64,000 nt of DNA. Source: Sphingomonas sp. 28-63-12. Lineage in GTDB: Bacteria > Pseudomonadota > Alphaproteobacteria > Sphingomonadales > Sphingomonadaceae. The stretch is from assembly GCA_002281535.1 (NCBI GenBank), contig NCGD01000008.1, positions 1 through 64,000 on the forward strand, given 5' to 3'. The translations under genes were made by a program, and so were the position numbers. Every line of letters starts with the position of its first letter. The stretch's first letter is position 1. Below are positions 1 to 64,000 of the stretch, piece after piece. The notes beneath the pieces are model-generated. The model ran no database searches. It was not told the origin of the DNA and saw only the letters and a list, made by a program, of their open reading frames with translations.

Positions 1-1
1 A

Positions 2-628
2 ACAATTTGCGATCTGGCGAACAGCTATCTCGAAAACATTGATCGAAGAGGAGATGAATGGGTTTTGCTGACCAGTCTCGTTGATCACAACGGAACGCTC
101 AATCAGTCAGCGCGCGATAAGATCATCATGTCGGTCTATAATATTACGCGCGAGACCACGATCAGCACGTTTCAATCGACGATCAAAGACCGGGGCAAGT
201 TTGGAGTTTCCGATTCCCTCACGATTGTTAGCCCTCCCCTTTATGTTGACGTCCATCTGATGTTCATGGCGAATTTCACGGAGAAAAAATATGGTGACGG
301 GCTGGCTGCCCTGTCGCGCCTGATCGGCTTTTTCCAGCAAACGCCGTGCTTCACCCAGGATAATGCGCGTGCGCTCGCGCCGGCATTCGACAAGATCACG
401 CTTGAATTTGAAAATCTCAGTCCGGTCGACGTCAATTACGTGATGAGCATGCTCGGCACGCGCTATTTGCCGAGCGCCTTCTATAAATTGCGGATGATTC
501 CGTTCGTGTCCGAAGCGATGCAGGGCCGGGCTTATGCCGTGGCCGGCGGCGGGACCGGCGATGATCCCGCGACCACCGGATCGTCACCGCCTGCGGCGCC
601 CCCTCCGGCCTCGGCGCCAACCGCATGA
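2..628 (+). CDS. eCIS cap protein, DUF4255 / Pvc16-like (5' partial)
   Basis: The reading frame is open from base 2, so the start lies outside the window; the visible part is about 208 residues. It opens with a segment reading ICDLANSYLENID and continues through VDHNGTL and an ITRETT/VYVDVHLMF core. That is the layout of the DUF4255 family, whose PVC member Pvc16 caps the distal end of the contractile injection system tail and terminates tube and sheath growth. The last ~25 residues are a Gly/Pro/Ala/Ser-rich tail. The stop overlaps the next start by 4 nt, so it is coupled to the rest of the eCIS operon. The family call is firm; the cap role rests on family knowledge. Confidence 0.85.
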   Translation, partial: TICDLANSYLENIDRRGDEWVLLTSLVDHNGTLNQSARDKIIMSVYNITRETTISTFQSTIKDRGKFGVSDSLTIVSPPLYVDVHLMFMANFTEKKYGDGLAALSRLIGFFQQTPCFTQDNARALAPAFDKITLEFENLSPVDVNYVMSMLGTRYLPSAFYKLRMIPFVSEAMQGRAYAVAGGGTGDDPATTGSSPPAAPPPASAPTA

Positions 629-1770
629 ACACCGTCCCAAGCCCGACCAGTCCGGTCCGTGGCGTGTCCCTGCGCTATCAGCCGCTGTTCAGCGTGCGGA
701 TCACGCATGATTATTACAATATGTCCGCCGGGCAATGCCCCGACTTCAGGATCGTGCCGACCCCCGATTGCGCCGATCTGATGCGCACGCTCGGCATGAT
801 CTTTCGCGACAGCGGTTCGGGCTTCAGCGTTGCGATCGATCAGGCTGCACTCCCCAGGCTGCGCGCCTGGACGGGCGTTGACAGTGCCGCCCCTGCCGGA
901 TCGCAGGGGCGCTGGTCCCGGCTGACCTTCCTGCTCGTGCCCGAAAATCCGGGCTTCATCGGCATCACCCAGCTGCCGATCACAACCAGCGCGACCCGCC
1001 AGAACCTACACGCCTGGAATGGCGCCACGATTGCGGGCGATCAGGGGCAGATGCTCGGCGATGCGAAGGGATTTGGCGCGGCGGCACTCTATCCCGTCAC
1101 CGGCACAAGCATGGCAGTCACCGCCCCCGCTGGCAGCACGGTCGCCCTGGTCGATTTGTCGGGTCAGCCGGTGCCGGTCGCGGTCGACAACAGCAACGGC
1201 ACAACGTGCTTTGCGCTGAGCGGCTTGCCTTATGGGCGCTATTCGGTGGCCAGCGACAATGCTGCGGCATTCACCGCCACCTGTCTCTACGTACCCGACC
1301 GCCCACCGGTGTCGCTTTGCCTCTGCGATCTGCTGCTGACCCAGCCGGCCGCGGATATCGGTATCCCGGCGGCATTCCCGTTGGCTGCCGACGGCACGGT
1401 GACGCCAGTAGCGCTGACACTGCCCTTCCGGTCGCGCGACACCTTCTGGCGCTATTATGTCGTGCCACAGGGCAGGTCGGGGCAGTTCGCCCCCGATCTG
1501 CAAATCACTGGCCCCGCGACCAGCTTCGTCAAGACGGTGGAGCAGCTGCCCAATGGCGACAGTGCCGTGTTGTTCAGCGCGACCAAGCCGTTGTCGATGC
1601 ACCAGCGATCGCCCTATCGCTTCTCGCTGAGCGGGCAGCGGCAGGGCGCCAATGGCAGCCGCGACGAAATCAGCGTCGATTGGTTGCCGGCACCGCCGGC
1701 AACCCCGGTATGGCCCGTCAAATCGGGCGACCCGCTGACCGGAGCGTCCGAAATCTATGTCTATGTCTGA
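625..1770 (+). CDS. eCIS-associated protein of unknown function (381 aa)
   Basis: I do not recognise a named domain. The N-terminus (LFSVRITHDYY, then FRIVPTPDC and a GMIFRDSGSGF motif near residue 60) resembles uncharacterised proteins found next to DUF4255 genes in eCIS loci of other bacteria. The rest looks beta-rich, with Ig-like stretches such as VALVDLSGQPVPVAV. There is no signal peptide and no membrane segment. It starts inside the end of the cap gene (ATGA overlap) and lies 93 bp before the sheath gene, which has its own ribosome binding site. A structural or cap-associated role is an inference from position only. Confidence 0.6.
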   Translation: MNTVPSPTSPVRGVSLRYQPLFSVRITHDYYNMSAGQCPDFRIVPTPDCADLMRTLGMIFRDSGSGFSVAIDQAALPRLRAWTGVDSAAPAGSQGRWSRLTFLLVPENPGFIGITQLPITTSATRQNLHAWNGATIAGDQGQMLGDAKGFGAAALYPVTGTSMAVTAPAGSTVALVDLSGQPVPVAVDNSNGTTCFALSGLPYGRYSVASDNAAAFTATCLYVPDRPPVSLCLCDLLLTQPAADIGIPAAFPLAADGTVTPVALTLPFRSRDTFWRYYVVPQGRSGQFAPDLQITGPATSFVKTVEQLPNGDSAVLFSATKPLSMHQRSPYRFSLSGQRQGANGSRDEISVDWLPAPPATPVWPVKSGDPLTGASEIYVYV

Positions 1771-1863
1771 ACTCGGCATGCGCAGAACCGTCAATCAGAG
1801 CGCCGGTCTACCCTGAAGGCCCCGTCCCGCCCCAACCCTTAATGCTGCAGAAGGAAACTACTC

Positions 1864-3702
1864 ATGGCGACCAGTTCCTACCTGAACCGATCAACTCCCG
1901 GGGTCTATGTCACGGAGATCGACGCCTTTGGCACGGCGATCGTCGGGGTGGCGACGGCAGTGCCAATCTTCATCGGCTATACCGAATTTGCCGGTGACTC
2001 GAAGACCGGGCAAGCGCTGTACAACACCCCGGTCAAAATCTCCTCGATGACGGAATTCACCAGCTATTTCGGCGGCGCGCCGGTCCAGAATTTTGCGGTG
2101 ACGGCGGTGACGGCACCGGCCCCAACGCCAACACCCGCACCGGCGCCTGCCCCGACCCCGACGCCCACCGCGCCTGTGCGCGCGGCCGATTTTTACGCGA
2201 CGATCACTACGGGGCCGGCCCCGGCAGCGGCGGCAGGATCGACGACGCCAACCACCGCGCCGACCAAGACGCAAGGGTTCTGGCTGACGGCGAGCTCGGC
2301 CAACTTCAACCTTTATTGGCAGATGCGGCTGTTCTTCGCCAATGGCGGCGGCGATTGCTATATTGTGTCGGTCGGCAGCTATTGGGTTGATACCAACGGC
2401 ACAGTCCAGACCCCGATCTCGACGCCGCCCTATCCGCTGCCCGATGGCTGGAAACTGGGGTCGATCGCCGCGGGCGATACCAGCGATCCGACCAAGCCCG
2501 GCCTGCTGCCCGGCCTCGCTGCCGCCGGCTATGCGGTGGGGCCGACGATGACGGTGATCCCAGAGGCATGCCAGCTAACCGCCGAAGACAACAAGGATTA
2601 TAACAGCATCGCCTGCGCCATGATGCTCCAGGCCAACACGCTGCAGGACCGCGTGGCGATACTCGATCTGCCAGGGGTGCTCACCGCCTCGACAATTGAC
2701 GCCCTGCGGGATTGCCAGACCGCGTTGTCGACCGGCATTGCCCCCCAGGTCGCCAGCGTCAGCTATGCGGCGGCCTATGCGCCGGCCGTCAACAGTTCGG
2801 TGATTTCGGCCAGCGACATTCTGTATAGCTGCCTGCAGACCGATGATAATTCGGTGATCAATAATCTGCTGACCTCGCAGGTCTATCTCGCCAATCCGAC
2901 CGCCCCCTCAGCAGCGCTGCAAAGTGCGATCGCGGCTGCCTTCCCGCTGCCCGATGCAGCGGCCAAGACCAATGATGCGCAATATTCCAACGATTCCAGC
3001 AAATATGCCCAGCCGCTGGATGGATCGGCGGCTGCCAATGCCCAGTGGCAAAAGAGCCTGAACAATCTGCTCTACACCTCACTGCCGATCGTCGCGCAGA
3101 TCGAGCAGCAGATCGCCAATAGTATGAACATCGCCCCGCCAAGCGGGATCATGGCGGGCATATGGACCAAGAGCGATGGTCAAACCGGCGTGTGGAATGC
3201 CCCCGCCAATATGTCGCTGGCCTCGGTCTCGGGGCCGATCTACCTGATGAGTGACAGCGAGCAGGCCGGGTTCAACGTGCCGACCAATGGCCAGGCAATC
3301 GATATCCTGCGCGCCCAACCCGGTCGCGGCACGGTGGTATGGGGCGCCCGCACGCTCGACGGCAACAGCCAGGATTATCGCTATATCCAGGTCCGCCGCA
3401 CGCTCATCTATGTCGAGCAATCGATCAAGACCGCGCTGCGCAACTACGTCTTTGCAGCCAATGACGCGACAACCTGGTCGACCGTCACTGCCTCCATTTC
3501 AAGCTTCCTGTCCGGCCTGTGGCAGCAGGGCGGGCTGATGGGCGACAAGGCAAGCGACGCCTTTTCGGTCGCCTGCGGGCTGGGGACGACGATGACGGAT
3601 CAGAACGTGCTCGATGGCTACATGGTCGTGGCGGTAACGCTGCAAATGATCCACCCAGCCGAATTCATCGAACTGACCTTCACGCAGAAAATGGGCAGCT
3701 GA
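1864..3702 (+). CDS. contractile tail sheath protein (Pvc2-like)
   Basis: 612-residue tail sheath protein. The N-terminus STPGVYVTEID is typical for sheath subunits. The C-terminal domain (RYIQVRRTLIYVEQSI, later NVLDGYMVVAVTLQMIHPAEFIELTF) is the conserved handshake/attachment part shared with phage and eCIS sheaths. A Pro/Thr/Ala-rich insertion occupies about residues 82-106, right after the N-terminal strand region. The start ATG follows a clear AAGGAAA ribosome binding site. Only one sheath gene is present, whereas PVC loci have three. It would form the contracting outer layer that drives the inner tube into a target. Confidence 0.95.
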   Translation: MATSSYLNRSTPGVYVTEIDAFGTAIVGVATAVPIFIGYTEFAGDSKTGQALYNTPVKISSMTEFTSYFGGAPVQNFAVTAVTAPAPTPTPAPAPAPTPTPTAPVRAADFYATITTGPAPAAAAGSTTPTTAPTKTQGFWLTASSANFNLYWQMRLFFANGGGDCYIVSVGSYWVDTNGTVQTPISTPPYPLPDGWKLGSIAAGDTSDPTKPGLLPGLAAAGYAVGPTMTVIPEACQLTAEDNKDYNSIACAMMLQANTLQDRVAILDLPGVLTASTIDALRDCQTALSTGIAPQVASVSYAAAYAPAVNSSVISASDILYSCLQTDDNSVINNLLTSQVYLANPTAPSAALQSAIAAAFPLPDAAAKTNDAQYSNDSSKYAQPLDGSAAANAQWQKSLNNLLYTSLPIVAQIEQQIANSMNIAPPSGIMAGIWTKSDGQTGVWNAPANMSLASVSGPIYLMSDSEQAGFNVPTNGQAIDILRAQPGRGTVVWGARTLDGNSQDYRYIQVRRTLIYVEQSIKTALRNYVFAANDATTWSTVTASISSFLSGLWQQGGLMGDKASDAFSVACGLGTTMTDQNVLDGYMVVAVTLQMIHPAEFIELTFTQKMGS

Positions 3703-3739
3703 CGCCCGGCCACCCCCCTCATTCTGACAGGAGCATTTC

Positions 3740-4180
3740 ATGCCACAAGATACGACATGGCCATTGCCCAAATTCTACTTCTCGGTCACCGGCATGCCCG
3801 GCAACCCGGTCTTTCAGGAAGTCACCGGGCTTGAGACCGAATCGCAGATCATCGAATATCGCGCCGGCAACAGCAAAATCTGGTCGCCGATCAAGATGCC
3901 CGGCCTCCGCAAGGTCGGCAATGTGACGATGAAAAAGGGCATTTTCGTCACCGACAACCTGTTGTGGACCTGGTTTTCGACGATCACGATGAACACTGTC
4001 ACCCGATCGACGATCGTCGTCAATTTGATGGACGAGGTCAGCAAGCCGCGGATGATGTGGACGCTCAACAATGCCTGGCCGACCAAGATTTCGGGCACGG
4101 ACATGAAATCGGACGGCAACGAAGTCGCGGTCGAGACGATCGAGATCGCCTATGAAACGCTGGAAGTGAAGATCGAATAG
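3740..4180 (+). CDS. tail tube protein 1 (T4 gp19 / Pvc1-like)
   Basis: 146-residue tail tube protein. Family marks include FYFSVTGMPGNPVFQEVTGLETE near the N-terminus, KMPGLRKVGNVTMKKG in the middle and the terminal EVAVETIEIAYETLEV. The length is normal for hexameric inner-tube subunits of phage and eCIS. It sits 37 bp after the sheath gene with an AGGAG ribosome binding site, the usual sheath-tube order. It is expected to polymerise into the hollow inner tube that carries cargo. It is the better candidate for the main tube subunit of the two tube paralogues. Confidence 0.93.
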   Translation: MPQDTTWPLPKFYFSVTGMPGNPVFQEVTGLETESQIIEYRAGNSKIWSPIKMPGLRKVGNVTMKKGIFVTDNLLWTWFSTITMNTVTRSTIVVNLMDEVSKPRMMWTLNNAWPTKISGTDMKSDGNEVAVETIEIAYETLEVKIE

Positions 4181-4183
4181 TCA

Positions 4184-4693
4184 ATGGCCGATCCCGAATA
4201 TTACCCGCCCCCGGCTTTCTCCTTCGCCGTCACCCTTGTCCCCGGATCATCGCCGTCGCAGCCAACGGCGATCGATGCTGCCTTTCAGGAAGTATCGGGG
4301 CTCGACCCCAAGGTGGCGGTGGAGGAGGTGCCGGAGGGCGGGCTCAATAATTATGTCCACCAATTGCCCGGCGTGACCAAACATTCGAACCTGGTGCTGA
4401 AACGCGGTTATGTGACGCAAAGCTCGGCGCTTGCCCAATGGGCCGACCAATGCGTGGGATCGACGCTGAGCACGCCGATCCAGACGCGGGTGCTGACGGT
4501 CGGCCTGCTGGGCGCGGATTCGCAGCCGATCGTCACCTGGACCTTCGATAATGCCTGGCCGGTGAAATGGCAGGTCGGGCCGTTTGATTCGACCAAGAAT
4601 GACGTGCTCACCGAATCGCTCGAGATCGCCTATTCGACCGTGACGCGCAGCGCCACGACGACAGCCGCCGCCGCAAGCACCAGCAAAACATAG
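4184..4693 (+). CDS. tail tube protein 2 (Pvc5-like tube initiator)
   Basis: 169-residue paralogue of the preceding tube protein, starting 3 nt after its stop. It shares FSFAVTLVPG, FQEVSGLD, VTKHSNLVLKRGYV and the final DVLTESLEIAYSTV. It has a short insertion after the first strand and an Ala/Thr/Ser tail. In PVC systems the second tube homologue (Pvc5) forms the first ring between baseplate hub and tube. The gene order (tube 1, tube 2, DUF5908, LysM protein) fits that role, but the assignment of which paralogue initiates is inference. Confidence 0.88.
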   Translation: MADPEYYPPPAFSFAVTLVPGSSPSQPTAIDAAFQEVSGLDPKVAVEEVPEGGLNNYVHQLPGVTKHSNLVLKRGYVTQSSALAQWADQCVGSTLSTPIQTRVLTVGLLGADSQPIVTWTFDNAWPVKWQVGPFDSTKNDVLTESLEIAYSTVTRSATTTAAAASTSKT

Positions 4694-4735
4694 GCGCAAG
4701 GCGATTTACGACCAAGCCGACGTGGGGACGCGCAC

Positions 4736-4933
4736 ATGCCATTGGAAATCAGCGAAATCGGGGTCCACCTCGCGGTGGGCGATTCGGCCGGATCGAGCAA
4801 CGCCGCGCTGGCGCTGGCGAGCCATGACGCGGGGCATGGCGATGACATGATCAGCCAGGCCAAAACTGACGCGATCATCAAGGCCTGCGTCGAAGAAGTG
4901 CTGCGCACCCTGCGGGCCATTGAGGACCGCTGA
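4736..4933 (+). CDS. small eCIS protein, DUF5908 family (Pvc6-like)
   Basis: 65-residue protein beginning MPLEISEIGVHLAV and ending in IIKACVEEVLRTLRAIEDR. The short beta-strand N-terminus followed by an amphipathic helix matches the DUF5908 family, which is found almost only between tube and LysM genes of eCIS loci. It lies 42 bp after tube 2 and its stop is one base before the next start. Its molecular role is not established; the context suggests an assembly or adaptor function. Confidence 0.75.
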   Translation: MPLEISEIGVHLAVGDSAGSSNAALALASHDAGHGDDMISQAKTDAIIKACVEEVLRTLRAIEDR

Positions 4934-4934
4934 C

Positions 4935-5612
4935 ATGCCGAGCAAACTCACCATCACGGCCTATTCCGATCCCGGCTTCACCACCAAGGTGGGCGAGCCC
5001 TTTGTCGTGTGGATGAACCCAGCGACCTATGCGCATAAAACCCAGATCAGCTATAATGATCGTCAGGCGCAGGGCAGCGGGGCACCGTCGCCCGATTTCA
5101 ACCGGATCGCCAATGAAGAGATTTCGTTCGACCTGATCTTCGACGCGACCGGCGTAATCCCGGTACCGGCTGGCCAGAGCTACACCCAGGGCGTGGCCGA
5201 CGGCATCAAGCAATTCATCGCGCTGGCCGCCACGCTCAACGGCAATATCCACAAGCCCAATTATCTGATCCTCGCCTGGGCGCAGCTGCAATTCCAGTGC
5301 GTGCTGACCAGCATGAACATCAATTATACGCTGTTCATGCCCGACGGTACGCCGCTGCGCGCCAAGGTGGCGGTATCGTTCCGGTCCTATATCAGCGAAC
5401 TCCAGCTGGCGAAGAAGGAGGGCAAGAAATCGCCCGACGTCACGCATCTGGTGACGGTCAATGCCGGCGACACGCTGCCCCTGCTCTGCCACCGCATCTA
5501 TGGTGATAGCGGCTTTTATCACCAGGTCGCCGAGGTCAACGGCCTGCTCGATTTCCGCAATGTCCCGCCGGGCACCCAATTGGTATTTCCACCGTTGAGC
5601 GGATCGGCCTGA
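4935..5612 (+). CDS. LysM-domain CIS tube/hub adaptor (Pvc7-like)
   Basis: 225-residue protein. The N-terminal two thirds is the CIS tube-hub fold (KLTITAYSDPGF, VWMNPATYAHK, FDLIFDATG). The C-terminal ~50 residues form a LysM motif (HLVTVNAGDTLPLLCHRIYGDSGFYHQVAEVN). I chose ATG 4935 over an in-frame start at 4920 because it yields MPSKLTIT, the usual N-terminus, and follows the upstream stop directly. In eCIS this protein links the tube initiator to the VgrG-like spike. Its stop overlaps the spike gene start (ATGA). Confidence 0.9.
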   Translation: MPSKLTITAYSDPGFTTKVGEPFVVWMNPATYAHKTQISYNDRQAQGSGAPSPDFNRIANEEISFDLIFDATGVIPVPAGQSYTQGVADGIKQFIALAATLNGNIHKPNYLILAWAQLQFQCVLTSMNINYTLFMPDGTPLRAKVAVSFRSYISELQLAKKEGKKSPDVTHLVTVNAGDTLPLLCHRIYGDSGFYHQVAEVNGLLDFRNVPPGTQLVFPPLSGSA

Positions 5613-7387
5613 TGACCGCCCCCTCCCCCGTCGATCTCGCGACATCGATCCCGTTCTTCGAGATCACCGTTGACGGCCAGCCGCTCGATACATCGATCCA
5701 GCTGGTGTCGATCGATGTCTGGTCGGGCGTCAACAAGCTGCCCAAGGCCAAATTGGTGATGTCCGATGGCAGCCCGGCCGACGAGACATTTGCGATCAGC
5801 GAGACCAGTGCGCTGATCCCCGGCGTCGCGATCGTCATCAAAATCGGCTATGGATCGGATCGCACCCAGATATTTTCGGGGGTGATTCAGCGCCACGGCA
5901 TCGAGATCGCCGCCAATGGCCCGTCACGGCTGATCATCGAGGCGACCGACAAGGCGATGGTGATGACGCTCGCCCGCCAGAACGCGATTTTTGAGAACAT
6001 GACCGACAGCGCGGTCTGGCAAAAGCTGATCAGCGCCGCCGGGCTGACCGCCAATGTCAAAAGCACATCGACCCAGCACGAACGCATCGTGCAATATTAT
6101 GCGACAAGCTGGGACCTGCTCGTCACGCGCGCGGAGCTCAACGCGATGGTCGTGCTGGTCGATGGCGGCACCGTCTCGATCGCGCCGCCAGATACCAGCA
6201 CAGCGCCGGTGCTGACGCTGACCTATGGCCAATCGATCCTTGACCTGCGCGCCGACATGGATGCCGCGACCCAGCTCTCCGACAGCGCGGTGCAAAGCTT
6301 TGCCTGGGACCCGGCGACCCAGAAACTGCTCCAGTCGAGCACCGCTTCGGCCAGCGTTGCCACCCCCGGCAACATCACCTCGGCCACGCTCGCCAAGGTG
6401 TTTCCGGTCGAGCAATATCTTCAGCAAAGTGCCGGCGCGCTGGTCGCCGGGGAATTGACTGACTGGGCATCGGCCGAACTGACCAAAAGTCGCCTCGCCA
6501 AGATCCGCGGCCAGGCGCGGTTCCAGGGCAGCGCGCTGGTGAAGGCGGGCAGCATGGTCACGCTTGCCGGGCTTGGTGATCGCTTCAATGGCGACGCCTA
6601 TGTCTCGGGCGTGCATCAGCGGCTGAGCGAAGGGCTGTGGATGACGATCGTCGATTTCGGCCTGTCGCCCGCCTGGTTCGCCGCCACGGCGCCACGCATC
6701 GCCGCGCCGGGCGCCGCCGGGCAATTGCCGCCGATCCCGGCGGTGCAGACCGGGGTGGTCAAGCAGATCGATTCGGACCCCGACGGCGAATATCGCGTGC
6801 TGGTGACGCTGCCGCTGCTCCAGGCGACCGGCGACGGCGCCGTCTGGGCGCGGTTCGGCTCCTTTTACGCTTCAAACGGGATCGGTTCGAATTTCTATCC
6901 TGAAATCGGCGATGAGGTGGTGCTGGCCTTCCTCAATGCCGATCCGCGTTATCCCGTCATCCTCGGCAGCCTGTACAGCAAGGCCAACCCGCCACCCTAT
7001 CCGCCGACCACGGGCGGCCCCGGCGCGCCCAACGATACCAAGAGCTTCATGACGAAGTCGAAGATGCATATCGACTTCATCGAGAGCAGCCCCGAAATGC
7101 TGCTGACCACGCCGGGCAAGCAAAGCATCAGCATCAACGACAAGGCCAAATCGATCACGCTGACCGATATGAACGGCAACAGCATCACGATGGACACCAG
7201 CGGCATCACGCTGAAAAGTGCCAAGGACATCACCCTGACCGCCGGCGGATCGATCAAGCAGACCGCCAGCGTCAACGTGTCGATTAACGCCAGTGCATCG
7301 CTGACCGCCAATGCGTCCGCCTCCGCCAAATTCTCGTCGGACGGCCCGGTCACGGTCAAGGGCGCGATCGTGCAGCTCAATCCATGA
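5612..7387 (+). CDS. VgrG-like central spike (Pvc8-like)
   Basis: 591-residue spike protein. Residues 1-~370 correspond to the phage late-control D (gp27-like) hub. About residues 380-470 form the gp5 OB fold (GVVKQIDSDPDGEYRVLVTLPLL, FYPEIGDEVVLAFLNADPRYPVILGSLY). The C-terminus is a repetitive, Ser/Thr/Ala-rich beta-helix (SITLTDMNGNSITMDTSGITLKS) that should make the needle. There is no obvious C-terminal effector domain. It is flanked by the LysM adaptor and gp25 with overlaps at both ends. The PAAR-like protein encoded at 21542 probably sits on its tip. Confidence 0.95.
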   Translation: MTAPSPVDLATSIPFFEITVDGQPLDTSIQLVSIDVWSGVNKLPKAKLVMSDGSPADETFAISETSALIPGVAIVIKIGYGSDRTQIFSGVIQRHGIEIAANGPSRLIIEATDKAMVMTLARQNAIFENMTDSAVWQKLISAAGLTANVKSTSTQHERIVQYYATSWDLLVTRAELNAMVVLVDGGTVSIAPPDTSTAPVLTLTYGQSILDLRADMDAATQLSDSAVQSFAWDPATQKLLQSSTASASVATPGNITSATLAKVFPVEQYLQQSAGALVAGELTDWASAELTKSRLAKIRGQARFQGSALVKAGSMVTLAGLGDRFNGDAYVSGVHQRLSEGLWMTIVDFGLSPAWFAATAPRIAAPGAAGQLPPIPAVQTGVVKQIDSDPDGEYRVLVTLPLLQATGDGAVWARFGSFYASNGIGSNFYPEIGDEVVLAFLNADPRYPVILGSLYSKANPPPYPPTTGGPGAPNDTKSFMTKSKMHIDFIESSPEMLLTTPGKQSISINDKAKSITLTDMNGNSITMDTSGITLKSAKDITLTAGGSIKQTASVNVSINASASLTANASASAKFSSDGPVTVKGAIVQLNP

Positions 7388-7860
7388 GAGCGCCCGGCCG
7401 CATCGCCAACCGGCTGGCGCCGGTCAAAACCGGGCATCATGACGAGGCCTATCCCGGTTTTCTCGGCCGGGGCTGGAGCTTCCCGCCGACCTTTGACCGG
7501 CTGACCAATTCGGTGGTGATGGCCAGTGCGGAAACCGATATCCGACAGGCGCTGTGGATCATCCTGTCGACCGCGCTGGGTGAACGGGTAATGCTCGCCA
7601 CATTTGGCTGCGATCTGCTGTCCAAAGTGTTCACGACGCTGACCACCACATCCGCCAACGAGATCGCCGCGATGGTGACCCGCGCGATCATCGACTGGGA
7701 GCCGCGCGTCGAGGTCAACCGGGTGACCGTCACTGCCGCCGAACTCTCCGGTTGGATCGACATCGACATCGAATACACCGTGCGAGCGACCAATTCGCGT
7801 AGCAACCTGGTCTTTCCCTTTTACAACATGGAGGCAACCCTGCCTCCGCCGCCGTCCTGA
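7384..7860 (+). CDS. gp25-like baseplate wedge protein (Pvc9-like)
   Basis: 158-residue protein of the GPW/gp25 family. The hallmarks are IRQALWIILSTALGERVMLATFGCDL and later VNRVTVTAAELSGWIDIDIEYTVRATNSRSNLVFPFY. The N-terminal 35 residues (up to FLGRGWSFPPTFDR) are a short extension also seen in eCIS homologues. The family has lysozyme-like topology but acts structurally, starting sheath polymerisation on the baseplate. It overlaps the spike gene by 4 nt and precedes the large baseplate gene by 11 nt. Confidence 0.93.
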   Translation: MRAPGRIANRLAPVKTGHHDEAYPGFLGRGWSFPPTFDRLTNSVVMASAETDIRQALWIILSTALGERVMLATFGCDLLSKVFTTLTTTSANEIAAMVTRAIIDWEPRVEVNRVTVTAAELSGWIDIDIEYTVRATNSRSNLVFPFYNMEATLPPPPS

Positions 7861-7871
7861 TCGGCCGGGCG

Positions 7872-10800
7872 ATGGCGATGGCTTACGGCGTCAATGTCCT
7901 CAACGAGGCGATGAGCCAGCGCGATCGCGTGCTCAGCGCGCCCGCACCCAATACGGTCCAGGTCGATGGCCGCACCAGCGCGCAGCTGCTGTCCTTTGCC
8001 GCGCATTATGGTGCGCTGATCAAATTCTACGATCTCGAAAACCAGGAAAATGGCAACTGGGTGTCGTTCTTCGCCAGCGACCCCGTCATCGCGCATGCGC
8101 TGCACGCCGCGCTCGACCTGCCCGAGATCGAACGATCGCTCAACCGGCTGCTGGCCGAAGTGCGCGCCGCCCGCGATCATCGTGGCCGGGCCCCGCCGCT
8201 GCGACGCGTGCTGAGCGTGATCGCCCGATTGCTCGGCATCCTCGATCGCGCCCATATCGGCCCCAGCGACCACGACACGCTGATGCAGCATTTCACGCGC
8301 ACCGACCGGCGCGACGGCATCGCCGAACCCCTGCGCCGGCTGCACCGCCATCTTGAGGGACAGGGCCAATCAGTCGATACGGCGATGCGCGGCATGCCGC
8401 TCGGCCAGCGATCCGCCTGGCTCGACACCCTCGCCGATATATTGGACGATTTCATCTCGACCTTGCTCGTCGAGCTCGAAGCCGGGGTGACTGCGGCGAA
8501 AGCGGCCATGCAAGAGGCGATGGACCTCGATACCCATGCCCCGCATACCGCGATCTACACGGCGTTCATCGCCCTGTTTCTGCAGGCGCGCACCGTGCTC
8601 AACAGCTTTCCGCGCCGGCTGGTCGATTTCTACTATGGCGACATCCTCAAACAGCACAGCCTGGCCGCCGAACCGAGCCGGACCTTTCTGACCTTCACCC
8701 GCGCCCAGGCCGCTACCCAGGCATCGATCCCGCGCGATGCCCAGTTCCTGGCCGGCAGCGACAGCCAGGGTCAGGCGATCAACTTTGCGGCGGTCAATGC
8801 GCTTGAGGTGACGGCAGCGTCGGTCGAGGGCCTGAGCGTCCATTATATCCCGCAGGTGCCGTTGACCCCGGGGGCGAGCCACCTGGTATCGGGCCCGATG
8901 ATGAGCGGCCTGATTGCCGTCGATCCCGGCACTTCCGAAACCGCCGAATCCTTCCCGTTGTTCGGCACCAGCAAATCGGGCGTGTTCGGGGCGCTGACGA
9001 TGAAACAGGCCGCGCTCGGATTCTGCGTCGCCAGCCCGATCCTGCTGCTCGCCGGCGGCACCCGCACCGTCAACATCGCGCTGACCGTATCGCGCAAGGA
9101 TCGCGGCGATGCTGGCGCGCGGGTAATCGAGGTGCTGGTCCAATCGCTCGATTGGCTGACCCAGTTGGTCAAAGCCAGCCTTGAGCTGCATTATTCGACC
9201 GGTGGCGGCTGGATCAAGGTCGAGCCCTTCGATGTCACTTCAGCGGTGACGACCGATGATGGCGCCACCGCTGTCTTCACGATCAGCTTTACCCTGCCGG
9301 CCGACGCGCCGCCGCTCGAACCGCTCGCCGCTACCCCCAATGCCGACGCGCCGCCGCCGAGCCAGCCCGCCAACGCCTTTCCCGACCAACCCGCCCAACC
9401 GGCAGTCATCGCCAGCATGAAACTGGGCGATGATCATCAACCGGCAGCGTTCGGCATGTTGTCGGCGGTCACCTTCGATGCGATCAACCTCGCGGTTCAG
9501 GTGGTCGGGCTCGACCGGCTGACGATCACCACACCGACCGGGGCGGTCAGCGGTGACCAGAATTTTCCGCTATTCGGGCTGCCGCCCGTCCAATTTGCCG
9601 GCTTCGAGATCCAGGCCCCGGAATTATTCGCCAAACCGATCGATAGCCTGACGCTGTCGATTCCCTGGGCCGGGCTGCCCGTCACCAGCACCGGCTTTCA
9701 GGGCTATTACCAGAATTACCAGATCGATGCCGATGGGGTGATTTCGCCAACGCCCCTGTTCGACAATCGCAGCTTCCAGATCCGCTATGGCCTGATCAAT
9801 CCGGGCTATTGGACGCTCGACGACAGCCAGACCGCTTGCCTGTTCCAGACGGCACCGGCCAGCGACGACAGTGGCGCGACAACCGACGCGGCGGTACCGG
9901 TCGAACGGGTATCGGTGCTGCCCGTGCCCGGCCTGTCGACTCAGTCCGCCCCGCCCTATTTCACGCCGGCGAGCAGTGCACTTAGCGTGACCCTGGCCAC
10001 GCCCGATTATGCCTTTGGCAATGTCCTTTATGCCAGCAACATGATGGCGGCCTCGCAAGCGCAGGCCGCCGCCGCGCATGGCCGGCAGGACGGCGCACAT
10101 TTCGGCAGTGCGGTGCAGATCGCCAAGCTCGCCACCGTCAACGCCACCACGCCCGATCGGGGTTATTGGGGCAAGGTCCGGACGGCCGTGCACAACGCCG
10201 TTTCCTCGCTGACCGGCGAAGCGCTTGCCGCCGTGCAGCAAGCGATCGGACAAAGCCGTGCGCCGGCCCAGGCGCAGATGGCCTGGCTGCAGGACCTCAA
10301 GGCGACGCTGGCGGCAGCGGCGGCGGGGCGCGGCTCGATCATCGACTGGCTGATGGGGCGCGGCGGGGTGCTGGCCGAAGCGGTCGCCGTGCTGGAAAGC
10401 CTGGGGGCCTGGGTGTCCGCGCACGAGGACTCGCTGGGCAGCCATGCCGCGCCGTTGGTGTCGCGCGCCAAGCTGCTGATGACAGCGGCGGGCAATGTTA
10501 CGGCGGCGCATGCAGCCGCCAAGGACCAGCCGGTGGCGATGGCGCGGCCCAACATTGCCGCCGCCTCGCAGCAGCTCCAGGCCTCGCTCCAGCCGCCCGG
10601 CCTGCCCAATGCGCCGTGGCTGCCAATGGCATCTGGGCTGACGATCGACTATTTGGCAAGCGCAGGCACGACGATCAAGCCCGATTCAGATCCCAAGGCC
10701 GCCCGGCTGACCAGCCTTGCCACCATAGCCCCCGCCAGCGCCCCGCGCGCGGGATTGAGCAGCCCGCTCGAAATCGATTTCTGGCATGTCGGCCCGTTCG

Positions 10801-11987
10801 GCAAATTCAAGGCGCCTACCGCCAGCGCAGACGATACCGTGTCGATGATGCCGCAAGTCACTGCCAATTCGGCGCTGTACATCCAGCTGTCGACGCCGGT
10901 GTCGCAGGTCGCGTTGCTGTTCGTGCTGTCGGCAAGCGAGGATGGCTGGTGGGATGTGGCGCCGGCCATCGCCTGGGAGGAATATATTGGCGGGGTGTGG
11001 CAGCCGATCATCCCGATCGATGACACCACGACGGGCATGCAGAATAGCGGCATCGTCACGCTCCCGCTGACGGTGCCGCCGGGGGCAACCAAGGCGCCGC
11101 GCATCCGCGTCAGCGCGATCGGCGACACCAGTTGCGCACCGATCGTCCAGGCGGTGATCGCCAATGCGGTGGCGACCCGCTGGATCGGGCCGGGCGGGGC
11201 CGACACGCTCGGCACGCCCTTGCCCGCGGGCACGATCACCAAGAGCGCGGCGAGCCTGGCGGGGATCGGTTCGATTACCCAGCCGATGGCGAGCTTTGGC
11301 GGGCGTCCGCCGGCAACCGGCGAGGCATTTCAACGCTGGATGGCCGAGCGCCTGCGCCACAAGGGGTTTGCGATCGATTGCTGGGACTATGCAAGGCTCG
11401 CGCTCGAAGCGGCGCCGTCGATCTGGCAGGCCGCGATCATCCCGGCGACCGACCAGCAGACCCAGACCTCGGCGCCGGGTCAGGCCTGGCTAGTGATCGT
11501 GGCGGGGCCCGGCACGCCCAATGTCACCGACTGGACGGTGCCGCAGGTCGATATCGCGACCTTGGCCGATATCGGCGACACATTGAACGCCTGTTCCAGC
11601 CCGTTCGCACGCCTGGCCATAACCAACCCGCCCTATCTGCGGCTGAAGGTGTCGGCGACGATCGAGTTTATCGACAGCGATACCGGCGCCTTCTGGGCGG
11701 ATCGTTTGTCGAGCGACCTCGTCAGCTGGCTGTCGCCGCTGCCGCCGAGCGACCTGGGCACGCGGCCGGCCAATTATTACACGCCGCGCGCGGTTGCCGA
11801 ATTTGTCCGCCACCGGCCCTATGTCCGCGGCATTACGCATTTCCTGATCGTGCCGCAGGAGGAACCGGCCACGGGCCATTATTATTATCTGACATCGGCG
11901 CCCAGCCACGACATCGTGCCGCTGTCACCTCATGGCAATGGCCATGGCCATGAGGCGATGGCAGCGACAGCGGCCGCGCGACCATGA
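7872..11987 (+). CDS. large baseplate J-like protein (Pvc11-like)
   Basis: 1371-residue baseplate wedge protein in the position of Pvc11/Afp11 (gp6/J-like). The central region carries the long beta-sandwich insertions typical of eCIS J proteins (GYYQNYQIDADGVISPTPLFDNRSFQIRYG region). The C-terminal part (residues ~1140-1360: EAFQRWMAERLRHKGFAIDCWDYARLAL through the RPYVRGITHFLIVPQEEP segment) is the conserved core. An Ala-rich helical insertion covers about residues 770-920. The protein ends in a His/Gly-rich tail. Its stop overlaps the Pvc12-like start (ATGA). It likely dimerises with that protein to form the baseplate ring. Confidence 0.85.
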   Translation: MAMAYGVNVLNEAMSQRDRVLSAPAPNTVQVDGRTSAQLLSFAAHYGALIKFYDLENQENGNWVSFFASDPVIAHALHAALDLPEIERSLNRLLAEVRAARDHRGRAPPLRRVLSVIARLLGILDRAHIGPSDHDTLMQHFTRTDRRDGIAEPLRRLHRHLEGQGQSVDTAMRGMPLGQRSAWLDTLADILDDFISTLLVELEAGVTAAKAAMQEAMDLDTHAPHTAIYTAFIALFLQARTVLNSFPRRLVDFYYGDILKQHSLAAEPSRTFLTFTRAQAATQASIPRDAQFLAGSDSQGQAINFAAVNALEVTAASVEGLSVHYIPQVPLTPGASHLVSGPMMSGLIAVDPGTSETAESFPLFGTSKSGVFGALTMKQAALGFCVASPILLLAGGTRTVNIALTVSRKDRGDAGARVIEVLVQSLDWLTQLVKASLELHYSTGGGWIKVEPFDVTSAVTTDDGATAVFTISFTLPADAPPLEPLAATPNADAPPPSQPANAFPDQPAQPAVIASMKLGDDHQPAAFGMLSAVTFDAINLAVQVVGLDRLTITTPTGAVSGDQNFPLFGLPPVQFAGFEIQAPELFAKPIDSLTLSIPWAGLPVTSTGFQGYYQNYQIDADGVISPTPLFDNRSFQIRYGLINPGYWTLDDSQTACLFQTAPASDDSGATTDAAVPVERVSVLPVPGLSTQSAPPYFTPASSALSVTLATPDYAFGNVLYASNMMAASQAQAAAAHGRQDGAHFGSAVQIAKLATVNATTPDRGYWGKVRTAVHNAVSSLTGEALAAVQQAIGQSRAPAQAQMAWLQDLKATLAAAAAGRGSIIDWLMGRGGVLAEAVAVLESLGAWVSAHEDSLGSHAAPLVSRAKLLMTAAGNVTAAHAAAKDQPVAMARPNIAAASQQLQASLQPPGLPNAPWLPMASGLTIDYLASAGTTIKPDSDPKAARLTSLATIAPASAPRAGLSSPLEIDFWHVGPFGKFKAPTASADDTVSMMPQVTANSALYIQLSTPVSQVALLFVLSASEDGWWDVAPAIAWEEYIGGVWQPIIPIDDTTTGMQNSGIVTLPLTVPPGATKAPRIRVSAIGDTSCAPIVQAVIANAVATRWIGPGGADTLGTPLPAGTITKSAASLAGIGSITQPMASFGGRPPATGEAFQRWMAERLRHKGFAIDCWDYARLALEAAPSIWQAAIIPATDQQTQTSAPGQAWLVIVAGPGTPNVTDWTVPQVDIATLADIGDTLNACSSPFARLAITNPPYLRLKVSATIEFIDSDTGAFWADRLSSDLVSWLSPLPPSDLGTRPANYYTPRAVAEFVRHRPYVRGITHFLIVPQEEPATGHYYYLTSAPSHDIVPLSPHGNGHGHEAMAATAAARP

Positions 11988-14900
11988 CGCGGACCCCGTC
12001 CACGATCAGCCGGCGCAAGACGACCGTTCCGGGGCTGGATTATGCCTCGCTGCGCGAACAGGCGATCCGCATGACACATGACATGTCGGACCAAGTCTGG
12101 ACCGACTATAACTACTCCGATCCCGGCGTCACGATCATCGAACAGCTTTGTTACGCGCTGACCGAAATGCCGTACCGCGCCGGCTTGCCGGTCCAGGATC
12201 TGCTGATCGAGCCCGATTCACCGACGCTCAAGCTGCGCCGGCAAGGCCTGATGCCCGCCGGATCGATCCTGCCCTGCAACCCGGTGACCGAGAACGATCT
12301 GCGCCGGGTGGTGATTGATCGCGTTCCAGAGGTCGCCAATGTCTGGTTCACGCCGGTCAGCCCCGCCAGCAATCGCGGGCTCAACGGCCTGTACGACATC
12401 GCTGTCCTGCCGCGCGGTGATCTCACCAGCGACCCGAATGACGAAGGCTGCTGCAGCGATGATCGGCTGATCGAGAAAGTGCTGCAATGCTATCGCGGCC
12501 ATCGCGCCCTGTGCGAGGATGTGCGCGCGGCGCGGGTACTGACGCTGATCGACACCTATGTCTATGCCACGATCGAACTCGAGGACGAGGCCGATCCTGC
12601 CGAAACATTGGCCGAGGCGCTGTTCGCGCTTGGCCTGTACCTTGCCCCCGAGCCGCACCGCCAGTCACTCGACGACGAACTGGCCAAGGCCCGCGCCACC
12701 ACCGACATGTTCAGCGGCCCGGCAATGGGGCGCGGCTTTATCGCCGATGATCAGCTGACGGCGCTACCGCAAGCGGTCCAGGTCAATGATCTGGTCCAGC
12801 TGCTGGCCGAATTGTCGGGTGTGTTGGCGGTGAGCCATTTGTCGGTGGATGCCGGGCTTGACCCCAAACCCTATCGCGCGGGCGCGACGATCATGGTGCC
12901 GCCCGACGGCATTCTCTGGTTACAGGGGCGGACGACCGATAGCCAGTTCACGATCGAGATGAAGCGCAACGGCGCGGTATGCACCCCCAACGCCGCCCGC
13001 GTCCGGCGGCTGCTCGACCAGCTCTGGAGCGCCCAGCGCCAGACCTATCCGGTCCAGGCCGATTATCTAGATCATTATGCACCACCGCGCGCCACCTGGC
13101 GCGACCTGCAAAGCTACACATCGGTGCAGACGCAATTTCCTAACATCTATGGGGTCAACGCCGCCGGCTTGCCGCCTGGCGCGACCACGGCGCGTCAGGC
13201 GCAGGCGCGCCAGCTCAAGGGCTATCTGATGCCCTTTGATCAGTTGATGGCCGATTATTTCAGCCAGCTGGCCTTTGTCCGCACGCTATTTTCGGTCGAG
13301 GCCGGGGGCGGTAGAACCTATGACGCGCAATCGCTGCGCGGCATCGTCCCCGATGTCACCCCCTTGCTCGACAAGGGCTATGAAGCCGGCCTGACCGCGC
13401 TGACCAGCGAGACCGACCAGACCGATACGCGCCGCAAGGCGGTGCTCGATCTGTTGCTGTCGCTTTATGCGCAGGAGATTTCGATCGGCGAAGCGGCGGA
13501 CGGCGCCGGCCTTGGCCCGGACGACGCCCTGCTGATCAAGGCGCGGCAGGAAATGCTGGGGCATGTCGATGCCCTCAGCCGCAATCGCGGGCGCGGCGCC
13601 GATTATCGCCGCGCCCGCGCGGTTGCCACCGTAGCCGGCATGGAGCGGCTGAGCCGGGTCCAGCTCGCGCTGCTGGGGGCGATCAGCGACAGCGGTGATA
13701 CGGGCACCGGCAGTGCCCAGGGTGCGGGCAATAGCGGCAGCAGCGGCCCCGGCCAACGTGGGGGCGATCCGCCGCGTCGCAGCAGCCAGAGCGACCGCGT
13801 CTGGACCGCCGCCCGCGATCCCGATGAGGCGAGCTTCGGCCTGCGGCTTCCCGAGGAATTATGGCCGACCCTGCCCCGGCTGTTCACGCCAGTGCAGCTG
13901 CCGCCGCAGGAACAGGGGGCAATACCTGACGCGCCATCACCGCTGGCGGGGCACCGCGTGGCGGAGAGTCTGGCCGACGCGCTCGGCGATCCCGATCGCT
14001 ACCGGATCGGCCGGGCCCCCGAATCAGCGGGCATCTACATCATCTGCATCGACATGCGCGGTGGCTGGTGGTGGCTTGGCGAACAGGAAGACGAGGAGCA
14101 CGCGATCGAGGTGATTCGGCGTCTGCTCCGCGACAGCCGCCAGCAGCCGGCCCCGGACAGCCGTCCCCAGCTGTATATCGTCGACTGGATCTTGCTGCGG
14201 TTTGCGATGCTCGCCGATACCGCCGATGCCGCGCGCTTCAACTTTCGGGTCACCGCTGTGCTTTCTGCCAACCGCGCCGACTGGCAGGACCAGAGCTGGC
14301 AACACGAGGCGCAATCGATCCTGCGACGTAACACACCCGCGCATATCCGGCTCGATTGCCTGTTTCTCGATCCGCCAGCAATGCGCCGGTTCGAACGGCT
14401 GCAGGCCGATTGGCTCGATGCGCTGCAGCACTGCCATCAGGGCCGCCAGGTACAGGCCAGCGCCGCGCTGGAGCATTTTCTGATCGATGCACTGACGCCC
14501 CCGGGACCGCCAGCGCCAGCCCCCGCGCCCACACCGGCGCCAATGCCGTCGCCAAGCCCGACGCCGACTCCGACTCCGGTGCCCCCGACACCGACACAGA
14601 CACCGACACCGACACCGACACCCGCTCCGGCGCCGGCGCCGGCGCCGGTCGAAACAATTCCCGTCGAGCCCCCCCCGGCCGACACCGATCCTGCAGCACC
14701 CGCCCAGGCGCCGACGCCGGTGCCGTCCCCTGCTCCCACGCCGACGCCCATACCGAACCCCACCCCCACACCGACCCCCACACCGACAGACGCCGAGCCG
14801 CTCGAACTCACCACCACCGAATATCAACCTTCCCATCCGGTTTGGGACTGGCTGGCCTGGTTCTGGTCAACCTGGCTGTGGCCGACGTTGCGGATCGTGA

Positions 14901-15835
14901 TCGGCTGGTGGCTGGTCAACGCACTCTGGAAGCGCCTGCCCTGGGCGAAGCCCACCGATCGTGGCACCGAGCCCGTGGCACCGCCCCCCAGCCCCACCCC
15001 GACCCCGACCCCGACCCCGACCCCGGCACCAACCCCGGCACCCACCCCCGCACCGCCCCCGAGCGAAGCGCCCGCGCCAACGCCCCCAGCGCCCCCAGCG
15101 CCCCCAGCGCCCCCAGCGCCCCCAGCGCCCCCAGCGCCAACGCCAGTACCGCCGCCGCCGCCATCAGCAACGGGGTTGAGCGGCCGCGTGGTCAGCGCGC
15201 CGACCGGGACGTTGGGCTTTGACGCCAACACCGTGCTGACCGCATCGACCGCCAAGTCCTTTGCCGATGCCGGCTTCCGCTTTGCGGTACGGTATCTGCC
15301 GCGCACCTTCGTCGTCACGCCCGACAATGCACAGGGCAACCTAACCGCTGCCGAGGCCGAGACCATCCTGTCGGCAGGGCTGGCACTGATGGCGGTGCAG
15401 CATGTTGCCAGCGCCGGCTGGACGCCCAGCGCCGGGCTGGGCGACAGCTATGGCAGTTATGCGGTGCAGAATGCCCAGGCCGTTGGCCTGCCGCCCGGCA
15501 TGAACATCTGGCTTGATCTGGAGGGAGTGGCCAGCGGGGTCGCCCCCAGCGCGATCGAGGATTATTGCGCCGCCTGGTATCAGCAGGTCGCGGCGGGCGG
15601 TTATGTTCCCGGCATGTATGTCGGCGCGAATTGCGGGCTGAGCGCAACTCAGATCACCGCAACACCGTTCCGGTATTTCTGGCAATCGGGCAGCAAGGTG
15701 CCCGCGCTGTCGACCGGCTATTGCATGGTCCAGACGATCAACAGCAATTATGTGCTGAGCGGCGTTGCCTATGATCATGACGTGACCCAGGCCGATACCG
15801 CCGGCCACACACCGCTATGGCTGGCCCCGGCATGA
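11984..15835 (+). CDS. Pvc12-like baseplate protein fused to membrane-like tether and DUF1906 domain
   Basis: 1283 residues with an unusual architecture. Residues 1-~835 are the Pvc12/gp7-like wedge protein (DQVWTDYNYSDPGVTIIEQLCYALTEMPYR). About 839-945 is a Pro/Ala/Thr-rich linker. Residues 951-987 are a Trp-rich hydrophobic segment (WDWLAWFWSTWLW, then a VIGWWLVNALW stretch) that looks like a transmembrane or membrane-reentrant helix. About 999-1062 is a second Pro-rich linker. About 1077-1275 is a DUF1906 (Rv2525c-like) glycoside-hydrolase-like barrel with LGFDAN, FAVRYL, an IWLDLEG acidic motif and YVPGMYVGAN. Ordinary Pvc12 proteins end after the first part. The domain calls are good; anchoring or wall-degrading roles are inference. 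Confidence 0.85.
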   Translation: MTRTPSTISRRKTTVPGLDYASLREQAIRMTHDMSDQVWTDYNYSDPGVTIIEQLCYALTEMPYRAGLPVQDLLIEPDSPTLKLRRQGLMPAGSILPCNPVTENDLRRVVIDRVPEVANVWFTPVSPASNRGLNGLYDIAVLPRGDLTSDPNDEGCCSDDRLIEKVLQCYRGHRALCEDVRAARVLTLIDTYVYATIELEDEADPAETLAEALFALGLYLAPEPHRQSLDDELAKARATTDMFSGPAMGRGFIADDQLTALPQAVQVNDLVQLLAELSGVLAVSHLSVDAGLDPKPYRAGATIMVPPDGILWLQGRTTDSQFTIEMKRNGAVCTPNAARVRRLLDQLWSAQRQTYPVQADYLDHYAPPRATWRDLQSYTSVQTQFPNIYGVNAAGLPPGATTARQAQARQLKGYLMPFDQLMADYFSQLAFVRTLFSVEAGGGRTYDAQSLRGIVPDVTPLLDKGYEAGLTALTSETDQTDTRRKAVLDLLLSLYAQEISIGEAADGAGLGPDDALLIKARQEMLGHVDALSRNRGRGADYRRARAVATVAGMERLSRVQLALLGAISDSGDTGTGSAQGAGNSGSSGPGQRGGDPPRRSSQSDRVWTAARDPDEASFGLRLPEELWPTLPRLFTPVQLPPQEQGAIPDAPSPLAGHRVAESLADALGDPDRYRIGRAPESAGIYIICIDMRGGWWWLGEQEDEEHAIEVIRRLLRDSRQQPAPDSRPQLYIVDWILLRFAMLADTADAARFNFRVTAVLSANRADWQDQSWQHEAQSILRRNTPAHIRLDCLFLDPPAMRRFERLQADWLDALQHCHQGRQVQASAALEHFLIDALTPPGPPAPAPAPTPAPMPSPSPTPTPTPVPPTPTQTPTPTPTPAPAPAPAPVETIPVEPPPADTDPAAPAQAPTPVPSPAPTPTPIPNPTPTPTPTPTDAEPLELTTTEYQPSHPVWDWLAWFWSTWLWPTLRIVIGWWLVNALWKRLPWAKPTDRGTEPVAPPPSPTPTPTPTPTPAPTPAPTPAPPPSEAPAPTPPAPPAPPAPPAPPAPPAPTPVPPPPPSATGLSGRVVSAPTGTLGFDANTVLTASTAKSFADAGFRFAVRYLPRTFVVTPDNAQGNLTAAEAETILSAGLALMAVQHVASAGWTPSAGLGDSYGSYAVQNAQAVGLPPGMNIWLDLEGVASGVAPSAIEDYCAAWYQQVAAGGYVPGMYVGANCGLSATQITATPFRYFWQSGSKVPALSTGYCMVQTINSNYVLSGVAYDHDVTQADTAGHTPLWLAPA
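15001..15024 (+). repeat. hexamer tandem repeat in the Pro-rich linker
   Basis: Four perfect copies of GACCCC encode alternating Pro-Thr in the second linker of the Pvc12-like fusion. Related imperfect CCGACA hexamers lie near 14580-14625 in the first linker. In-frame slippage would alter tether length without breaking the frame. Confidence 0.8.
15081..15134 (+). repeat. perfect 9-bp tandem repeat (6 copies) encoding Pro-Pro-Ala units
   Basis: Six exact copies of CGCCCCCAG run head to tail within the second Pro-rich linker of the Pvc12-like protein. The unit is three codons long, so copy-number change keeps the reading frame. It is a candidate length-variable (VNTR) tether between the membrane-like segment and the DUF1906 domain. 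Confidence 0.9.
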
Positions 15836-18800
15836 CGCTGCTTGCCCCCGCCGGCGGCCACCGGATCGGCAAGCTCGATCTGCGCGCGACGATCGGCTCG
15901 CTCGATCAGGCGCTGGCGATCCGCCCGCGGATTGAAGCCCTCGCCGCACGGGTGCTGCCCGATGTGCTCGAACGCGTGCTTGATCAGGCAGCACCCCGGC
16001 ATTTGTATCTGCGCATCGCCCGGCTCGATCTTGATCTTGGCACGGTCAGCGCCACCGATCTCGAACAAGATATCGTCGCGGCGCTAGAGGACGCGTTGGC
16101 CGAAGCGCTGCGCCGGGCGCTGCATGCCGCCGAACATTATCCGTCGGCCGATGCCCGGCTGATCGCCCCGGCCGACGCCCAGCTCCAGGGCTTCATCGGC
16201 TATCTCGCCAGCGGCTTGCCATCGACGATCTACCCGCAAGCCGCTGCCGAGCCGCGCGCGATGCTGGCCCATCTGGTCGCCGATCAACCCGGGGCGCTGA
16301 TAGCGATGCTGCGCCAGCGCGCTGGCCAGCGGCACGTGCTGGAGCGCCTCATATTGCAGATCGGCGCCGACGGCCTGGCCGGGCTGCTCAGCCTGCTCGC
16401 GCCCGGCGATGCCGCGATCATCCGGGCACTGATCGCCGATATCCTGCTCGCCCACCGCAGCGAACCGCTGGCGAGCGCGGTGGCGGTTACCGAGCCGGTG
16501 CTCGAACGATTGCTGTGGGTCGCCACGCTGGAATTGCTGCTGCGCGACGCAGGCAGCCAGTTCAACCGCCGCCGCTTCCTCGGCTATTTGCTCCAGCGCG
16601 AGGCACGCCAGGCGGGGCTCGATTTCGCCGCGCTGCTGCAGCTGCTTGGGGCCGCCATTGCGCAGACCCGGGCGCGGATGGGATTTCGATCATCGCTGCC
16701 CCAGCTGGTTGCCGAGCTGATCGCCGAGCAACCCGCCCTGCCTGATGCTGCCACCGCGCCGGCACCAACCGGCGGCGCGGCCGGCCCGACCAGCGCGCTG
16801 GCCGCCGCCGCCACCGGCGATTATGGCTTGCTGGTGGCGCTGGTGCGCCGGCTGGCCGGCAATCGCGTCGCCATAGAGGCGCTGGTCATCACGCTTGATC
16901 CGGCGATCTTTGCCGGGCTGGTCGCCACGCTCGATCCCGCCAATGCCGATCTGATCCTGGCGATCCTCGACGATATCGAGCGCGTCCATCAGGCCAAGCC
17001 AACCGTTCTGGGATCGGGGCCAGCGCTGATGCCAATGCTGCGCAGCATAACCGTGCAATTCCTGGTTAGCGATGCTGGCTCCCAGTTTAACCGGCGGCGT
17101 TTTCTCGCCCAGCTGATCGAGGGCGAGGCCAGGCATGCCTCGATCGACTATCCAGCGATGCTTCTGCTGCTGGCCGATGCACTGGCGCGCCAACAACCGC
17201 GGCTTGGTTATCGATCATCGCTGCCGGCGATCCTTGGCGATCTGATTGCCGAAGTGGCACCTGCGCTGCAACTGCCGGCGGCCGATGCGGTAGCAACAGC
17301 ATTAACCGCGGCACGGCGCGGCGACCGGGCAGCACTCATCAGGCTGTTACGCGCCAGCGGCGACGATCTGGCCGCGCGCGCGACGATCATCGCGCAGGCC
17401 GATACGGCACTGCTCGGCCTGGTAGTTCGCGAGATCGATCCGGTGGCGGGGCCGCTGCTTCACCGCGACGTCGAAACATTGATCGCGCTGTATGCGGCTG
17501 GCCCTTTTTTGGCCCTGTCGGCAGAGGGGATGGCCCGGGCGATCCGCCTGGTCGGCCTGCACGCCCTGCTTCGCCGGGGCGCTGCCCCCAGCGCGCGCCG
17601 GGCATGGCGCGACCAACTTATGGACGGGCTTGCCGCCGCAACAGGCACGGCGCCGGCGACACTGCGCGCTCAGTTCGCCCGCGCCGCCGCAGAGCATCCC
17701 CTTATCGCCGGCGATATTGCCACAGGCTGGGCGATCGGTCCGGCAGTGTTGCGCGTTGACGCGGCGGGCAGTGTCGCCCGGCTGACGACCGCGATGGCGG
17801 CCAACGATATCGAGCTGGTCACGCGGCTGCTGCGCGCCGCCGCGGCCCGGCCGAGCGCGCTGGCACAATTGGCCGACACGCTCGACGAGACGGCGCGGGC
17901 AGGCGCGCTTGCCGCCTTTGATGCCCCCAATGCTGATGCCGTGCTTGCGGATATCCGCAGCCTGAGCGAGCTGCACGCTGCCTATCCGCTTGCCCGGCTG
18001 GACCGGGCCGACTTTGCCGCGCTGCTCTGGACGCGTGCGCTGATTTATCTGGCGGGGCTGCGCGGCGGCCGCTTTGATCGGCGGGCCTTTGGCCAGCATA
18101 TGCTGCGCAGCATTGCGCAGCATCAGGGCAGTGCCCCGGCGGCGCTGGCGCAGGATCTTCGCCGCGGCCTGGGCCTGATTGCACCGGGCCGCGTGCGCCC
18201 CGTCGCCGCGCTGATTGCCACGCTGGCCCCAGCCGACCGCCCCGGCGCGGGCAGCGACGATCAGCACCGCGCGATCGAGGAATTTCTCCACTCCGGGCGG
18301 CCGCCCTATCTAGGGCGCGGCCTGCCGGCACTCGCGGCGAGCGACCGCGCCTGGCTGGCGGCAGCAATCCGTCGGGTAAGCCGCGAGGCGCCGGGGGCGG
18401 TCCACACGCTCGTGGCCCGCTTGCTCGACTGGCTGCTGCCAGACGAATTGCTGGCCTGCCTTGCCCCAGATCTGGTCGGGCCGGCCGCGTTGCTGGGCGG
18501 CGACACTGATGATCTGGCGCATTGGCAGCAGCTGTTCGCGGCCCTGCTGCGCGGCGAACGGCCTGCCCCCCCGAAATCTCGCCGACGCCGCCGACGACTC
18601 GACCGCCTCAGCGCGATCGGCCACTGGCTTGATCATGGCGCCTGGCCCTGGTGGACCGCGCGCGGGCCGAGCCCGGCTGAGCTGCTCGCCATGCTGCCGA
18701 CGGTGAGCATCGCCGAACTGCAATGGCTGTTCCACGCCGACACGCCCGATCGGGCGCTGGCGCGATTGCGCCGCGCGATTGAGCCCCTCGACGATCGTGC

Positions 18801-20154
18801 CCGCCAGCAACTATTCGCGCGGATCGTGCCCTGGGCAACACGCGCAGGCGGGCCGCTTGCGCCGTTACTGGCCAGCCGTCCGGCAGCGGATCGGCTGACA
18901 ATCCTGCTGCACGCGGCCCAGGCGGCGCTCGACGGGGTCGCGTTCGATCTTGAGCGCGTCGCCTTCCCGACGACCCCGCCGCCTTCACCTCCCCCCGCCG
19001 TGGCTGCACCGATCGCTGCACAGCCATCCAGGCGCGCCGGCCGCGACCAGCTGTTCGGTTGGCTCGATGGCAGCATGGCGACCAGCGGCGAAGCGGCGGC
19101 GTTTGTCCGGCTCTTCGCCCGATTGGCCGATGCCGAAGATCCGGCGCTGATCGCCTATCTGGCGCACCGGCGCGGAACGGCGGCACACCGCGCACGCTGG
19201 GCGGCATTGCTCCCGCCCGAGGCGATCGGTGGGCTGGTCCGGCTCGTAGCGCCGACCCAGGCGCGCGTGTTGGTCGATGCGGCGATCGTCTTGGCGGTGG
19301 CGTGGCGCCGGGCCGCGCCCTTTGGCGCACGGCGCCGGGATCCGGGAACGATCTGGGCGCTGCTGCTCGATTTCGCCGCCGCGCCTGATCCGCTGCCCTT
19401 GCCGGGAATTGTCGCGGCGATGGTCACCGGGCTGGCCGGGCCCGATGCCGCGCTGGCGGCCCGATTGCGCGTCCGTGCACAGGAATTGGCACAACAGGGT
19501 GGCCATGTTTCGCTGGCAGCGATATTGCGGCGCGCGGCGGCGCGACCCGAGCCGCTGCGTCCTGCGCCCCCCCGCAAGCCGGTCGTACAGCCGGCAGCGG
19601 CGGCGACGTCGATGTCGAGCAGCGATGAGGGTGAAACCGGCGATCCAATCTATATCGGCAATGCCGGGCTCGTGCTGTTCTCACCCTATCTGCCCGCCCT
19701 GTTCGACCGTCTCGGCCTGCTCACGACCGAGGACGGCGCCCCGCCACGGCTGATCGACCCGGAGGCCCAGTCACGCGCGGTGCATTTGCTGCAATATCTC
19801 GTCGACGAGCGGCTCGACACCGCCGAGCCGCTGCTCGTCCTCAACAAGCTGTTGTGCGGCATCGCGCCGGCCGAGCCGGTGGCGGCCAGCATCACGCCAA
19901 GTCAGGCGGAGCTCGACCTTTGTGATGGTCTGATCGGCGCACTGATCGGCAATTGGCCAATGCTCGAGGGCACCTCGCCGGCCGGGCTGCGCGAGACTTT
20001 CCTGCAGCGCGAAGGGCGGCTGCTGTTTGGCGATGATCGCTGGACGCTCCAGGTGCAGCGCAAGACGGTCGATGTGCTGGTCGATCAGATTCCCTGGGGG
20101 TTCAGCATGATCTTTCATCGCTGGATGCCGGTACCGGTGCACGTGACATGGTAG
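15832..20154 (+). CDS. eCIS tape measure protein (Pvc14-like, CIS_TMP)
   Basis: 1440 residues, Ala/Leu/Arg-rich and mostly helical. The C-terminal ~170 residues carry the CIS tape-measure signature: IYIGNAGLVLFSPYLPALFDRLGL, AVHLLQYLVDE, LVLNKLLCG, LRETFLQREG and VDQIPWGFSMIFHRWM. Internal degenerate modules repeat about every 175 residues, each with DAGSQFNRRRF (from residues 239 and 414) and a weaker GGRFDRRAF copy near residue 745. The start at 15832 is chosen over 15817 because it gives the ATGA overlap used throughout this operon. It should set tail length and assist hub assembly. Confidence 0.9.
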   Translation: MTLLAPAGGHRIGKLDLRATIGSLDQALAIRPRIEALAARVLPDVLERVLDQAAPRHLYLRIARLDLDLGTVSATDLEQDIVAALEDALAEALRRALHAAEHYPSADARLIAPADAQLQGFIGYLASGLPSTIYPQAAAEPRAMLAHLVADQPGALIAMLRQRAGQRHVLERLILQIGADGLAGLLSLLAPGDAAIIRALIADILLAHRSEPLASAVAVTEPVLERLLWVATLELLLRDAGSQFNRRRFLGYLLQREARQAGLDFAALLQLLGAAIAQTRARMGFRSSLPQLVAELIAEQPALPDAATAPAPTGGAAGPTSALAAAATGDYGLLVALVRRLAGNRVAIEALVITLDPAIFAGLVATLDPANADLILAILDDIERVHQAKPTVLGSGPALMPMLRSITVQFLVSDAGSQFNRRRFLAQLIEGEARHASIDYPAMLLLLADALARQQPRLGYRSSLPAILGDLIAEVAPALQLPAADAVATALTAARRGDRAALIRLLRASGDDLAARATIIAQADTALLGLVVREIDPVAGPLLHRDVETLIALYAAGPFLALSAEGMARAIRLVGLHALLRRGAAPSARRAWRDQLMDGLAAATGTAPATLRAQFARAAAEHPLIAGDIATGWAIGPAVLRVDAAGSVARLTTAMAANDIELVTRLLRAAAARPSALAQLADTLDETARAGALAAFDAPNADAVLADIRSLSELHAAYPLARLDRADFAALLWTRALIYLAGLRGGRFDRRAFGQHMLRSIAQHQGSAPAALAQDLRRGLGLIAPGRVRPVAALIATLAPADRPGAGSDDQHRAIEEFLHSGRPPYLGRGLPALAASDRAWLAAAIRRVSREAPGAVHTLVARLLDWLLPDELLACLAPDLVGPAALLGGDTDDLAHWQQLFAALLRGERPAPPKSRRRRRRLDRLSAIGHWLDHGAWPWWTARGPSPAELLAMLPTVSIAELQWLFHADTPDRALARLRRAIEPLDDRARQQLFARIVPWATRAGGPLAPLLASRPAADRLTILLHAAQAALDGVAFDLERVAFPTTPPPSPPPAVAAPIAAQPSRRAGRDQLFGWLDGSMATSGEAAAFVRLFARLADAEDPALIAYLAHRRGTAAHRARWAALLPPEAIGGLVRLVAPTQARVLVDAAIVLAVAWRRAAPFGARRRDPGTIWALLLDFAAAPDPLPLPGIVAAMVTGLAGPDAALAARLRVRAQELAQQGGHVSLAAILRRAAARPEPLRPAPPRKPVVQPAAAATSMSSSDEGETGDPIYIGNAGLVLFSPYLPALFDRLGLLTTEDGAPPRLIDPEAQSRAVHLLQYLVDERLDTAEPLLVLNKLLCGIAPAEPVAASITPSQAELDLCDGLIGALIGNWPMLEGTSPAGLRETFLQREGRLLFGDDRWTLQVQRKTVDVLVDQIPWGFSMIFHRWMPVPVHVTW
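16510..17530 (+). repeat. two tandem ~525-bp modules inside the tape measure gene
   Basis: The protein segments starting near residues 227 and 402 repeat the same order of motifs: DAGSQFNRRRFL, a REAR/GEAR helix, G-[FY]-RSSLP and an LIAE ending, spaced 175 residues apart. The DNA is clearly diverged, so this is an old protein-level duplication rather than a recent one. Confidence 0.75.
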
Positions 20155-21515
20155 TGCCCGCCACCATTGCCACCAATGCGCAGGCGATCGATGCCGAACT
20201 GGCCTGGCTCGAGGCGTGCTTGACGGTGCGGTTCGCGCAATATGGCGGCCAGCAAAAGCCGGCGGCGCGCGATCGCGGCCTGCCGCCGCCGCCGCCGATC
20301 GAACAGACCCCCGGGCCCTATGCCGCGATCGTGCGCCAGTTCGCGCCGTTGCCGGCGGAGCGACTGGTGCTGGTGCTGGCGCTGGCGCCCTATGTCGCGC
20401 CGGCGCTGCTTGATCCGTTCCTGCTCCACAATGAAGCGACCAAGCGGCGGTTCACCGAATTTGGCGGCTATGCCGGCCAGGCGCATGCCGGTTTCCTGCC
20501 GACCGGCGAGACCGCGATGTTCCTGCTCGCCGGCGATGACCGTGCCCAGCGGATCGCCGCTGAGCCCCTGTTCGCGCATGATCATCCGCTGGTCCGCCAC
20601 GGCACGCTGATCCTCGATCACCGGCACCCCGACGAGCCCCGGCTGTCGATGGCACTGCGGCTGTCGGCGGCCGGGCTGCATGCGTTGCTCCACGCGCATG
20701 ATTACGCACCGGTACCCGGGCCTGATTTCCCGGCGACCCTGCTCACCACCCCGCTCGAGTGGCAGGATCTGGTGCTTGACAATGCCACACGCCGCCAAAT
20801 CGAACTGATCGGGCTGTGGATCGAGCATTGGAAGACCCTGATGGGCGATTGGGGGCTCAGCCGCCGGCTCAAGCCTGGCTATCGCTGCCTGTTCCATGGC
20901 ACCCCGGGCACCGGCAAGACGCTGACAGCGAGCCTGCTCGGCAAGCGCTTCGGCCTGCCGGTCTATCGCGTCGACATCTCGCGGGTCGTCTCCAAATGGA
21001 TTGGCGAGACCGAGAAGAATCTGGCGACCCTGTTCGATCAGGCCGCCAATCGCGACTGGATCCTGTTCTTCGATGAGGCCGATGCGCTGTTTGGCAAGCG
21101 TACCGAATCGCAATCCGCCAATGATCGATCCGCCAACCAGCAGATCGCCTATCTGCTCCAACGGCTGGAGGAGCATCCCGGCGTCGCGATCCTGGCGACT
21201 AACCAGCATGGCTATGTCGATGAGGCGTTTTCGCGGCGCTTTCAGGCATCGATTCGCTTCGCCATGCCCGATGCCAAGGCGCGACGGCAATTATGGCAAG
21301 GATCGTTCGAGAGCCAGGGCTTCGCGCTCGCGCCCGATGTCGATTTCGCGGCGTTGGCGGAGAAATATGAACTCGCCGGCGGCGCGATCATCAATGTGCT
21401 GCGCCATGCCTGCCTGATGGCGATCCAGCGCACCCCGCCGATCGTCCACGCGCATGACCTGCTGGACGGCATTCGCCGCGAATTGCAGAAGGACGGCCAT
21501 TACATCAGCAGCTGA
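20148..21515 (+). CDS. AAA+ ATPase of the eCIS (Pvc15-like)
   Basis: 455 residues. An N-terminal ~230-residue family-specific domain is followed by one AAA+ module with Walker A GTPGTGKT at residues 251-258, Walker B ILFFDEAD at 305-312, a sensor-1 Asn in ILATNQHG and the arginine-finger region EAFSRRFQ. It belongs to the FtsH/spastin-like ATPases that accompany every complete eCIS. In PVCs and Afp it is needed for assembly or cargo loading rather than for contraction. The start overlaps the tape measure stop by 7 nt. Confidence 0.93.
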   Translation: MVVPATIATNAQAIDAELAWLEACLTVRFAQYGGQQKPAARDRGLPPPPPIEQTPGPYAAIVRQFAPLPAERLVLVLALAPYVAPALLDPFLLHNEATKRRFTEFGGYAGQAHAGFLPTGETAMFLLAGDDRAQRIAAEPLFAHDHPLVRHGTLILDHRHPDEPRLSMALRLSAAGLHALLHAHDYAPVPGPDFPATLLTTPLEWQDLVLDNATRRQIELIGLWIEHWKTLMGDWGLSRRLKPGYRCLFHGTPGTGKTLTASLLGKRFGLPVYRVDISRVVSKWIGETEKNLATLFDQAANRDWILFFDEADALFGKRTESQSANDRSANQQIAYLLQRLEEHPGVAILATNQHGYVDEAFSRRFQASIRFAMPDAKARRQLWQGSFESQGFALAPDVDFAALAEKYELAGGAIINVLRHACLMAIQRTPPIVHAHDLLDGIRRELQKDGHYISS

Positions 21516-21541
21516 TTTGCGCCCCTGAGAGGAGAAGGATC

Positions 21542-21934
21542 GTGTCCACCCCCGACGTCACCGCCACCGCGATGCTTCAGTGCAGCTTTGGCGCCGCGCC
21601 CGCCCCGTTTGTGGTATTGCCGATCAACCGCGTCACCGCGTGCAATTTCCCGTCCGGGACAATCATGGACAATATCCCGCTCGTCAACATCACGCCGTTC
21701 GGCATGTGCCAGAGCCCGAGCAACCCCACGGTGATCGCCGCCACTGCCGCCGCCCTCGGCGTTTTTACACCGATGCCCTGCGTCCCGGTCACCGTTGCGC
21801 CGTGGACCCCCGGCACGCCGACGGTAACCATCGCCAATCTTCCCGCACTCGACACCAATTGCAAATTGATGTGCGCCTGGGCCGGTGTGATCGGGGTCCA
21901 ACAGGCCGCGCAGTTTACCGTCACGGTGCCCTGA
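21542..21934 (+). CDS. PAAR-like spike tip protein, DUF4280 (Pvc10-like)
   Basis: 130-residue protein starting with GTG after a strong GAGGAGAAGG ribosome binding site. Features are ATAMLQCSFGAAPAPF, several Pro/Gly turns (PFGMCQSPSNP, PMPCVPVTVAPW) and four scattered Cys, as in DUF4280 PAAR-like proteins. It would cap the VgrG-like spike (5612-7387) and sharpen the puncturing tip; in PVCs the equivalent is Pvc10. It is the last recognisable eCIS gene here. No effector extension is present. Confidence 0.85.
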   Translation: MSTPDVTATAMLQCSFGAAPAPFVVLPINRVTACNFPSGTIMDNIPLVNITPFGMCQSPSNPTVIAATAAALGVFTPMPCVPVTVAPWTPGTPTVTIANLPALDTNCKLMCAWAGVIGVQQAAQFTVTVP

Positions 21935-21954
21935 TCGCGGGCCAGGGCGCGATC
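21933..21954 (+). terminator. possible hairpin at the end of the eCIS operon
   Basis: GATCGCG (21933-21939) pairs with CGCGATC (21948-21954) around an 8-nt loop, beginning inside the PAAR-like stop codon. There is no U-tract, so intrinsic termination is doubtful; it could also stabilise the 3' end. Confidence 0.25.
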
Positions 21955-22051
21955 GCCACCGGCAAATCGACCCCGGCCCGATGCACTGACGTCGGTTGTT
22001 ATCCGTTGGTTGCGCGTTTACGCCGGCACGGGGCATAGGGGGAATATCGCG

Positions 22052-22996
22052 ATGAGCGCCGCAGACTTTATCCAGGCGAACATCACGCTATTTTCGGCGC
22101 TGGCGTTTCTGGCGATGATTGCTGTTGAGCAAATCGCGATCAGGTTGTTCAGGCGCAAGGGCAAGACCCCGCTGCAAGATAGCGCGGTCAGCATCTTTCT
22201 GGGTTATATGAGCCAGCCGGCCAACGCGCTCACCGCCTTCATTACGCTGGGTATTTTAGCGGCGGTCGAGCCGCTGCGGATCGCCACGCTGCCGGTGACT
22301 TGGCTCAGCTTTGGCGTGTGTTTCGTGCTCGACGACCTGCGCTTCTATGTCCACCACCGCATCTCCCACCGGGTGCGCTGGGTCTGGGCGATGCACGGCG
22401 TTCATCATTCCAGCCGCAATTATAATCTGCCCATCGCATTGCGCCAATCCTGGACCAAGCATTTCACCGGCACAATGCTGCTTAAAATCCCGTTGGTCCT
22501 GGTCGGCTTCGATCCGGTGATGGTGACCTTTTGCGGCATTCTCAACGCGACCTATCAGTTTTTCCTGCACACCGAGACGGTCGACCAGATGCCACGCTGG
22601 TTCGAGGCGGTGTTGAACACCCCGTCGCACCACCGCGTGCATCACGCCAATAATCCGCGCTATCTGGATGCCAATTATGCCGGCACGCTGATCATCTGGG
22701 ACCGGCTGTTCGGCAGCTTCGAGGCCGAGCGTGCCGACGATCCGCCCTGTTACGGGCTGGTCAAGCAGCTCGATACGCTCAACCCGGTGACGGTGCTGAC
22801 GCAGGAATATGTCGGCATTGCGCGCGATGCCGCACAGCGCGGGCTGACGATGCGGCAGCGGCTGGGCTATGTCTTCGCCCCGCCGGGGTGGAGCCATGAC
22901 GGGTCACGACTGGGCACCGAGGAGATAAGGCATGCCGCCGGCTTTGGCCCGCAGGATCGCCAGCGGCCAAAAGCCCCGACGCACCTGACGCAATGA
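22052..22996 (+). CDS. sterol desaturase / fatty acid hydroxylase family membrane protein
   Basis: 314 residues with about four to five hydrophobic segments and the di-iron His clusters of the family: YVHHRISH...MHGVHHSSRNYN and later SHHRVHHANN. These bind two irons and hydroxylate or desaturate a lipid substrate at the inner membrane. ATG 22052 is preferred over 22010 because AGGGGGA lies 9 nt upstream and it gives the typical N-terminus. It is coupled by ATGA to the next gene. The substrate is unknown; being next to the eCIS is probably incidental. Confidence 0.88.
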   Translation: MSAADFIQANITLFSALAFLAMIAVEQIAIRLFRRKGKTPLQDSAVSIFLGYMSQPANALTAFITLGILAAVEPLRIATLPVTWLSFGVCFVLDDLRFYVHHRISHRVRWVWAMHGVHHSSRNYNLPIALRQSWTKHFTGTMLLKIPLVLVGFDPVMVTFCGILNATYQFFLHTETVDQMPRWFEAVLNTPSHHRVHHANNPRYLDANYAGTLIIWDRLFGSFEAERADDPPCYGLVKQLDTLNPVTVLTQEYVGIARDAAQRGLTMRQRLGYVFAPPGWSHDGSRLGTEEIRHAAGFGPQDRQRPKAPTHLTQ

Positions 22997-23559
22997 CAGC
23001 CGCATTGCCGCTCCATTATGCGCTGACCGAGGCGATCGTGGCTGCAGCCGGCGTGATCGGCATAGGGCAGCTAATGGCAATCAGCCGATCGGCTGCGCTG
23101 GGGCTGGCCCCCTTCGCGCTTGCCGGCCTGATCGGCGCGATCCAGATCGCCGGTGGCCTGACTGGCCCGATCGTCATGGTGCACGCTTTCCTCTCGCGCG
23201 CCGGCGCAGTGTTCGGCCTTGGCTGTCTGGTCGCTGTGCTAGCGCACCGCCGCGCGCCGCAGCCAGCCGCGATCGGCGCGGCGGCGGCGGCTGCCGTCAT
23301 CGCCTTCCCGGCAGCCGGCGTCGCGATTTTCGTGGTGCTGATCCTGGGCGGTGCTGTCCTGACGTTCCGCGCCGCGCCACATCGGCGCGTGATGGCGGCA
23401 GTGGGGTTTGCGCTGCTGCTGCCCGCACAACAATTAACGGCAGCGCTGCGGCCGGCGCATCCGGCAATGGCCTGGCACCTGTTCCATGTGCTGGTCGCGC
23501 TGTGGTTGGTGGGGATCGCAGCCATTTTCCAGCGCGCGCGGCTGCAGCGGGCAACTTAA
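22993..23559 (+). CDS. small integral membrane protein, unknown function
   Basis: 188 residues, very hydrophobic, with about five or six predicted membrane segments separated by short Arg-rich loops (HRRAPQP, RAAPHRR). I do not recognise a family. The start overlaps the stop of the sterol-desaturase-like gene, so the two are probably co-translated and may act together, for example as an enzyme and a membrane partner. That pairing is inference from overlap only. Confidence 0.6.
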   Translation: MTAALPLHYALTEAIVAAAGVIGIGQLMAISRSAALGLAPFALAGLIGAIQIAGGLTGPIVMVHAFLSRAGAVFGLGCLVAVLAHRRAPQPAAIGAAAAAAVIAFPAAGVAIFVVLILGGAVLTFRAAPHRRVMAAVGFALLLPAQQLTAALRPAHPAMAWHLFHVLVALWLVGIAAIFQRARLQRAT

Positions 23560-23654
23560 ACAAGCGCACCGGCGGCCGCCGCCGGCCAGGCAAATTCCCC
23601 GGTGACCTGCCCCGATTTCTTGCTTAAGCCGGCGCAACATTTTCGGAGGTCAGC

Positions 23655-26600
23655 ATGGCATATCGGGTCGAAGCGGTTTCGGGCACAATCATCGCGATGC
23701 TGCTCGCGCTCGGCCAGGCCCAGGCACAAACCCCGGCCACCGCAGTGCCGGCGGCGGGTGAAAAAAAGGCCGATGCCAAGCCCGCCAAATGGGACGTCAA
23801 CGCCCCCACTGGCATGATGACGCGGCAGGTCCGCATCGCGGTCGACAATGGCAGCTGGATGAATGTCGACGTGTCGCACGACGGCAAGCTGATCGCCTTC
23901 GATCTGCTGGGCGACATCTATACGATGCCGATTGCAGGCGGCACGCCGACTCGGATCGCCGAGGGTCTGGCCTTCGAGCATCAGCCGCGCTTCTCGCCCG
24001 ACGGCAAGCGCATCGCCTTCACCTCGGATCGGGGCGGCGGCGACAATATCTGGATCATGAATGTCGACGGCAGCGACAAGCGCCAGCTGACCAAGGAAGA
24101 TTTCCGCCTGCTCAACCAGCCGAGCTGGAGCCCCGACGGCCGATTCATTATCGCCAAGAAGCATTTCACTACCCAGCGCTCGCTCGGCACCGGCGAAATC
24201 TGGATCTATCATGTCTCGGGCGGCGGCGGCGTCCAGCTTGTCAAGCGTGCCAGCGAGCAGCTTCAGAAGGAGCTTGGCGAACCCATCTACGCCCCCGACG
24301 GCAAGAGCCTCTATTACACCCGCAACGTCACGCCCGGGCCGATCTTTGCCTATGCGCAGGATTCGAACACCGAGCTGTTCGATATCGAGCGTTATGATCT
24401 CGACACGGGCGAGGTGACGACCATCGTTTCGGGCGTCGGTGGATCGGTGCGGCCGACGCCATCGCCCGACGGCAAGAAAATCGCCTTCGTCCGCCGCGAG
24501 CGTGCCCGGTCGAAACTCTATGTGAAGGATCTGGCCTCAGGCGAAGAGCGCAAGATTGACGATGCGCTCGATCAGGATGTGCAGGAGACCTGGGCCGTCA
24601 CCGGCGTCTATCCCAACATGGCCTGGACGCCCGATAGCAACAGCGTGATCTTCTGGGCCGGCGGCAAAATCCGCCGGGTGAATGCCGATGGCGGCAATGC
24701 GGCCGATATTCCCTTCAAGATCGACGACACCCGCGTCGTTATCGATGCCGTGCATCCGCAGATCGAGGTCGCGCCGGCCAACGTTACGACAACGATGCCG
24801 CGCTGGGCGACCGTGTCACCCGATGGCAGCCAGGTGGTGTTCGAAACGCTTGGCAAGCTGTGGATCAAGCCCGCCTCGGGCGGTGCAGCACGGCGGCTGG
24901 TCAAGGGTGACGAGGCCGAGATGGAACTATGGCCAAACTGGTCGCGCGACGGGCGGACGATCGTGTTCGTCGGCTGGACCGATGCCGGGCTCGGCCATAT
25001 CCGTACCGTCGCCGCGAACGGCGGCGCGGCGCGCAATGTAACGGCCGATCCCGGCCATTATCTCAACCCGCGCTTCTCGCCCGATGGCAAGCTGATCGTC
25101 TTCGAACGCGGCCAGAGCAGCGGGTTGACCTCACCACGCTGGGCCGACGATCCCGGTGTCTTCCGCATCGCCAGCAATGGCGGCAAGGCGACACGAATCG
25201 CCAGCGACGGCGCGGAACCGCAATTCGGCAGCGCCGATGATCGCGTCTTCATGATTGTGTCCGACAAGGGCAAGCGCCAGCTGATCAGCACCGACCTGAG
25301 CGGCCAGGCCAAGCGCGTCCATGGCACGGGTGACCTCGTCAACGATTATCAGGTTTCGCCCGATGGCCGCTTCGTCGCCTTCCGGCAGAATTACGAGGCA
25401 TTCGTCATGCCGCTGCTGCCGGGCACGCAGGACGTGGTGATTGACGAAAAGGGCGGCCCGCTGCCGGTGACTCGAGTCAGCGGTGATGGAGCGGATTTCA
25501 TCAACTGGTCCAACGACGGCGCCGCACTGCACTGGAGCCTCGGGCCGACGTTGTTCACCGCGCAGACCAATGCCCTGTTCGCGACCGCGCCGGCCGATAA
25601 GGACGCGCCCAAATTCGCGGCCCCCAAGACCGGCCTGTCACTGTCGATGACGGTGCCCGCCGACAAGCCGACCGGCACCGTCGCGCTGACGGGGGCGCGG
25701 ATCGTGACGATGGCCGATGCCAAGGGTGGGATCATCGATGATGGCGTGATCCTCATCACCGGCGACCGCATCGTCGCTGTCGGCCCGCGCGGATCGGTGA
25801 CGATTCCGCCGGAGGCGAAGACGGTCGATGTGGCGGGCAAGACGATCATCCCCGGGCTGGTCGATGCCCATGCGCACGGGCCACAGGGCGATGACGATCT
25901 GATCCCGCAGCAAAACTGGTCGGCCATGGTCAATCTCGCCATGGGGACGACGACGATCCACGATCCCTCGGCCCGCCCGCAGCAGATCTTCGTTGCCGCC
26001 GAAATGCAGCGGACCGGCAAGATCCTGGCGCCGCGCACTTTCTCGACCGGCGAGATCATCTATGGCGCCAAGCAGCCCGATGTCTATGCCGAGATCAACA
26101 GCTATGAGGACGCGCTCGCGCATGTCCGGCGGCTCAAGGCACAGGGCGCGCATTCGGTGAAGAACTATAACCAGCCGCGTCGCGAACAGCGCCAGATGGT
26201 CGTCGCCGCCGGTCAGGCCGAGGGGATGGAGGTCGTGCCAGAGGGCGGATCGCTGTTCACGATGGACATCTCGCTGATCCAGGACGGCAACGCGACCGTC
26301 GAGCACAACATCCCACTCGACCATTTCTATGATGATGTGATCAGCCTGTGGTCACAGTCCAAGACCAATTACACCCCCACCCTGGTCGTCACGTATGGCG
26401 GGCTGGCGGGCGATCCCTATTGGCGGGCGCATATGGACGTGTGGAAGCACCCGCTGCTTAGCCGCTATGCGCCGCCGGCGCTGCTCGCTGCGCAGAATGT
26501 CCGCCGGACGCTCGCGCCCGAGGAGGATTATGTCGATGCCGGCTCGGCGCGCGAGGCCAGGAAGCTCGCCGACAAGGGTGTGCAGGTGTCGATCGGCGCG

Positions 26601-26975
26601 CATGGCCAGCAAGCCGGGCTCGGATCGCATTGGGAATTATGGTCGTTCGTGCGCGGCGGCTGGAGCCCGATCGAGGCGCTGCGCGCCGGCACGATCATGC
26701 CCGCGACGTCGCTTGGGATGCAAAAGGATATCGGCTCGCTTGAAGTCGGCAAGCTCGCCGATCTGGTGGTGCTCGATGCCGATCCGACGGTCGACATCCG
26801 CAACAGCGACAAGATTGCCAAAGTGATGCTCGGCGGACGGCTCTATGAGTCGGCGACCCTCAACGAAACCGTCACCGGCAGCCGCACCCGTGCTCCCTTT
26901 TGGTGGGAGGCCAAGGGCGGCGGGGCAGCGGGCGTGTCGCTGCCATCGGTCGACAGCGTGACTGGCGGGGATTGA
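23655..26975 (+). CDS. exported TolB-propeller / amidohydrolase family protein
   Basis: 1106 residues. A signal peptide ends at AQA near residue 25. Residues ~50-660 are TolB/PD40-type beta-propeller repeats (recurrent SPDGK-x-IAF, e.g. RFSPDGKRIAFTSDRGG). Residues ~670-1080 are an amidohydrolase domain with the metal-binding DAHAHG motif, a candidate carboxylated Lys region (HSVKNYNQP), VEHNIPLDH and a closing LADLVVLDADP. The family is periplasmic and thought to hydrolyse peptides or other amides; the substrate is unknown. It has its own upstream gap of 95 bp and no operon partner. Confidence 0.88.
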   Translation: MAYRVEAVSGTIIAMLLALGQAQAQTPATAVPAAGEKKADAKPAKWDVNAPTGMMTRQVRIAVDNGSWMNVDVSHDGKLIAFDLLGDIYTMPIAGGTPTRIAEGLAFEHQPRFSPDGKRIAFTSDRGGGDNIWIMNVDGSDKRQLTKEDFRLLNQPSWSPDGRFIIAKKHFTTQRSLGTGEIWIYHVSGGGGVQLVKRASEQLQKELGEPIYAPDGKSLYYTRNVTPGPIFAYAQDSNTELFDIERYDLDTGEVTTIVSGVGGSVRPTPSPDGKKIAFVRRERARSKLYVKDLASGEERKIDDALDQDVQETWAVTGVYPNMAWTPDSNSVIFWAGGKIRRVNADGGNAADIPFKIDDTRVVIDAVHPQIEVAPANVTTTMPRWATVSPDGSQVVFETLGKLWIKPASGGAARRLVKGDEAEMELWPNWSRDGRTIVFVGWTDAGLGHIRTVAANGGAARNVTADPGHYLNPRFSPDGKLIVFERGQSSGLTSPRWADDPGVFRIASNGGKATRIASDGAEPQFGSADDRVFMIVSDKGKRQLISTDLSGQAKRVHGTGDLVNDYQVSPDGRFVAFRQNYEAFVMPLLPGTQDVVIDEKGGPLPVTRVSGDGADFINWSNDGAALHWSLGPTLFTAQTNALFATAPADKDAPKFAAPKTGLSLSMTVPADKPTGTVALTGARIVTMADAKGGIIDDGVILITGDRIVAVGPRGSVTIPPEAKTVDVAGKTIIPGLVDAHAHGPQGDDDLIPQQNWSAMVNLAMGTTTIHDPSARPQQIFVAAEMQRTGKILAPRTFSTGEIIYGAKQPDVYAEINSYEDALAHVRRLKAQGAHSVKNYNQPRREQRQMVVAAGQAEGMEVVPEGGSLFTMDISLIQDGNATVEHNIPLDHFYDDVISLWSQSKTNYTPTLVVTYGGLAGDPYWRAHMDVWKHPLLSRYAPPALLAAQNVRRTLAPEEDYVDAGSAREARKLADKGVQVSIGAHGQQAGLGSHWELWSFVRGGWSPIEALRAGTIMPATSLGMQKDIGSLEVGKLADLVVLDADPTVDIRNSDKIAKVMLGGRLYESATLNETVTGSRTRAPFWWEAKGGGAAGVSLPSVDSVTGGD

Positions 26976-27008
26976 GCGGCCAGGCGGTTCGGGGCGCGCT
27001 TGGGAAAA

Positions 27009-27084
27009 TGGTGCCCGGGGACGGATTCGAACCGCCGACACTGCGATTTTCAGTCGCATGCTCTACCAACTGAGCTACCCGGGC
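27009..27084 (-). tRNA. tRNA-Phe (GAA)
   Basis: Read on the minus strand, the 5' arm GCCCGGG pairs with CCCGGGC at the 3' end, followed by discriminator A and an encoded CCA. The D-arm AGCTCAGTTGGTAGAGC, an anticodon stem TGCGA/TCGCA around loop CTGAAAA (anticodon GAA) and the T-arm GGTTCGAATCC are all intact. 76 nt including CCA. Confidence 0.97.
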
Positions 27085-27105
27085 CGGGAACCCGATCAAC
27101 ACCGG

Positions 27106-27145
27106 GAAGGCGGCCTCTTAGTCATGAAGGCGGCCTCTTAGTCAT
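27106..27145. repeat. 20-bp perfect tandem duplication at the 3' end of yacG
   Basis: GAAGGCGGCCTCTTAGTCAT occurs at 27106-27125 and again at 27126-27145. The second copy contains the yacG stop codon (minus strand), so the duplication copies the last codons and stop into the region next to tRNA-Phe. A recent slippage event is likely. Confidence 0.95.
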
Positions 27146-27344
27146 CGTTATCGGCGCTGTCCAGTCTGGCGGCACCCGGTTGATCCTTTGAGGCTTCTTC
27201 GTCGCTGGCGGGCCCGGCGGGGAGGCGATAGCCCTCGCCCAGCCATTGCAGCAGATCGCGATCGACACAGCCGCGGCTGCAAAAGGGCTTGTGCGCAGCC
27301 GCTGTCGGCTTGCCGCAAATCGGGCAGGTTCCGGCCTTGGCCAT
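27138..27344 (-). CDS. yacG: DNA gyrase inhibitor YacG (zinc-binding)
   Basis: 68-residue protein with the CPICGKP and PFCSRGCVDRDLLQWLGEGYRLP motifs that hold one zinc ion and define YacG. In E. coli YacG binds GyrB and inhibits gyrase. The acidic C-terminal tail ends in ADNDD. It lies immediately after the RNase E/G-family gene (gap of one base region), completing the common alphaproteobacterial order infA-maf-RNase-yacG. Confidence 0.9.
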   Translation of the reverse strand: MAKAGTCPICGKPTAAAHKPFCSRGCVDRDLLQWLGEGYRLPAGPASDEEASKDQPGAARLDSADNDD

Positions 27345-28307
27345 TTAATCCTCCAATATAACGGTGCCGCCAACGCCGCGGCTGAGTTCAGCGGCCCAAT
27401 CGGGCTGCGACTCTATCCGCGCGCGGACAGCAGCGGGCAAACGATGCGCGCGCGCCCCGCCCGGCGGGCTGCGTTCGATCTGGCGCAGCACGGCGCGGGC
27501 GGCAGCGCCGACCGGATCGATGCGCAGCAGTTCAGGCAACGACGCGCGCGGCCGCGGCCGGACGATCTGCAAAAAACCGAAACCATTGAGCGCGGTCCGC
27601 TCGAACGGCCCGGCCAGGGCCGGCGGCAGCGCGGCATCGATGGCCGCCGCCACTGCCTGGCGCGCGGCCTTGCCCTGGACACTCGGGAAATCGACGCCGA
27701 TCGAGCCGCCAAGGCCATGGCGGATCACCGCCTGCCCCACGGCGGTGGCGGCGGCGACGGCAAGGCTGTCGAGCGCGCCGGAGCCATCGACATCGAACAG
27801 CGTCATCGCCGGGGTCGGGCTCATCCGCAGCACGCCGCCGGGAAAGGCGATTTCGCCGTCCACGGCTTCCTCAAGCACTTCCGACCAGCCCGCCGCCTCA
27901 AGCGCATCGGCTTCGTGCGCGTGGCAACGCCGCACCGGCATCCCGCTTTCGGCGATCCGTTCGCGCAGATCGGGGCCGAGCGCGGGCAGCGCCCCGTCGG
28001 CCGCCACCACCGCGCGGGCGAGCTTGGCGCGGCCGTGCTCCGGAATCGCTTCGCGCACCAGCGTCACCAGCAAGGGCCGCCCGACGCTGAGGCCCGCCGG
28101 CACCGCGCCCAGCAACGCATCGCCGCTGCCATCGAGCAGGGCCACCCGGCCCTGCCGCCCCGGCAGTTGCTCGATCAGCCGCGCCTCGGCCACCGTGCCG
28201 ACCCGCAAGCTCCCCGCAAGCTCGATCCGTGCCTTGATGATCCGCCCGTCCGCGACCAGCGCGGCGCGCGCCTCGCCGATCCCGGCCTCATACAGCCACT
28301 CAGCCAC
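27345..28307 (-). CDS. ribonuclease E/G family protein (short, S1-less)
   Basis: 320 residues if translation starts at GTG 28307, which overlaps the maf stop (GTGGCTGA). It begins VAEWLYEAGIGEARAALV and contains FDVDGSGALDSLAVAA and GGSIGVDFPSVQGK, the remains of the catalytic DEAD/RNase E-G core with a metal-binding Asp. The large S1 insertion and C-terminal scaffold of RNase E are absent, as in the short RNase G-like proteins paired with Maf in sphingomonads. The catalytic competence of this short form is uncertain. Confidence 0.8.
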   Translation of the reverse strand: MAEWLYEAGIGEARAALVADGRIIKARIELAGSLRVGTVAEARLIEQLPGRQGRVALLDGSGDALLGAVPAGLSVGRPLLVTLVREAIPEHGRAKLARAVVAADGALPALGPDLRERIAESGMPVRRCHAHEADALEAAGWSEVLEEAVDGEIAFPGGVLRMSPTPAMTLFDVDGSGALDSLAVAAATAVGQAVIRHGLGGSIGVDFPSVQGKAARQAVAAAIDAALPPALAGPFERTALNGFGFLQIVRPRPRASLPELLRIDPVGAAARAVLRQIERSPPGGARAHRLPAAVRARIESQPDWAAELSRGVGGTVILED

Positions 28308-28902
28308 CGCACGTCCCGGCGCGCACGCCGGCGCTTTCCAGCAGCGCGCGCGTCTCGAACAGCGGCAGGCCGACCACGCCCGAATAGCTGCCCGACAGGA
28401 AGCGGACAAAGCCCTCCGCCAGGCCCTGGATCGCATAGCCGCCGGCTTTGCCCATCCCCTCGCCACAGGCGACGTACACATCGATCTCGGCCGCGCTCAG
28501 CCGCTTGAAGGTGACGATCGTGTCGGACACGCGGCTGCGCGGGCGGCCATCGTCGCCGATCACGCACACCGCCGAATAGCAATGATGCCGCCGCCCGGAG
28601 AGCAGGCCGAGCATCCGCCGCAGATCGGCTTCGTCGGCGGGCTTGGCGAGGATGCGGCGGCCGACCGCGACGGTGGTATCACCGGCGAGCACGACCTCGC
28701 CCGCCGCGCGCGGCACGGCCTGCGCCTTTTCGGTGGCGATGCGCAGCACATAATCGCGGGGCAGCTCGGCGGGGCGCGCATCCTCATCGATATCGGGCGC
28801 GGCGATGCGCGCGGGCACGATGCCGATCTGCGCGAGCAGCGACAAGCGGCGCGGCGACGAGGAGGCCAGAACCAGGGCTGGCGAAACGCGGGAATTCAAC
28901 AA
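28300..28902 (-). CDS. maf: Maf family nucleotide pyrophosphatase
   Basis: 200 residues. Family marks: LASSSPRRLSLLAQIG at the N-terminus, VLAGDTTVAVGRRILAKP around residue 72, SGRRHHCYSAV and KAGGYAIQGLAEGFVRFLSGSYSGVVGLPL. Maf proteins hydrolyse modified or canonical nucleoside triphosphates to monophosphates (house cleaning). The only usable start is TTG at 28902 (a second TTG follows directly). It overlaps the RNase E/G-family gene downstream and follows infA. Confidence 0.92.
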   Translation of the reverse strand: MLNSRVSPALVLASSSPRRLSLLAQIGIVPARIAAPDIDEDARPAELPRDYVLRIATEKAQAVPRAAGEVVLAGDTTVAVGRRILAKPADEADLRRMLGLLSGRRHHCYSAVCVIGDDGRPRSRVSDTIVTFKRLSAAEIDVYVACGEGMGKAGGYAIQGLAEGFVRFLSGSYSGVVGLPLFETRALLESAGVRAGTCGG

Positions 28903-28904
28903 GA

Positions 28905-29017
28905 CCGTTTGTCCTGAGTAGCCGCCGAGCCCGTCGAAGCGGCGTATCGAAGGACTGTTGCGCGGGGCGCGTCGATCCGGGCCTTCGACATGCTCAGTCC
29001 CGACGCCGCACGAACGG
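28905..29017. repeat. palindromic intergenic element (sphingomonad REP-like)
   Basis: Between infA and maf, GTCCTGAGTA and CGTATCGAAGGACT on one side are partly mirrored by CCTTCGACATGCTCAGTCC and CGAACGG on the other. Such 'cgaagg/ctcag' blocks are familiar as dispersed intergenic repeats in sphingomonad genomes; this is recognition from memory, and only one copy was seen in this window. It could fold into a long mRNA hairpin. Confidence 0.5.
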
Positions 29018-29028
29018 ACGGGTACGCA

Positions 29029-29247
29029 TCACTTGAAGCGGTAGGTGATCCGCCCCTTGGTCAGGTCATAGGGGGTCAGCTCGACAAGCACCTCATCCCC
29101 CACCAGCACGCGAATGCGGTTCTTGCGCATCTTGCCGGCGGTGTGGCCAAGGATTTCATGATCATTTTCAAGCTTCACGCGGAACATGGCGTTGGGCAAA
29201 AGCTCCACCACCTGGCCGCGCATTTCGAGCAATTCTTCTTTTGCCAA
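29029..29247 (-). CDS. infA: translation initiation factor IF-1
   Basis: 72 residues, [20 protein letters not shown] through [12 protein letters not shown], the complete canonical IF-1 OB fold that binds the ribosomal A site. The codon at the usual Met1 position is TTG (29245-29247), not ATG, preceded by AGAGG 4-5 nt upstream. The frame stays open upstream through the whole DUF2283 gene with no stop, so a DUF2283-IF-1 fusion of 140 residues is also possible. The identity is certain; which start is used is not. Confidence 0.93.
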
Positions 29248-29451
29248 ACAAACCTCTAGGGGCAGCGACAGGGTTTCGAGCGTCGAGAGATCGAGCTTGC
29301 CCGATGCCTGATCGATATCGAACCCCACCACCGTGCCCGCCGCATCGAAATCGGCATTCAGGCCATCGGCGATCTCCCGAGTCTCGACGCCGGGCGATGA
29401 TTTCAGCTCGATATAAAGGCTGTCGGTTTCCGGATAATAATGCAGCTTCAT
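29248..29451 (-). CDS. DUF2283 domain, in frame with infA (no own stop codon)
   Basis: The ~68 codons from ATG 29451 encode [57 protein letters not shown], a complete DUF2283 domain. Members are small beta-rich proteins often paired with a DUF4258-type gene in toxin-antitoxin-like arrangements. Here the domain runs directly into IF-1 without a stop codon. Its start overlaps the stop of the upstream DUF4258-like gene (ATGA). Either a bifunctional 140-aa fusion is made, or IF-1 is re-initiated at the internal TTG. Confidence 0.75.
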
Positions 29452-29699
29452 GGTGCATCCTCGCGAAAATTGCGGTCGATGAAGGCGTTGTGGAGGGTCG
29501 ATCCGTCATCCAGTGTTACCACACGCAAGATGCGCGTTTCGACCTCATTCGGCAAGATCACCCGCCCCCAATGGCGGATTCGCCCGTCGGGCTGCACCAC
29601 GACAAGGATCGGATAGGCAACAACGGCCCGGCACATTTCAATGGATAGATAAGCGCGTTTGCGCAGCACCTGTTCGATGAAATAGCGGGTCGTGGTCAT
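29448..29699 (-). CDS. DUF4258-like small protein (toxin-like partner of DUF2283)
   Basis: 83 residues. The core [19 protein letters not shown] and [21 protein letters not shown] matches the DUF4258-like family, small RelE/BrnT-like folds commonly encoded immediately before DUF2283 genes. The 4-nt overlap with the DUF2283 start supports a coupled pair. A toxin function is an inference from family pairing; no catalytic residue can be assigned with certainty. Confidence 0.6.
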
Positions 29700-29893
29700 G
29701 GCATTGCTGCGTCGTCGTCATCATCCTTGGGTCGATCCCGGCCCGAAATTGGAAGGGGCAATGGGCTTGGGTCCCAGGTTCGAACAAACACCCCACCGCT
29801 TTTTACCGGAGGCGGTTCCGACAGCTGCGAACGGCCACGCTTACGGGCGGTTGCGAGCGTTGCTCCCGCTCGCGTAGCCGCCTCACTGGTTGC
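29700..29893. other. intergenic region with one hairpin
   Basis: No convincing gene. GCGAGCG (29853-29859) pairs with CGCTCGC (29867-29873) around 7 nt, about 20 nt beyond the stop of the small minus-strand gene at 29894; no U-tract follows on either strand. A GGTTCGAAC string near 29776 resembles a tRNA T-loop but lacks any other tRNA part. Confidence 0.4.
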
Positions 29894-30094
29894 CTAGTGT
29901 CGCTCAAGTCTAATGCTGATAATAGCCTGTTCATCAACAAGGAACGTTTTCGATCCGGTTCGAAGCTGGCACCAATCCAGCGATCCCGCTCCCATCATCT
30001 TCCGGATCGAGGCGACACTGACGCCAGCAAGTTTCGCGGCATAAGGGATGCGAAGCCAGAAGCGACCATCGATTTCGTAGCGCTGCTTGATCAT
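29894..30094 (-). CDS. small helix-turn-helix-like protein
   Basis: 66 residues. IPYAAKLAGVSVASIRKMMGAGSLDWCQLRTGSKTFLVDEQ has the spacing of an excisionase/MerR-type winged helix: helix, AGVS turn, recognition helix, then a wing with a Lys/Thr strand. It lies 58 bp beyond the end of the DNA methyltransferase gene on the same strand. Length and motif favour a real gene but there is no independent support. A regulatory or accessory DNA-binding role is inferred. Confidence 0.5.
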   Translation of the reverse strand: MIKQRYEIDGRFWLRIPYAAKLAGVSVASIRKMMGAGSLDWCQLRTGSKTFLVDEQAIISIRLERH

Positions 30095-30152
30095 GGCAGG
30101 CCGATCAGCGCGCTCTCATAAGCGGAAGCCGTGTGGTTCAGTCGGAGGCGTC

Positions 30153-31718
30153 TCAAAACAATTTGTCCTGCGCCCCCGCCTGATGGCTGGCCCTCGTCTC
30201 GACGCGCGGGGCCTTGCGATTGGGGCTCACGACCGGCGGGAGTTTGGGGGCGCGGTCCTGGAACAATTCCGCCAGCGTGAAAGTCTGGAGCGCGGGAAAG
30301 CGGCCCCAGTCGGTCTCGATCAGGCCGTGGCTGGCGGCTTCCTCGGTCATCCCCTTGGTGGGCAGGGCCGCGCACACGAACAGGCCCAGCTTGTGGCCGT
30401 CGCGCGCCATTACCCGGCCAAGGTCGCGGACCATGCCGGGGTTGACGTTGCCGCCCGCCTTGACGCTGATGACGCCGGTTTCGGTCTGGCCGCCGTCGCC
30501 GACATAATAGAAATAGCCGTCGACGCCCTTGTCGCCGCCCTTCTTGTCGGCCAGCCGCTGCGCCGAGGCGAGGTCGCGCGGGGAGCCGATCGTCTCCCAC
30601 AAAGCTTCGCGCTTACCATCGGCATTATAGCCTTCGTTCATTCGCTTTTCGATGAGGCCGATCGCGAGATGAGTGACGTCGATGCCGATCCAGCCGCGCC
30701 CCAGCTTTTGCGCGGCATCGACCGCGGTGCCGCAGCCGCAAAAGGGATCGAGCACGACATCGCCGGGATTGGACGAAGCAGCGATGATGCGTTCGAGCAG
30801 CGCGCGGGGTTTTTGGGTGGGGTAGCCGAGCGCTTCCTTCGATCGATTGTTGATGACTGGCAGATCGGTCCAGAGATTTTGAACTGGCACGCCCTGCATC
30901 TCATCAAGGTACCGCTTGTATTGCGGCACGGCGCCAGGCCGGGTTTGGATAATCCGACCAGCAGCGATCAACTCGTCCATCCGGGCCTTGGAGTATCTCC
31001 AATGCCGCGACACTCCCATAACCTCGTAGAAGGGGTTGCCCTTGTCCGCGCCACCCGGCCCTTGGATGTTATCGAGCCGATATCGACGACCATCAGGATC
31101 GACCCGTCTATAATCGCGGTCGACGTATGAGCTATCGTATTCGGTGTAGAGCGGGTTCCAAGTGCGCCCCTCAGACTTGGAGTAGAAAAATATGGTATCG
31201 GTCTGACGACCGAAATGCTTGGCCCCCTGCTTCGCGTCATTATGTGCGTACGAACGCTTCCAGATAATTTCGTTGACGTAGCACTCCTGCCCAAACACTG
31301 CGTCCAGCACCAGCTTTAGATAGTGGCTCGCGGTCGGGTCGCAGTGGAGGTAAAGGCTGCCCGTTGGCTTGAGCACGCGGTGCAGTTCCTGCAACCGCAC
31401 CGCCATCATCGCGAGATAGGCCATCATCGCATTCTCGCCGATCGCGGTCTTCATCGCCTGCATCAACACGTGGAGCTTGTGATTGCCGCTCGCGGTGATG
31501 TCCATCAGCGCTACGGACGCGCTCGGCCCCCACGCCCAGGTATCGTCGAACGCCTCGATACTCGCATCCGCACCCGCCCCCGCCGGTGATTTGAACAGGA
31601 TGTTGTAGCTGGCGTTCGAATTGAACGGCGGGTCGAGATAGATCAGGTCGACACTCGCATCGGCAATATGCTGGCGCAGCACGTCGAGATTGTCGCCATA
31701 ATAAAGTCGGTTGGTCAT
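30153..31718 (-). CDS. site-specific DNA methyltransferase with nuclease-like C-terminal domain
   Basis: 521 residues from ATG 31718 (MTNRLYYGDNLDVLRQ); the frame is open further upstream but that part overlaps the formylglycine-type gene. Residues 29-32 are the DPPF catalytic motif; the SAM-binding motif DPFCGCGTAVDAAQKLG lies C-terminal, giving a beta-class amino-methyltransferase that makes N6-methyladenine or N4-methylcytosine. After residue ~400 an extra domain reads GDKGVDGYFYY and GVISVKAGGNVNPGMVRDL, which resembles an Mrr/PD-(D/E)xK nuclease core. No separate restriction gene is nearby. Confidence 0.85.
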   Translation of the reverse strand: MTNRLYYGDNLDVLRQHIADASVDLIYLDPPFNSNASYNILFKSPAGAGADASIEAFDDTWAWGPSASVALMDITASGNHKLHVLMQAMKTAIGENAMMAYLAMMAVRLQELHRVLKPTGSLYLHCDPTASHYLKLVLDAVFGQECYVNEIIWKRSYAHNDAKQGAKHFGRQTDTIFFYSKSEGRTWNPLYTEYDSSYVDRDYRRVDPDGRRYRLDNIQGPGGADKGNPFYEVMGVSRHWRYSKARMDELIAAGRIIQTRPGAVPQYKRYLDEMQGVPVQNLWTDLPVINNRSKEALGYPTQKPRALLERIIAASSNPGDVVLDPFCGCGTAVDAAQKLGRGWIGIDVTHLAIGLIEKRMNEGYNADGKREALWETIGSPRDLASAQRLADKKGGDKGVDGYFYYVGDGGQTETGVISVKAGGNVNPGMVRDLGRVMARDGHKLGLFVCAALPTKGMTEEAASHGLIETDWGRFPALQTFTLAELFQDRAPKLPPVVSPNRKAPRVETRASHQAGAQDKLF

Positions 31719-31753
31719 GGCGCATTTCTGCCCGAGCAGGACGGGATAGTCCA

Positions 31754-32797
31754 TCACCTGCGGGCAGCGGGGCGCATTCCCGCCTGGTCGCGCGCGCGCG
31801 TGTCCGCAACAGCAGTCACCAGCCGCACCCCGACATGGTTTGCGCCCAGCCCGCCTTCCTGGAATTGCCGGGCCGAGGGGCGATAGCGCGCGCAGTAATT
31901 GGCGGCGCACAGATAGGATCCGCCCTTGATCACATGGCTGCCGCCTGTGTCCGTCGCTGTCGGATCGGCGCCCTTCGTGGCGGGCTCGCTGGTCCATTCC
32001 CAGACATTGCCGATCATGTCGTACAGCCCGAAGGCGTTGGGCGGAAAACAGCCCACCGGCGCGCGGGTGGTGAAGCCGTCCAGCCCCAGATCGCGGCGCG
32101 GGAACACGCCCTGATAATAATTGGCCTGCGGGGTGCCCGCCTTGTCCACCGGCTCGGGCAGCGCCGGCTGGCCGGCGCGGGCAGCATATTCCCATTGCGC
32201 CTCGCTCGGCAGCGCCTTGCCCGCCCAGCGCGCATAAGCCTGCGCGTCTTCATAGGCGATCTGCACCACCGGATCGCGATCCTTGCCGGCGATCGATTCG
32301 GCCGGGCCCGACGGGTGCCGCCACTGCGCGCCCGGCACCCAGCGCCACCAGCGTGGGTCCTGCGCATCGGGCACGGTGAACACCGCCGATCCCGGCTGGC
32401 CCATTTCGGGCGGCGCGCCGGGCAGCGGCGGCGGCGTGCGTTCCGCCATGGTGCGATAGCCGGTTGCCGCCACGAAGCGGGCGAATTCGGCATTGGTCAG
32501 TTCATGCGTATCGATGCGAAAACTATCGACATGCACGCGGCGGGGCGGGCCCTCTTCGGGATAATGGGGATCGGCGCCCATGATGAAATCACCGGCCGGC
32601 AGCGTCACCATCGCCGGCCCGGCCAGCGGCGGGCAGCGGCGGGCGGGCGGCGCATCGGCCGGATCGGGCGCGGCCGAGCAGGCGGCGAGCAGCAGCGCCG
32701 CGCCGATCGCCCCCGCCCCCGCGGCGCGACGACGCGCGCGCCCCGTTAGCCCTGGCACTGGCACGCGCACTGGCGCTGGCACTTTATTCGCTGGCAT
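31754..32797 (-). CDS. formylglycine-generating-enzyme (SUMF1) family lipoprotein
   Basis: 347 residues from ATG 32797; an upstream in-frame start at 32896 would place 33 extra residues before a signal sequence. A lipobox LLAAC follows a basic-hydrophobic signal. The FGE-sulfatase domain follows: MVTLPAGDFIMGADPHYPEEGP, THELTNAEFARFV, FGLYDMIGNVWEWTSEP. The GGSYLCAANYCARYRPSAR motif keeps both Cys of the copper-binding pair used by true FGE. The family converts a sulfatase Cys to formylglycine; no sulfatase is in this window. It is placed 35 bp before the methyltransferase on the same strand. Confidence 0.87.
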   Translation of the reverse strand: MPANKVPAPVRVPVPGLTGRARRRAAGAGAIGAALLLAACSAAPDPADAPPARRCPPLAGPAMVTLPAGDFIMGADPHYPEEGPPRRVHVDSFRIDTHELTNAEFARFVAATGYRTMAERTPPPLPGAPPEMGQPGSAVFTVPDAQDPRWWRWVPGAQWRHPSGPAESIAGKDRDPVVQIAYEDAQAYARWAGKALPSEAQWEYAARAGQPALPEPVDKAGTPQANYYQGVFPRRDLGLDGFTTRAPVGCFPPNAFGLYDMIGNVWEWTSEPATKGADPTATDTGGSHVIKGGSYLCAANYCARYRPSARQFQEGGLGANHVGVRLVTAVADTRARDQAGMRPAARR

Positions 32798-32959
32798 CTG
32801 GCTGTCCCACCCGGCAATCAGGGGCATCCCTAGCCGGTGGACAACCGTAACGCATCTCCCCTTTGCACCGAATAAGCGCGTATCGGGCACCTCCATCCCC
32901 GCCCGCCCCCGCTTCCCTTGCGCTATCCCCGTTCACGCACCCCGACAGGAGCCGCCCGC

Positions 32960-33775
32960 ATGACGATCCCCCGATTGGCCCTGGCCGCGCTGGCGGCGAC
33001 GATGCTGGTGGCGCCCCCGGCGGCGCAAGCCGCGCCCAAGGCGCAGCTGATCGCGCGCTGGCAGCAGAGCGGCACCGGGCTGGCGGTCGACTATGCCGGC
33101 TGGGGCGCGTTTCTTGATCGCTATGGCAGCCGGCTGGCGGGCGGGCGCACCGTGCTGGCCTATGGGCGCGTCTCGGCGGCGGACAAGGCCGCGCTGAGCG
33201 CGACGGTCAGTCATCTGGCCGCGATCGATGTCGATCGGCTGACGCGGGTGCAGCAGCACGCTTATTGGATCAACCTGTACAATGCCCTGACGATCCAGGT
33301 GGTGCTGGGCGCCTATCCGGTCAGTTCGATCCTCAATATCAAGGACGGGCTGTTCCCGACGGGGCCGTGGGACCGCAAGGTCGTGACGGTCAAGGGGATG
33401 ACGCTGAGCCTCAACGATATCGAACACGGCATCCTGCGGCCGATCTTCCGGGACCCGCGCACCCATTTCGCGATCAACTGCGCGTCGGTCGGCTGCCCCA
33501 ATCTGGCGCTGACCCCCTATGAGGCGAGCCGGCTGGACGCGCAGCTTGATGCGGCAGCGCGCGGCTATGTCAACGATCCGCGCGGCTTCCGGCTGAAGGG
33601 CACACGGCTGATCGCCTCGCAGATCTTCGATTGGTATGGCGTCGATTTTGGCGGGCCAAAGGGCGTGCTGGGCTTTGCGCGCCGCTTTGCCGATGCGGGC
33701 ACTGCCCGGATGCTCGGCAACCGCGCGACCATCGACGGCTATGATTATGATTGGTCGCTCAACGAAGCACGCTAA
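32960..33775 (+). CDS. exported DUF547 domain protein
   Basis: 271 residues from ATG 32960, chosen because ACAGGAG precedes it and it opens directly with a signal peptide (RLALAALAATMLVAPPAAQAA). The DUF547 domain includes YWINLYNALTIQVVL, NIKDGLF, IEHGILRPIFRDPRTHFAINCASVGCPNL and a final DYDWSLN. The conserved NC-x3-GCP segment is intact. DUF547 proteins are periplasmic and of unknown biochemical role. They are often encoded beside VTT and pyridine-nucleotide oxidoreductase genes, as here. Confidence 0.9.
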   Translation: MTIPRLALAALAATMLVAPPAAQAAPKAQLIARWQQSGTGLAVDYAGWGAFLDRYGSRLAGGRTVLAYGRVSAADKAALSATVSHLAAIDVDRLTRVQQHAYWINLYNALTIQVVLGAYPVSSILNIKDGLFPTGPWDRKVVTVKGMTLSLNDIEHGILRPIFRDPRTHFAINCASVGCPNLALTPYEASRLDAQLDAAARGYVNDPRGFRLKGTRLIASQIFDWYGVDFGGPKGVLGFARRFADAGTARMLGNRATIDGYDYDWSLNEAR

Positions 33776-33791
33776 GGGAAGCACGCTAAGG
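33764..33791. repeat. 14-bp tandem duplication across the DUF547 stop codon
   Basis: GAAGCACGCTAAGG occurs twice head to tail; each copy contains the TAA stop in frame. The second TAA is a backup stop. It mirrors the duplication found at the end of yacG. Confidence 0.95.
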
Positions 33792-33819
33792 GACGGGCGA
33801 ACGCGATGGGGGAAGTGCG

Positions 33820-34518
33820 ATGCTGAAGAGATTTGGGCCGCTGATCGTGCTGGTGGCGATCGCCGCCGTGTTCTTTGCGCTGGGCGGGCAGCATTATGTG
33901 ACGCTCGATGCGCTGCGCGACAATCGCCAGGCCCTGCTCGATGTCGTGGCGCGCAATCCGCTTGGCTCGGCGCTGGCGCTGGTCGGCATGTATGCGGCGC
34001 TGGTCGCGATCTCCTTTCCGGGCGCGAGTTTGCTGACGATTGCGGCAGGGCTGTTCTTCGGCACGCTGGTCGGCGGCAGCCTGGTCGTGGTCGGCGCGAC
34101 GATGGGCGCGACGATCGTATTCCTGATCGCGCGCAATGCCTCGGGCGATGCGCTGCGCAAGCGGATCGGCAGCTGGGGCGAAAAGCTCGCCGACGGGTTC
34201 CAGCAGAACGCGTTCAGTTACCTGATGCTGCTGCGGTTGCTGCCGGTGGCGCCGTTCTGGCTGGTCAATATCGTGCCGGCATTGTTCGGGGTGAAGTTGC
34301 GCGATTATGTGCTGGCCACCGCGATCGGCATCATTCCCGGCACCTTCGTCTATGCCTCGATCGGTGCGGGCGCGGGCGCGGTGCTGGCGGCGGGGCAGGA
34401 ATTGAACCTGCGCGGCGCGCTGCTCAAGCCTGAGGTGATCGGGCCGATCCTGGGCCTCGCCGCGCTGTCGCTGATCCCGATCCTGTACAAGAAATTCCGC
34501 AAGGAGCCGGTGGCATGA
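33820..34518 (+). CDS. VTT-domain (TVP38/TMEM64, DedA-like) membrane protein
   Basis: 232 residues with about five hydrophobic segments. Family motifs are FPGASLLTIAAGLFFG, VGATMGATIVFLIARNASG, LMLLRLLPVAPFWLVNIVPALFGV and IGIIPGTFVYASIGAG. VTT proteins are inner-membrane proteins linked to lipid scrambling or small-molecule transport. GGGGAAG lies just upstream of the ATG. It follows DUF547 by 44 bp and overlaps the FAD oxidoreductase start (ATGA), a gene order common in proteobacteria. Confidence 0.92.
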   Translation: MLKRFGPLIVLVAIAAVFFALGGQHYVTLDALRDNRQALLDVVARNPLGSALALVGMYAALVAISFPGASLLTIAAGLFFGTLVGGSLVVVGATMGATIVFLIARNASGDALRKRIGSWGEKLADGFQQNAFSYLMLLRLLPVAPFWLVNIVPALFGVKLRDYVLATAIGIIPGTFVYASIGAGAGAVLAAGQELNLRGALLKPEVIGPILGLAALSLIPILYKKFRKEPVA

Positions 34519-35924
34519 TCGAGCGGTTCGACCTGTGCATCCTGGGCGCGGGCTCGGGCGGGCTGTCGGTGGCAGCGGGGGCGGCGCAACTGGGGATGAA
34601 GGTCGCGTTGCTCGAGCCGGGCGCGATGGGCGGCGATTGCCTCAACAGCGGGTGTGTGCCGTCAAAGGCGCTGCTCGCGGCGGGCAAGGCGGCGCATGCG
34701 GGGCAAGCGGCGGCGACGTTCGGGGTGTCCTACGATCCGCCCCGCGTCGATTTCGGCGCGGTGAAGGATCATGTCGCGGGGGTGATTGAGACGATTGCGC
34801 CGGTCGATAGCCAGGAGCGGTTCGAAGGGCTTGGCTGCACCGTTATCCGCGCGGCGGGCAAGTTCGTGGATCGAAGGACAGTTGAGGCCGATGGCCGCCG
34901 CATCCGGGCGCGCCGCTTCGTCATCGCCACCGGCAGCCGCGCGGGCGTGCCACCGATCCCCGGGCTGGCCGACGGGCCATATCTGACCAACGAGACGATC
35001 TTTTCCTTACGCGAGCGGCCCGAGCATCTGATCATCATCGGCGGCGGCGCGATCGGCTGCGAGATGGCGCAGGCGCATCGGCGGCTGGGCTGTGCGGTGA
35101 CGATCGTCGATCTCGGGCCGATATTGCCGCGCGACGATGCCGATCTGGTCGATATCGTCCGGCAGACGCTGATGGGTGAGGGCATCGCCATCATCGAACG
35201 CGCGACAATCGAGCGGGTCGAGCATGACGCGGGCACGGTCCGGCTGGTGCTGGGCGACGGGCAGACTGTCGAGGGATCGCATCTGCTGGTCGCGGCCGGG
35301 CGGACGCCAACCGTTGAGGGGCTGGGGCTGGAGGCGGCAGGCGTCAGCTATTCCAAAAAGGGCATCGCCGTCGATCCGCGTCGCCGCACGACCAACAAAC
35401 GCATCTTCGCGATCGGCGATTGCCGCGAAGGGCCGCAATTCACCCACAGCGCCGGCTATGAGGCCGGCATCGTCATCCAGAACGCGCTGTTCCGCATCCC
35501 TGCCAAGGTGCATTATGCCGCCTTGCCCTGGGTGACCTTCACAGACCCCGAACTCGCGCAAGTCGGGTTGACCGAGGCGGCGGCGAAGGCGGCGCACGGC
35601 GACGACGTCCGCATCCTTCACTGGCGCTTCGACGAGAATGACCGCGCGCAGGCCGAAAAGCGGACAGAGGGCATGGCCAAGGTCGTGCTCGTGAAGGGCA
35701 AGGTTGCGGGCGCGTCGATCGCCGGGCCGAACGCGGGCGAGCTGATCCAGACCTGGACGCTGGCGATCACCGCCAAGCTCAGCCTGCGCCAGATTACCGG
35801 CATCATCGCGCCCTACCCGACCTATGCCGAGATCAACAAAAGACTGGCGAGCTCGGCCTATACCGCCAGCCTGTTCAGCGACCGAACGCGGACGCTGGTG
35901 CGCTTTTTGCGCTGGTTCGGGTGA
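34515..35924 (+). CDS. FAD-dependent pyridine nucleotide-disulfide oxidoreductase (mercuric reductase/Lpd-like)
   Basis: 469 residues. The FAD-binding GAGSGGLSVAAGAAQLG at residue ~10, the redox-active pair in GGDCLNSGCVPSKALL near residue 40, the NAD-binding GGGAIGCEMAQAHRRLG, the second FAD motif RIFAIGDC and a C-terminal dimerisation domain (WVTFTDPELAQVGLTEAAA). It lacks the HxxE pair of true dihydrolipoamide dehydrogenase (the end reads APYPTYAEINKR), so it belongs with the mercuric-reductase-like proteins that accompany VTT genes. Not a real MerA: the C-terminal vicinal Cys pair is absent. Confidence 0.9.
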   Translation: MIERFDLCILGAGSGGLSVAAGAAQLGMKVALLEPGAMGGDCLNSGCVPSKALLAAGKAAHAGQAAATFGVSYDPPRVDFGAVKDHVAGVIETIAPVDSQERFEGLGCTVIRAAGKFVDRRTVEADGRRIRARRFVIATGSRAGVPPIPGLADGPYLTNETIFSLRERPEHLIIIGGGAIGCEMAQAHRRLGCAVTIVDLGPILPRDDADLVDIVRQTLMGEGIAIIERATIERVEHDAGTVRLVLGDGQTVEGSHLLVAAGRTPTVEGLGLEAAGVSYSKKGIAVDPRRRTTNKRIFAIGDCREGPQFTHSAGYEAGIVIQNALFRIPAKVHYAALPWVTFTDPELAQVGLTEAAAKAAHGDDVRILHWRFDENDRAQAEKRTEGMAKVVLVKGKVAGASIAGPNAGELIQTWTLAITAKLSLRQITGIIAPYPTYAEINKRLASSAYTASLFSDRTRTLVRFLRWFG

Positions 35925-35961
35925 GCTAACAAAGACCAATTGAGACGTGATAGGGGTGAGA

Positions 35962-38900
35962 ATGTCGGGATATCGGGGGTTATTGGCGGGCGCGGCGCTG
36001 GTCGCGACGGTTACGGTGGCAAGCCCAGCCTGCGCGCAGCTGGCCGGGCTGAAGATCACCGTGGTCGACGAAGCCACCGGCGCCCCCGTCGCCGACGCGG
36101 ATGTCATCGTGACCAATGCCGAGATCGGATTCGACCGCACCGTCCGCACCGATGGGCAGGGGCAGCTGGTGCTCGACGGTCTGTCGACGGCGGGCAGCTA
36201 CAGCGTCCGGCTCGCCGATGCCGATCCGGAAACCGGATCAGTGCCGCTGGCGCTGCGGTCGAACTTCACCCAGTCGGTCACCCTGCGCCGCGCCGAAGCC
36301 GCGATCGTCGTGACGGGCACGCGCGCGACTTCGGGCGTCAACACCGTCAATGCCGAAGTGTCGGGCACGCTGTCGGCCAAGGAACTGCGCGACCTGCCGA
36401 TCGAAGGCCGCGATGTCATCTCGGCGCTGATCCGGCTGCCCAATGTCGTGCCGTCGACGGGGTTTTTCTCAGAAGCGCCGACCGTCTCGATCAACGGCGC
36501 GAACGGGCTGTTCACCAATTACCTGATCGACGGGCTCGACAATAACGAGAATTTTCTCGGCGGGCAGAAATTCCCGACGCCGCTCAGCGCCGCTGCCGAC
36601 GTCACCGTGCTCAGCAACAATTTTTCCGCCGAATTTGGGCGCACCGCCAATGGCATCGTCAACGTCACGTCAAAGGGCGGCGGCAATGAGGTGAAGGGCG
36701 ACGCCTATGTCCTCTACCGCCCCGGCCGCCCCATCGACAGCGCCTCGCCGTTTCCGCGCCGCGACCTGACCGGCAACCCGGTTGGCGACAGTTTCAGCCG
36801 GGTGCAGGCGGGCGGATCGATCGGCGGGCCGATCGTGCGCGACAAGACCTTCATCTACGCAGCGCTCGAATATACCCGCGATATCAACGACAATGTCGTC
36901 GATTCGCCCGCGCTCGGCATCACCGGCGCGGTGCGGGGGATCAACACCTTTTACCTCGGTTCGCTCCGCATCGATCACAAGCTGACCGACGACTGGTCGC
37001 TCAGCGCGCGCTTCAACTACGGCGATGTCGCGATCGAGCGGCCGGGCGGGAGTCTGGGCGGCGGCAATGTCAGCTTTCCCTCATCCGGATCGTTCGAAGT
37101 CCGCAAATCGACGCTCGCCGCGCTGACAGCGGTCTATCGCGGCGATCGGCTGACCTATCAGGGCAGCTTCCAGTACAGCCGTTTCGACTGGCCCTTTGCG
37201 CGCGCCCGCGCTGGCGGCCCGCAAGTGACCGCGCTTGGGCCGACCGGCCTGACGGTCGCGGTGGTGGGCGATCCGGGCTATGTCTTCAATGAAACCGAGA
37301 ACAGCTACCAGACCCAGCATAAGCTCACGCTCGACCTGGGCGATCACCGGCTCAAGATCGGCGGCGAGTTTCTCCACAGCGATTTCGCGCTGGCGGGGGG
37401 CGGAAACCCGAACGGCAATTACACCGTGCGGCTGACGCAGGCGCAGCTCGATTCGCTACGCCCGCGCGGGTTGGCGCTGGGCGCGCAGGATATCCTGTCG
37501 CTCAACCCCGTCGTCGCCAATTACGGCGTCGAAATCCGCCCCGCGACTTTCGGCACCGGGCAAAGCCAGGTGAATGCCTATGTCGAGGATGAATGGCAGC
37601 TCCGGCCAAACCTGACCGCGACGCTGGGCCTGCGCTGGGATTATGATTCGTTGTCGGCGCAAGGCGGCAATGGCGGCGATTTCAACAATATCGCGCCGCG
37701 CTTTGCGGTGAACTACCAACCCGATGCCAAATCGGCGATCCGCTTCGGCGTGGGGCTCTATTACGACAAGATTCCCTATGCGATCATCTCCGACGCGCTC
37801 CAGCGCTCGACCACCAGCCCGGCGTTCGTGGGACAACTCAACCAATTGGTGGCGCTCGGCATCCTGCCCGCCAATACCAACATCGCGGCGGCGACCTTTG
37901 ACGGCAATCTGACGGTCAACCCCGCCTGCACCATCGTCGCCACCTGCCCGCCCGCCTCAAGCGTGGCTGGCCTGCGCGACACGACGTCGAGCGACGAAAT
38001 CCGCATCCGCAACCCGCGCGGCTATGACAATCCCTACAGCCTGCAATTGACGCTGGGCTATCAGCGCGAAGTAGCGACCAATTTCACCGCCAAGGTCGAT
38101 CTGATCTATAACCGGTCGTACAATCTGGTCCGGTTGCGCGACCTGAATGCGCCTGCGCCCTTTACCCCCAATGCCGCCGCGCTGACCGACGCCAACATCG
38201 CCGCGCTCAGGGCCGCCCCGACCAACGCCGCCCGGCTGGCGCTCGCGCAGACCCTGGGGCTGGTCCGCTCGCAGGCCGCCGCCGATGCCACCCGCCCGGT
38301 CGCGCCGGTCGCTGGCGGGGCACGGCAGATCACCGTGTCCGAAACCGGCGGCACCTCCGAATATCAGGCGCTCAACGTTCAGCTGATCAAGGAAAGGGGC
38401 AGCGACTGGTTCGCCGGTCGGTTGAGCTACACGCTGTCGCGGCTCAGGAACGACACCGACGACATCAACTTCCGCGCGTCGAACGGCAATGATTTTGCGA
38501 GCGAATATGGCCCCTCGGTCAATGATCGCACCCATGTGATTTCGGCGACGGCCTATCTCTATCCGATCGAGGGCCTGACCTTTACCGCGACGGGCTTGTT
38601 TCAATCAGGCCAGCCGGTCAATCTGGTCCCCGACGCGAGCATTTTCGGGACGCAGGATTTGAACGGCAGCGGTTTTTCCTTCGGCCAGCAATATGTCGGG
38701 AACGCCAACCGCTATCCGGGTGAGGGGCGCAATTCGGGACGGCTCGGCTGGTCGCGCACGGTCGATCTGGGGCTTCGCTATCAGGTGCCGATCCTCAACC
38801 GAGGGCTGACGCTGTCGGCGGATATCTTCAACCTATTCAACGCCAACAATCTGTCGGGCTTCGCCAACGCGGCGACGACTTCCAACCAGGTGCAGTTCGG

Positions 38901-38976
38901 TGGCGGCGCGCCTTTTGTCCAGCGCAATGCCGGGCCGCCGCGCCAGTTCCAGTTCGGCGCGAGCTGGTCGTTTTGA
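35962..38976 (+). CDS. TonB-dependent receptor, Oar-like, with carboxypeptidase-regulatory N-domain
   Basis: 1004 residues from ATG 35962, chosen over GTG 35947 because AGGGGTGAG precedes it. A signal peptide ends at ASPACA. A CarboxypepD_reg-like Ig fold follows (GLKITVVDEATGAPVADADV), then the plug (TVSINGANGLFTNYLIDGLDNNENFLGG, VTVLSNNFSAEFGRTANGIVNVTSKGGGNE) and a 22-strand-type barrel ending in the aromatic FQFGASWSF. It would import a large or peptide-like substrate across the outer membrane using TonB energy. It starts 37 bp after the oxidoreductase gene. The substrate is unknown. Confidence 0.93.
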   Translation: MSGYRGLLAGAALVATVTVASPACAQLAGLKITVVDEATGAPVADADVIVTNAEIGFDRTVRTDGQGQLVLDGLSTAGSYSVRLADADPETGSVPLALRSNFTQSVTLRRAEAAIVVTGTRATSGVNTVNAEVSGTLSAKELRDLPIEGRDVISALIRLPNVVPSTGFFSEAPTVSINGANGLFTNYLIDGLDNNENFLGGQKFPTPLSAAADVTVLSNNFSAEFGRTANGIVNVTSKGGGNEVKGDAYVLYRPGRPIDSASPFPRRDLTGNPVGDSFSRVQAGGSIGGPIVRDKTFIYAALEYTRDINDNVVDSPALGITGAVRGINTFYLGSLRIDHKLTDDWSLSARFNYGDVAIERPGGSLGGGNVSFPSSGSFEVRKSTLAALTAVYRGDRLTYQGSFQYSRFDWPFARARAGGPQVTALGPTGLTVAVVGDPGYVFNETENSYQTQHKLTLDLGDHRLKIGGEFLHSDFALAGGGNPNGNYTVRLTQAQLDSLRPRGLALGAQDILSLNPVVANYGVEIRPATFGTGQSQVNAYVEDEWQLRPNLTATLGLRWDYDSLSAQGGNGGDFNNIAPRFAVNYQPDAKSAIRFGVGLYYDKIPYAIISDALQRSTTSPAFVGQLNQLVALGILPANTNIAAATFDGNLTVNPACTIVATCPPASSVAGLRDTTSSDEIRIRNPRGYDNPYSLQLTLGYQREVATNFTAKVDLIYNRSYNLVRLRDLNAPAPFTPNAAALTDANIAALRAAPTNAARLALAQTLGLVRSQAAADATRPVAPVAGGARQITVSETGGTSEYQALNVQLIKERGSDWFAGRLSYTLSRLRNDTDDINFRASNGNDFASEYGPSVNDRTHVISATAYLYPIEGLTFTATGLFQSGQPVNLVPDASIFGTQDLNGSGFSFGQQYVGNANRYPGEGRNSGRLGWSRTVDLGLRYQVPILNRGLTLSADIFNLFNANNLSGFANAATTSNQVQFGGGAPFVQRNAGPPRQFQFGASWSF

Positions 38977-38989
38977 TGGGCGACCTCTG

Positions 38990-40264
38990 ATGGACTGGGG
39001 ATTGCTGCCCAATCTGCGTAGTTTGATCGGTCTATTTGTTATCATCGGGCTGTGCGCGGCGCTGAGTGAACGGCGTGGGAGCCTGCCCGGCTGGCGCTGG
39101 ATCGCTGGCGCGGTGGGGTTGCAGTTCGCGCTTGGGCTGGTGCTGGTCAAGGCACCGCCGGTCTGGGCCGCGCTGGCGGCGGCGAATGAGGGCCTGTCGG
39201 TACTGCAAACCGCGACCGACAAGGGGTCGCGCTACATGTTCGGCTATCTCGCCGGGGGTGACTTGCCCTTCGCGGTCAAACCCGGCGCGCCGCCGCCCTT
39301 GATCATCGCGTTCCAGATCCTGCCGCTGGTGATCGTCACATCGGCACTTGCCTCTCTGCTGTGGCATTGGGGCATCTTGAAGCGCGTGGCGCAGGGGCTG
39401 GGCTGGATGCTCGAGCGAACGCTCGGGATCGGCGGCGCGGTTGCGCTCAATGCGGGTGGCAATGTCTTTCTTGGCGTGGTGGAGGCTCCGCTGATCGTCC
39501 GCGCCTATCTGCTCCATATGAGCCGCGCGGAAATTTTCGCGGTGATGGCGATGGGAATGTCGACGGTGTCGGGCGTGGTCCTGGTACTGTACAGCCAGAC
39601 CCTGAAGCTCGTTGTCGACAACGCTTTCGGCCATATCATTACAGCGTCGCTGATCTCGCTGCCAGCCACCCTGCTGGTCGCGCGCCTGCTCATTCCCGGC
39701 GACGGGGCGACCCCGGCCGACCGAACCGACGAAGACCTGAAGTTCGACAACAGCATTGATGCGCTGATCCGCGGCACGATGGACGGGTTGCAACTGTTCC
39801 TCGCGATCATCGCGGTGCTGATCGTGGTATTCGCTTTGGTCGCGCTCAGCGACGATATCCTTGGCCTGGCGCCCGATATCTGGGGGGCACCGCTGACGCT
39901 GCAACGCCTGTTCGGCTGGATCTTCGCGCCAATGATGTGGCTGTTGGGGGTGCCCTTGGCGGAAGCGCAGACGGCCGGCGCGCTGATGGGCACCAAGGCG
40001 ATCCTCAACGAATATGTCGCCTATCAGCAGATGGCGGCGCTGGGCCCCGATGCGTTGTCGATCCGAGGCAAGCTGATTACCGTTTATGCGCTGTGCGGCT
40101 TTGCCAACCTGGCGAGCATCGGGCTTGGTGTCTCGACACTCTCGACGCTCTGCCCGGCGCGGCGCGGCGAATTTGCCGCGCTTGGCTTCAAAAGCTGGCT
40201 TGCCGGCAATCTCAGCACGATGATGGTGGGGGCGGTGATCGGCGTACTCACGCTCGGCGCGTAA
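38990..40264 (+). CDS. NupC-type concentrative nucleoside transporter
   Basis: 424 residues from ATG 38990 (MDWGLLPNLRSLIGLFVIIGLCAAL); the frame is open from 38900 inside the receptor gene but that part is a shadow. Conserved CNT motifs are GYLAGG near residue 80, ALNAGGNVFLGVVEAPLIVRAYL, MSRAEIFAVMAMGMSTVSGVVL, KAILNEYVAY and LCGFANLASIG. It should bring in nucleosides with Na+ or H+. It lies 13 bp after the TonB-dependent receptor and may be co-transcribed with it. Confidence 0.93.
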   Translation: MDWGLLPNLRSLIGLFVIIGLCAALSERRGSLPGWRWIAGAVGLQFALGLVLVKAPPVWAALAAANEGLSVLQTATDKGSRYMFGYLAGGDLPFAVKPGAPPPLIIAFQILPLVIVTSALASLLWHWGILKRVAQGLGWMLERTLGIGGAVALNAGGNVFLGVVEAPLIVRAYLLHMSRAEIFAVMAMGMSTVSGVVLVLYSQTLKLVVDNAFGHIITASLISLPATLLVARLLIPGDGATPADRTDEDLKFDNSIDALIRGTMDGLQLFLAIIAVLIVVFALVALSDDILGLAPDIWGAPLTLQRLFGWIFAPMMWLLGVPLAEAQTAGALMGTKAILNEYVAYQQMAALGPDALSIRGKLITVYALCGFANLASIGLGVSTLSTLCPARRGEFAALGFKSWLAGNLSTMMVGAVIGVLTLGA

Positions 40265-40282
40265 CGAGAGTATAGCCGCGCG

Positions 40283-40894
40283 ATGTTCGACACTCGCTTG
40301 CGCCCCCTGATCGATCCGCCGCTCAACCGCGCCGCGACCCTCTTGGTGCGAATCGGGGTAACGCCCAATGCGCTGAGCATCGTCGGTGGCATCGCCGGAA
40401 TCGCGGCGGGTGTGGCGATCGGGTTCGGGCGGTTCGGGATGGGCTTCGCGCTGATCATCGTCAGCCGCTTGTGCGACGGGCTCGATGGCCCGGTGGCGCG
40501 GCAGACGCGCAGCAGCGACCTGGGTGGCTATCTCGATGTGCTGTGCGATTATGCCTTTTACACGGCGGTGCCGCTCGGCTTCGCTTTCGCTCAGCCGCAA
40601 TGGGCGCTTCCGGCAGCCTGCCTGCTCGGCGGGTTCCTGATGGCGTCGACCAGCTTTCTGGGCTTCGCGACGCTGGCTGCCAAGCGCGGGCTGGAGACAG
40701 AAGCCCAAGGCAAAAAGAGCTTCTTCTATTTGGGTGGGCTAGCCGAAGGCGCGGAGACGATCGCGGTACTGACGCTCTCAGCGTTGGTCCCGGCGTGGTT
40801 TCCCGTGCTCGCTTATGGCTATGCGCTTGTCTGCGCGGCGACGGTGGTGGGCCGGGTCGCCATCGCCGCCCGCATGCTGGGCGAACAGGGATGA
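40283..40894 (+). CDS. CDP-alcohol phosphatidyltransferase family protein
   Basis: 203 residues, several membrane helices, and the full catalytic signature D-x2-DG-x2-AR-x8-9-G-x3-D-x3-D seen as DGLDGPVARQ...GGYLDVLCD around residues 70-95. The family joins a CDP-linked lipid head group to an alcohol such as glycerol phosphate, serine or inositol phosphate at the inner membrane. The acceptor cannot be told from sequence alone. Its stop overlaps the next start (ATGA), linking it to another lipid-type enzyme. Confidence 0.9.
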   Translation: MFDTRLRPLIDPPLNRAATLLVRIGVTPNALSIVGGIAGIAAGVAIGFGRFGMGFALIIVSRLCDGLDGPVARQTRSSDLGGYLDVLCDYAFYTAVPLGFAFAQPQWALPAACLLGGFLMASTSFLGFATLAAKRGLETEAQGKKSFFYLGGLAEGAETIAVLTLSALVPAWFPVLAYGYALVCAATVVGRVAIAARMLGEQG

Positions 40895-41682
40895 GCCAGA
40901 TTGGCCTGATCCGCTTTGGCATCTTTCTCGTCGTCTTCGCCGTCTTTGCTCTGCTTGAACGCCGCTATCCGGCACGCCAGTGGCGCACGACGATGCGCCA
41001 GCGCTGGCTGAGCCATGGCGCGCTTGGCGGGCTTAGCCTCATCATCCCCAGCTTGGTGTTGCGCCTGATCCCGATCCTCGCCGCTGTCGGTGCGGCGGGC
41101 TGGGCGGCGCGCGCGCATTTCGGGCTGTTGCATTGGCTGGGGCTGCCCGCGCTTATCGCCATCCCTGCCGCCATCCTGCTGATGGATCTCGCGATCTATG
41201 GCCAGCACCGCGCGATGCACCGCTGGCCTTGGCTGTGGCGGCTGCATGCCGTCCACCACCACGACCATGATCTCGACGTGACCACCGCCCTGCGGTTCCA
41301 CCCCGCCGAAATCCTGCTGTCGACCCTTTACAAGGCAAGCGCCGCCGCGCTGCTCGGCGCGCCGCTGATCGCGATTGTCATCCATGAGACCTTGCTGTCG
41401 GCAATGGCGATTTTCAACCACGCCAATATCGCGCTGCCGGCGCGGGTAGAGCGGCTGGTCCAGCCGCTCCTCGTCACCCCGACGATGCATGTCCGCCATC
41501 ATTCGACGGTCCGCCAGGAGCATGACGCTAATTATGGCAATATGCTGAGCCTGTGGGACCGGCTGTTCGCCAGCTATTGCCCCGAGCCGCCCATGCCTGC
41601 CCCGTTCGCGATCGGCCTGGCGGAAACGCAGGCGCGCGGCGTGACCGGCCTGCGCTGGCTGATCGCCCTGCCCTTTCGGTAA
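40891..41682 (+). CDS. sterol desaturase / fatty acid hydroxylase family membrane protein (second)
   Basis: 263 residues from ATG 40891, which overlaps the preceding stop. His clusters: YGQHRAMHRWPWLWRLHAVHHHDHDLD, then HVRHHSTVRQEHDANYG. Three to four membrane segments precede and surround them. It is a di-iron membrane hydroxylase or desaturase acting on lipid. Translational coupling to the CDP-alcohol phosphatidyltransferase suggests membrane-lipid modification. It is not a close copy of the homologue at 22052. Confidence 0.9.
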   Translation: MSQIGLIRFGIFLVVFAVFALLERRYPARQWRTTMRQRWLSHGALGGLSLIIPSLVLRLIPILAAVGAAGWAARAHFGLLHWLGLPALIAIPAAILLMDLAIYGQHRAMHRWPWLWRLHAVHHHDHDLDVTTALRFHPAEILLSTLYKASAAALLGAPLIAIVIHETLLSAMAIFNHANIALPARVERLVQPLLVTPTMHVRHHSTVRQEHDANYGNMLSLWDRLFASYCPEPPMPAPFAIGLAETQARGVTGLRWLIALPFR

Positions 41683-41749
41683 GACATAATCTCGCCTCGC
41701 CCGCAATATAGCGGAGGCGCGCAAGGCCCGTCGCGCAGGCGCTGTGATC

Positions 41750-41793
41750 AAAAAAAGGGCCGCCGGGTGAGGATTGCTCCCCGCCCGGCGGCC
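41750..41793 (-). terminator. Rho-independent terminator of the autotransporter gene
   Basis: On the minus strand a perfect 10-bp stem (GGCCGCCGGG at 41784-41793 read in reverse, pairing with 41758-41767) with a 16-nt loop is followed by a run of seven T (plus-strand A at 41750-41756). It starts 20 nt beyond the autotransporter stop. Confidence 0.9.
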
Positions 41794-41812
41794 GATCCTC
41801 CCCCTGAAGGAT

Positions 41813-44800
41813 TTAGAAGCCGATCCGCAGATTGAGCGAGATCCGCTGTTCGCTCTGGCGGTTCGACAATCGCGCCTCACCCTGCAGGCCAAGCCGGACG
41901 TTGCTGGTCGGCCGGACATCGATGCCGGCGTTGACCAGCGACGTGAACGGCGCGAGGCGCGCACCCTGGATGGTGAAGGTGCCCGTGCCCGTCGGCGCGC
42001 CGCTGAATCGGTTAACACTGAGCGTGTCGAGATCGCCAAAGCTGAAGATCGCGCCACCGCCGATATAGGGCTCGACCACGCCACCAAGCGCATCGAACGG
42101 CCGCGAGATCCGGCCTTCCGCTGTCGCCGCATACAAGACGCGATGATCGCGCGCCACCTGAAGCGAAAGCCCGCCTGCACCCGTTTCATTAAAGGCATCG
42201 CGCTCAACGCCGGTAGCAGTGAAGCTTGCCTGCGGGGTGATGACCACCCCGCCGCTGCCCGCGATGCGATAGCCCAGCGCAGCGCCCGCCGAATAGCCGC
42301 GGGTCATGGTCTGGCCATCGGCGACGCCGAACTGGGTACCCCCGACGAACACGCTGCGGCGCGAGTTGATATCGCCGCTGAAGTAGCTGCCGATCACGCT
42401 GCCATAGAAGCGACCGTCATCGTAAGCGACATAGCCACCGCCCTGATAGAGCGTGCCGGTATTGCGCGATGTGCGGCTGCTGATCTGGGTTTCAACCTGG
42501 CTGACCGAGAAGGCACCACCAACCGTGACATTGCCCGATCGGATATCGATGCCACCAGCCACGCCCGCCGAATAGGTGCCGACCTTGGCCTGGCCGCTCT
42601 GGCCGTTGATCGTGCCATTGGCACCAAAGCCCTGCAGCCAGACACCGCCGCGCTTGTCGCTGACGCTGTCAGCGCTGCCGCTCGCGCCGGACAAGGTCGC
42701 CGCACCATCGAGCGGTGCGGTTGCCACCAGCGCCACCAGTGCCTGCTTGCCGCCGACCAGACCGGTCAGCAGATTAGCATCGCCGCCGCCGGAAGCACCG
42801 GTCGACAGCCGCTGACGCAGCAGATCGGTAAAGCCGGTGGTCGCGATGATGGTGGCCGAGCTGATGTCGCTGACCGATTCCCCAGAAATGCTGTCAAAAG
42901 TCGCCCGGCGGGTCGGCCCGTCCTGGTCGTTGATCGTGTTCAGTATCCCTGCCCAATTGTCCGACGCCATGAACGCGCCGCCGTTGAGCGCGCCGCCGAC
43001 TGCCATTTGGTTGCCCGAAGCGCCTGCCCCAAGGCCCGTGGTGAAATCGACCTGCTTGCGCAGCTCGAGCACCACCGAATTGGGGATGAGATCATAGCGC
43101 AGGCGCCATTGCAGATCGGCATTGTTGCCGATCGCGGCGAAGCTGCCGCCATTGGCAAAGGCACCGGTGAGTGCGGCCGCGCTGACCAGCACATAGTTTT
43201 GCGACAGCCGGTAGTTGGCAGTGGGATCGATCGTCCGCGTCGCCACGGTACCGCCGGTCAGCGCCGCCGCGCCGCTCACCCGGAGCTGATCGGCCGCGAA
43301 GTTGTTCGCCGCGCCGCCCAGATCAAAGGCGAGCGTGCCGCCGCTGACGGTCAGGCTGCCGGCGCTGAACGCCGCGATCGGCTGCGCGCTTGTACCAGGC
43401 GCGAAGGTCCCCGACGTCAGCGCCAGATTGCCCGCAATCGCTGCTCCACCGGTGAGCGTACCTCCCTGGATGCGGACCGATCCGGCCGTCGACCCGGTGA
43501 ACTGGGTCGTCCCGGCATTGAGGTTGATCCGTCCTGTCTGGGCCAGGTTGCTGGCGAGCGTGAAAGTCCCGGTGCCGTTCTTGTCGACATCACCGCTACC
43601 GGTGAGGGCGCCGCCAAAGCCGCTATCGGCATTAGTGCCGCCAATCACCAGGCGGCCGCTACCCAGCGCCAGCGTTCCCGTGCCGCCCAGCGCGCCGATC
43701 GTTTCGGTCTTGCCGGTCAGATCGAAGGTCGCGCCGCTGGCGATCTGAACCGCTGCGTTATCGGCGAGCCGTTCATTCGCGCCGAGCGCCAGCGTGCCGC
43801 CGTTGATCGCCACCGCCGTTGCCGCCGCCGTGCCATTCAGCGTCGAGGTGCCGCCAAGCTGGAACAGCGTTCCCGCGCCGAGATTGGCATTCACTGTCGC
43901 CCCGGTCAGCTGATATTGCGCTGCTGTCAGGCTACCGGTGCCGGCCAGCGTGCCTGCAAGCTGGACAATGCCGACGGTATCGAGATTGCCGCCCAGATTG
44001 AGCGTCGCCCCCGACGAAACCGCAACATTGGCCGCATCGGCCAGGCGGTTCGATGTGCCCAGCATCAAGGTGCCGCCCTGAACCTGCACTGCGGTTGCCG
44101 CTGCCGTGCCGTTCAGCGTCGAAACGCCACCCAGCTGGAACAGGCTGCCCGTACCGAGATTGGCGTTCACTGTTGCCCCGGTCAGCTGATATTGAGCCGC
44201 AGTGAGTGTGCCGGTGCCCGACAGCGTGCCCGCGAGCGCCAGCGATCCAACCGTGTCGGTAAAGGCGCCAAGCGCCAGCGTCGATCCGCTCGCCACCGAG
44301 ACCGCTGCGGTATCCGCAAGGCGATCGGCTGCACCGAGGACCAGCGTGCCGCCGGTGATCGCGACGACAGTCGCAGCCGCCGTGCCATTCAGCGTCGAGG
44401 TGCCGGAAAGCTGGTTGAGCGTGCCGGTGCCAAGGTTGCCGTTGATCGTCGCGCCGATCAGATCGTAGCTCGCGGCGGTCAGCGTACCGGTGCCCTGGAC
44501 GAGCTGGACCAGCGCCCCCTGAGCGCCACCTATCCGCGTGGAAGCCTGCGACCGGACGGGGTTGCTGTTGAGCGTGCCCGAAATGCTGGCCAGGCCAACG
44601 GTTTCGTCGAAGCCGCGCAGGTCAAGCGTCGCGCCCGATGCGATGCTGAGCGCGGCATTATTGGCCAGCCGCTCGCTGGCGCCAAGGGCGAGCGTGCCGC
44701 CATTGATGCGAACAGTGGCTGCAGCGGACGTTCCAAACAGTGTTGAGGTGCCAGACGTCTGCGTCAGGATACCGGTGCCGAGATTGGCATTAACGGTGCC

Positions 44801-47800
44801 GCCGGTCAGCGAATAGGTCGCTGCGGTCAGCGTGCCGCTACCCGACAAGGTGCCGGCCACCGTCAGCGACCCAACTGTATCGGTGAAGCTGTTCAGGTCC
44901 AGCGCGGCGCCGCTTGCAACGACAACTGCCGCTACATCCGCGAGGCGGTTCGACGCGCCGAGGACCAGCGTTCCCCCATTGATCGCCACCGTCGCGGCCG
45001 TCGATGTGCCATTGAGTACCGAAGAACCCGAAACCTGGGTCAGCGTGCCGTCGCCGATATTGGCGTTGACCGTGCCGCCAGCGAGAACATAGCTCGCCGC
45101 CGTCAGCGTGCCGGTGCCGTTCAGCGTGCCGCCAAGCGTGAGACTGCCAACCGTGTCGTTGAACCCGGCAATATCAAGCGTGCCGCCAGCGTTGACCGAA
45201 ACCGTCGTCGTATCCGCAATCCGGTCGGCAGCGCCCAAGGCCAGCGTCGCCAAGTTGTTGACCTGGATGCTGGTTGCGGCGGATGTGCCATTGAGCGTGG
45301 TGACCGTATCGCCGCTCAAGGTATCACGACTCACATAGACCGATCCGGTCCCGAGATTGCCGTTCACAATGCCTGCCGTGAGAAAATAGGTAGCGGCCGT
45401 CAGCGTGCCGGTGCCGTCGAGCGTACCCTGGAGGCCAAGACTGCCGACCGTGTCGCTGAAGCCCTGCATATCGAAGATGCTGCCGCGATCGACGTAGAGA
45501 GTCGCTGTGTCGAGCAACCGGTCCGACGCGCCGAGCGCGAGCGTACCGGCTTCCGATTCAACCGTGCTCGCAGCCGAGGTGCCGTTGAGCGTGGTCAGCA
45601 TGTTGCTGGCCGAGGTATGCAGATAGCCGGTGCCGAGATTGGCGTTGATCACCGAATCCTGCAGAGCATATTCGCCCGCGGTCAACGTGCCGGTGCCGTT
45701 CAATGTGCCATTGGTCAGCAGCAAGGCCGCAATCGTATCGTTGTTGGCACCGAGATCGGCGGTCGCGTTCTCGATGATGAGCGTGGAGGTGTCCGCCAGC
45801 ACGTCAGACGCGCCGAACACCAGCGAACCGCCATAGATCGATGTGTAGCCGATGTAGCTGTTGGCACCCGACAGCGTCAGCGTGCCGGCACCGGTCTTGG
45901 TAATCCCGCCCGTCCCCGAGGCGATGCCCGAAAAGCTGGAGTCGAGATCATTGGTGCCGAGGAACAGGGTATTGGCATTGAGCGAGACCGCCCCCGCCCC
46001 GTTGAGGCTGCCGATCCGCTCGCTCGCCAGCAGCGCCAGCGTGCCGCCGGCATTCACCAGCACCATATTGCCATCGGCAATCGCCGCGCCGCCGTCGAGC
46101 GTCAGCGTGCCGCCGTCGAGAGTAGTGAGGCCGGTATAGCTGTTGGTGCCGGTCAGCGCCTGATTGCCGGCCGTCAGCGTTACGCCGCCGGCACCCGAGA
46201 TTGCGCCGGAAAACGCGTCATCGGCGTTGCCGATCACGAGCGTTGTGCCGCCGAGAATAACCGAACCGGACCCCGCCAGCGATAGAATCTGCGAACTGCC
46301 GCTACCGGCAAGCAAGTCACCGATGGTCGCATCGAACGAGCTTTGCCCGGCGATATACAGGCCCGACCCGTTATTAAGTGCAGTTATTGTCGGGATGAGA
46401 TCCTGTACCGATCCGGTCGCCGTGAGACAGGCGGTGTTGGCGCCTGCAATGCACAACGTACCAATCAACGGATCGCCCGAGACGACGTTGTAGAAATTGA
46501 CGTCATCGTTGCTTGTCCGGATCACGTTGATGATCTGGCCGGATGCATTGGTGAATCCGATGATGGCGTTCACGCCATAGACCGCCGCCCGGAAGCTCAG
46601 CTGATTGGGGCCCATCGGCGTTGTCGACCCATGGAAGTCGGCATAAAACTGGTCGATCTTGTTCAGCGTGCTGATTCCAACCGAAGCCCCGCCAAGCGCG
46701 GACAGATCAAGCGTACCGTCTGCCACGACGCGCGACTGCGACAGCGACCCGCCCTGCGACAATGCCAGCGTGCCGGTGATGATGTTGACCGGCGATGCCG
46801 TCGTTGCCGAGGTGAGCGACGTATCGCCATAGATGTTCAGCGTGCCGCTGCTGATCGCCTGATTGATCGTGCTGCCGGCATAGGCGTTGTACGTGCCCGC
46901 CGTCAGCAGGCCGCCATTCGACAGGGTGCCGTACAGGTTAAGTGTGCCGATCGTGTCGCTGAAGCCGTTGAGGTTGAAGGTCGTACCGCTGTTGACCGTC
47001 ACCGCCACGCCGTCGTCCAGCACATCATTGGCGCCGTATGCCAGCGTGCCGCCAGCGATCGTCACGTCGCCCGTAAAGGTGTTCGCGCCCGAAAGTGTCA
47101 AGGTACCAGCGCCGGTCTTGGTCAGGCCGCCAACGCCTGAGGCGATGCCCGAGAAGATGGTGCTGCTGTCATTGCCGCCCGCTGTCAGCGTGTCGCTCAG
47201 CGTTACGTTGCCGGCGCCGGCGAGGCTGCCGATTGCCTGCGCGGTATCGACGCCAAAAGTGGCGCCGCTTGCCACGGTAACCGCAGCGTTGCCGATTGCT
47301 GATGCACTGGCTGAATTCAACGTGCCCGTGTTGATCGCCACGGTGTTGAAGCCGCTATTCGTGCCGGAAAGCGTGAATGTGCCGGTGCCATTCTTAGTCA
47401 GGCTTTCAAAGCCTGTGATGTCGCTTGACAAGGTGGACGTGCCAGATCCGGTCAGGACGACGGCATCGGTGCCAGCACCGCCATCGATGCTGCCTGTTAC
47501 GGTGGCGCTCGTGTCGAGATTGACGGTATCATTGCCGCCACCCGCGGCGAGCCCGCCGTTGAGCGTGCCCGCAACCGTGTAGCTGTTGGTGCCGGAGGTG
47601 CCGCTCGCGTCGATCAAGCCAGTGGTGGTCGAACCAGCATTAAGGTTGACGGTATAGCCTGCGCCAGTCAGCTGGATCGATGCCGTCCCGCCGCTGATGG
47701 TGCCGCCGTTCAGGTTGGTGATCGTGCCGCCATTGCTCGCGACGATGCCCGCACCACCGCTGGCGGTGTAGCTCGCCTGGGTCGTGCCGCTAAGGGTGCC

Positions 47801-50800
47801 GGCCCCGATCAGGCCGCTGTTGGTGATGGCCACAGTCGAGGATGCCGACACACCGGAGGTCGACCCCACGATGAGGCCAGCATTGCCGATGGTCAGCACA
47901 TTGCCGCCGATGCCAAAGCGCCCGCCGGTGACGATGCCGGTCCCAAAATTGGTGAGATTGAGGGTCGGCGCGTTAATGCCATCCAGGCTGGTGCCGCGGA
48001 TGGCACCATAGTTATTGATCGTGGCGAGCGCGGATCCGCTGGCGAAGCCGATGAACCCGCCAGTCGCGCCGGCGACGCTATCGCTTGCCGAACCATTGTT
48101 GAACGTGCCGCCCTGCGACAGATTGACCGCAATATCGCTGGTGCTGGCGATCGCGCCAAGATTGTTCACGATGGTCCCGGTGGCGCCGCTGAAGATCGTT
48201 GGGGTGCCGCCTGATGAAAGCGATGCGTTGTCGAGAATGTTGATGGTGGTGCTAACGGCAGAGACATTCACCGTCCGGCCGGATGTCGAGTTCGTACCGC
48301 CAAACGACACGATCGACGTGCCGGTGACATCGACGCCATCGTTGGTCAGGTTACCTGCAAATGTCAGGGTATTCGCGCCCAGCCCCGTGACCGTCACCCG
48401 CCCGCTGCCGGAAATATTCTGCGTGGCCGTGCCTGAAAATGCCTGATTATAGGTAAGCGTTGCATTATCGACGATCGAACTGCCTGCAATGCTGTTGGTG
48501 GTGCCCTGAAGGGTCCCCGCGCTGATCGTCGTGGTGCCGGTATAGCTGTTGGAACCGCTGAGAATATAGGTGCCGGCGCCCTGCTTGGTGAGGCCGCCGG
48601 TGCCGGTGATTGCGCCCGAATAGGTACCGCTGGCATTGGTGAGCGTCAGCGTGTTCGCGCCGAGCGCCGTCGTGCCCGCGCCCGACAGGTTGACGATACT
48701 GGTGCCCCCGGTGTGGCTGGCAATATTGAGCGAGCCGTTATTGACCACCGCCGACGAGGTGATTGAACCGGTCCCGTTCAGGAACAGGGCAGCGGAAGTC
48801 CCGATCGTGGTCGTACCCGTATAGGTATTTGCCCCGAAAAGCGTGCTGGAAAAGCCGTTGGCGAAGGTCAGGCCGCCGGTGCCCGATGCGGTGCCGGACA
48901 GCGTGAGAGAATTGGTCGTCAGCGTATTCGCGCCGAGAATGATCGACGCCGGGGTAAAGGATTGGTCGTTGACGTTCTGTACTGTCACGCCGCCGGTATG
49001 CCCGCTGATGTTCAGCGTGCCGAACAACCCGATCGCCTGCGATGCAGCAATCGAGCCGTTCCCCGATAGGAACAGGGTCGAGCCGGTGTTGACAGACGTC
49101 CAGCCGGTATAGGTGTTCACCCCGGTCAATGTCTGCGATCCGTTGATCTGCAACGAATAGAATCCGCTGCCGATCGTGCCCGCAATCACGCCTGAGAAAG
49201 TCCCCGACGCTGCGGTCAGGCTCAGCGCGTTTTGGCCCACATTCACTGTGCCCGATCCGGTCAGCGACCTGATCGACGCTGTCCCCGTGTGGCCCGAAAT
49301 ATCGAATATGCCGTTCGCGATGACGCCCGAAGACGACGCGATCGAACCCGCGCCTGTAAGCGCCAGCGTACCGCCGCTAATCGTCGTCGCGCCGCTATAA
49401 GTGTTGACGCCGCTGAGCGTCTCGACGCCTGCGCCGACCTTGGTCAACCCAGCAGGCGAGCCGCCATTGGCAATCGTGCCGTCGAACTGGCCACTGCCGC
49501 CCGCGACGCCCACGGTCAGGATAGTGCTACCGCCGCCGATATAGCTGCCACCCCCCGTGAGGCTGTTGACGGTGATATCGGCCGCGGCTTCGAAGACCGC
49601 GCCCGTCGCAATGGCGAGGTTGCCCTGGTTGCCGGCGAAGACGCCAGCGCCGCGCACCAGCACATGGCCGCTCTGCACGTTGATCAAGCCGCCCTGGCTC
49701 AGCGCCACATCGGCGGTACCGCTCAGGTGGTCAAGTACCGTCAGCGAGGCCGCATTGCCGGTAAAGGCCAGCGTGCCCGCGCCGGTATAGGTATTGTGCG
49801 ACGCATAGATCTGGCTGCCCGAGGGGCCCGTGATCACGCTGGTATAGGGGTTGTCATAGCGCACCGTTGCCCCGGCCGAGATCGCGACCGTGCCGCTGCT
49901 GCCGAGCCCATCGGCGGCAAAGCTGTTAGTGGCCGTGGTGACGACCAGCGTGCCGGCAAGGACGTTAGTACCGCCGGTATAGGTGTTGACCCCGCTGAGC
50001 GTCTGCGTGCCGGTGCCGACCTTGTTCAGGATGAGCGGGCTCGGGAAATTGGTGCTGTCGGCAATCGTCCCGGTGAAGGTCGCGCTGCCATTGGCGATGC
50101 CGATCGTCGTGCTGCCCGATCCGAAAAAGCCGCCGCGCAGCAAGCCTGCCCCGGTCAGGCCATCGACGATGATCGTCCCCTCGACGCCATCGAAAATTGC
50201 GCCCGACGCAATATTCAGACTGCCTAAGTTGCCAGTGAAAAAGCCCTGGCCCGATGCACTGCCCGCGACCGTGCCGCTCTGTACGTCGATCAGCCCCCCC
50301 TGCGACAGGCTGACCGTGACATTGCCGGCATTGCCGAAGCTCGTCGAACTCCCGGTGCTGCCGGTAAACAGCAAACGCCCCGCGCCGGTAAAGGTTGTGG
50401 ACTTGATAGCATATTGGCCACCGGTCTGATTGTCGAACTGCAGCGTCGCGCCCGACGCGATCGATACATTGCCGTCACCAAGCCCGTTGCCGGTGTTCAG
50501 CACCCGAAGCGTACCGCCGGAAACTGTTGTTGTGCCAGCATAAACGCCCGCACCCGTCAGCGTCCACATGCCGCTGTCAAGCTTCGACAGATTGGTCAGC
50601 CCCGCAACCGAGGCACTGGCGATCGTGCCCGCCGCGCCGTTTGCAGCCGTGCCGTCGCCCGTGCCACGCAAGGTGAGCGTGTTGGTGCCGCCGCCCAGAT
50701 CGATCGCGCCGATAGTGGCGCCGGCCAGGGTGCCGGCATTCTGCAGCGTGATGCCGCTCGGCGCATCGACCGTAGCCGTGCTTGCTGTGCCGCGACCATT

Positions 50801-53800
50801 GTACAGGTTCAGCGTATCATTGCCGCTGCCCGTCTGAATGCTGCCGGTGGTGGAACCAGCCTGCAAGTTGATCGTCGTCGCGGCCGCGCCGGTAACGAAC
50901 ACGCCCTTGCCGATCGTCGAACTAGCCGATCCGTAGTTAGTGAAGATCGCGGTGCCCGCGTTGAACTGGACAGCCTCGCCAAAAGTCGCGTCGTTGCCGC
51001 CCATCAGGACGCCGCCTGTAGCGTTGACGATCGTACCGCCGCCCACGGCATTGACCGCAGAGAAGACGCTCGTCGAAATCGTACCCGAATTCAGTACATT
51101 GGCAGTGCCAATCGCCGCCACCGCATCGCCGCCCGCTCCCGACGTGATCGTGCCCCGGTTGGTGAGGGTCAGCACGCTGTTGCTGGCATTGGTGATCGCG
51201 GCAAAGCTATTGCCGTAAAGGGTGCCGTCGTTGATGATCGTGGCGCTTCCAGCGGTGGCAATCGCCGAGCCCGTGCCGCCGGTCGCGGTGAAGACGCCAG
51301 CCGTAACAGTGCCGATACCGATAGTGCCGCCGGCGTTGTTGGTGATTGTTGTCGTACCCGCCGCGTTGATCGCATCGCCGGTGCCGACGATGAAGCCCGC
51401 ATTGGTGACACTCAGCGTACCGCCCGTCGTCAGCACGCCTTGCGCGCCACCCGCGATAACGCTGGCTGCGGTGGTGTTGTTCAGCGTCAACGTGCCGCTG
51501 GTCGACCGCGCGCCATAGGTAAGCAGCGTCGATCCCGTCGCGCCGCCCTGGATCGTGCCGCTGTTGGTGACGATCGTCGTCAGCGCGTTGTTGATCGCGG
51601 CGGTGTAATCAAAGTTGCCGGTCAGGATCGATCCGGTGTTGTTGACCGTCAGGTAACCGCCACCGTTGTTGTTGATGCCGTAATAGATAAACCCCGATGA
51701 ACCGCCGCTTGCCGTGCTGCTGATGAAGGTCCCGTTGTTGGTGACATTAATCGGGTTGGCCATATTGCCGCCCGACACGTTGATACCGGTGCCTGGAAGC
51801 GACAATGTGACGCCGTTATCGATTTGCAGCCGCCCGCCCGCTGTTTGCAGACTTGCGAAAGTGCTCGCGCTGCTTACCGTGATCGACGATCCAATACGAA
51901 GCAAACCGGTCGCACCAACCTGCCAGGCACCGTTGGAACCCGTTTGGCCATTGAGGATCAGCGTCCCGCTGTTCACATTGCCGAAGAACCGCGTAATGCT
52001 GGCAAGCGAAGCGGTGTTGCCCGCGCCGATGTTGAAATTCAGCGTCGACAAATTGGTGCCGCCGGTCAGCGTGCCACCAACGGTGCCGCCGTTCCAGGTG
52101 AAGGTGCCGGCCGTGTTGCCCATCGACACGCTCTGAATCGAGCCACCCGTGTTGAGGGTAAAGGTCGTGGCACCGGTACCGGCAGCTGCATTGTAGTTGC
52201 CCGATAGCAAACCCGCGACGGTCAGTGCCCGCGTGCCCGTGTTGGTCGAAAGAATGTCACCGGTAACGGTCGAGCCGCTGTTGAGCGTAACCGTCGATGC
52301 ATTGGCGTTTGCAAGCCGGATCGCGCCGGTGCCGCCGGTGATGTTGCCGCCCGACTGGTTGGTGATCACGGCGATGCCGTCTTCGACGTCGATGCCATAG
52401 CCATGCGTCGCATCGCTGCCGCCGCTGATCGTGCCGCTATTGGTGATCGTCTGATTCTGGACCGTGAGGGTGGACGCGAGCCGTACACCGGCGAGGCCTG
52501 CGCCTGCGGTGCCCCCGGTCGTCTGGATCGTGCCGGTGTTGGCCAGGCGCAAGATGCCGCCGGTAACGTACACGCCGTTGGTGCCGCCCGTGATCGAGCC
52601 GCCGGTGTTGTTGAGATTGAAGACGTTGGCGGTGTTCCGAATGCCGTCGGTAGTGCCGGTGATCGAACCGGTATTGGTGGTCGTGCCGCCAAAGTTCTGA
52701 AGGCCGACCCCAGCCAAGCCGGTGACGGTGCCCGCATTGGTCAGCGTGCCCATATTGTCGAGCTGGATACCGGTGGCACCGCTGATCAGGCCGCTCGCAT
52801 TGTTAGTGACAACCCCATCGCCGTTGAGATAAACGCCAATGCCGCCGGTACCAGTCGCCCGGATCGTGCCTGAATTGGTGACCGTACCGGGCGTGTTGGT
52901 CGCATAGATGCCATAGCCGACGCCCCCGCCAGCAAGCGCCGCCGTGCCCGTAACCGTGGCGCCCGAGGCGACGGTCATGTCGTACACGCCGTTGAAGCTG
53001 TAGATGCCGGTGCCGGCGGTAACGTTGGCGCCGATCGCGACCGAGCCGGTATTGGCGCGGCTGACCTGGTTGATGTCGATGCCCCGACTGGTTGCCGAAA
53101 TCGCTGCCGTGGTGCTGATGTTGATCGCGCCGGTGGAGGTGCCGGTCGTCGAGGCGACAATGCCCTTTGCCGGCGGCGTCGTGCCGCCGATTGCCGCACC
53201 GACCGTGACGACAACGTTGCTCGTCCCGGCGCTGCTCGTCGCGAAGATGCCCGTGCCGGTGCCGCTCGACGTGCTGTTGATCGTGCCGCCGCCGCTGGTG
53301 GTAATGGTCGCGCCGCCACCGCCGGACACCTGGATGCCCGTTGGCGCGGTGATTGCCGATTGCGACTGGACGATGCCGGTGCTGGCCGCAGCGGGCGCGA
53401 TGTTGATGCCGACTTGCGTGGCGTTGATCGTCCCACCGGTCGAGTTGACCAGCGCATAGAGCTGCCGAGTATCGGTGGTCGTCACATTAACGCCGGTGGC
53501 GAAACCCGAAATCGTCGACGTGCCAAGATAGATTTCGGGATTGAGCAGCGCCGCAACGCTGATGCCGGTGACTGCCGTGCCGTTGGCAATGATGGTCTGG
53601 GACTGGCCTTGCGAATTGAAGCCGGCAAAGCCGTTGGGATTATTGACGATGAAGCCGTAGCTGCCGGTGAAAGTCGAGCCACTCGAGGTGAACCCCACGC
53701 CCAAATTGCCGGTGTTGCTGATCGTGACCGCAGCGCCGCCGCTTACGGTCGTCGAGATCGCGTTATTGCCGCTGAACGTAACGCCCAATCCGCCATTACC

Positions 53801-54148
53801 TGAGGGCACTTCGATGGACAGCGCATTGGGGGTTGGCCCGGTGACCGTCTGGTTGATCGTAACGCCGTTGACCGTGACGCCTGAGCCATCCGAAATATCA
53901 TAGATGCGAACACCGCCGCCGGTCGCTGTCTGATCGTCTGGCGTGCCGGTATCGCTGACAATCGTGCCGCCGCCCGTAGGGTTCACCACTGTCTGCGCCA
54001 TCGCGGGGCTCGCCGAAAGGGCGACACCAACCAGCGCGCTCGATCCGAGCAGCGCGCCACGCCGCCAGCCGCTCAGCCGCCCAGCCTTCTCGCCATTGGT
54101 TACAGCGAAACCGGCCGACGCGCTTGCGCCGTTCAACGAATTTGACAT
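41813..54148 (-). CDS. giant autotransporter (~4,111 aa) with autotransporter-associated beta-strand repeats
   Basis: ATG 54148 (MSNSLNGASASAGFAV) is preferred to the upstream open frame: a basic-hydrophobic signal follows, ending SASPAMAQ near residue 50, and GGGG lies upstream. The passenger is almost entirely beta-helix: many GGLTKTGAGTLTLSGANTYTG-type PATR repeats (PF12951-like), Thr/Asn/Gly-rich, then seven ~90-residue GTLNGTGTLTAA units. The last ~280 residues (from about base 42660) form the translocator barrel, ending in SLNLRIGF with the required terminal Phe. It is probably a surface adhesin or biofilm factor. No protease or lipase catalytic domain was seen. Confidence 0.92.
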   Translation of the reverse strand: MSNSLNGASASAGFAVTNGEKAGRLSGWRRGALLGSSALVGVALSASPAMAQTVVNPTGGGTIVSDTGTPDDQTATGGGVRIYDISDGSGVTVNGVTINQTVTGPTPNALSIEVPSGNGGLGVTFSGNNAISTTVSGGAAVTISNTGNLGVGFTSSGSTFTGSYGFIVNNPNGFAGFNSQGQSQTIIANGTAVTGISVAALLNPEIYLGTSTISGFATGVNVTTTDTRQLYALVNSTGGTINATQVGINIAPAAASTGIVQSQSAITAPTGIQVSGGGGATITTSGGGTINSTSSGTGTGIFATSSAGTSNVVVTVGAAIGGTTPPAKGIVASTTGTSTGAINISTTAAISATSRGIDINQVSRANTGSVAIGANVTAGTGIYSFNGVYDMTVASGATVTGTAALAGGGVGYGIYATNTPGTVTNSGTIRATGTGGIGVYLNGDGVVTNNASGLISGATGIQLDNMGTLTNAGTVTGLAGVGLQNFGGTTTNTGSITGTTDGIRNTANVFNLNNTGGSITGGTNGVYVTGGILRLANTGTIQTTGGTAGAGLAGVRLASTLTVQNQTITNSGTISGGSDATHGYGIDVEDGIAVITNQSGGNITGGTGAIRLANANASTVTLNSGSTVTGDILSTNTGTRALTVAGLLSGNYNAAAGTGATTFTLNTGGSIQSVSMGNTAGTFTWNGGTVGGTLTGGTNLSTLNFNIGAGNTASLASITRFFGNVNSGTLILNGQTGSNGAWQVGATGLLRIGSSITVSSASTFASLQTAGGRLQIDNGVTLSLPGTGINVSGGNMANPINVTNNGTFISSTASGGSSGFIYYGINNNGGGYLTVNNTGSILTGNFDYTAAINNALTTIVTNSGTIQGGATGSTLLTYGARSTSGTLTLNNTTAASVIAGGAQGVLTTGGTLSVTNAGFIVGTGDAINAAGTTTITNNAGGTIGIGTVTAGVFTATGGTGSAIATAGSATIINDGTLYGNSFAAITNASNSVLTLTNRGTITSGAGGDAVAAIGTANVLNSGTISTSVFSAVNAVGGGTIVNATGGVLMGGNDATFGEAVQFNAGTAIFTNYGSASSTIGKGVFVTGAAATTINLQAGSTTGSIQTGSGNDTLNLYNGRGTASTATVDAPSGITLQNAGTLAGATIGAIDLGGGTNTLTLRGTGDGTAANGAAGTIASASVAGLTNLSKLDSGMWTLTGAGVYAGTTTVSGGTLRVLNTGNGLGDGNVSIASGATLQFDNQTGGQYAIKSTTFTGAGRLLFTGSTGSSTSFGNAGNVTVSLSQGGLIDVQSGTVAGSASGQGFFTGNLGSLNIASGAIFDGVEGTIIVDGLTGAGLLRGGFFGSGSTTIGIANGSATFTGTIADSTNFPSPLILNKVGTGTQTLSGVNTYTGGTNVLAGTLVVTTATNSFAADGLGSSGTVAISAGATVRYDNPYTSVITGPSGSQIYASHNTYTGAGTLAFTGNAASLTVLDHLSGTADVALSQGGLINVQSGHVLVRGAGVFAGNQGNLAIATGAVFEAAADITVNSLTGGGSYIGGGSTILTVGVAGGSGQFDGTIANGGSPAGLTKVGAGVETLSGVNTYSGATTISGGTLALTGAGSIASSSGVIANGIFDISGHTGTASIRSLTGSGTVNVGQNALSLTAASGTFSGVIAGTIGSGFYSLQINGSQTLTGVNTYTGWTSVNTGSTLFLSGNGSIAASQAIGLFGTLNISGHTGGVTVQNVNDQSFTPASIILGANTLTTNSLTLSGTASGTGGLTFANGFSSTLFGANTYTGTTTIGTSAALFLNGTGSITSSAVVNNGSLNIASHTGGTSIVNLSGAGTTALGANTLTLTNASGTYSGAITGTGGLTKQGAGTYILSGSNSYTGTTTISAGTLQGTTNSIAGSSIVDNATLTYNQAFSGTATQNISGSGRVTVTGLGANTLTFAGNLTNDGVDVTGTSIVSFGGTNSTSGRTVNVSAVSTTINILDNASLSSGGTPTIFSGATGTIVNNLGAIASTSDIAVNLSQGGTFNNGSASDSVAGATGGFIGFASGSALATINNYGAIRGTSLDGINAPTLNLTNFGTGIVTGGRFGIGGNVLTIGNAGLIVGSTSGVSASSTVAITNSGLIGAGTLSGTTQASYTASGGAGIVASNGGTITNLNGGTISGGTASIQLTGAGYTVNLNAGSTTTGLIDASGTSGTNSYTVAGTLNGGLAAGGGNDTVNLDTSATVTGSIDGGAGTDAVVLTGSGTSTLSSDITGFESLTKNGTGTFTLSGTNSGFNTVAINTGTLNSASASAIGNAAVTVASGATFGVDTAQAIGSLAGAGNVTLSDTLTAGGNDSSTIFSGIASGVGGLTKTGAGTLTLSGANTFTGDVTIAGGTLAYGANDVLDDGVAVTVNSGTTFNLNGFSDTIGTLNLYGTLSNGGLLTAGTYNAYAGSTINQAISSGTLNIYGDTSLTSATTASPVNIITGTLALSQGGSLSQSRVVADGTLDLSALGGASVGISTLNKIDQFYADFHGSTTPMGPNQLSFRAAVYGVNAIIGFTNASGQIINVIRTSNDDVNFYNVVSGDPLIGTLCIAGANTACLTATGSVQDLIPTITALNNGSGLYIAGQSSFDATIGDLLAGSGSSQILSLAGSGSVILGGTTLVIGNADDAFSGAISGAGGVTLTAGNQALTGTNSYTGLTTLDGGTLTLDGGAAIADGNMVLVNAGGTLALLASERIGSLNGAGAVSLNANTLFLGTNDLDSSFSGIASGTGGITKTGAGTLTLSGANSYIGYTSIYGGSLVFGASDVLADTSTLIIENATADLGANNDTIAALLLTNGTLNGTGTLTAGEYALQDSVINANLGTGYLHTSASNMLTTLNGTSAASTVESEAGTLALGASDRLLDTATLYVDRGSIFDMQGFSDTVGSLGLQGTLDGTGTLTAATYFLTAGIVNGNLGTGSVYVSRDTLSGDTVTTLNGTSAATSIQVNNLATLALGAADRIADTTTVSVNAGGTLDIAGFNDTVGSLTLGGTLNGTGTLTAASYVLAGGTVNANIGDGTLTQVSGSSVLNGTSTAATVAINGGTLVLGASNRLADVAAVVVASGAALDLNSFTDTVGSLTVAGTLSGSGTLTAATYSLTGGTVNANLGTGILTQTSGTSTLFGTSAAATVRINGGTLALGASERLANNAALSIASGATLDLRGFDETVGLASISGTLNSNPVRSQASTRIGGAQGALVQLVQGTGTLTAASYDLIGATINGNLGTGTLNQLSGTSTLNGTAAATVVAITGGTLVLGAADRLADTAAVSVASGSTLALGAFTDTVGSLALAGTLSGTGTLTAAQYQLTGATVNANLGTGSLFQLGGVSTLNGTAAATAVQVQGGTLMLGTSNRLADAANVAVSSGATLNLGGNLDTVGIVQLAGTLAGTGSLTAAQYQLTGATVNANLGAGTLFQLGGTSTLNGTAAATAVAINGGTLALGANERLADNAAVQIASGATFDLTGKTETIGALGGTGTLALGSGRLVIGGTNADSGFGGALTGSGDVDKNGTGTFTLASNLAQTGRINLNAGTTQFTGSTAGSVRIQGGTLTGGAAIAGNLALTSGTFAPGTSAQPIAAFSAGSLTVSGGTLAFDLGGAANNFAADQLRVSGAAALTGGTVATRTIDPTANYRLSQNYVLVSAAALTGAFANGGSFAAIGNNADLQWRLRYDLIPNSVVLELRKQVDFTTGLGAGASGNQMAVGGALNGGAFMASDNWAGILNTINDQDGPTRRATFDSISGESVSDISSATIIATTGFTDLLRQRLSTGASGGGDANLLTGLVGGKQALVALVATAPLDGAATLSGASGSADSVSDKRGGVWLQGFGANGTINGQSGQAKVGTYSAGVAGGIDIRSGNVTVGGAFSVSQVETQISSRTSRNTGTLYQGGGYVAYDDGRFYGSVIGSYFSGDINSRRSVFVGGTQFGVADGQTMTRGYSAGAALGYRIAGSGGVVITPQASFTATGVERDAFNETGAGGLSLQVARDHRVLYAATAEGRISRPFDALGGVVEPYIGGGAIFSFGDLDTLSVNRFSGAPTGTGTFTIQGARLAPFTSLVNAGIDVRPTSNVRLGLQGEARLSNRQSEQRISLNLRIGF
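43690..45660 (-). repeat. seven tandem ~270-300 bp repeats in the autotransporter passenger
   Basis: Units share N[AG]NLGTG, LNGT[AS]AAT, GGTLALGA..RLAD and TVGSL.L.GTL.GTGTLTAA. Adjacent units near 43800-43930 and 44080-44210 are visibly similar at the DNA level too, so recombination could change copy number. One unit carries an extra ~23-residue insert at about 44502-44575. Confidence 0.85.
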
Positions 54149-54282
54149 GAGATGTGCCCCAAGAAAAAAGTAACACCGGTCACCATTTTCGGGCAGCGGC
54201 CCAAAAAACACTGGTAAACGGGGCCTTTGCCATAGGGCAGGTCCGGGCAAACGGCATTGAACAGATGTGTCACAAACTTGTA

Positions 54283-54302
54283 CGATCGTTTCACGACGAT
54301 CG
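54283..54302. promoter_or_regulatory. inverted repeat upstream of the autotransporter
   Basis: CGATCGT (54283-54289) and ACGATCG (54296-54302) form 7-bp perfect arms with a 6-nt spacer, 135 bp upstream of the autotransporter ATG and 47 bp beyond the end of the AraC-type gene. It could be an operator or a hairpin ending the upstream transcript; there is no U-tract. The intergenic stretch 54149-54348 holds nothing else I can name. Confidence 0.35.
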
Positions 54303-54348
54303 GCCCCAGTACAGAATCGGGACAGGGCCTGGATGCCCTCTTTCCGAT

Positions 54349-55368
54349 TCAGCCCGGGGTATCTTCGGCCGGACTGGCCGCCACCAGCGCCCGATAATCG
54401 CGCGGTGACATGCCGAATCGGGTGCGAAAGGCGCGACTGAAATGCGGGGCATCGCTGAACCCCAGGCGATGCGCGATATTGCCGATCGGCTCGGCGCGCG
54501 TGAGATCGGCGAGCGCGGCACGCGCGCGCTCCAGCCGCTGGCGCGCAACATAATGATGAATGCCCCCCTCGGCGCGGAAGGCAGCGAACATCCGGGCCCG
54601 TGACACACCAAGCACCCCGCACAATTCGGCGATGGTGATCTTCCCGTCGCCCAGCCGGCGGTCAATTTCCGCCTCGACGCGCTGCAGCAGCAGCTTTTCA
54701 GAGGTGACCACAGGCAATGACCGCGGCCGCACCTCCGCCAGCGCAATCACCGCCAGCTCCTGAAACACCCGCCCCAGTCCCTGGGCGGCGAGAATTTCAA
54801 GCCGCGGCAGGGCGCGGCGCGTCTGTTCGGCATGCGCGAACAGCATCTCGGCCACTGCCGCTGGCACGACAAGGCCGTGGAGATCGTGAAGCGTGCCAAA
54901 CAGCTGCAGCGCCAGGGGCCGAGGGATAACGATGGAATAAGTGATACTGGCCGACGAAACATGCAGCGACGGCCGGCCGAGATCATGAAAATGCAGCGTG
55001 CCGCCGGGTTCGTAGAATGCCCGGCCGTCCATGTCGCCCTGCGCCAGCCCCTCGATCATCATGTTGATGATGATCGGATCGAAATCGGATGACCGGATAT
55101 CGCTTCGCCGTCGTTCCCACCGCATTCCCGTGATTTTGGTATAAACGAACGTCACTTCGCCAAGCTGCGCGGATTCCCAGCTGGTGTTGAACGGCTCGCT
55201 GGGTTCGGTCCGATAGATTTGGGTTCGCCGCGGCCAATCGCGCCGGAGCCATGCCTGATAGCGATCGGCCGGCGGCAAATGATCGGTGGAATAGCGCAAC
55301 ACCGGAATCGTATCGGGGCCAGCCGGGGCGTCGCCTGGAAAAGCGGGAAGTTTCAAAAATATGGCCAT
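54349..55368 (-). CDS. AraC-family transcriptional regulator (first of a tandem pair)
   Basis: 339 residues. The N-terminal two thirds is an AraC-binding-like sensing domain (VLRYSTDHLPPADRYQAWLRRDW, later FHDLGRPSLHVSS). The C-terminal ~100 residues carry the double HTH (ITIAELCGVLGVSRARMFAAFRAEGGIHHYVARQRLERAR, then IGNIAHRLGFSDAPHFSRAFRTRFGMSPRDYRA). The next minus-strand gene is the giant autotransporter, 200 bp further, which is a plausible target. The effector molecule is unknown. It is a paralogue of the gene at 55428. Confidence 0.92.
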   Translation of the reverse strand: MAIFLKLPAFPGDAPAGPDTIPVLRYSTDHLPPADRYQAWLRRDWPRRTQIYRTEPSEPFNTSWESAQLGEVTFVYTKITGMRWERRRSDIRSSDFDPIIINMMIEGLAQGDMDGRAFYEPGGTLHFHDLGRPSLHVSSASITYSIVIPRPLALQLFGTLHDLHGLVVPAAVAEMLFAHAEQTRRALPRLEILAAQGLGRVFQELAVIALAEVRPRSLPVVTSEKLLLQRVEAEIDRRLGDGKITIAELCGVLGVSRARMFAAFRAEGGIHHYVARQRLERARAALADLTRAEPIGNIAHRLGFSDAPHFSRAFRTRFGMSPRDYRALVAASPAEDTPG

Positions 55369-55427
55369 TCTTCAACAGATTGGAAATGGAATGTGTCGCA
55401 AGGCAGCTGCGGTCGGCTGACGTCGAC

Positions 55428-56387
55428 TCATCGCTTCGGCTGACGGGCGCGATAGTCGCTGGGGGATTCGCCATAGCGCTCGCGGAAAGTCCGGCTGAAA
55501 TGCGCGGCGTCTGAAAAGCCCAGCCGCTCAGCAATGGCGCTGATCCGCTCTTCATTGGCAGGATCATCAAGCGCCAGCATTGCGGCGGCAAGGCGGGTCT
55601 GGCGGATATAGGCCTGCACGCCGCCATCGCCGTCGAACAGCCGATGCAGGGTGCTGCGCGAGATTTGCAGACGACGGCAAAGATTGGCGACGGTGAGTGA
55701 TGCAGACCCGAGATTATGGCGGATCTCGTTTCGGACACGAAGCGCCAATGTTTCCTTTAGGATCCCGAGCGCGGCGGCTTCGGCTCGTCCAGTCGCATTG
55801 ACCGCCAGCACAAGCATATCGAGCATCGTCCGGGCCGCACGGGGGCCCTCGGACTCAAGCATGTAAGGCAGGGCTTCGCGCAGATGGTTGAGGTGCGAGC
55901 GCAGCATTGCCGCTGCGGCGGGCGGCAGCACCAGGCCATGCAACGCATGGACATCAAGCCCAGCCGCGATCGCCATCGGCCGGGAAACGACAATCTGTGT
56001 CGATCGCCCGCTCGACGATTCATGGCAGGACGTCTGGGCGAGATCGGTCAGGACCGCACTGCCCGGGCCCTGGCTGAACGCCCGCTCCCCGGCCCGGCCC
56101 TGCGCCTGGATGTCCAGGCTGATGTTGACCGACAGCGAATCGCTGGCGCGGGACCTGAGGTGATCGGCATTGCGCTGCCAGCGCTGGCCAGTGATGTCGG
56201 CAAAGGCAAGAATCAACTCGCCGAGCTGGGCCACGTCGCTTTCGGCGTTGAAAGTGGTGAGCGGGGTGGTGTCAAACAGCGGCGAAAAATTGAGGGTGTT
56301 GCTGTGCAGCCATAGGTCGTGGCGGTCTTCGGCGCGAACATTGGCAACGGAACGATGAGTGACGATAATTCGGCGTAAATCGCTCAT
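55428..56387 (-). CDS. AraC-family transcriptional regulator (second of a tandem pair)
   Basis: 319 residues from ATG 56387 (MSDLRRIIVTHRSVANVRAEDRHDLW); an in-frame ATG at 56477 would add 30 residues without family support. The C-terminus has the AraC HTH pair: LTVANLCRRLQISRSTLHRLFDGDGGVQAYIRQTRLAAA and ISAIAERLGFSDAAHFSRTFRERYGESPSDYRA. It sits 59 bp before its paralogue on the same strand, so they are probably co-transcribed. The two differ strongly in the sensing domain, which suggests different signals. Confidence 0.9.
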   Translation of the reverse strand: MSDLRRIIVTHRSVANVRAEDRHDLWLHSNTLNFSPLFDTTPLTTFNAESDVAQLGELILAFADITGQRWQRNADHLRSRASDSLSVNISLDIQAQGRAGERAFSQGPGSAVLTDLAQTSCHESSSGRSTQIVVSRPMAIAAGLDVHALHGLVLPPAAAAMLRSHLNHLREALPYMLESEGPRAARTMLDMLVLAVNATGRAEAAALGILKETLALRVRNEIRHNLGSASLTVANLCRRLQISRSTLHRLFDGDGGVQAYIRQTRLAAAMLALDDPANEERISAIAERLGFSDAAHFSRTFRERYGESPSDYRARQPKR

Positions 56388-56586
56388 ATGGTAATCCGAC
56401 AACTGCCCGAAGGCAGTACGCGCGCAAAAAACACCTGCGCCGGTCAAGCTCTTAGGGGGAAATGCACCGCCGTCCATGATTTATGCGCGGGCCTGCTGGC
56501 CTATTCAGGGACGAGTGAGTTAACGACGCCTTTGAGAAACCGGCCCCGGCTGCGCGGCCGGGCACGTCATTAACCGGCCTGTCGCA

Positions 56587-57261
56587 TCATAGTTCCGTCG
56601 CAGCACCAGCTGTGGGCTGCGGCACCACAGAATCGCCCGGCCCGGCCAGCCCGGACAGTAGCGCGATCAGCCAGTCGTTGACCGTGCAGTCGATCACCAG
56701 ATGAACGCGATCACTGGTGCCGCGATTGGCCACGCTGTGCGGATCGGCCAGCCGGAGATACCAGGCGCTGCCCGGCGTCATCGCGATCGGGCGCCGGTTG
56801 ACCTGAAACGTCACCTGATCGTTGGTCGTGATCGGCACATGAATGCGCGCGGTGCCCCATTCCGCAGCAAGATCGTGATCGCGATGCTCCTTGATCACCG
56901 ACCCGGGCGCGAGGCGCATCAACCGTACGGCCTGTAGCGGACATTGAAACGCGGCCAGCACGGTTCGAATATAGGGCATGCGCGACAGCAGCGGCGCGTC
57001 TTCAAAGGCGGTCGCCGACGGGTCGGCATAGATTTGCATCACCGGATGTGTGGCCCCGGCGCTGTGCCGCAACGGCAGCACCGTCCAGCTGCCCTGGTAA
57101 TTTTGCGTGACGAGATGATCGATCCACCCCAGATCGTCAGCAACAGCAAGATCGGATCGAAGCCGATCGACATCAAACGTCATCGGCAGCAATATCCGGT
57201 CTGGTACCGCGAAAGGCGATTGTTGCGACAGCGAGAGCAGGATAACATCCCCAAAAGACAA
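56587..57261 (-). CDS. aspartyl/asparaginyl beta-hydroxylase family dioxygenase
   Basis: 224 residues if TTG 57261 is the start; ATG 57183 (MTFDVDRLRSDL) would give 198 and cannot be excluded. The cupin core shows the iron ligands in KEHRDHDLA, a 2-oxoglutarate-contacting RIHVPITTND, and the distal ligand in LADPHSVANRGTSDRVHLVID. The N-terminal GSWTVLPLR motif is typical. The family hydroxylates Asp or Asn side chains in proteins or peptides. It is divergent from, and only 41 bp away from, the sulfotransferase/kinase/cyclase operon, so a tailoring role there is likely but inferred. Confidence 0.87.
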   Translation of the reverse strand: MSFGDVILLSLSQQSPFAVPDRILLPMTFDVDRLRSDLAVADDLGWIDHLVTQNYQGSWTVLPLRHSAGATHPVMQIYADPSATAFEDAPLLSRMPYIRTVLAAFQCPLQAVRLMRLAPGSVIKEHRDHDLAAEWGTARIHVPITTNDQVTFQVNRRPIAMTPGSAWYLRLADPHSVANRGTSDRVHLVIDCTVNDWLIALLSGLAGPGDSVVPQPTAGAATEL

Positions 57262-57302
57262 ACATCAATGCCTGGATTCTAGACTGTCTATCGGGAGCAG
57301 CA

Positions 57303-58565
57303 ATGCCTGAAAAGCTATTGTTACACACTATTGACAGTCCTGATACCGATCCAAATTTCGCGTCGCTGGCACAGTTTCGTGCCTGTATTCGTACCGACCC
57401 CGTCGCCCAGCTGCGGCTTGCATCAATCGAGACGCCAGACCTGTTCATCGCGGCGGTTGAGGCCGAGGCAACTCGATGCGGCATCATGCTGTCGGCAGAC
57501 CATATCCGGGCGGCGGTGCGCGCCGATCCGCTGGGGCTCGACCGGTTTGACCAGACACCTGCCGATGTCGCGGGGTGGCCTGGCCTTGGCTGGCGACCGG
57601 TCGCGCTTGTTGCGGCCATGGGCGAATGGGTCATCGATTGGGCGCATTTTGCCGGCAAGCCCCTGACCGAGCCATTCTACGAGGAATCGCTGCGCGCTGC
57701 CCGACAGCGTCCGTTCAACCGGCTGATGCGGATGCGCACGACGCTGGCGGCGTTGGTTGATCCGGCGGTCGATTCGGCGCCGGCGACGCTGGCGGTGCCC
57801 GATGGCCTGATCTTTCATCTGTCGCGCTGCGGTTCGACATTGGTGGCGCAGATGCTGGCGGCGATCAGGGGGGTAACGATCCTGTCGGAGCCGCCGCCGC
57901 TTGACGGCATTATCCAGCTCGTCCAGGCCAATCCTGACCTGTCGATCGATACGCAGGTGATGCTGGTGCGCGCCATGGTGGGTGCGCTTGGGCGGCCGGA
58001 CGGCAGCGGCGCGACAGGACCATTCATCGTCAAGCTCGACAGCTGGCACAGCCGGGCGCTGCCGCTGCTGCGGCTGGCTTTCCCCGAAACGCCCTGGATA
58101 TTCCTCTACCGCGAGCCAATCGACATCCTGGTATCGCAACATCGCATTCGGGGCATGCAGGCCGTGCCGGGGATTTTGCCGGCAAACATCTTCGGGATCG
58201 CTGGCGCCACGACCATGCCCCTCGATGCCTATTGCGCCCACGTGCTGGTCGCAATTTGCCGCGGGATCCTTGATCACCCCGCCATCGGCGGCGGGCTGCT
58301 GGTCAATTATGACGCGCTGCCGGATGCGGTTACATCCGACATCCTGCCGCATTTCGGCATCATGACCGATGCCGACGATCAGGCGGCAATGCACAGTGCT
58401 TCACGTCGTAATGCCAAGGCACCGCGCGAATTGTTCAACCCCGACACCGCTGGCAAGCGCGCCGACGCCACCCCAACGCTGCACAGCGCCGCCGCGCTGG
58501 TCGCCGATGTCTATCACCAGCTGGAGGAACGGCGCCGGTCGGCGGCGCGGTTGGCCGATGCTTGA
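57303..58565 (+). CDS. Nif11-like N-domain fused to a sulfotransferase-like domain
   Basis: 420 residues with a GGGAG ribosome binding site. Residues ~18-72 (FRACIRTDPVAQLRLAS, FIAAVEAEATRCGIMLSADHI) have the helix pattern of Nif11-type leader domains. Residues ~92-150 form an unassigned linker domain (WRPVALVAAMGEWVIDWAHF). Residues ~168 onward are sulfotransferase-like: HLSRCGSTLVAQML at 172-184 is the PAPS 5'-phosphosulfate loop (SRCGST, no Lys) and LYREPIDILVSQ near 268-279 is the 3'-phosphate region. The stop overlaps the kinase gene by 8 nt. It may bind a peptide substrate through the N-domain; that is inference. Confidence 0.75.
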   Translation: MPEKLLLHTIDSPDTDPNFASLAQFRACIRTDPVAQLRLASIETPDLFIAAVEAEATRCGIMLSADHIRAAVRADPLGLDRFDQTPADVAGWPGLGWRPVALVAAMGEWVIDWAHFAGKPLTEPFYEESLRAARQRPFNRLMRMRTTLAALVDPAVDSAPATLAVPDGLIFHLSRCGSTLVAQMLAAIRGVTILSEPPPLDGIIQLVQANPDLSIDTQVMLVRAMVGALGRPDGSGATGPFIVKLDSWHSRALPLLRLAFPETPWIFLYREPIDILVSQHRIRGMQAVPGILPANIFGIAGATTMPLDAYCAHVLVAICRGILDHPAIGGGLLVNYDALPDAVTSDILPHFGIMTDADDQAAMHSASRRNAKAPRELFNPDTAGKRADATPTLHSAAALVADVYHQLEERRRSAARLADA

Positions 58566-59514
58566 TGTTTGGCCGGCGGCGTTGGCGCCGCGCCATCTCT
58601 ACCGGTCGGCTGGGCTGATGCTGGCCAGCGACATCGCTCTGCCGGGTCAGGTGCCGGCTCCGGCGGATGCGCGGCCCGCGATCCGGATCGAGCGCGGTCC
58701 GGTGCCAAGAGGTCTGGACGGCGCAATCGCTGGCGGCCCGACCTGGCAGTATAACGAGCGCCAGATCCTGCTCGACATTCCGACCATCGGGCAGTTCCTG
58801 ATCGAAGACGGATGCTCGATCCGCTACGCCCCCGATTCTTGTGCGACCCCGGCGGACGTCGCCGCCTTTGTGGCCGGCACGATCCTCGGCATCCTGCTGC
58901 ACCAGCGCGGGACGATCCTGATCCATGCCAGCGCGATCGAGATTGGCGGGTGCGCGGTGCTGTTCACCGGGCCGTCCGGCGCGGGCAAATCAACGCTGAC
59001 AGCGGCCCTCGGCCAGCGCGGCTATCGGCAATTTGCCGACGACCAATGCGCGGTATCGATCGATCCAGCCGGGCGGGTCTGGGTTGCCAGTGACGGCGCC
59101 GCACCAAGGCTTTGGACACAATCCATCGCGGCGCTTGCGCTCGACGACCGGCCGAAAGAGGCAGTGCGGCCCAACATCGAAAAATATCATCTTGAGGCAC
59201 ATCCGGACAGTCCGGCCTCCCTTCCCTTCGGCGCACTCTATAGCCTGGCGGAGGATCGCCCGCCCAAGATTGCCGGCATTGCCTGGCCCAACATCGCCGA
59301 TGCGGCAAAATTGCTATTTGCAGAATCCTATCGCCCGGAGCTGACAAAGGCGCTTGATCAGCGCGCGCTCTATTTCCGCGCCAGCGCTGCGATCGCCGCC
59401 GCTGGCCGGCATGTCTACACGCTGACCCGGCCGCGCCGGTTTGAAGCAATTGCAGCGGTGATCGACTCGCTTGAGGCGCACTGGGCATCCATCGGCCTGA
59501 CCGTGGCACCATGA
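58558..59514 (+). CDS. HPr kinase/phosphorylase-like kinase (RiPP-type)
   Basis: 318 residues from ATG 58558, which overlaps the previous stop (ATGCTTGA); the frame is open further upstream but only as a shadow. A P-loop GPSGAGKST lies at residues 138-146, followed by QFADDQCAVS with the acidic metal site and a PRLWTQS segment. This is the HprK C-terminal fold without the N-terminal DRTGG-type domain of true HprK. Relatives in lasso peptide clusters (paeninodin type) phosphorylate the C-terminal Ser of the precursor. No PTS HPr gene is nearby. Confidence 0.88.
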   Translation: MLDVWPAALAPRHLYRSAGLMLASDIALPGQVPAPADARPAIRIERGPVPRGLDGAIAGGPTWQYNERQILLDIPTIGQFLIEDGCSIRYAPDSCATPADVAAFVAGTILGILLHQRGTILIHASAIEIGGCAVLFTGPSGAGKSTLTAALGQRGYRQFADDQCAVSIDPAGRVWVASDGAAPRLWTQSIAALALDDRPKEAVRPNIEKYHLEAHPDSPASLPFGALYSLAEDRPPKIAGIAWPNIADAAKLLFAESYRPELTKALDQRALYFRASAAIAAAGRHVYTLTRPRRFEAIAAVIDSLEAHWASIGLTVAP

Positions 59515-60422
59515 AACGAAGCTTCTGGCTGGCGTCCTACCCGAAATCGGGCAACACATGGTTTCGAATCCTGCTGGCCAATCTGGCCGATCCGGGCGAC
59601 ACTCCGATCAATATCAACATGATCGACAGTACCGAGGGGATCGCCAGCGCGCGCTGGCGATTTGACGATCATCTGCTGATCGAATCCGGCCTGCTGGCCA
59701 ACGACACCATCGATCAGTTGCGCCCGGCTTTCCATGCCTATCTCGCCGAACGGACCAGCGACGACGTGCCGGACAAGATGCCCGTGCGTTTCGTGAAAAC
59801 GCACGATGCCTATACGCTGAACACGCGGGGAGAGCCCGTGATGGGCGGCCGCCGCGGCGGCGCTGGCGTTTTGCTGATCGTGCGCGATCCGCGCGACGTG
59901 GTCAGTTCATTTGCCCATCATTTCGGCCAGTCGCTCGATCAGGCGATCGGCACGATGAACAATCCCCGTTATCGCCTTGCCGGCGACCGATCCGGCCAGC
60001 CCCCGCAACTGCGACAGCGCCTGCTCGACTGGAGCGGCTTTGTGGCCAGCTGGCTCGATCAGCGGGACATCCCGGTCCATTTGATCCGGTATGAAGATTT
60101 GCATCAAGCACCGCAGGTCACCCTCGCGACGGCGCTCGACTTTGTCGGCTGGGATCCAGGGCCGGCGGCGATTGACCGGGCAATCGGGGCGGCCGCCATG
60201 GACGAACTCCAGCGGCAGGAGGCCCGCCATGGCTTTGGCGAAGGCGGCATTAGGGCTCAGTGCTTTTTCAGACGCGGCCTGGCTGGCGGCTGGCGGGGCG
60301 ATCTCAACGCCACGCAGATCGCCAGGATAGAGCAGAATCATTGGCCAATGATGAAGCGGCTGGGCTATAGCGCAAGTAACGTAAATTACATCGCAATACC
60401 GCAGGAGAAGATTGACCAATGA
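59511..60422 (+). CDS. sulfotransferase (PAPS-dependent)
   Basis: 303 residues. The 5'-phosphosulfate loop is YPKSGNTWFR at residues 10-19, with Lys12 as expected for catalysis. VRFVKTHDAY at ~92-101 carries the catalytic His. VRDPRDVVSSFAHHFGQ from residue 124 is the 3'-phosphate-binding motif, and the RRGLAGGWRGDL region near residue 264 matches the RKG-x-x-G-x-W closing loop. It is thus a full cytosolic-type sulfotransferase. ATGA overlaps at both ends couple it to the kinase and to the PqqD-like gene, which suggests it acts on the same peptide product. Confidence 0.93.
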   Translation: MKRSFWLASYPKSGNTWFRILLANLADPGDTPININMIDSTEGIASARWRFDDHLLIESGLLANDTIDQLRPAFHAYLAERTSDDVPDKMPVRFVKTHDAYTLNTRGEPVMGGRRGGAGVLLIVRDPRDVVSSFAHHFGQSLDQAIGTMNNPRYRLAGDRSGQPPQLRQRLLDWSGFVASWLDQRDIPVHLIRYEDLHQAPQVTLATALDFVGWDPGPAAIDRAIGAAAMDELQRQEARHGFGEGGIRAQCFFRRGLAGGWRGDLNATQIARIEQNHWPMMKRLGYSASNVNYIAIPQEKIDQ

Positions 60423-60682
60423 TACATCGACAAGGCGATTGGGTCGCGGCCAGGGTTGGTGATGAGATGGTGATGATGAGTGTATCTAACGGCCAATATC
60501 TTGGGCTAAACATGGTTGGTGCCTGTATCTGGGATATGCTGGAGACACCGAAGTCAATCGATGCGATTGAAGCGCAGTTGCTTACCCAATTCGACGTATC
60601 GGCAGAGACCTGCCGCGCCGAAGTGGCGGCATTTATCGAAAAGTTAGCCGCGCAACAGGCCATCGCCATCGATCAACAATGA
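60419..60682 (+). CDS. PqqD-family peptide recognition protein (lasso B1-like)
   Basis: 87 residues. The segments VAARVGDEMVMMSVSNGQYLGLNMVGACIWDML, then SIDAIEAQLLTQFDVSAETCRAEVAAFIEKL, form the complete PqqD/RRE winged-helix pattern. RREs bind the leader peptide of RiPP precursors and hand it to the modifying enzymes; in lasso clusters the stand-alone form is B1. It is coupled by ATGA overlaps to the sulfotransferase before it and the cyclase-like gene after it. Confidence 0.92.
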   Translation: MIHRQGDWVAARVGDEMVMMSVSNGQYLGLNMVGACIWDMLETPKSIDAIEAQLLTQFDVSAETCRAEVAAFIEKLAAQQAIAIDQQ

Positions 60683-62589
60683 GTGCCATCTATGGCATCT
60701 GGCGGTTTGATGGTACTCAGGTCGATCCGGGCGACATTGATCGGATGGGCGCAACGATGGCCCACCGCGCAATTGACGGGCGCAACAGCTTTATCGACGG
60801 GGCGATCGGCTTGGGGCATGGGCTGGCGCGCGAAACGCGCGAGGATGCGCACGATGCGCAGCCGCTTCATGATCGTGACGCCGGCCTGATCTTGGTCGCC
60901 GATGCTCGGATCGACAATCGCGAAGCACTGGCCGAATTGCTGGCGATCGATCCGACCAGCCTGGCGACGCTGCCCGACAGTGCGCTAATCCTTCACGCCT
61001 ATCGACGCTGGGGTGCGGCCTGCGCGGCGCAGCTGCTGGGCGATTTTGCCTTTGCGATCTGGGACGTGGCGGCGCGCAAATTAGTGCTGGGCCGCGATCA
61101 TATGGGCCAGCGCTATATCCATTATCATCATGGCGAGGGCTTTTTCGCCTTCGCCAGCGAACCCAAGGCGCTGCTGAGTCTGATCGAGGTGCCGCGTGCC
61201 CTGAATGACGCCGCCATCGCCCGTTTGCTCTGCCTGGATTTCCAGTCCGCCGATGGGGCGACGATGTTCCAGGGGATTACCGGCCTGCTCGGCGGCACAA
61301 CGCTGACGATCGCTGCCGATCGCCCGCCAAAGGAGCAGCGCTATTGGACGATCGGGCCGGATCCCGCCCATCTCGACCATGACGACGCCTATTATGTGCG
61401 CACCTATCGGCAACTGCTGGCCGAGGCGGTCGCCTGCCGCGTCCGGCGCGCCATCGCCCCACCGGGATTGTTGCTGAGCGGCGGCTTTGACAGCAGCGCC
61501 ATCGCTGCCCTTAGCGGCCCCGCCCTACCGCCAGGGATGAAGCTGGTTACCGTCACCTCCGCGCTGGCCCCGGGCAGCAATGATCCCCGCGACGCGCGCG
61601 CCAAGGTGGAGTGGTGCCTGCAAACGATGCCGCATCTCGATCATTGCTGGTTCGTCCGAACAACGGAAACGCCGTTTGACGATTTCGAACAATTATGTCG
61701 CGCCCTTGACCGTCCGCCAGACCCGACCTGCCATGTGAGCCGTGCCTTTCACCAGAGCCTCGCCGCACGGGGCTGCCGGGTCATGATGGACGGATTTGGG
61801 GGCGACCAGACGCTCAACCCGCGCCGTCACCGGGCGCTGTCGGCGCTGCTGGCGCGGGGGCGGATCGGGCGGTTCGTGCGCGAAGTCCGGGCCAGCGCTG
61901 CGCGAGAAAATGTGCCGGCGCGATCGCTCGCCTGGATCGCAGTTCGCCAAGTCCTGCCGCGGCCAGCAAGGCGATGGTGGCGGCGCATCCGTCATGGCCC
62001 GGCGGCATTCAGCCGCAACTTTTATGCCGCGCCCCCGCTACTCGCCCGCATGGTCAAGAGCCGCCTGTTGTTGCCACCCGATCTCTTGCGGCTGTACGAA
62101 AGGCAGGATGCCCGCGCGCTCGATGTCGCGATGCTGCACGCCATCCAACGCCTTCCGCATCCCAACCAGGCGATCGAATCTGCCAGTTGCGGGCTGTTGT
62201 TGACGAACCCGATGCTCGACAAGCGCATCGTGGCATTTGGGCAGGCCATACCGGAACATCTTCATTTTGCCGACGGCCGGATGCGCCACCTTGCCCGCCT
62301 GGCCCTGCAGGACATCCTGCCACCGGCACTGCTCGCAGCTGCGCGCGGACAGGAATATTTCGACCCAAGCTTCAGGGACACCGTCGACGGCATGACGGCG
62401 GCGATCACTGACCTAATCACCAGGATGGCCGACAATCCAGTCCTCAACAACTATATCGATGTCGATCGCCTTCGCGCCGACCAGCAAGCGGGACAATTGT
62501 TGGACGGCCCGCCCAGCCAGGCACTGCGGCTCATCAACACGCTCAGAATTGCGCGGTATATTGATTGGTTTGACCGCCAAAATCGATGA
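60679..62589 (+). CDS. asparagine-synthetase-like protein (lasso cyclase C-like)
   Basis: 636 residues. An N-terminal Ntn glutaminase-like domain (SAIYGIWRFDG, MAHRAIDG, DARIDNREALAELL) lacks the nucleophilic Cys2: residue 2 is Ser. The synthetase domain has the PPi loop SGGFDSS at residues 267-273 and an MMDGFGGDQTLN motif. Lasso cyclases (McjC type) use this domain to adenylate a Glu/Asp side chain and close the macrolactam. Genes 3 and 4 of the operon flank it upstream. No transglutaminase-like B2 protease and no ABC exporter follow. Confidence 0.9.
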   Translation: MSAIYGIWRFDGTQVDPGDIDRMGATMAHRAIDGRNSFIDGAIGLGHGLARETREDAHDAQPLHDRDAGLILVADARIDNREALAELLAIDPTSLATLPDSALILHAYRRWGAACAAQLLGDFAFAIWDVAARKLVLGRDHMGQRYIHYHHGEGFFAFASEPKALLSLIEVPRALNDAAIARLLCLDFQSADGATMFQGITGLLGGTTLTIAADRPPKEQRYWTIGPDPAHLDHDDAYYVRTYRQLLAEAVACRVRRAIAPPGLLLSGGFDSSAIAALSGPALPPGMKLVTVTSALAPGSNDPRDARAKVEWCLQTMPHLDHCWFVRTTETPFDDFEQLCRALDRPPDPTCHVSRAFHQSLAARGCRVMMDGFGGDQTLNPRRHRALSALLARGRIGRFVREVRASAARENVPARSLAWIAVRQVLPRPARRWWRRIRHGPAAFSRNFYAAPPLLARMVKSRLLLPPDLLRLYERQDARALDVAMLHAIQRLPHPNQAIESASCGLLLTNPMLDKRIVAFGQAIPEHLHFADGRMRHLARLALQDILPPALLAAARGQEYFDPSFRDTVDGMTAAITDLITRMADNPVLNNYIDVDRLRADQQAGQLLDGPPSQALRLINTLRIARYIDWFDRQNR

Positions 62590-62706
62590 AATTACGGCGC
62601 AAAGACGGCCCGTCGGGCTAGCTGGTGAGGGTCGTCTCTGCCAGCCAGGTTGATCGCTAAATTGGGTTACAACCCCGGCCAGGATACCGCAGCCAGGGCA
62701 AGATCA

Positions 62707-62868
62707 TCAACTGACTGGGCCACCCATGCCACCAGGGACCCCCGGGACCGGCTGACCTTCAGGAGTGGACGGTGAGCTGCCTGACAACGTGTCCAGAACA
62801 ATCTCCGAGACAATCACCAAAGGCGTTTGCCAGGGGCGTTTCGGCTCAACGTCATCTCGATTAGTCAT
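62707..62868 (-). CDS. candidate lasso-type RiPP precursor peptide (53 aa)
   Basis: A short minus-strand ORF, convergent with the cyclase gene, with AAGGGG 7 nt before the ATG. It begins MTNRDDVEPKRPW; the leader shows W13-x-x-P16 followed by an LVIVSEIV hydrophobic stretch, like the Y/W-x-x-P leaders bound by PqqD-type proteins. Thr27 would be the penultimate leader residue if cleavage follows Leu28. The putative core (from Ser29 or Gly30) has Glu37 at position 9 or 8, ideal for a macrolactam, then a Gly/Pro/Val-rich tail ending in Ser53, a possible kinase target. Homology cannot be tested here. Confidence 0.65.
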   Translation of the reverse strand: MTNRDDVEPKRPWQTPLVIVSEIVLDTLSGSSPSTPEGQPVPGVPGGMGGPVS

Positions 62869-63251
62869 AGTTTAGCCCCTTACCCATGCCATTTTGACAG
62901 CAATCTCCTAAACAATAGTGGGAGCCATGTCCATATACCCGCGCCCCAACTGCGCAGTCAGCTGCTCCCCTGACGCCGCCAGCTATTTTGTCATTGCCCT
63001 ATGGCAAAGTTAATCCACTATCGGAAAATTTATGACGAAGCTGACCTTATCGCATTTTATAGCATTGATTGATTTCAAGACTCACATCGGACGACATATC
63101 AATAACAATGATATTACGGTAACAAAATTGTTGCAGCGCACCTCAACAATGGCCTTGCAACGTTTTTCGAGATTCTTATGCTTGCAGGCATCAAGGCCCG
63201 TTAATCGAGTCGTTTTGGAAACGGCGCACAATACCAGGGGGAGGCGTTACA
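62869..63251. other. low-GC intergenic region between precursor ORF and tail-collar gene
   Basis: Base composition falls clearly below that of the neighbours. The region should hold the divergent promoters of the precursor ORF (minus) and the tail-collar gene (plus). A TTGACA lies at 62894-62899 but without a well-spaced -10. The only plus-strand ORF (63032-63271) has no recognisable motif and runs into the collar gene start, so I do not call it. Confidence 0.5.
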
Positions 63252-63761
63252 ATGAATCCGTTCATTGGTGAAGTGAAGCTGCTACCATGGAATTGGGCGC
63301 CGAAGGGATGGGCGTTTTGTGACGGCAGGCTCTTGCCTATTCAACAAAATACGGCACTCTTTTCTTTGCTTGGCACCCAATATGGTGGCAATGGAACCAC
63401 TAATTTTGCTTTGCCCGATTTGCGCGGCCGCACGCCTGAACACTATAGCAACTCCCTGCCGCAAGGCGCGGCAGTTGGCGTAGAGACCGTTGGCCTGACG
63501 CTGACGACGATGCCCGCCCATACACACGGGTTTTCTGCAACATCGGCAACGGCGAGCGCCAATTCGGCGGCTAATGCGATCATTGGTACCGATCCTTCGG
63601 GCCCAATCGACTTCCTGGCAGCCGGCCCTGCCGCCCCCTTTACCATCACCCCAACATCGATCGGCATTACCGGGAATGGCATTCCGCACGAAAATATGCA
63701 GCCCTATCTGGTGATGAACTACTGCATCGCCCTGGTGGGCATTTTCCCGTCACGCAATTGA
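63252..63761 (+). CDS. tail-collar domain protein (MdpB / microcystin-dependent-protein-like)
   Basis: 169 residues with GGGGGAGG upstream. FIGEVKLLPWNWAPKGWAFCDGRLLPIQQNTALFSLLGTQYGGNGTTNFALPDLRGRTP is the phage tail collar domain (PF07484 type). The remainder, MPAHTHGFSA and an NMQPYLVMNYCIALVGIFPSRN end, is the standard finish of stand-alone MdpB-like proteins. These are short relatives of phage fibre tips; their cellular function is unclear. A second copy follows 36 bp later. A link to the eCIS 42 kb away or to the adjacent RiPP locus is possible but unproven. Confidence 0.9.
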   Translation: MNPFIGEVKLLPWNWAPKGWAFCDGRLLPIQQNTALFSLLGTQYGGNGTTNFALPDLRGRTPEHYSNSLPQGAAVGVETVGLTLTTMPAHTHGFSATSATASANSAANAIIGTDPSGPIDFLAAGPAAPFTITPTSIGITGNGIPHENMQPYLVMNYCIALVGIFPSRN

Positions 63762-63797
63762 ACAATCGCCGCTGCAAGAAAAAGAGGGAGGGGCGCC

Positions 63798-64000
63798 ATG
63801 TCCGAACAATTCCTGGGTGAAGTTCGCATGTTTGGGGGCAATTTTGCACCGACAGGCTGGGCGTTGTGCAATGGCCAATTAATGTCGATCTCGCAGAATT
63901 CGGCGCTGTTTTCGCTGATCGGCACCACTTATGGCGGCGACGGCGTGCAGACATTTGGTTTGCCCGACATGCGCGGGCGCTTGCCGATCTCGCAGGGCAC
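63798..64000 (+). CDS. tail-collar domain protein, second copy (3' partial)
   Basis: Starts at ATG 63798 after GAGGGAGGGG and runs off the window after about 67 codons. The visible part, SEQFLGEVRMFGGNFAPTG, then ALCNGQLMSISQNSALFSLIG and FGLPDMRGRLPISQG, is a collar domain close to that of the preceding gene. Tandem arrays of two or three such genes are usual, so a third copy may lie outside. Confidence 0.9.
   Translation, partial: MSEQFLGEVRMFGGNFAPTGWALCNGQLMSISQNSALFSLIGTTYGGDGVQTFGLPDMRGRLPISQG

Follow-up and report, generated by a model that had tools for sequence, protein, structure and literature searches.

The window analysed here is the whole stretch of 64,000 nucleotides at the start of contig NCGD01000008.1 of Sphingomonas sp. 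28-63-12, and coordinates given without a locus label refer to it. Near its end, a series of plus-strand genes with similarity to lasso peptide enzymes is accompanied by a short open reading frame (ORF) on the opposite strand, which is here called gene A. The features are as follows, with the putative assignments and their basis.

56587..57261, minus strand: aspartyl/asparaginyl hydroxylase, a syntenic neighbour (PF05118, 53.6 bits; synteny)
57303..58565, plus strand: divergent sulfotransferase ST1 (PF13469, 21.7 bits, below the cut-off of 27)
58558..59514, plus strand: HprK-like kinase with H123, K144, D161 and D162 (NCBIfam HprK_rel_A 41.9 bits and Pfam Hpr_kinase_C 29.8 bits, both below cut-off)
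59511..60422, plus strand: sulfotransferase ST2 (PF00685, 53.4 bits; PDB relatives TEG12/Teg14; motifs YPKSGNTW and RDPRDV)
60419..60682, plus strand: B1, leader-binding RRE protein of the PqqD family (PF05402, 64.7 bits; NCBIfam lasso_PqqD_Bac, 72 bits, cut-off 80)
60679..62589, plus strand: lasso cyclase C, asparagine-synthetase-like (Pfam Asn_synthase, 92.8 bits; NCBIfam lass_lactam_cya, 337 bits, cut-off 525)
62707..62868, minus strand: gene A, candidate precursor peptide gene of 53 codons (ORF, homologues in two other genomes, synteny, selection)
62710..62712, minus strand: codon of the C-terminal Ser53, kept in four close precursors
62710..62784, minus strand: predicted core, residues 29-53 in the preferred register, with a presumed S29-E37 ring (alignment and scan for WxxP ORFs)
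62785..62868, minus strand: predicted leader (residues 1-28), carrying W13-x-x-P16 and, in the preferred register, T27 at -2 (four-precursor alignment, offsets in 47 family precursors)
62876..62881, minus strand: ribosome binding site AAGGGG, 7 nt before the ATG (sequence)
63252..63761, plus strand: first tail-collar gene (PF07484, 92.8 bits), divergent from the precursor across a gap of 383 bases
63798..64000, plus strand: second tail-collar gene, cut by the window end (PF07484, 106.2 bits); a third collar gene follows

Gene A thus lies inside a 662-base gap between the cyclase end at 62589 and the first tail-collar start at 63252, both on the plus strand; scans of this gap for promoters and terminators gave none above shuffled sequences. 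The collar genes run on beyond the window to about 64885, and a B2 leader peptidase gene (PF13471) and an ABC transporter gene were found about 2.6 to 4.8 kb beyond it, so that the A, B1, B2, C and D components are all present. Together, B1, B2 and C score above the gathering scores of Pfam PqqD, Transglut_core3 and Asn_synthase, while the lasso-specific NCBIfam models leave B1 (72 of 80 bits) and C (337 of 525 bits) under their cut-offs, these models being typed as exceptions that may not cover this branch. B1 has a PDB relative in TbiB1 (5v1u), and the kinase matched PDB entry 1jb1 in a profile search (E 1e-4). Two homologues of ST1 scored 31.2 and 27.0 bits against PF13469, i.e., one above and one at the cut-off. 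AlphaFold models built from three-row alignments were too poor to use, with a mean pLDDT of 45.4 for ST1 and 43.8 for the kinase. On the minus strand, two AraC-like ORFs (54349-56477), of which that at 55428-56477 matches HTH_18, lie just upstream of the hydroxylase gene and could regulate the lasso cluster; a further minus-strand ORF (41813-54622) has 4269 codons, many repeats and an autotransporter-like look.

The translation of gene A is MTNRDDVEPKRPWQTPLVIVSEIVLDTLSGSSPSTPEGQPVPGVPGGMGGPVS, a peptide of 53 amino acids with an ATG start. It had been proposed as a lasso precursor in a sequence-only reading of the window, and the features named there are all present in the ORF: AAGGGG 7 nt before the ATG, W13-x-x-P16, the stretch LVIVSEIV, T27-L28 preceding S29-G30, E37 at core position 8-9, and the C-terminal Ser53. 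The accompanying remark that the ORF is too short for the usual gene callers was not confirmed, since 53 codons exceeds their usual minimum. Scans against Pfam and NCBIfam assigned the ORF to no family at E<=1. When 295 genomes of the genus, including its own, were searched, homologues of gene A were retrieved from two of the 294 others, namely G202, which has two copies (E 7.5e-12 and 6.1e-9), and G143 (E 2.6e-6), where the stop inside the match is the peptide's own stop. These homologues lie in the corresponding gap of a syntenic cluster and, like gene A, run opposite to the cyclase; the gene order is common to all three genomes: hydroxylase (opposite strand), ST1, kinase, ST2, B1, C and precursor (opposite strand), followed by three collar genes, GNAT, a small ORF, a DsbA-like gene, B2, the ABC transporter and DedA. 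Conservation beside homologous operons, which the sequence-only reading had named as its check, was therefore seen in place in the two closest clusters, and a divergent counterpart was found in the same gap and orientation in four more. A cyclase-alignment scan with two narrow patterns returned only the two known clusters, JAIERC010000132.1 (MAG, Sphingomonas sp.) and LNFI01000032.1 (MAG, Sphingomonadales bacterium Ga0077557). In G202 (L007, 10781-11504), a piece of the cyclase 3'-end lies between the duplicated precursors, and the two cores differ.

Alignment of the four close precursors revealed 20 invariant columns, including W13, P16, T27, G30, E37 and the last Ser, with cores that differ. 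In five between-genome comparisons, the leaders diverged at 0.69-0.88 of synonymous and 0.23-0.31 of non-synonymous sites; the gene A leader is under purifying selection. The 53-codon ORF is real, and homology, synteny and selection on the leader support the earlier proposal that it is, very probably, a lasso peptide precursor. It is to be noted that loose motif scans do yield chance ORFs: across 23 loci, about five of the ORFs picked up by a loose motif pattern with a ribosome site were judged chance, and the motif alone is therefore insufficient as proof. Some relatives also have precursors far from their enzymes. It is nonetheless most improbable that gene A is itself a chance reading frame with the true precursor elsewhere, given its homology, synteny and selection. 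Furthermore, the surrounding 19 kb held no second candidate, and a profile of the four precursors found, in its own genome, the gene A place as sole match. The same profile, run over 397 sampled genomes of the family (G143 and G202 lying outside the sample), found no member beyond the own genome, indicating that this precursor type is narrow.

The position of leader cleavage was approached through residue offsets. An acid at core position 7-9 is present, E37 being core residue 9 (or 8). Among 47 tabulated precursors of the wider family, W+14 is Thr in 22 and Val or Ile in nine, and W+16 is Gly in 25; Ile or Val at -2 has been reported for Sphingomonadales precursors in the available account (PMC10368454). 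These offsets place core residue 1 at W+16, here S29, and the favoured register accordingly has T27 at -2, S29 as the first core residue and a predicted ring of nine closed on E37. Cleavage one residue later, after S29, would instead yield a core of G30-S53 with a ring of eight (G30-E37) and Leu28 at -2. This register appears the less likely of the two, although it draws on several facts: the four close precursors all have G30 but differ at residue 29, Gly is a common first residue of lasso cores, and the YxxP motif of BsfA is described as starting at -17 (PMC10368454), a spacing that would make G30 residue 1 here. However, T27 is likewise invariant in the four close precursors, and the offsets of the 47 family precursors point to S29.

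To place the kinase and the terminal serine in a wider frame, we surveyed the family with the kinase profile, which at E<=1e-20 matched 69 of the 397 sampled genomes, at 86 places among the matches listed. Eighty loci cover 81 of these 86 places and the own cluster is one more; with L002, L007 and L008, the survey comprised 83 loci. A cyclase match was also present at 54 of the 83, and these 54 had matches to a sulfotransferase (40), B1 (46), the hydroxylase (19) and a collar gene (14), all of which are lower bounds, since the matches come from tblastn searches with the own proteins over stretches of at most about 20 kb. At the 54 loci, short ORFs were sought in which a ribosome site is combined with an aromatic-xxP motif and with an acidic residue at ring distance, any last residue being allowed. 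Fifty WxxP ORFs were found, 41 of them ending in Ser, and 19 Y/FxxP ORFs, four of them ending in Ser. Ser-ending candidates were present at 39 of the 54 loci and absent from 15 in this first scan; a laxer scan of 14 of these 15, whose output was restricted to ORFs with a terminal Ser or with W as first motif residue, added candidates at four (L068, L097, L105 and L118). Two of the nine WxxP ORFs without a terminal Ser, both at L100 and ending in Asp and Glu, look like true precursors, and the other seven were taken as chance by judgement. The 47-row offset table consists of 45 Ser-ending candidates plus the two of L100 and is thus not an independent count of Ser.

As a control, 20 B2 places were taken from among the matches listed for 151 genomes of the genus, mostly from the top of the list. 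A kinase match was found at six of them and at none of the other 14. At these 14 kinase-free loci, six precursors were recognised at five loci, of which five end in Asp and one in Glu, and none carries WxxP; three ORFs at L121 and L122, none of which has a terminal Ser, were regarded as chance and excluded from the count. With Ser ends in 41 of 50 ORFs at kinase-plus-cyclase loci versus none of six at kinase-free loci, the kinase and the C-terminal Ser go together, an association that reviews, in the parts available, state for PadeK, ThcoK and SyanK (PMC9266682, PMC8498205). The His-Lys-Asp-Asp residues reported for lasso kinases (PMC9266682, in the portion available) are all present in the own kinase as H123, K144, D161 and D162, its family scores being below cut-off; they are kept in 53, 54, 54 and 52, respectively, of the 54 kinase-plus-cyclase loci. 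They are also kept at all 29 kinase loci that have no recognised cyclase, and are therefore no proof of a lasso role. On contig C25 (L041, 9507-10454), the own genome has a second HprK-like gene, outside any lasso cluster; it is flanked by a reductase gene and an amidohydrolase gene, and nothing else within 13 kb matched proteins of the lasso cluster. Searching plasmids with the kinase yielded 13 records, none of which reached 60% identity.

Since Ser ends occur at kinase loci and Asp or Glu ends at kinase-free clusters, it is likely, judging from sequence comparison, that the adjacent kinase phosphorylates Ser53. The sequence-only reading had regarded gene A as the substrate of the neighbouring kinase and cyclase, and this is well supported, both by the synteny and by the co-occurrence of kinase and C-terminal Ser. 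A different target is conceivable, since BsfK is described as phosphorylating Ser3 of the BsfA core and not the last Ser (PMC10368454), and S31 is residue 3 in the preferred register; the C-terminal Ser would then be otherwise employed. We consider action on such an internal Ser improbable, because the S31 position, while Ser or Thr in the four close precursors, is variable across the wider family, whereas 45 of the 47 tabulated precursors (a table made up by choice of Ser-ending ORFs and L100) have Ser in last place, and that Ser is the reported target of known sphingomonad and Firmicutes kinases (PMC9266682, as far as that account goes).

Regarding further tailoring, it is plausible from the gene content that the predicted sulfotransferases act on the gene A peptide. 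The own genome has an APS kinase, so that the sulfate donor can be made. The own core is without Tyr, and Tyr from W+16 onward occurs in 16 of 36 tabulated precursors at sulfotransferase loci. A sulfotransferase gene has been noted in some Firmicutes lasso clusters (PMC8498205, in the sections available), and no sulfated lasso peptide was found in the literature searched, coverage of which is partial. The Asp/Asn hydroxylase may be a further tailoring enzyme, as its match accompanies 19 of the 54 kinase-plus-cyclase loci. The N-terminal part of ST1 (57303-57540) and of several homologues bears a weak likeness to Nif11/NHLP-type RiPP leader domains, with a best E of 0.0043 (L129) and 0.014 for the own ST1, all below cut-offs.

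Overall, we put at roughly 85% the probability that gene A encodes the precursor of a lasso peptide in a cluster that comprises A, B1, B2, C and a transporter together with the kinase, two sulfotransferases and an Asp/Asn hydroxylase. In the proposed pathway, B1 would bind the leader through the WxxP motif, and the HprK-like kinase would phosphorylate the C-terminal Ser53 of the linear precursor. B2 would then cut after residue 28, with T27 at -2, whereupon C would join the amino group of S29 to the side chain of E37, forming a ring of nine around the tail, and the transporter would export the product.

By the features tested, the system is one of the kinase-bearing lasso clusters and would work like them; additional enzymes and an unusual layout set it apart. 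The SyanA/SyanK cluster of Sphingobium yanoikuyae resembles it in host group and in its HprK-like kinase, and SyanA has a C-terminal Ser that is (poly)phosphorylated by SyanK, gene A also ending in Ser (PMC8498205, PMC9266682). Compared by description, the present cluster differs in its two sulfotransferases, hydroxylase, opposite-strand precursor and collar genes, which go unmentioned for Syan in the portions of these accounts available. The paeninodin cluster (PadeA/PadeK, Paenibacillus) is described as similar in having split B1 and B2 and a kinase, PadeK, that targets the C-terminal Ser of the linear precursor, but it belongs to Firmicutes and has another gene order. Precursors are stated to share little except the last Ser (PMC8498205, from the section available). 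The Bsf cluster of Bradymonas, by the partial account at hand, likewise has a YxxP-type leader, kinase, B1, B2, C and D, but its kinase acts on Ser3, Ile is at -2, and a nucleotidyltransferase replaces the sulfotransferases (PMC10368454). Kinase-free sphingomonad clusters such as that of sphingocin share the host group and the B and C enzymes, whereas Asp or Glu is the last residue of the sphingocin precursor, as described, and of our six kinase-free precursors, all without WxxP and without a kinase match (PMC11006600). The phenanthrene-related lasso cluster of Sphingomonas BPH was considered as a functional clue and set aside, being uninformative on function here because the available description mentions no kinase (PMC11006600).

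The position of gene A beside tail-collar genes, on which the sequence-only reading made no remark (nor on the hydroxylase), recurs elsewhere. The own assembly has three collar-domain genes, all of them inside the lasso cluster. Collar matches were found in 31 of the 47 genomes with kinase-plus-cyclase loci (83 matches in 35 groups), and 13 of the 35 groups lay within 10 kb of kinase-type lasso genes versus 0.32 expected from random placement (P = 3e-18, a statistic that ignores relatedness), with one more at 10.1 kb. The 13 near groups represent seven genera; five are from the own genus, of which two (G143 and G202) had been chosen for holding a precursor. Fifteen loci have a collar gene as well as a recognised precursor; L056 and L129, where a collar match was found but no precursor recognised, are not among them. 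The two genes were separated by <=405 bases at 12 of the 15 and by 4.3 to 5.0 kb at three, and divergent, convergent and same-strand orientations all occurred. The present layout, with the precursor between C and the collar genes, opposite to C and divergent from the collar, was seen at L002, L007, L008, L042, L043, L044 and L126, all of the own genus except L044, which is from another. Collar genes (PF07484), usually two or three in a row, stand by precursors at L042, L043, L044, L049, L068, L072, L074, L126 and L135. Collar groups distant from kinase clusters do not as a rule carry precursors: of the 20 such groups covered (of 22), only two, in G504 and G645, have one nearby. No paper treating lasso peptides together with tail-collar proteins was found in the literature searched, and the neighbourhood is a gene-order observation without known mechanism.

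Several precursors were located away from their enzymes. At L068 and L072, the precursors adjoin collar genes, and their distance to the cyclase is 2.2 to 7.6 kb. G504 has a set of three collar genes, and 46 bases past the stop codon of the last one a precursor begins; the kinase cluster of this genome, at which no precursor was recognised in the first and laxer scans, lies about 225 kb away. A profile of this G504 subfamily matched 15 of the 397 genomes at 30 loci, some matches being weak, of which six lie by collar genes, eight by lasso genes and 16 by neither within 1.5 kb; one of the six collar-side loci is in G645 and had been missed by the collar-group scan. Fourteen of the 16 isolated loci read as Ser-ending peptides, in G317, G461, G504, G529, G618 (an assembly in many short contigs) and G645. 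WxxP, Ser-ending precursors distant from lasso enzymes were noted at L149 (6981-7121) and at L166, L177, L178, L182, L183, L186, L187, L190, L168, L184, L179 and L189, in genomes G317, G461, G504, G618 and G645. One enzyme set may thus serve several scattered peptides. We tentatively raise the possibility, which we hold to be doubtful, that sphingomonad kinase-type precursors and collar proteins form one functional unit, in which the collars would carry, display, receive or guard against the modified peptide, the precursor would stay near the collars even off the enzymes, and scattered precursors would be processed in trans.

Gene A provides a concrete candidate substrate for a lasso cluster in which a kinase, two sulfotransferases and a hydroxylase come together, and lasso sulfation is thereby directly testable. 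The 45 Ser-ending candidates from one family allow the rules of the kinase, of cleavage and of the ring to be read from sequence, and the repeated neighbourhood of collar genes offers a first lead to the role of both these precursors and the collar genes.
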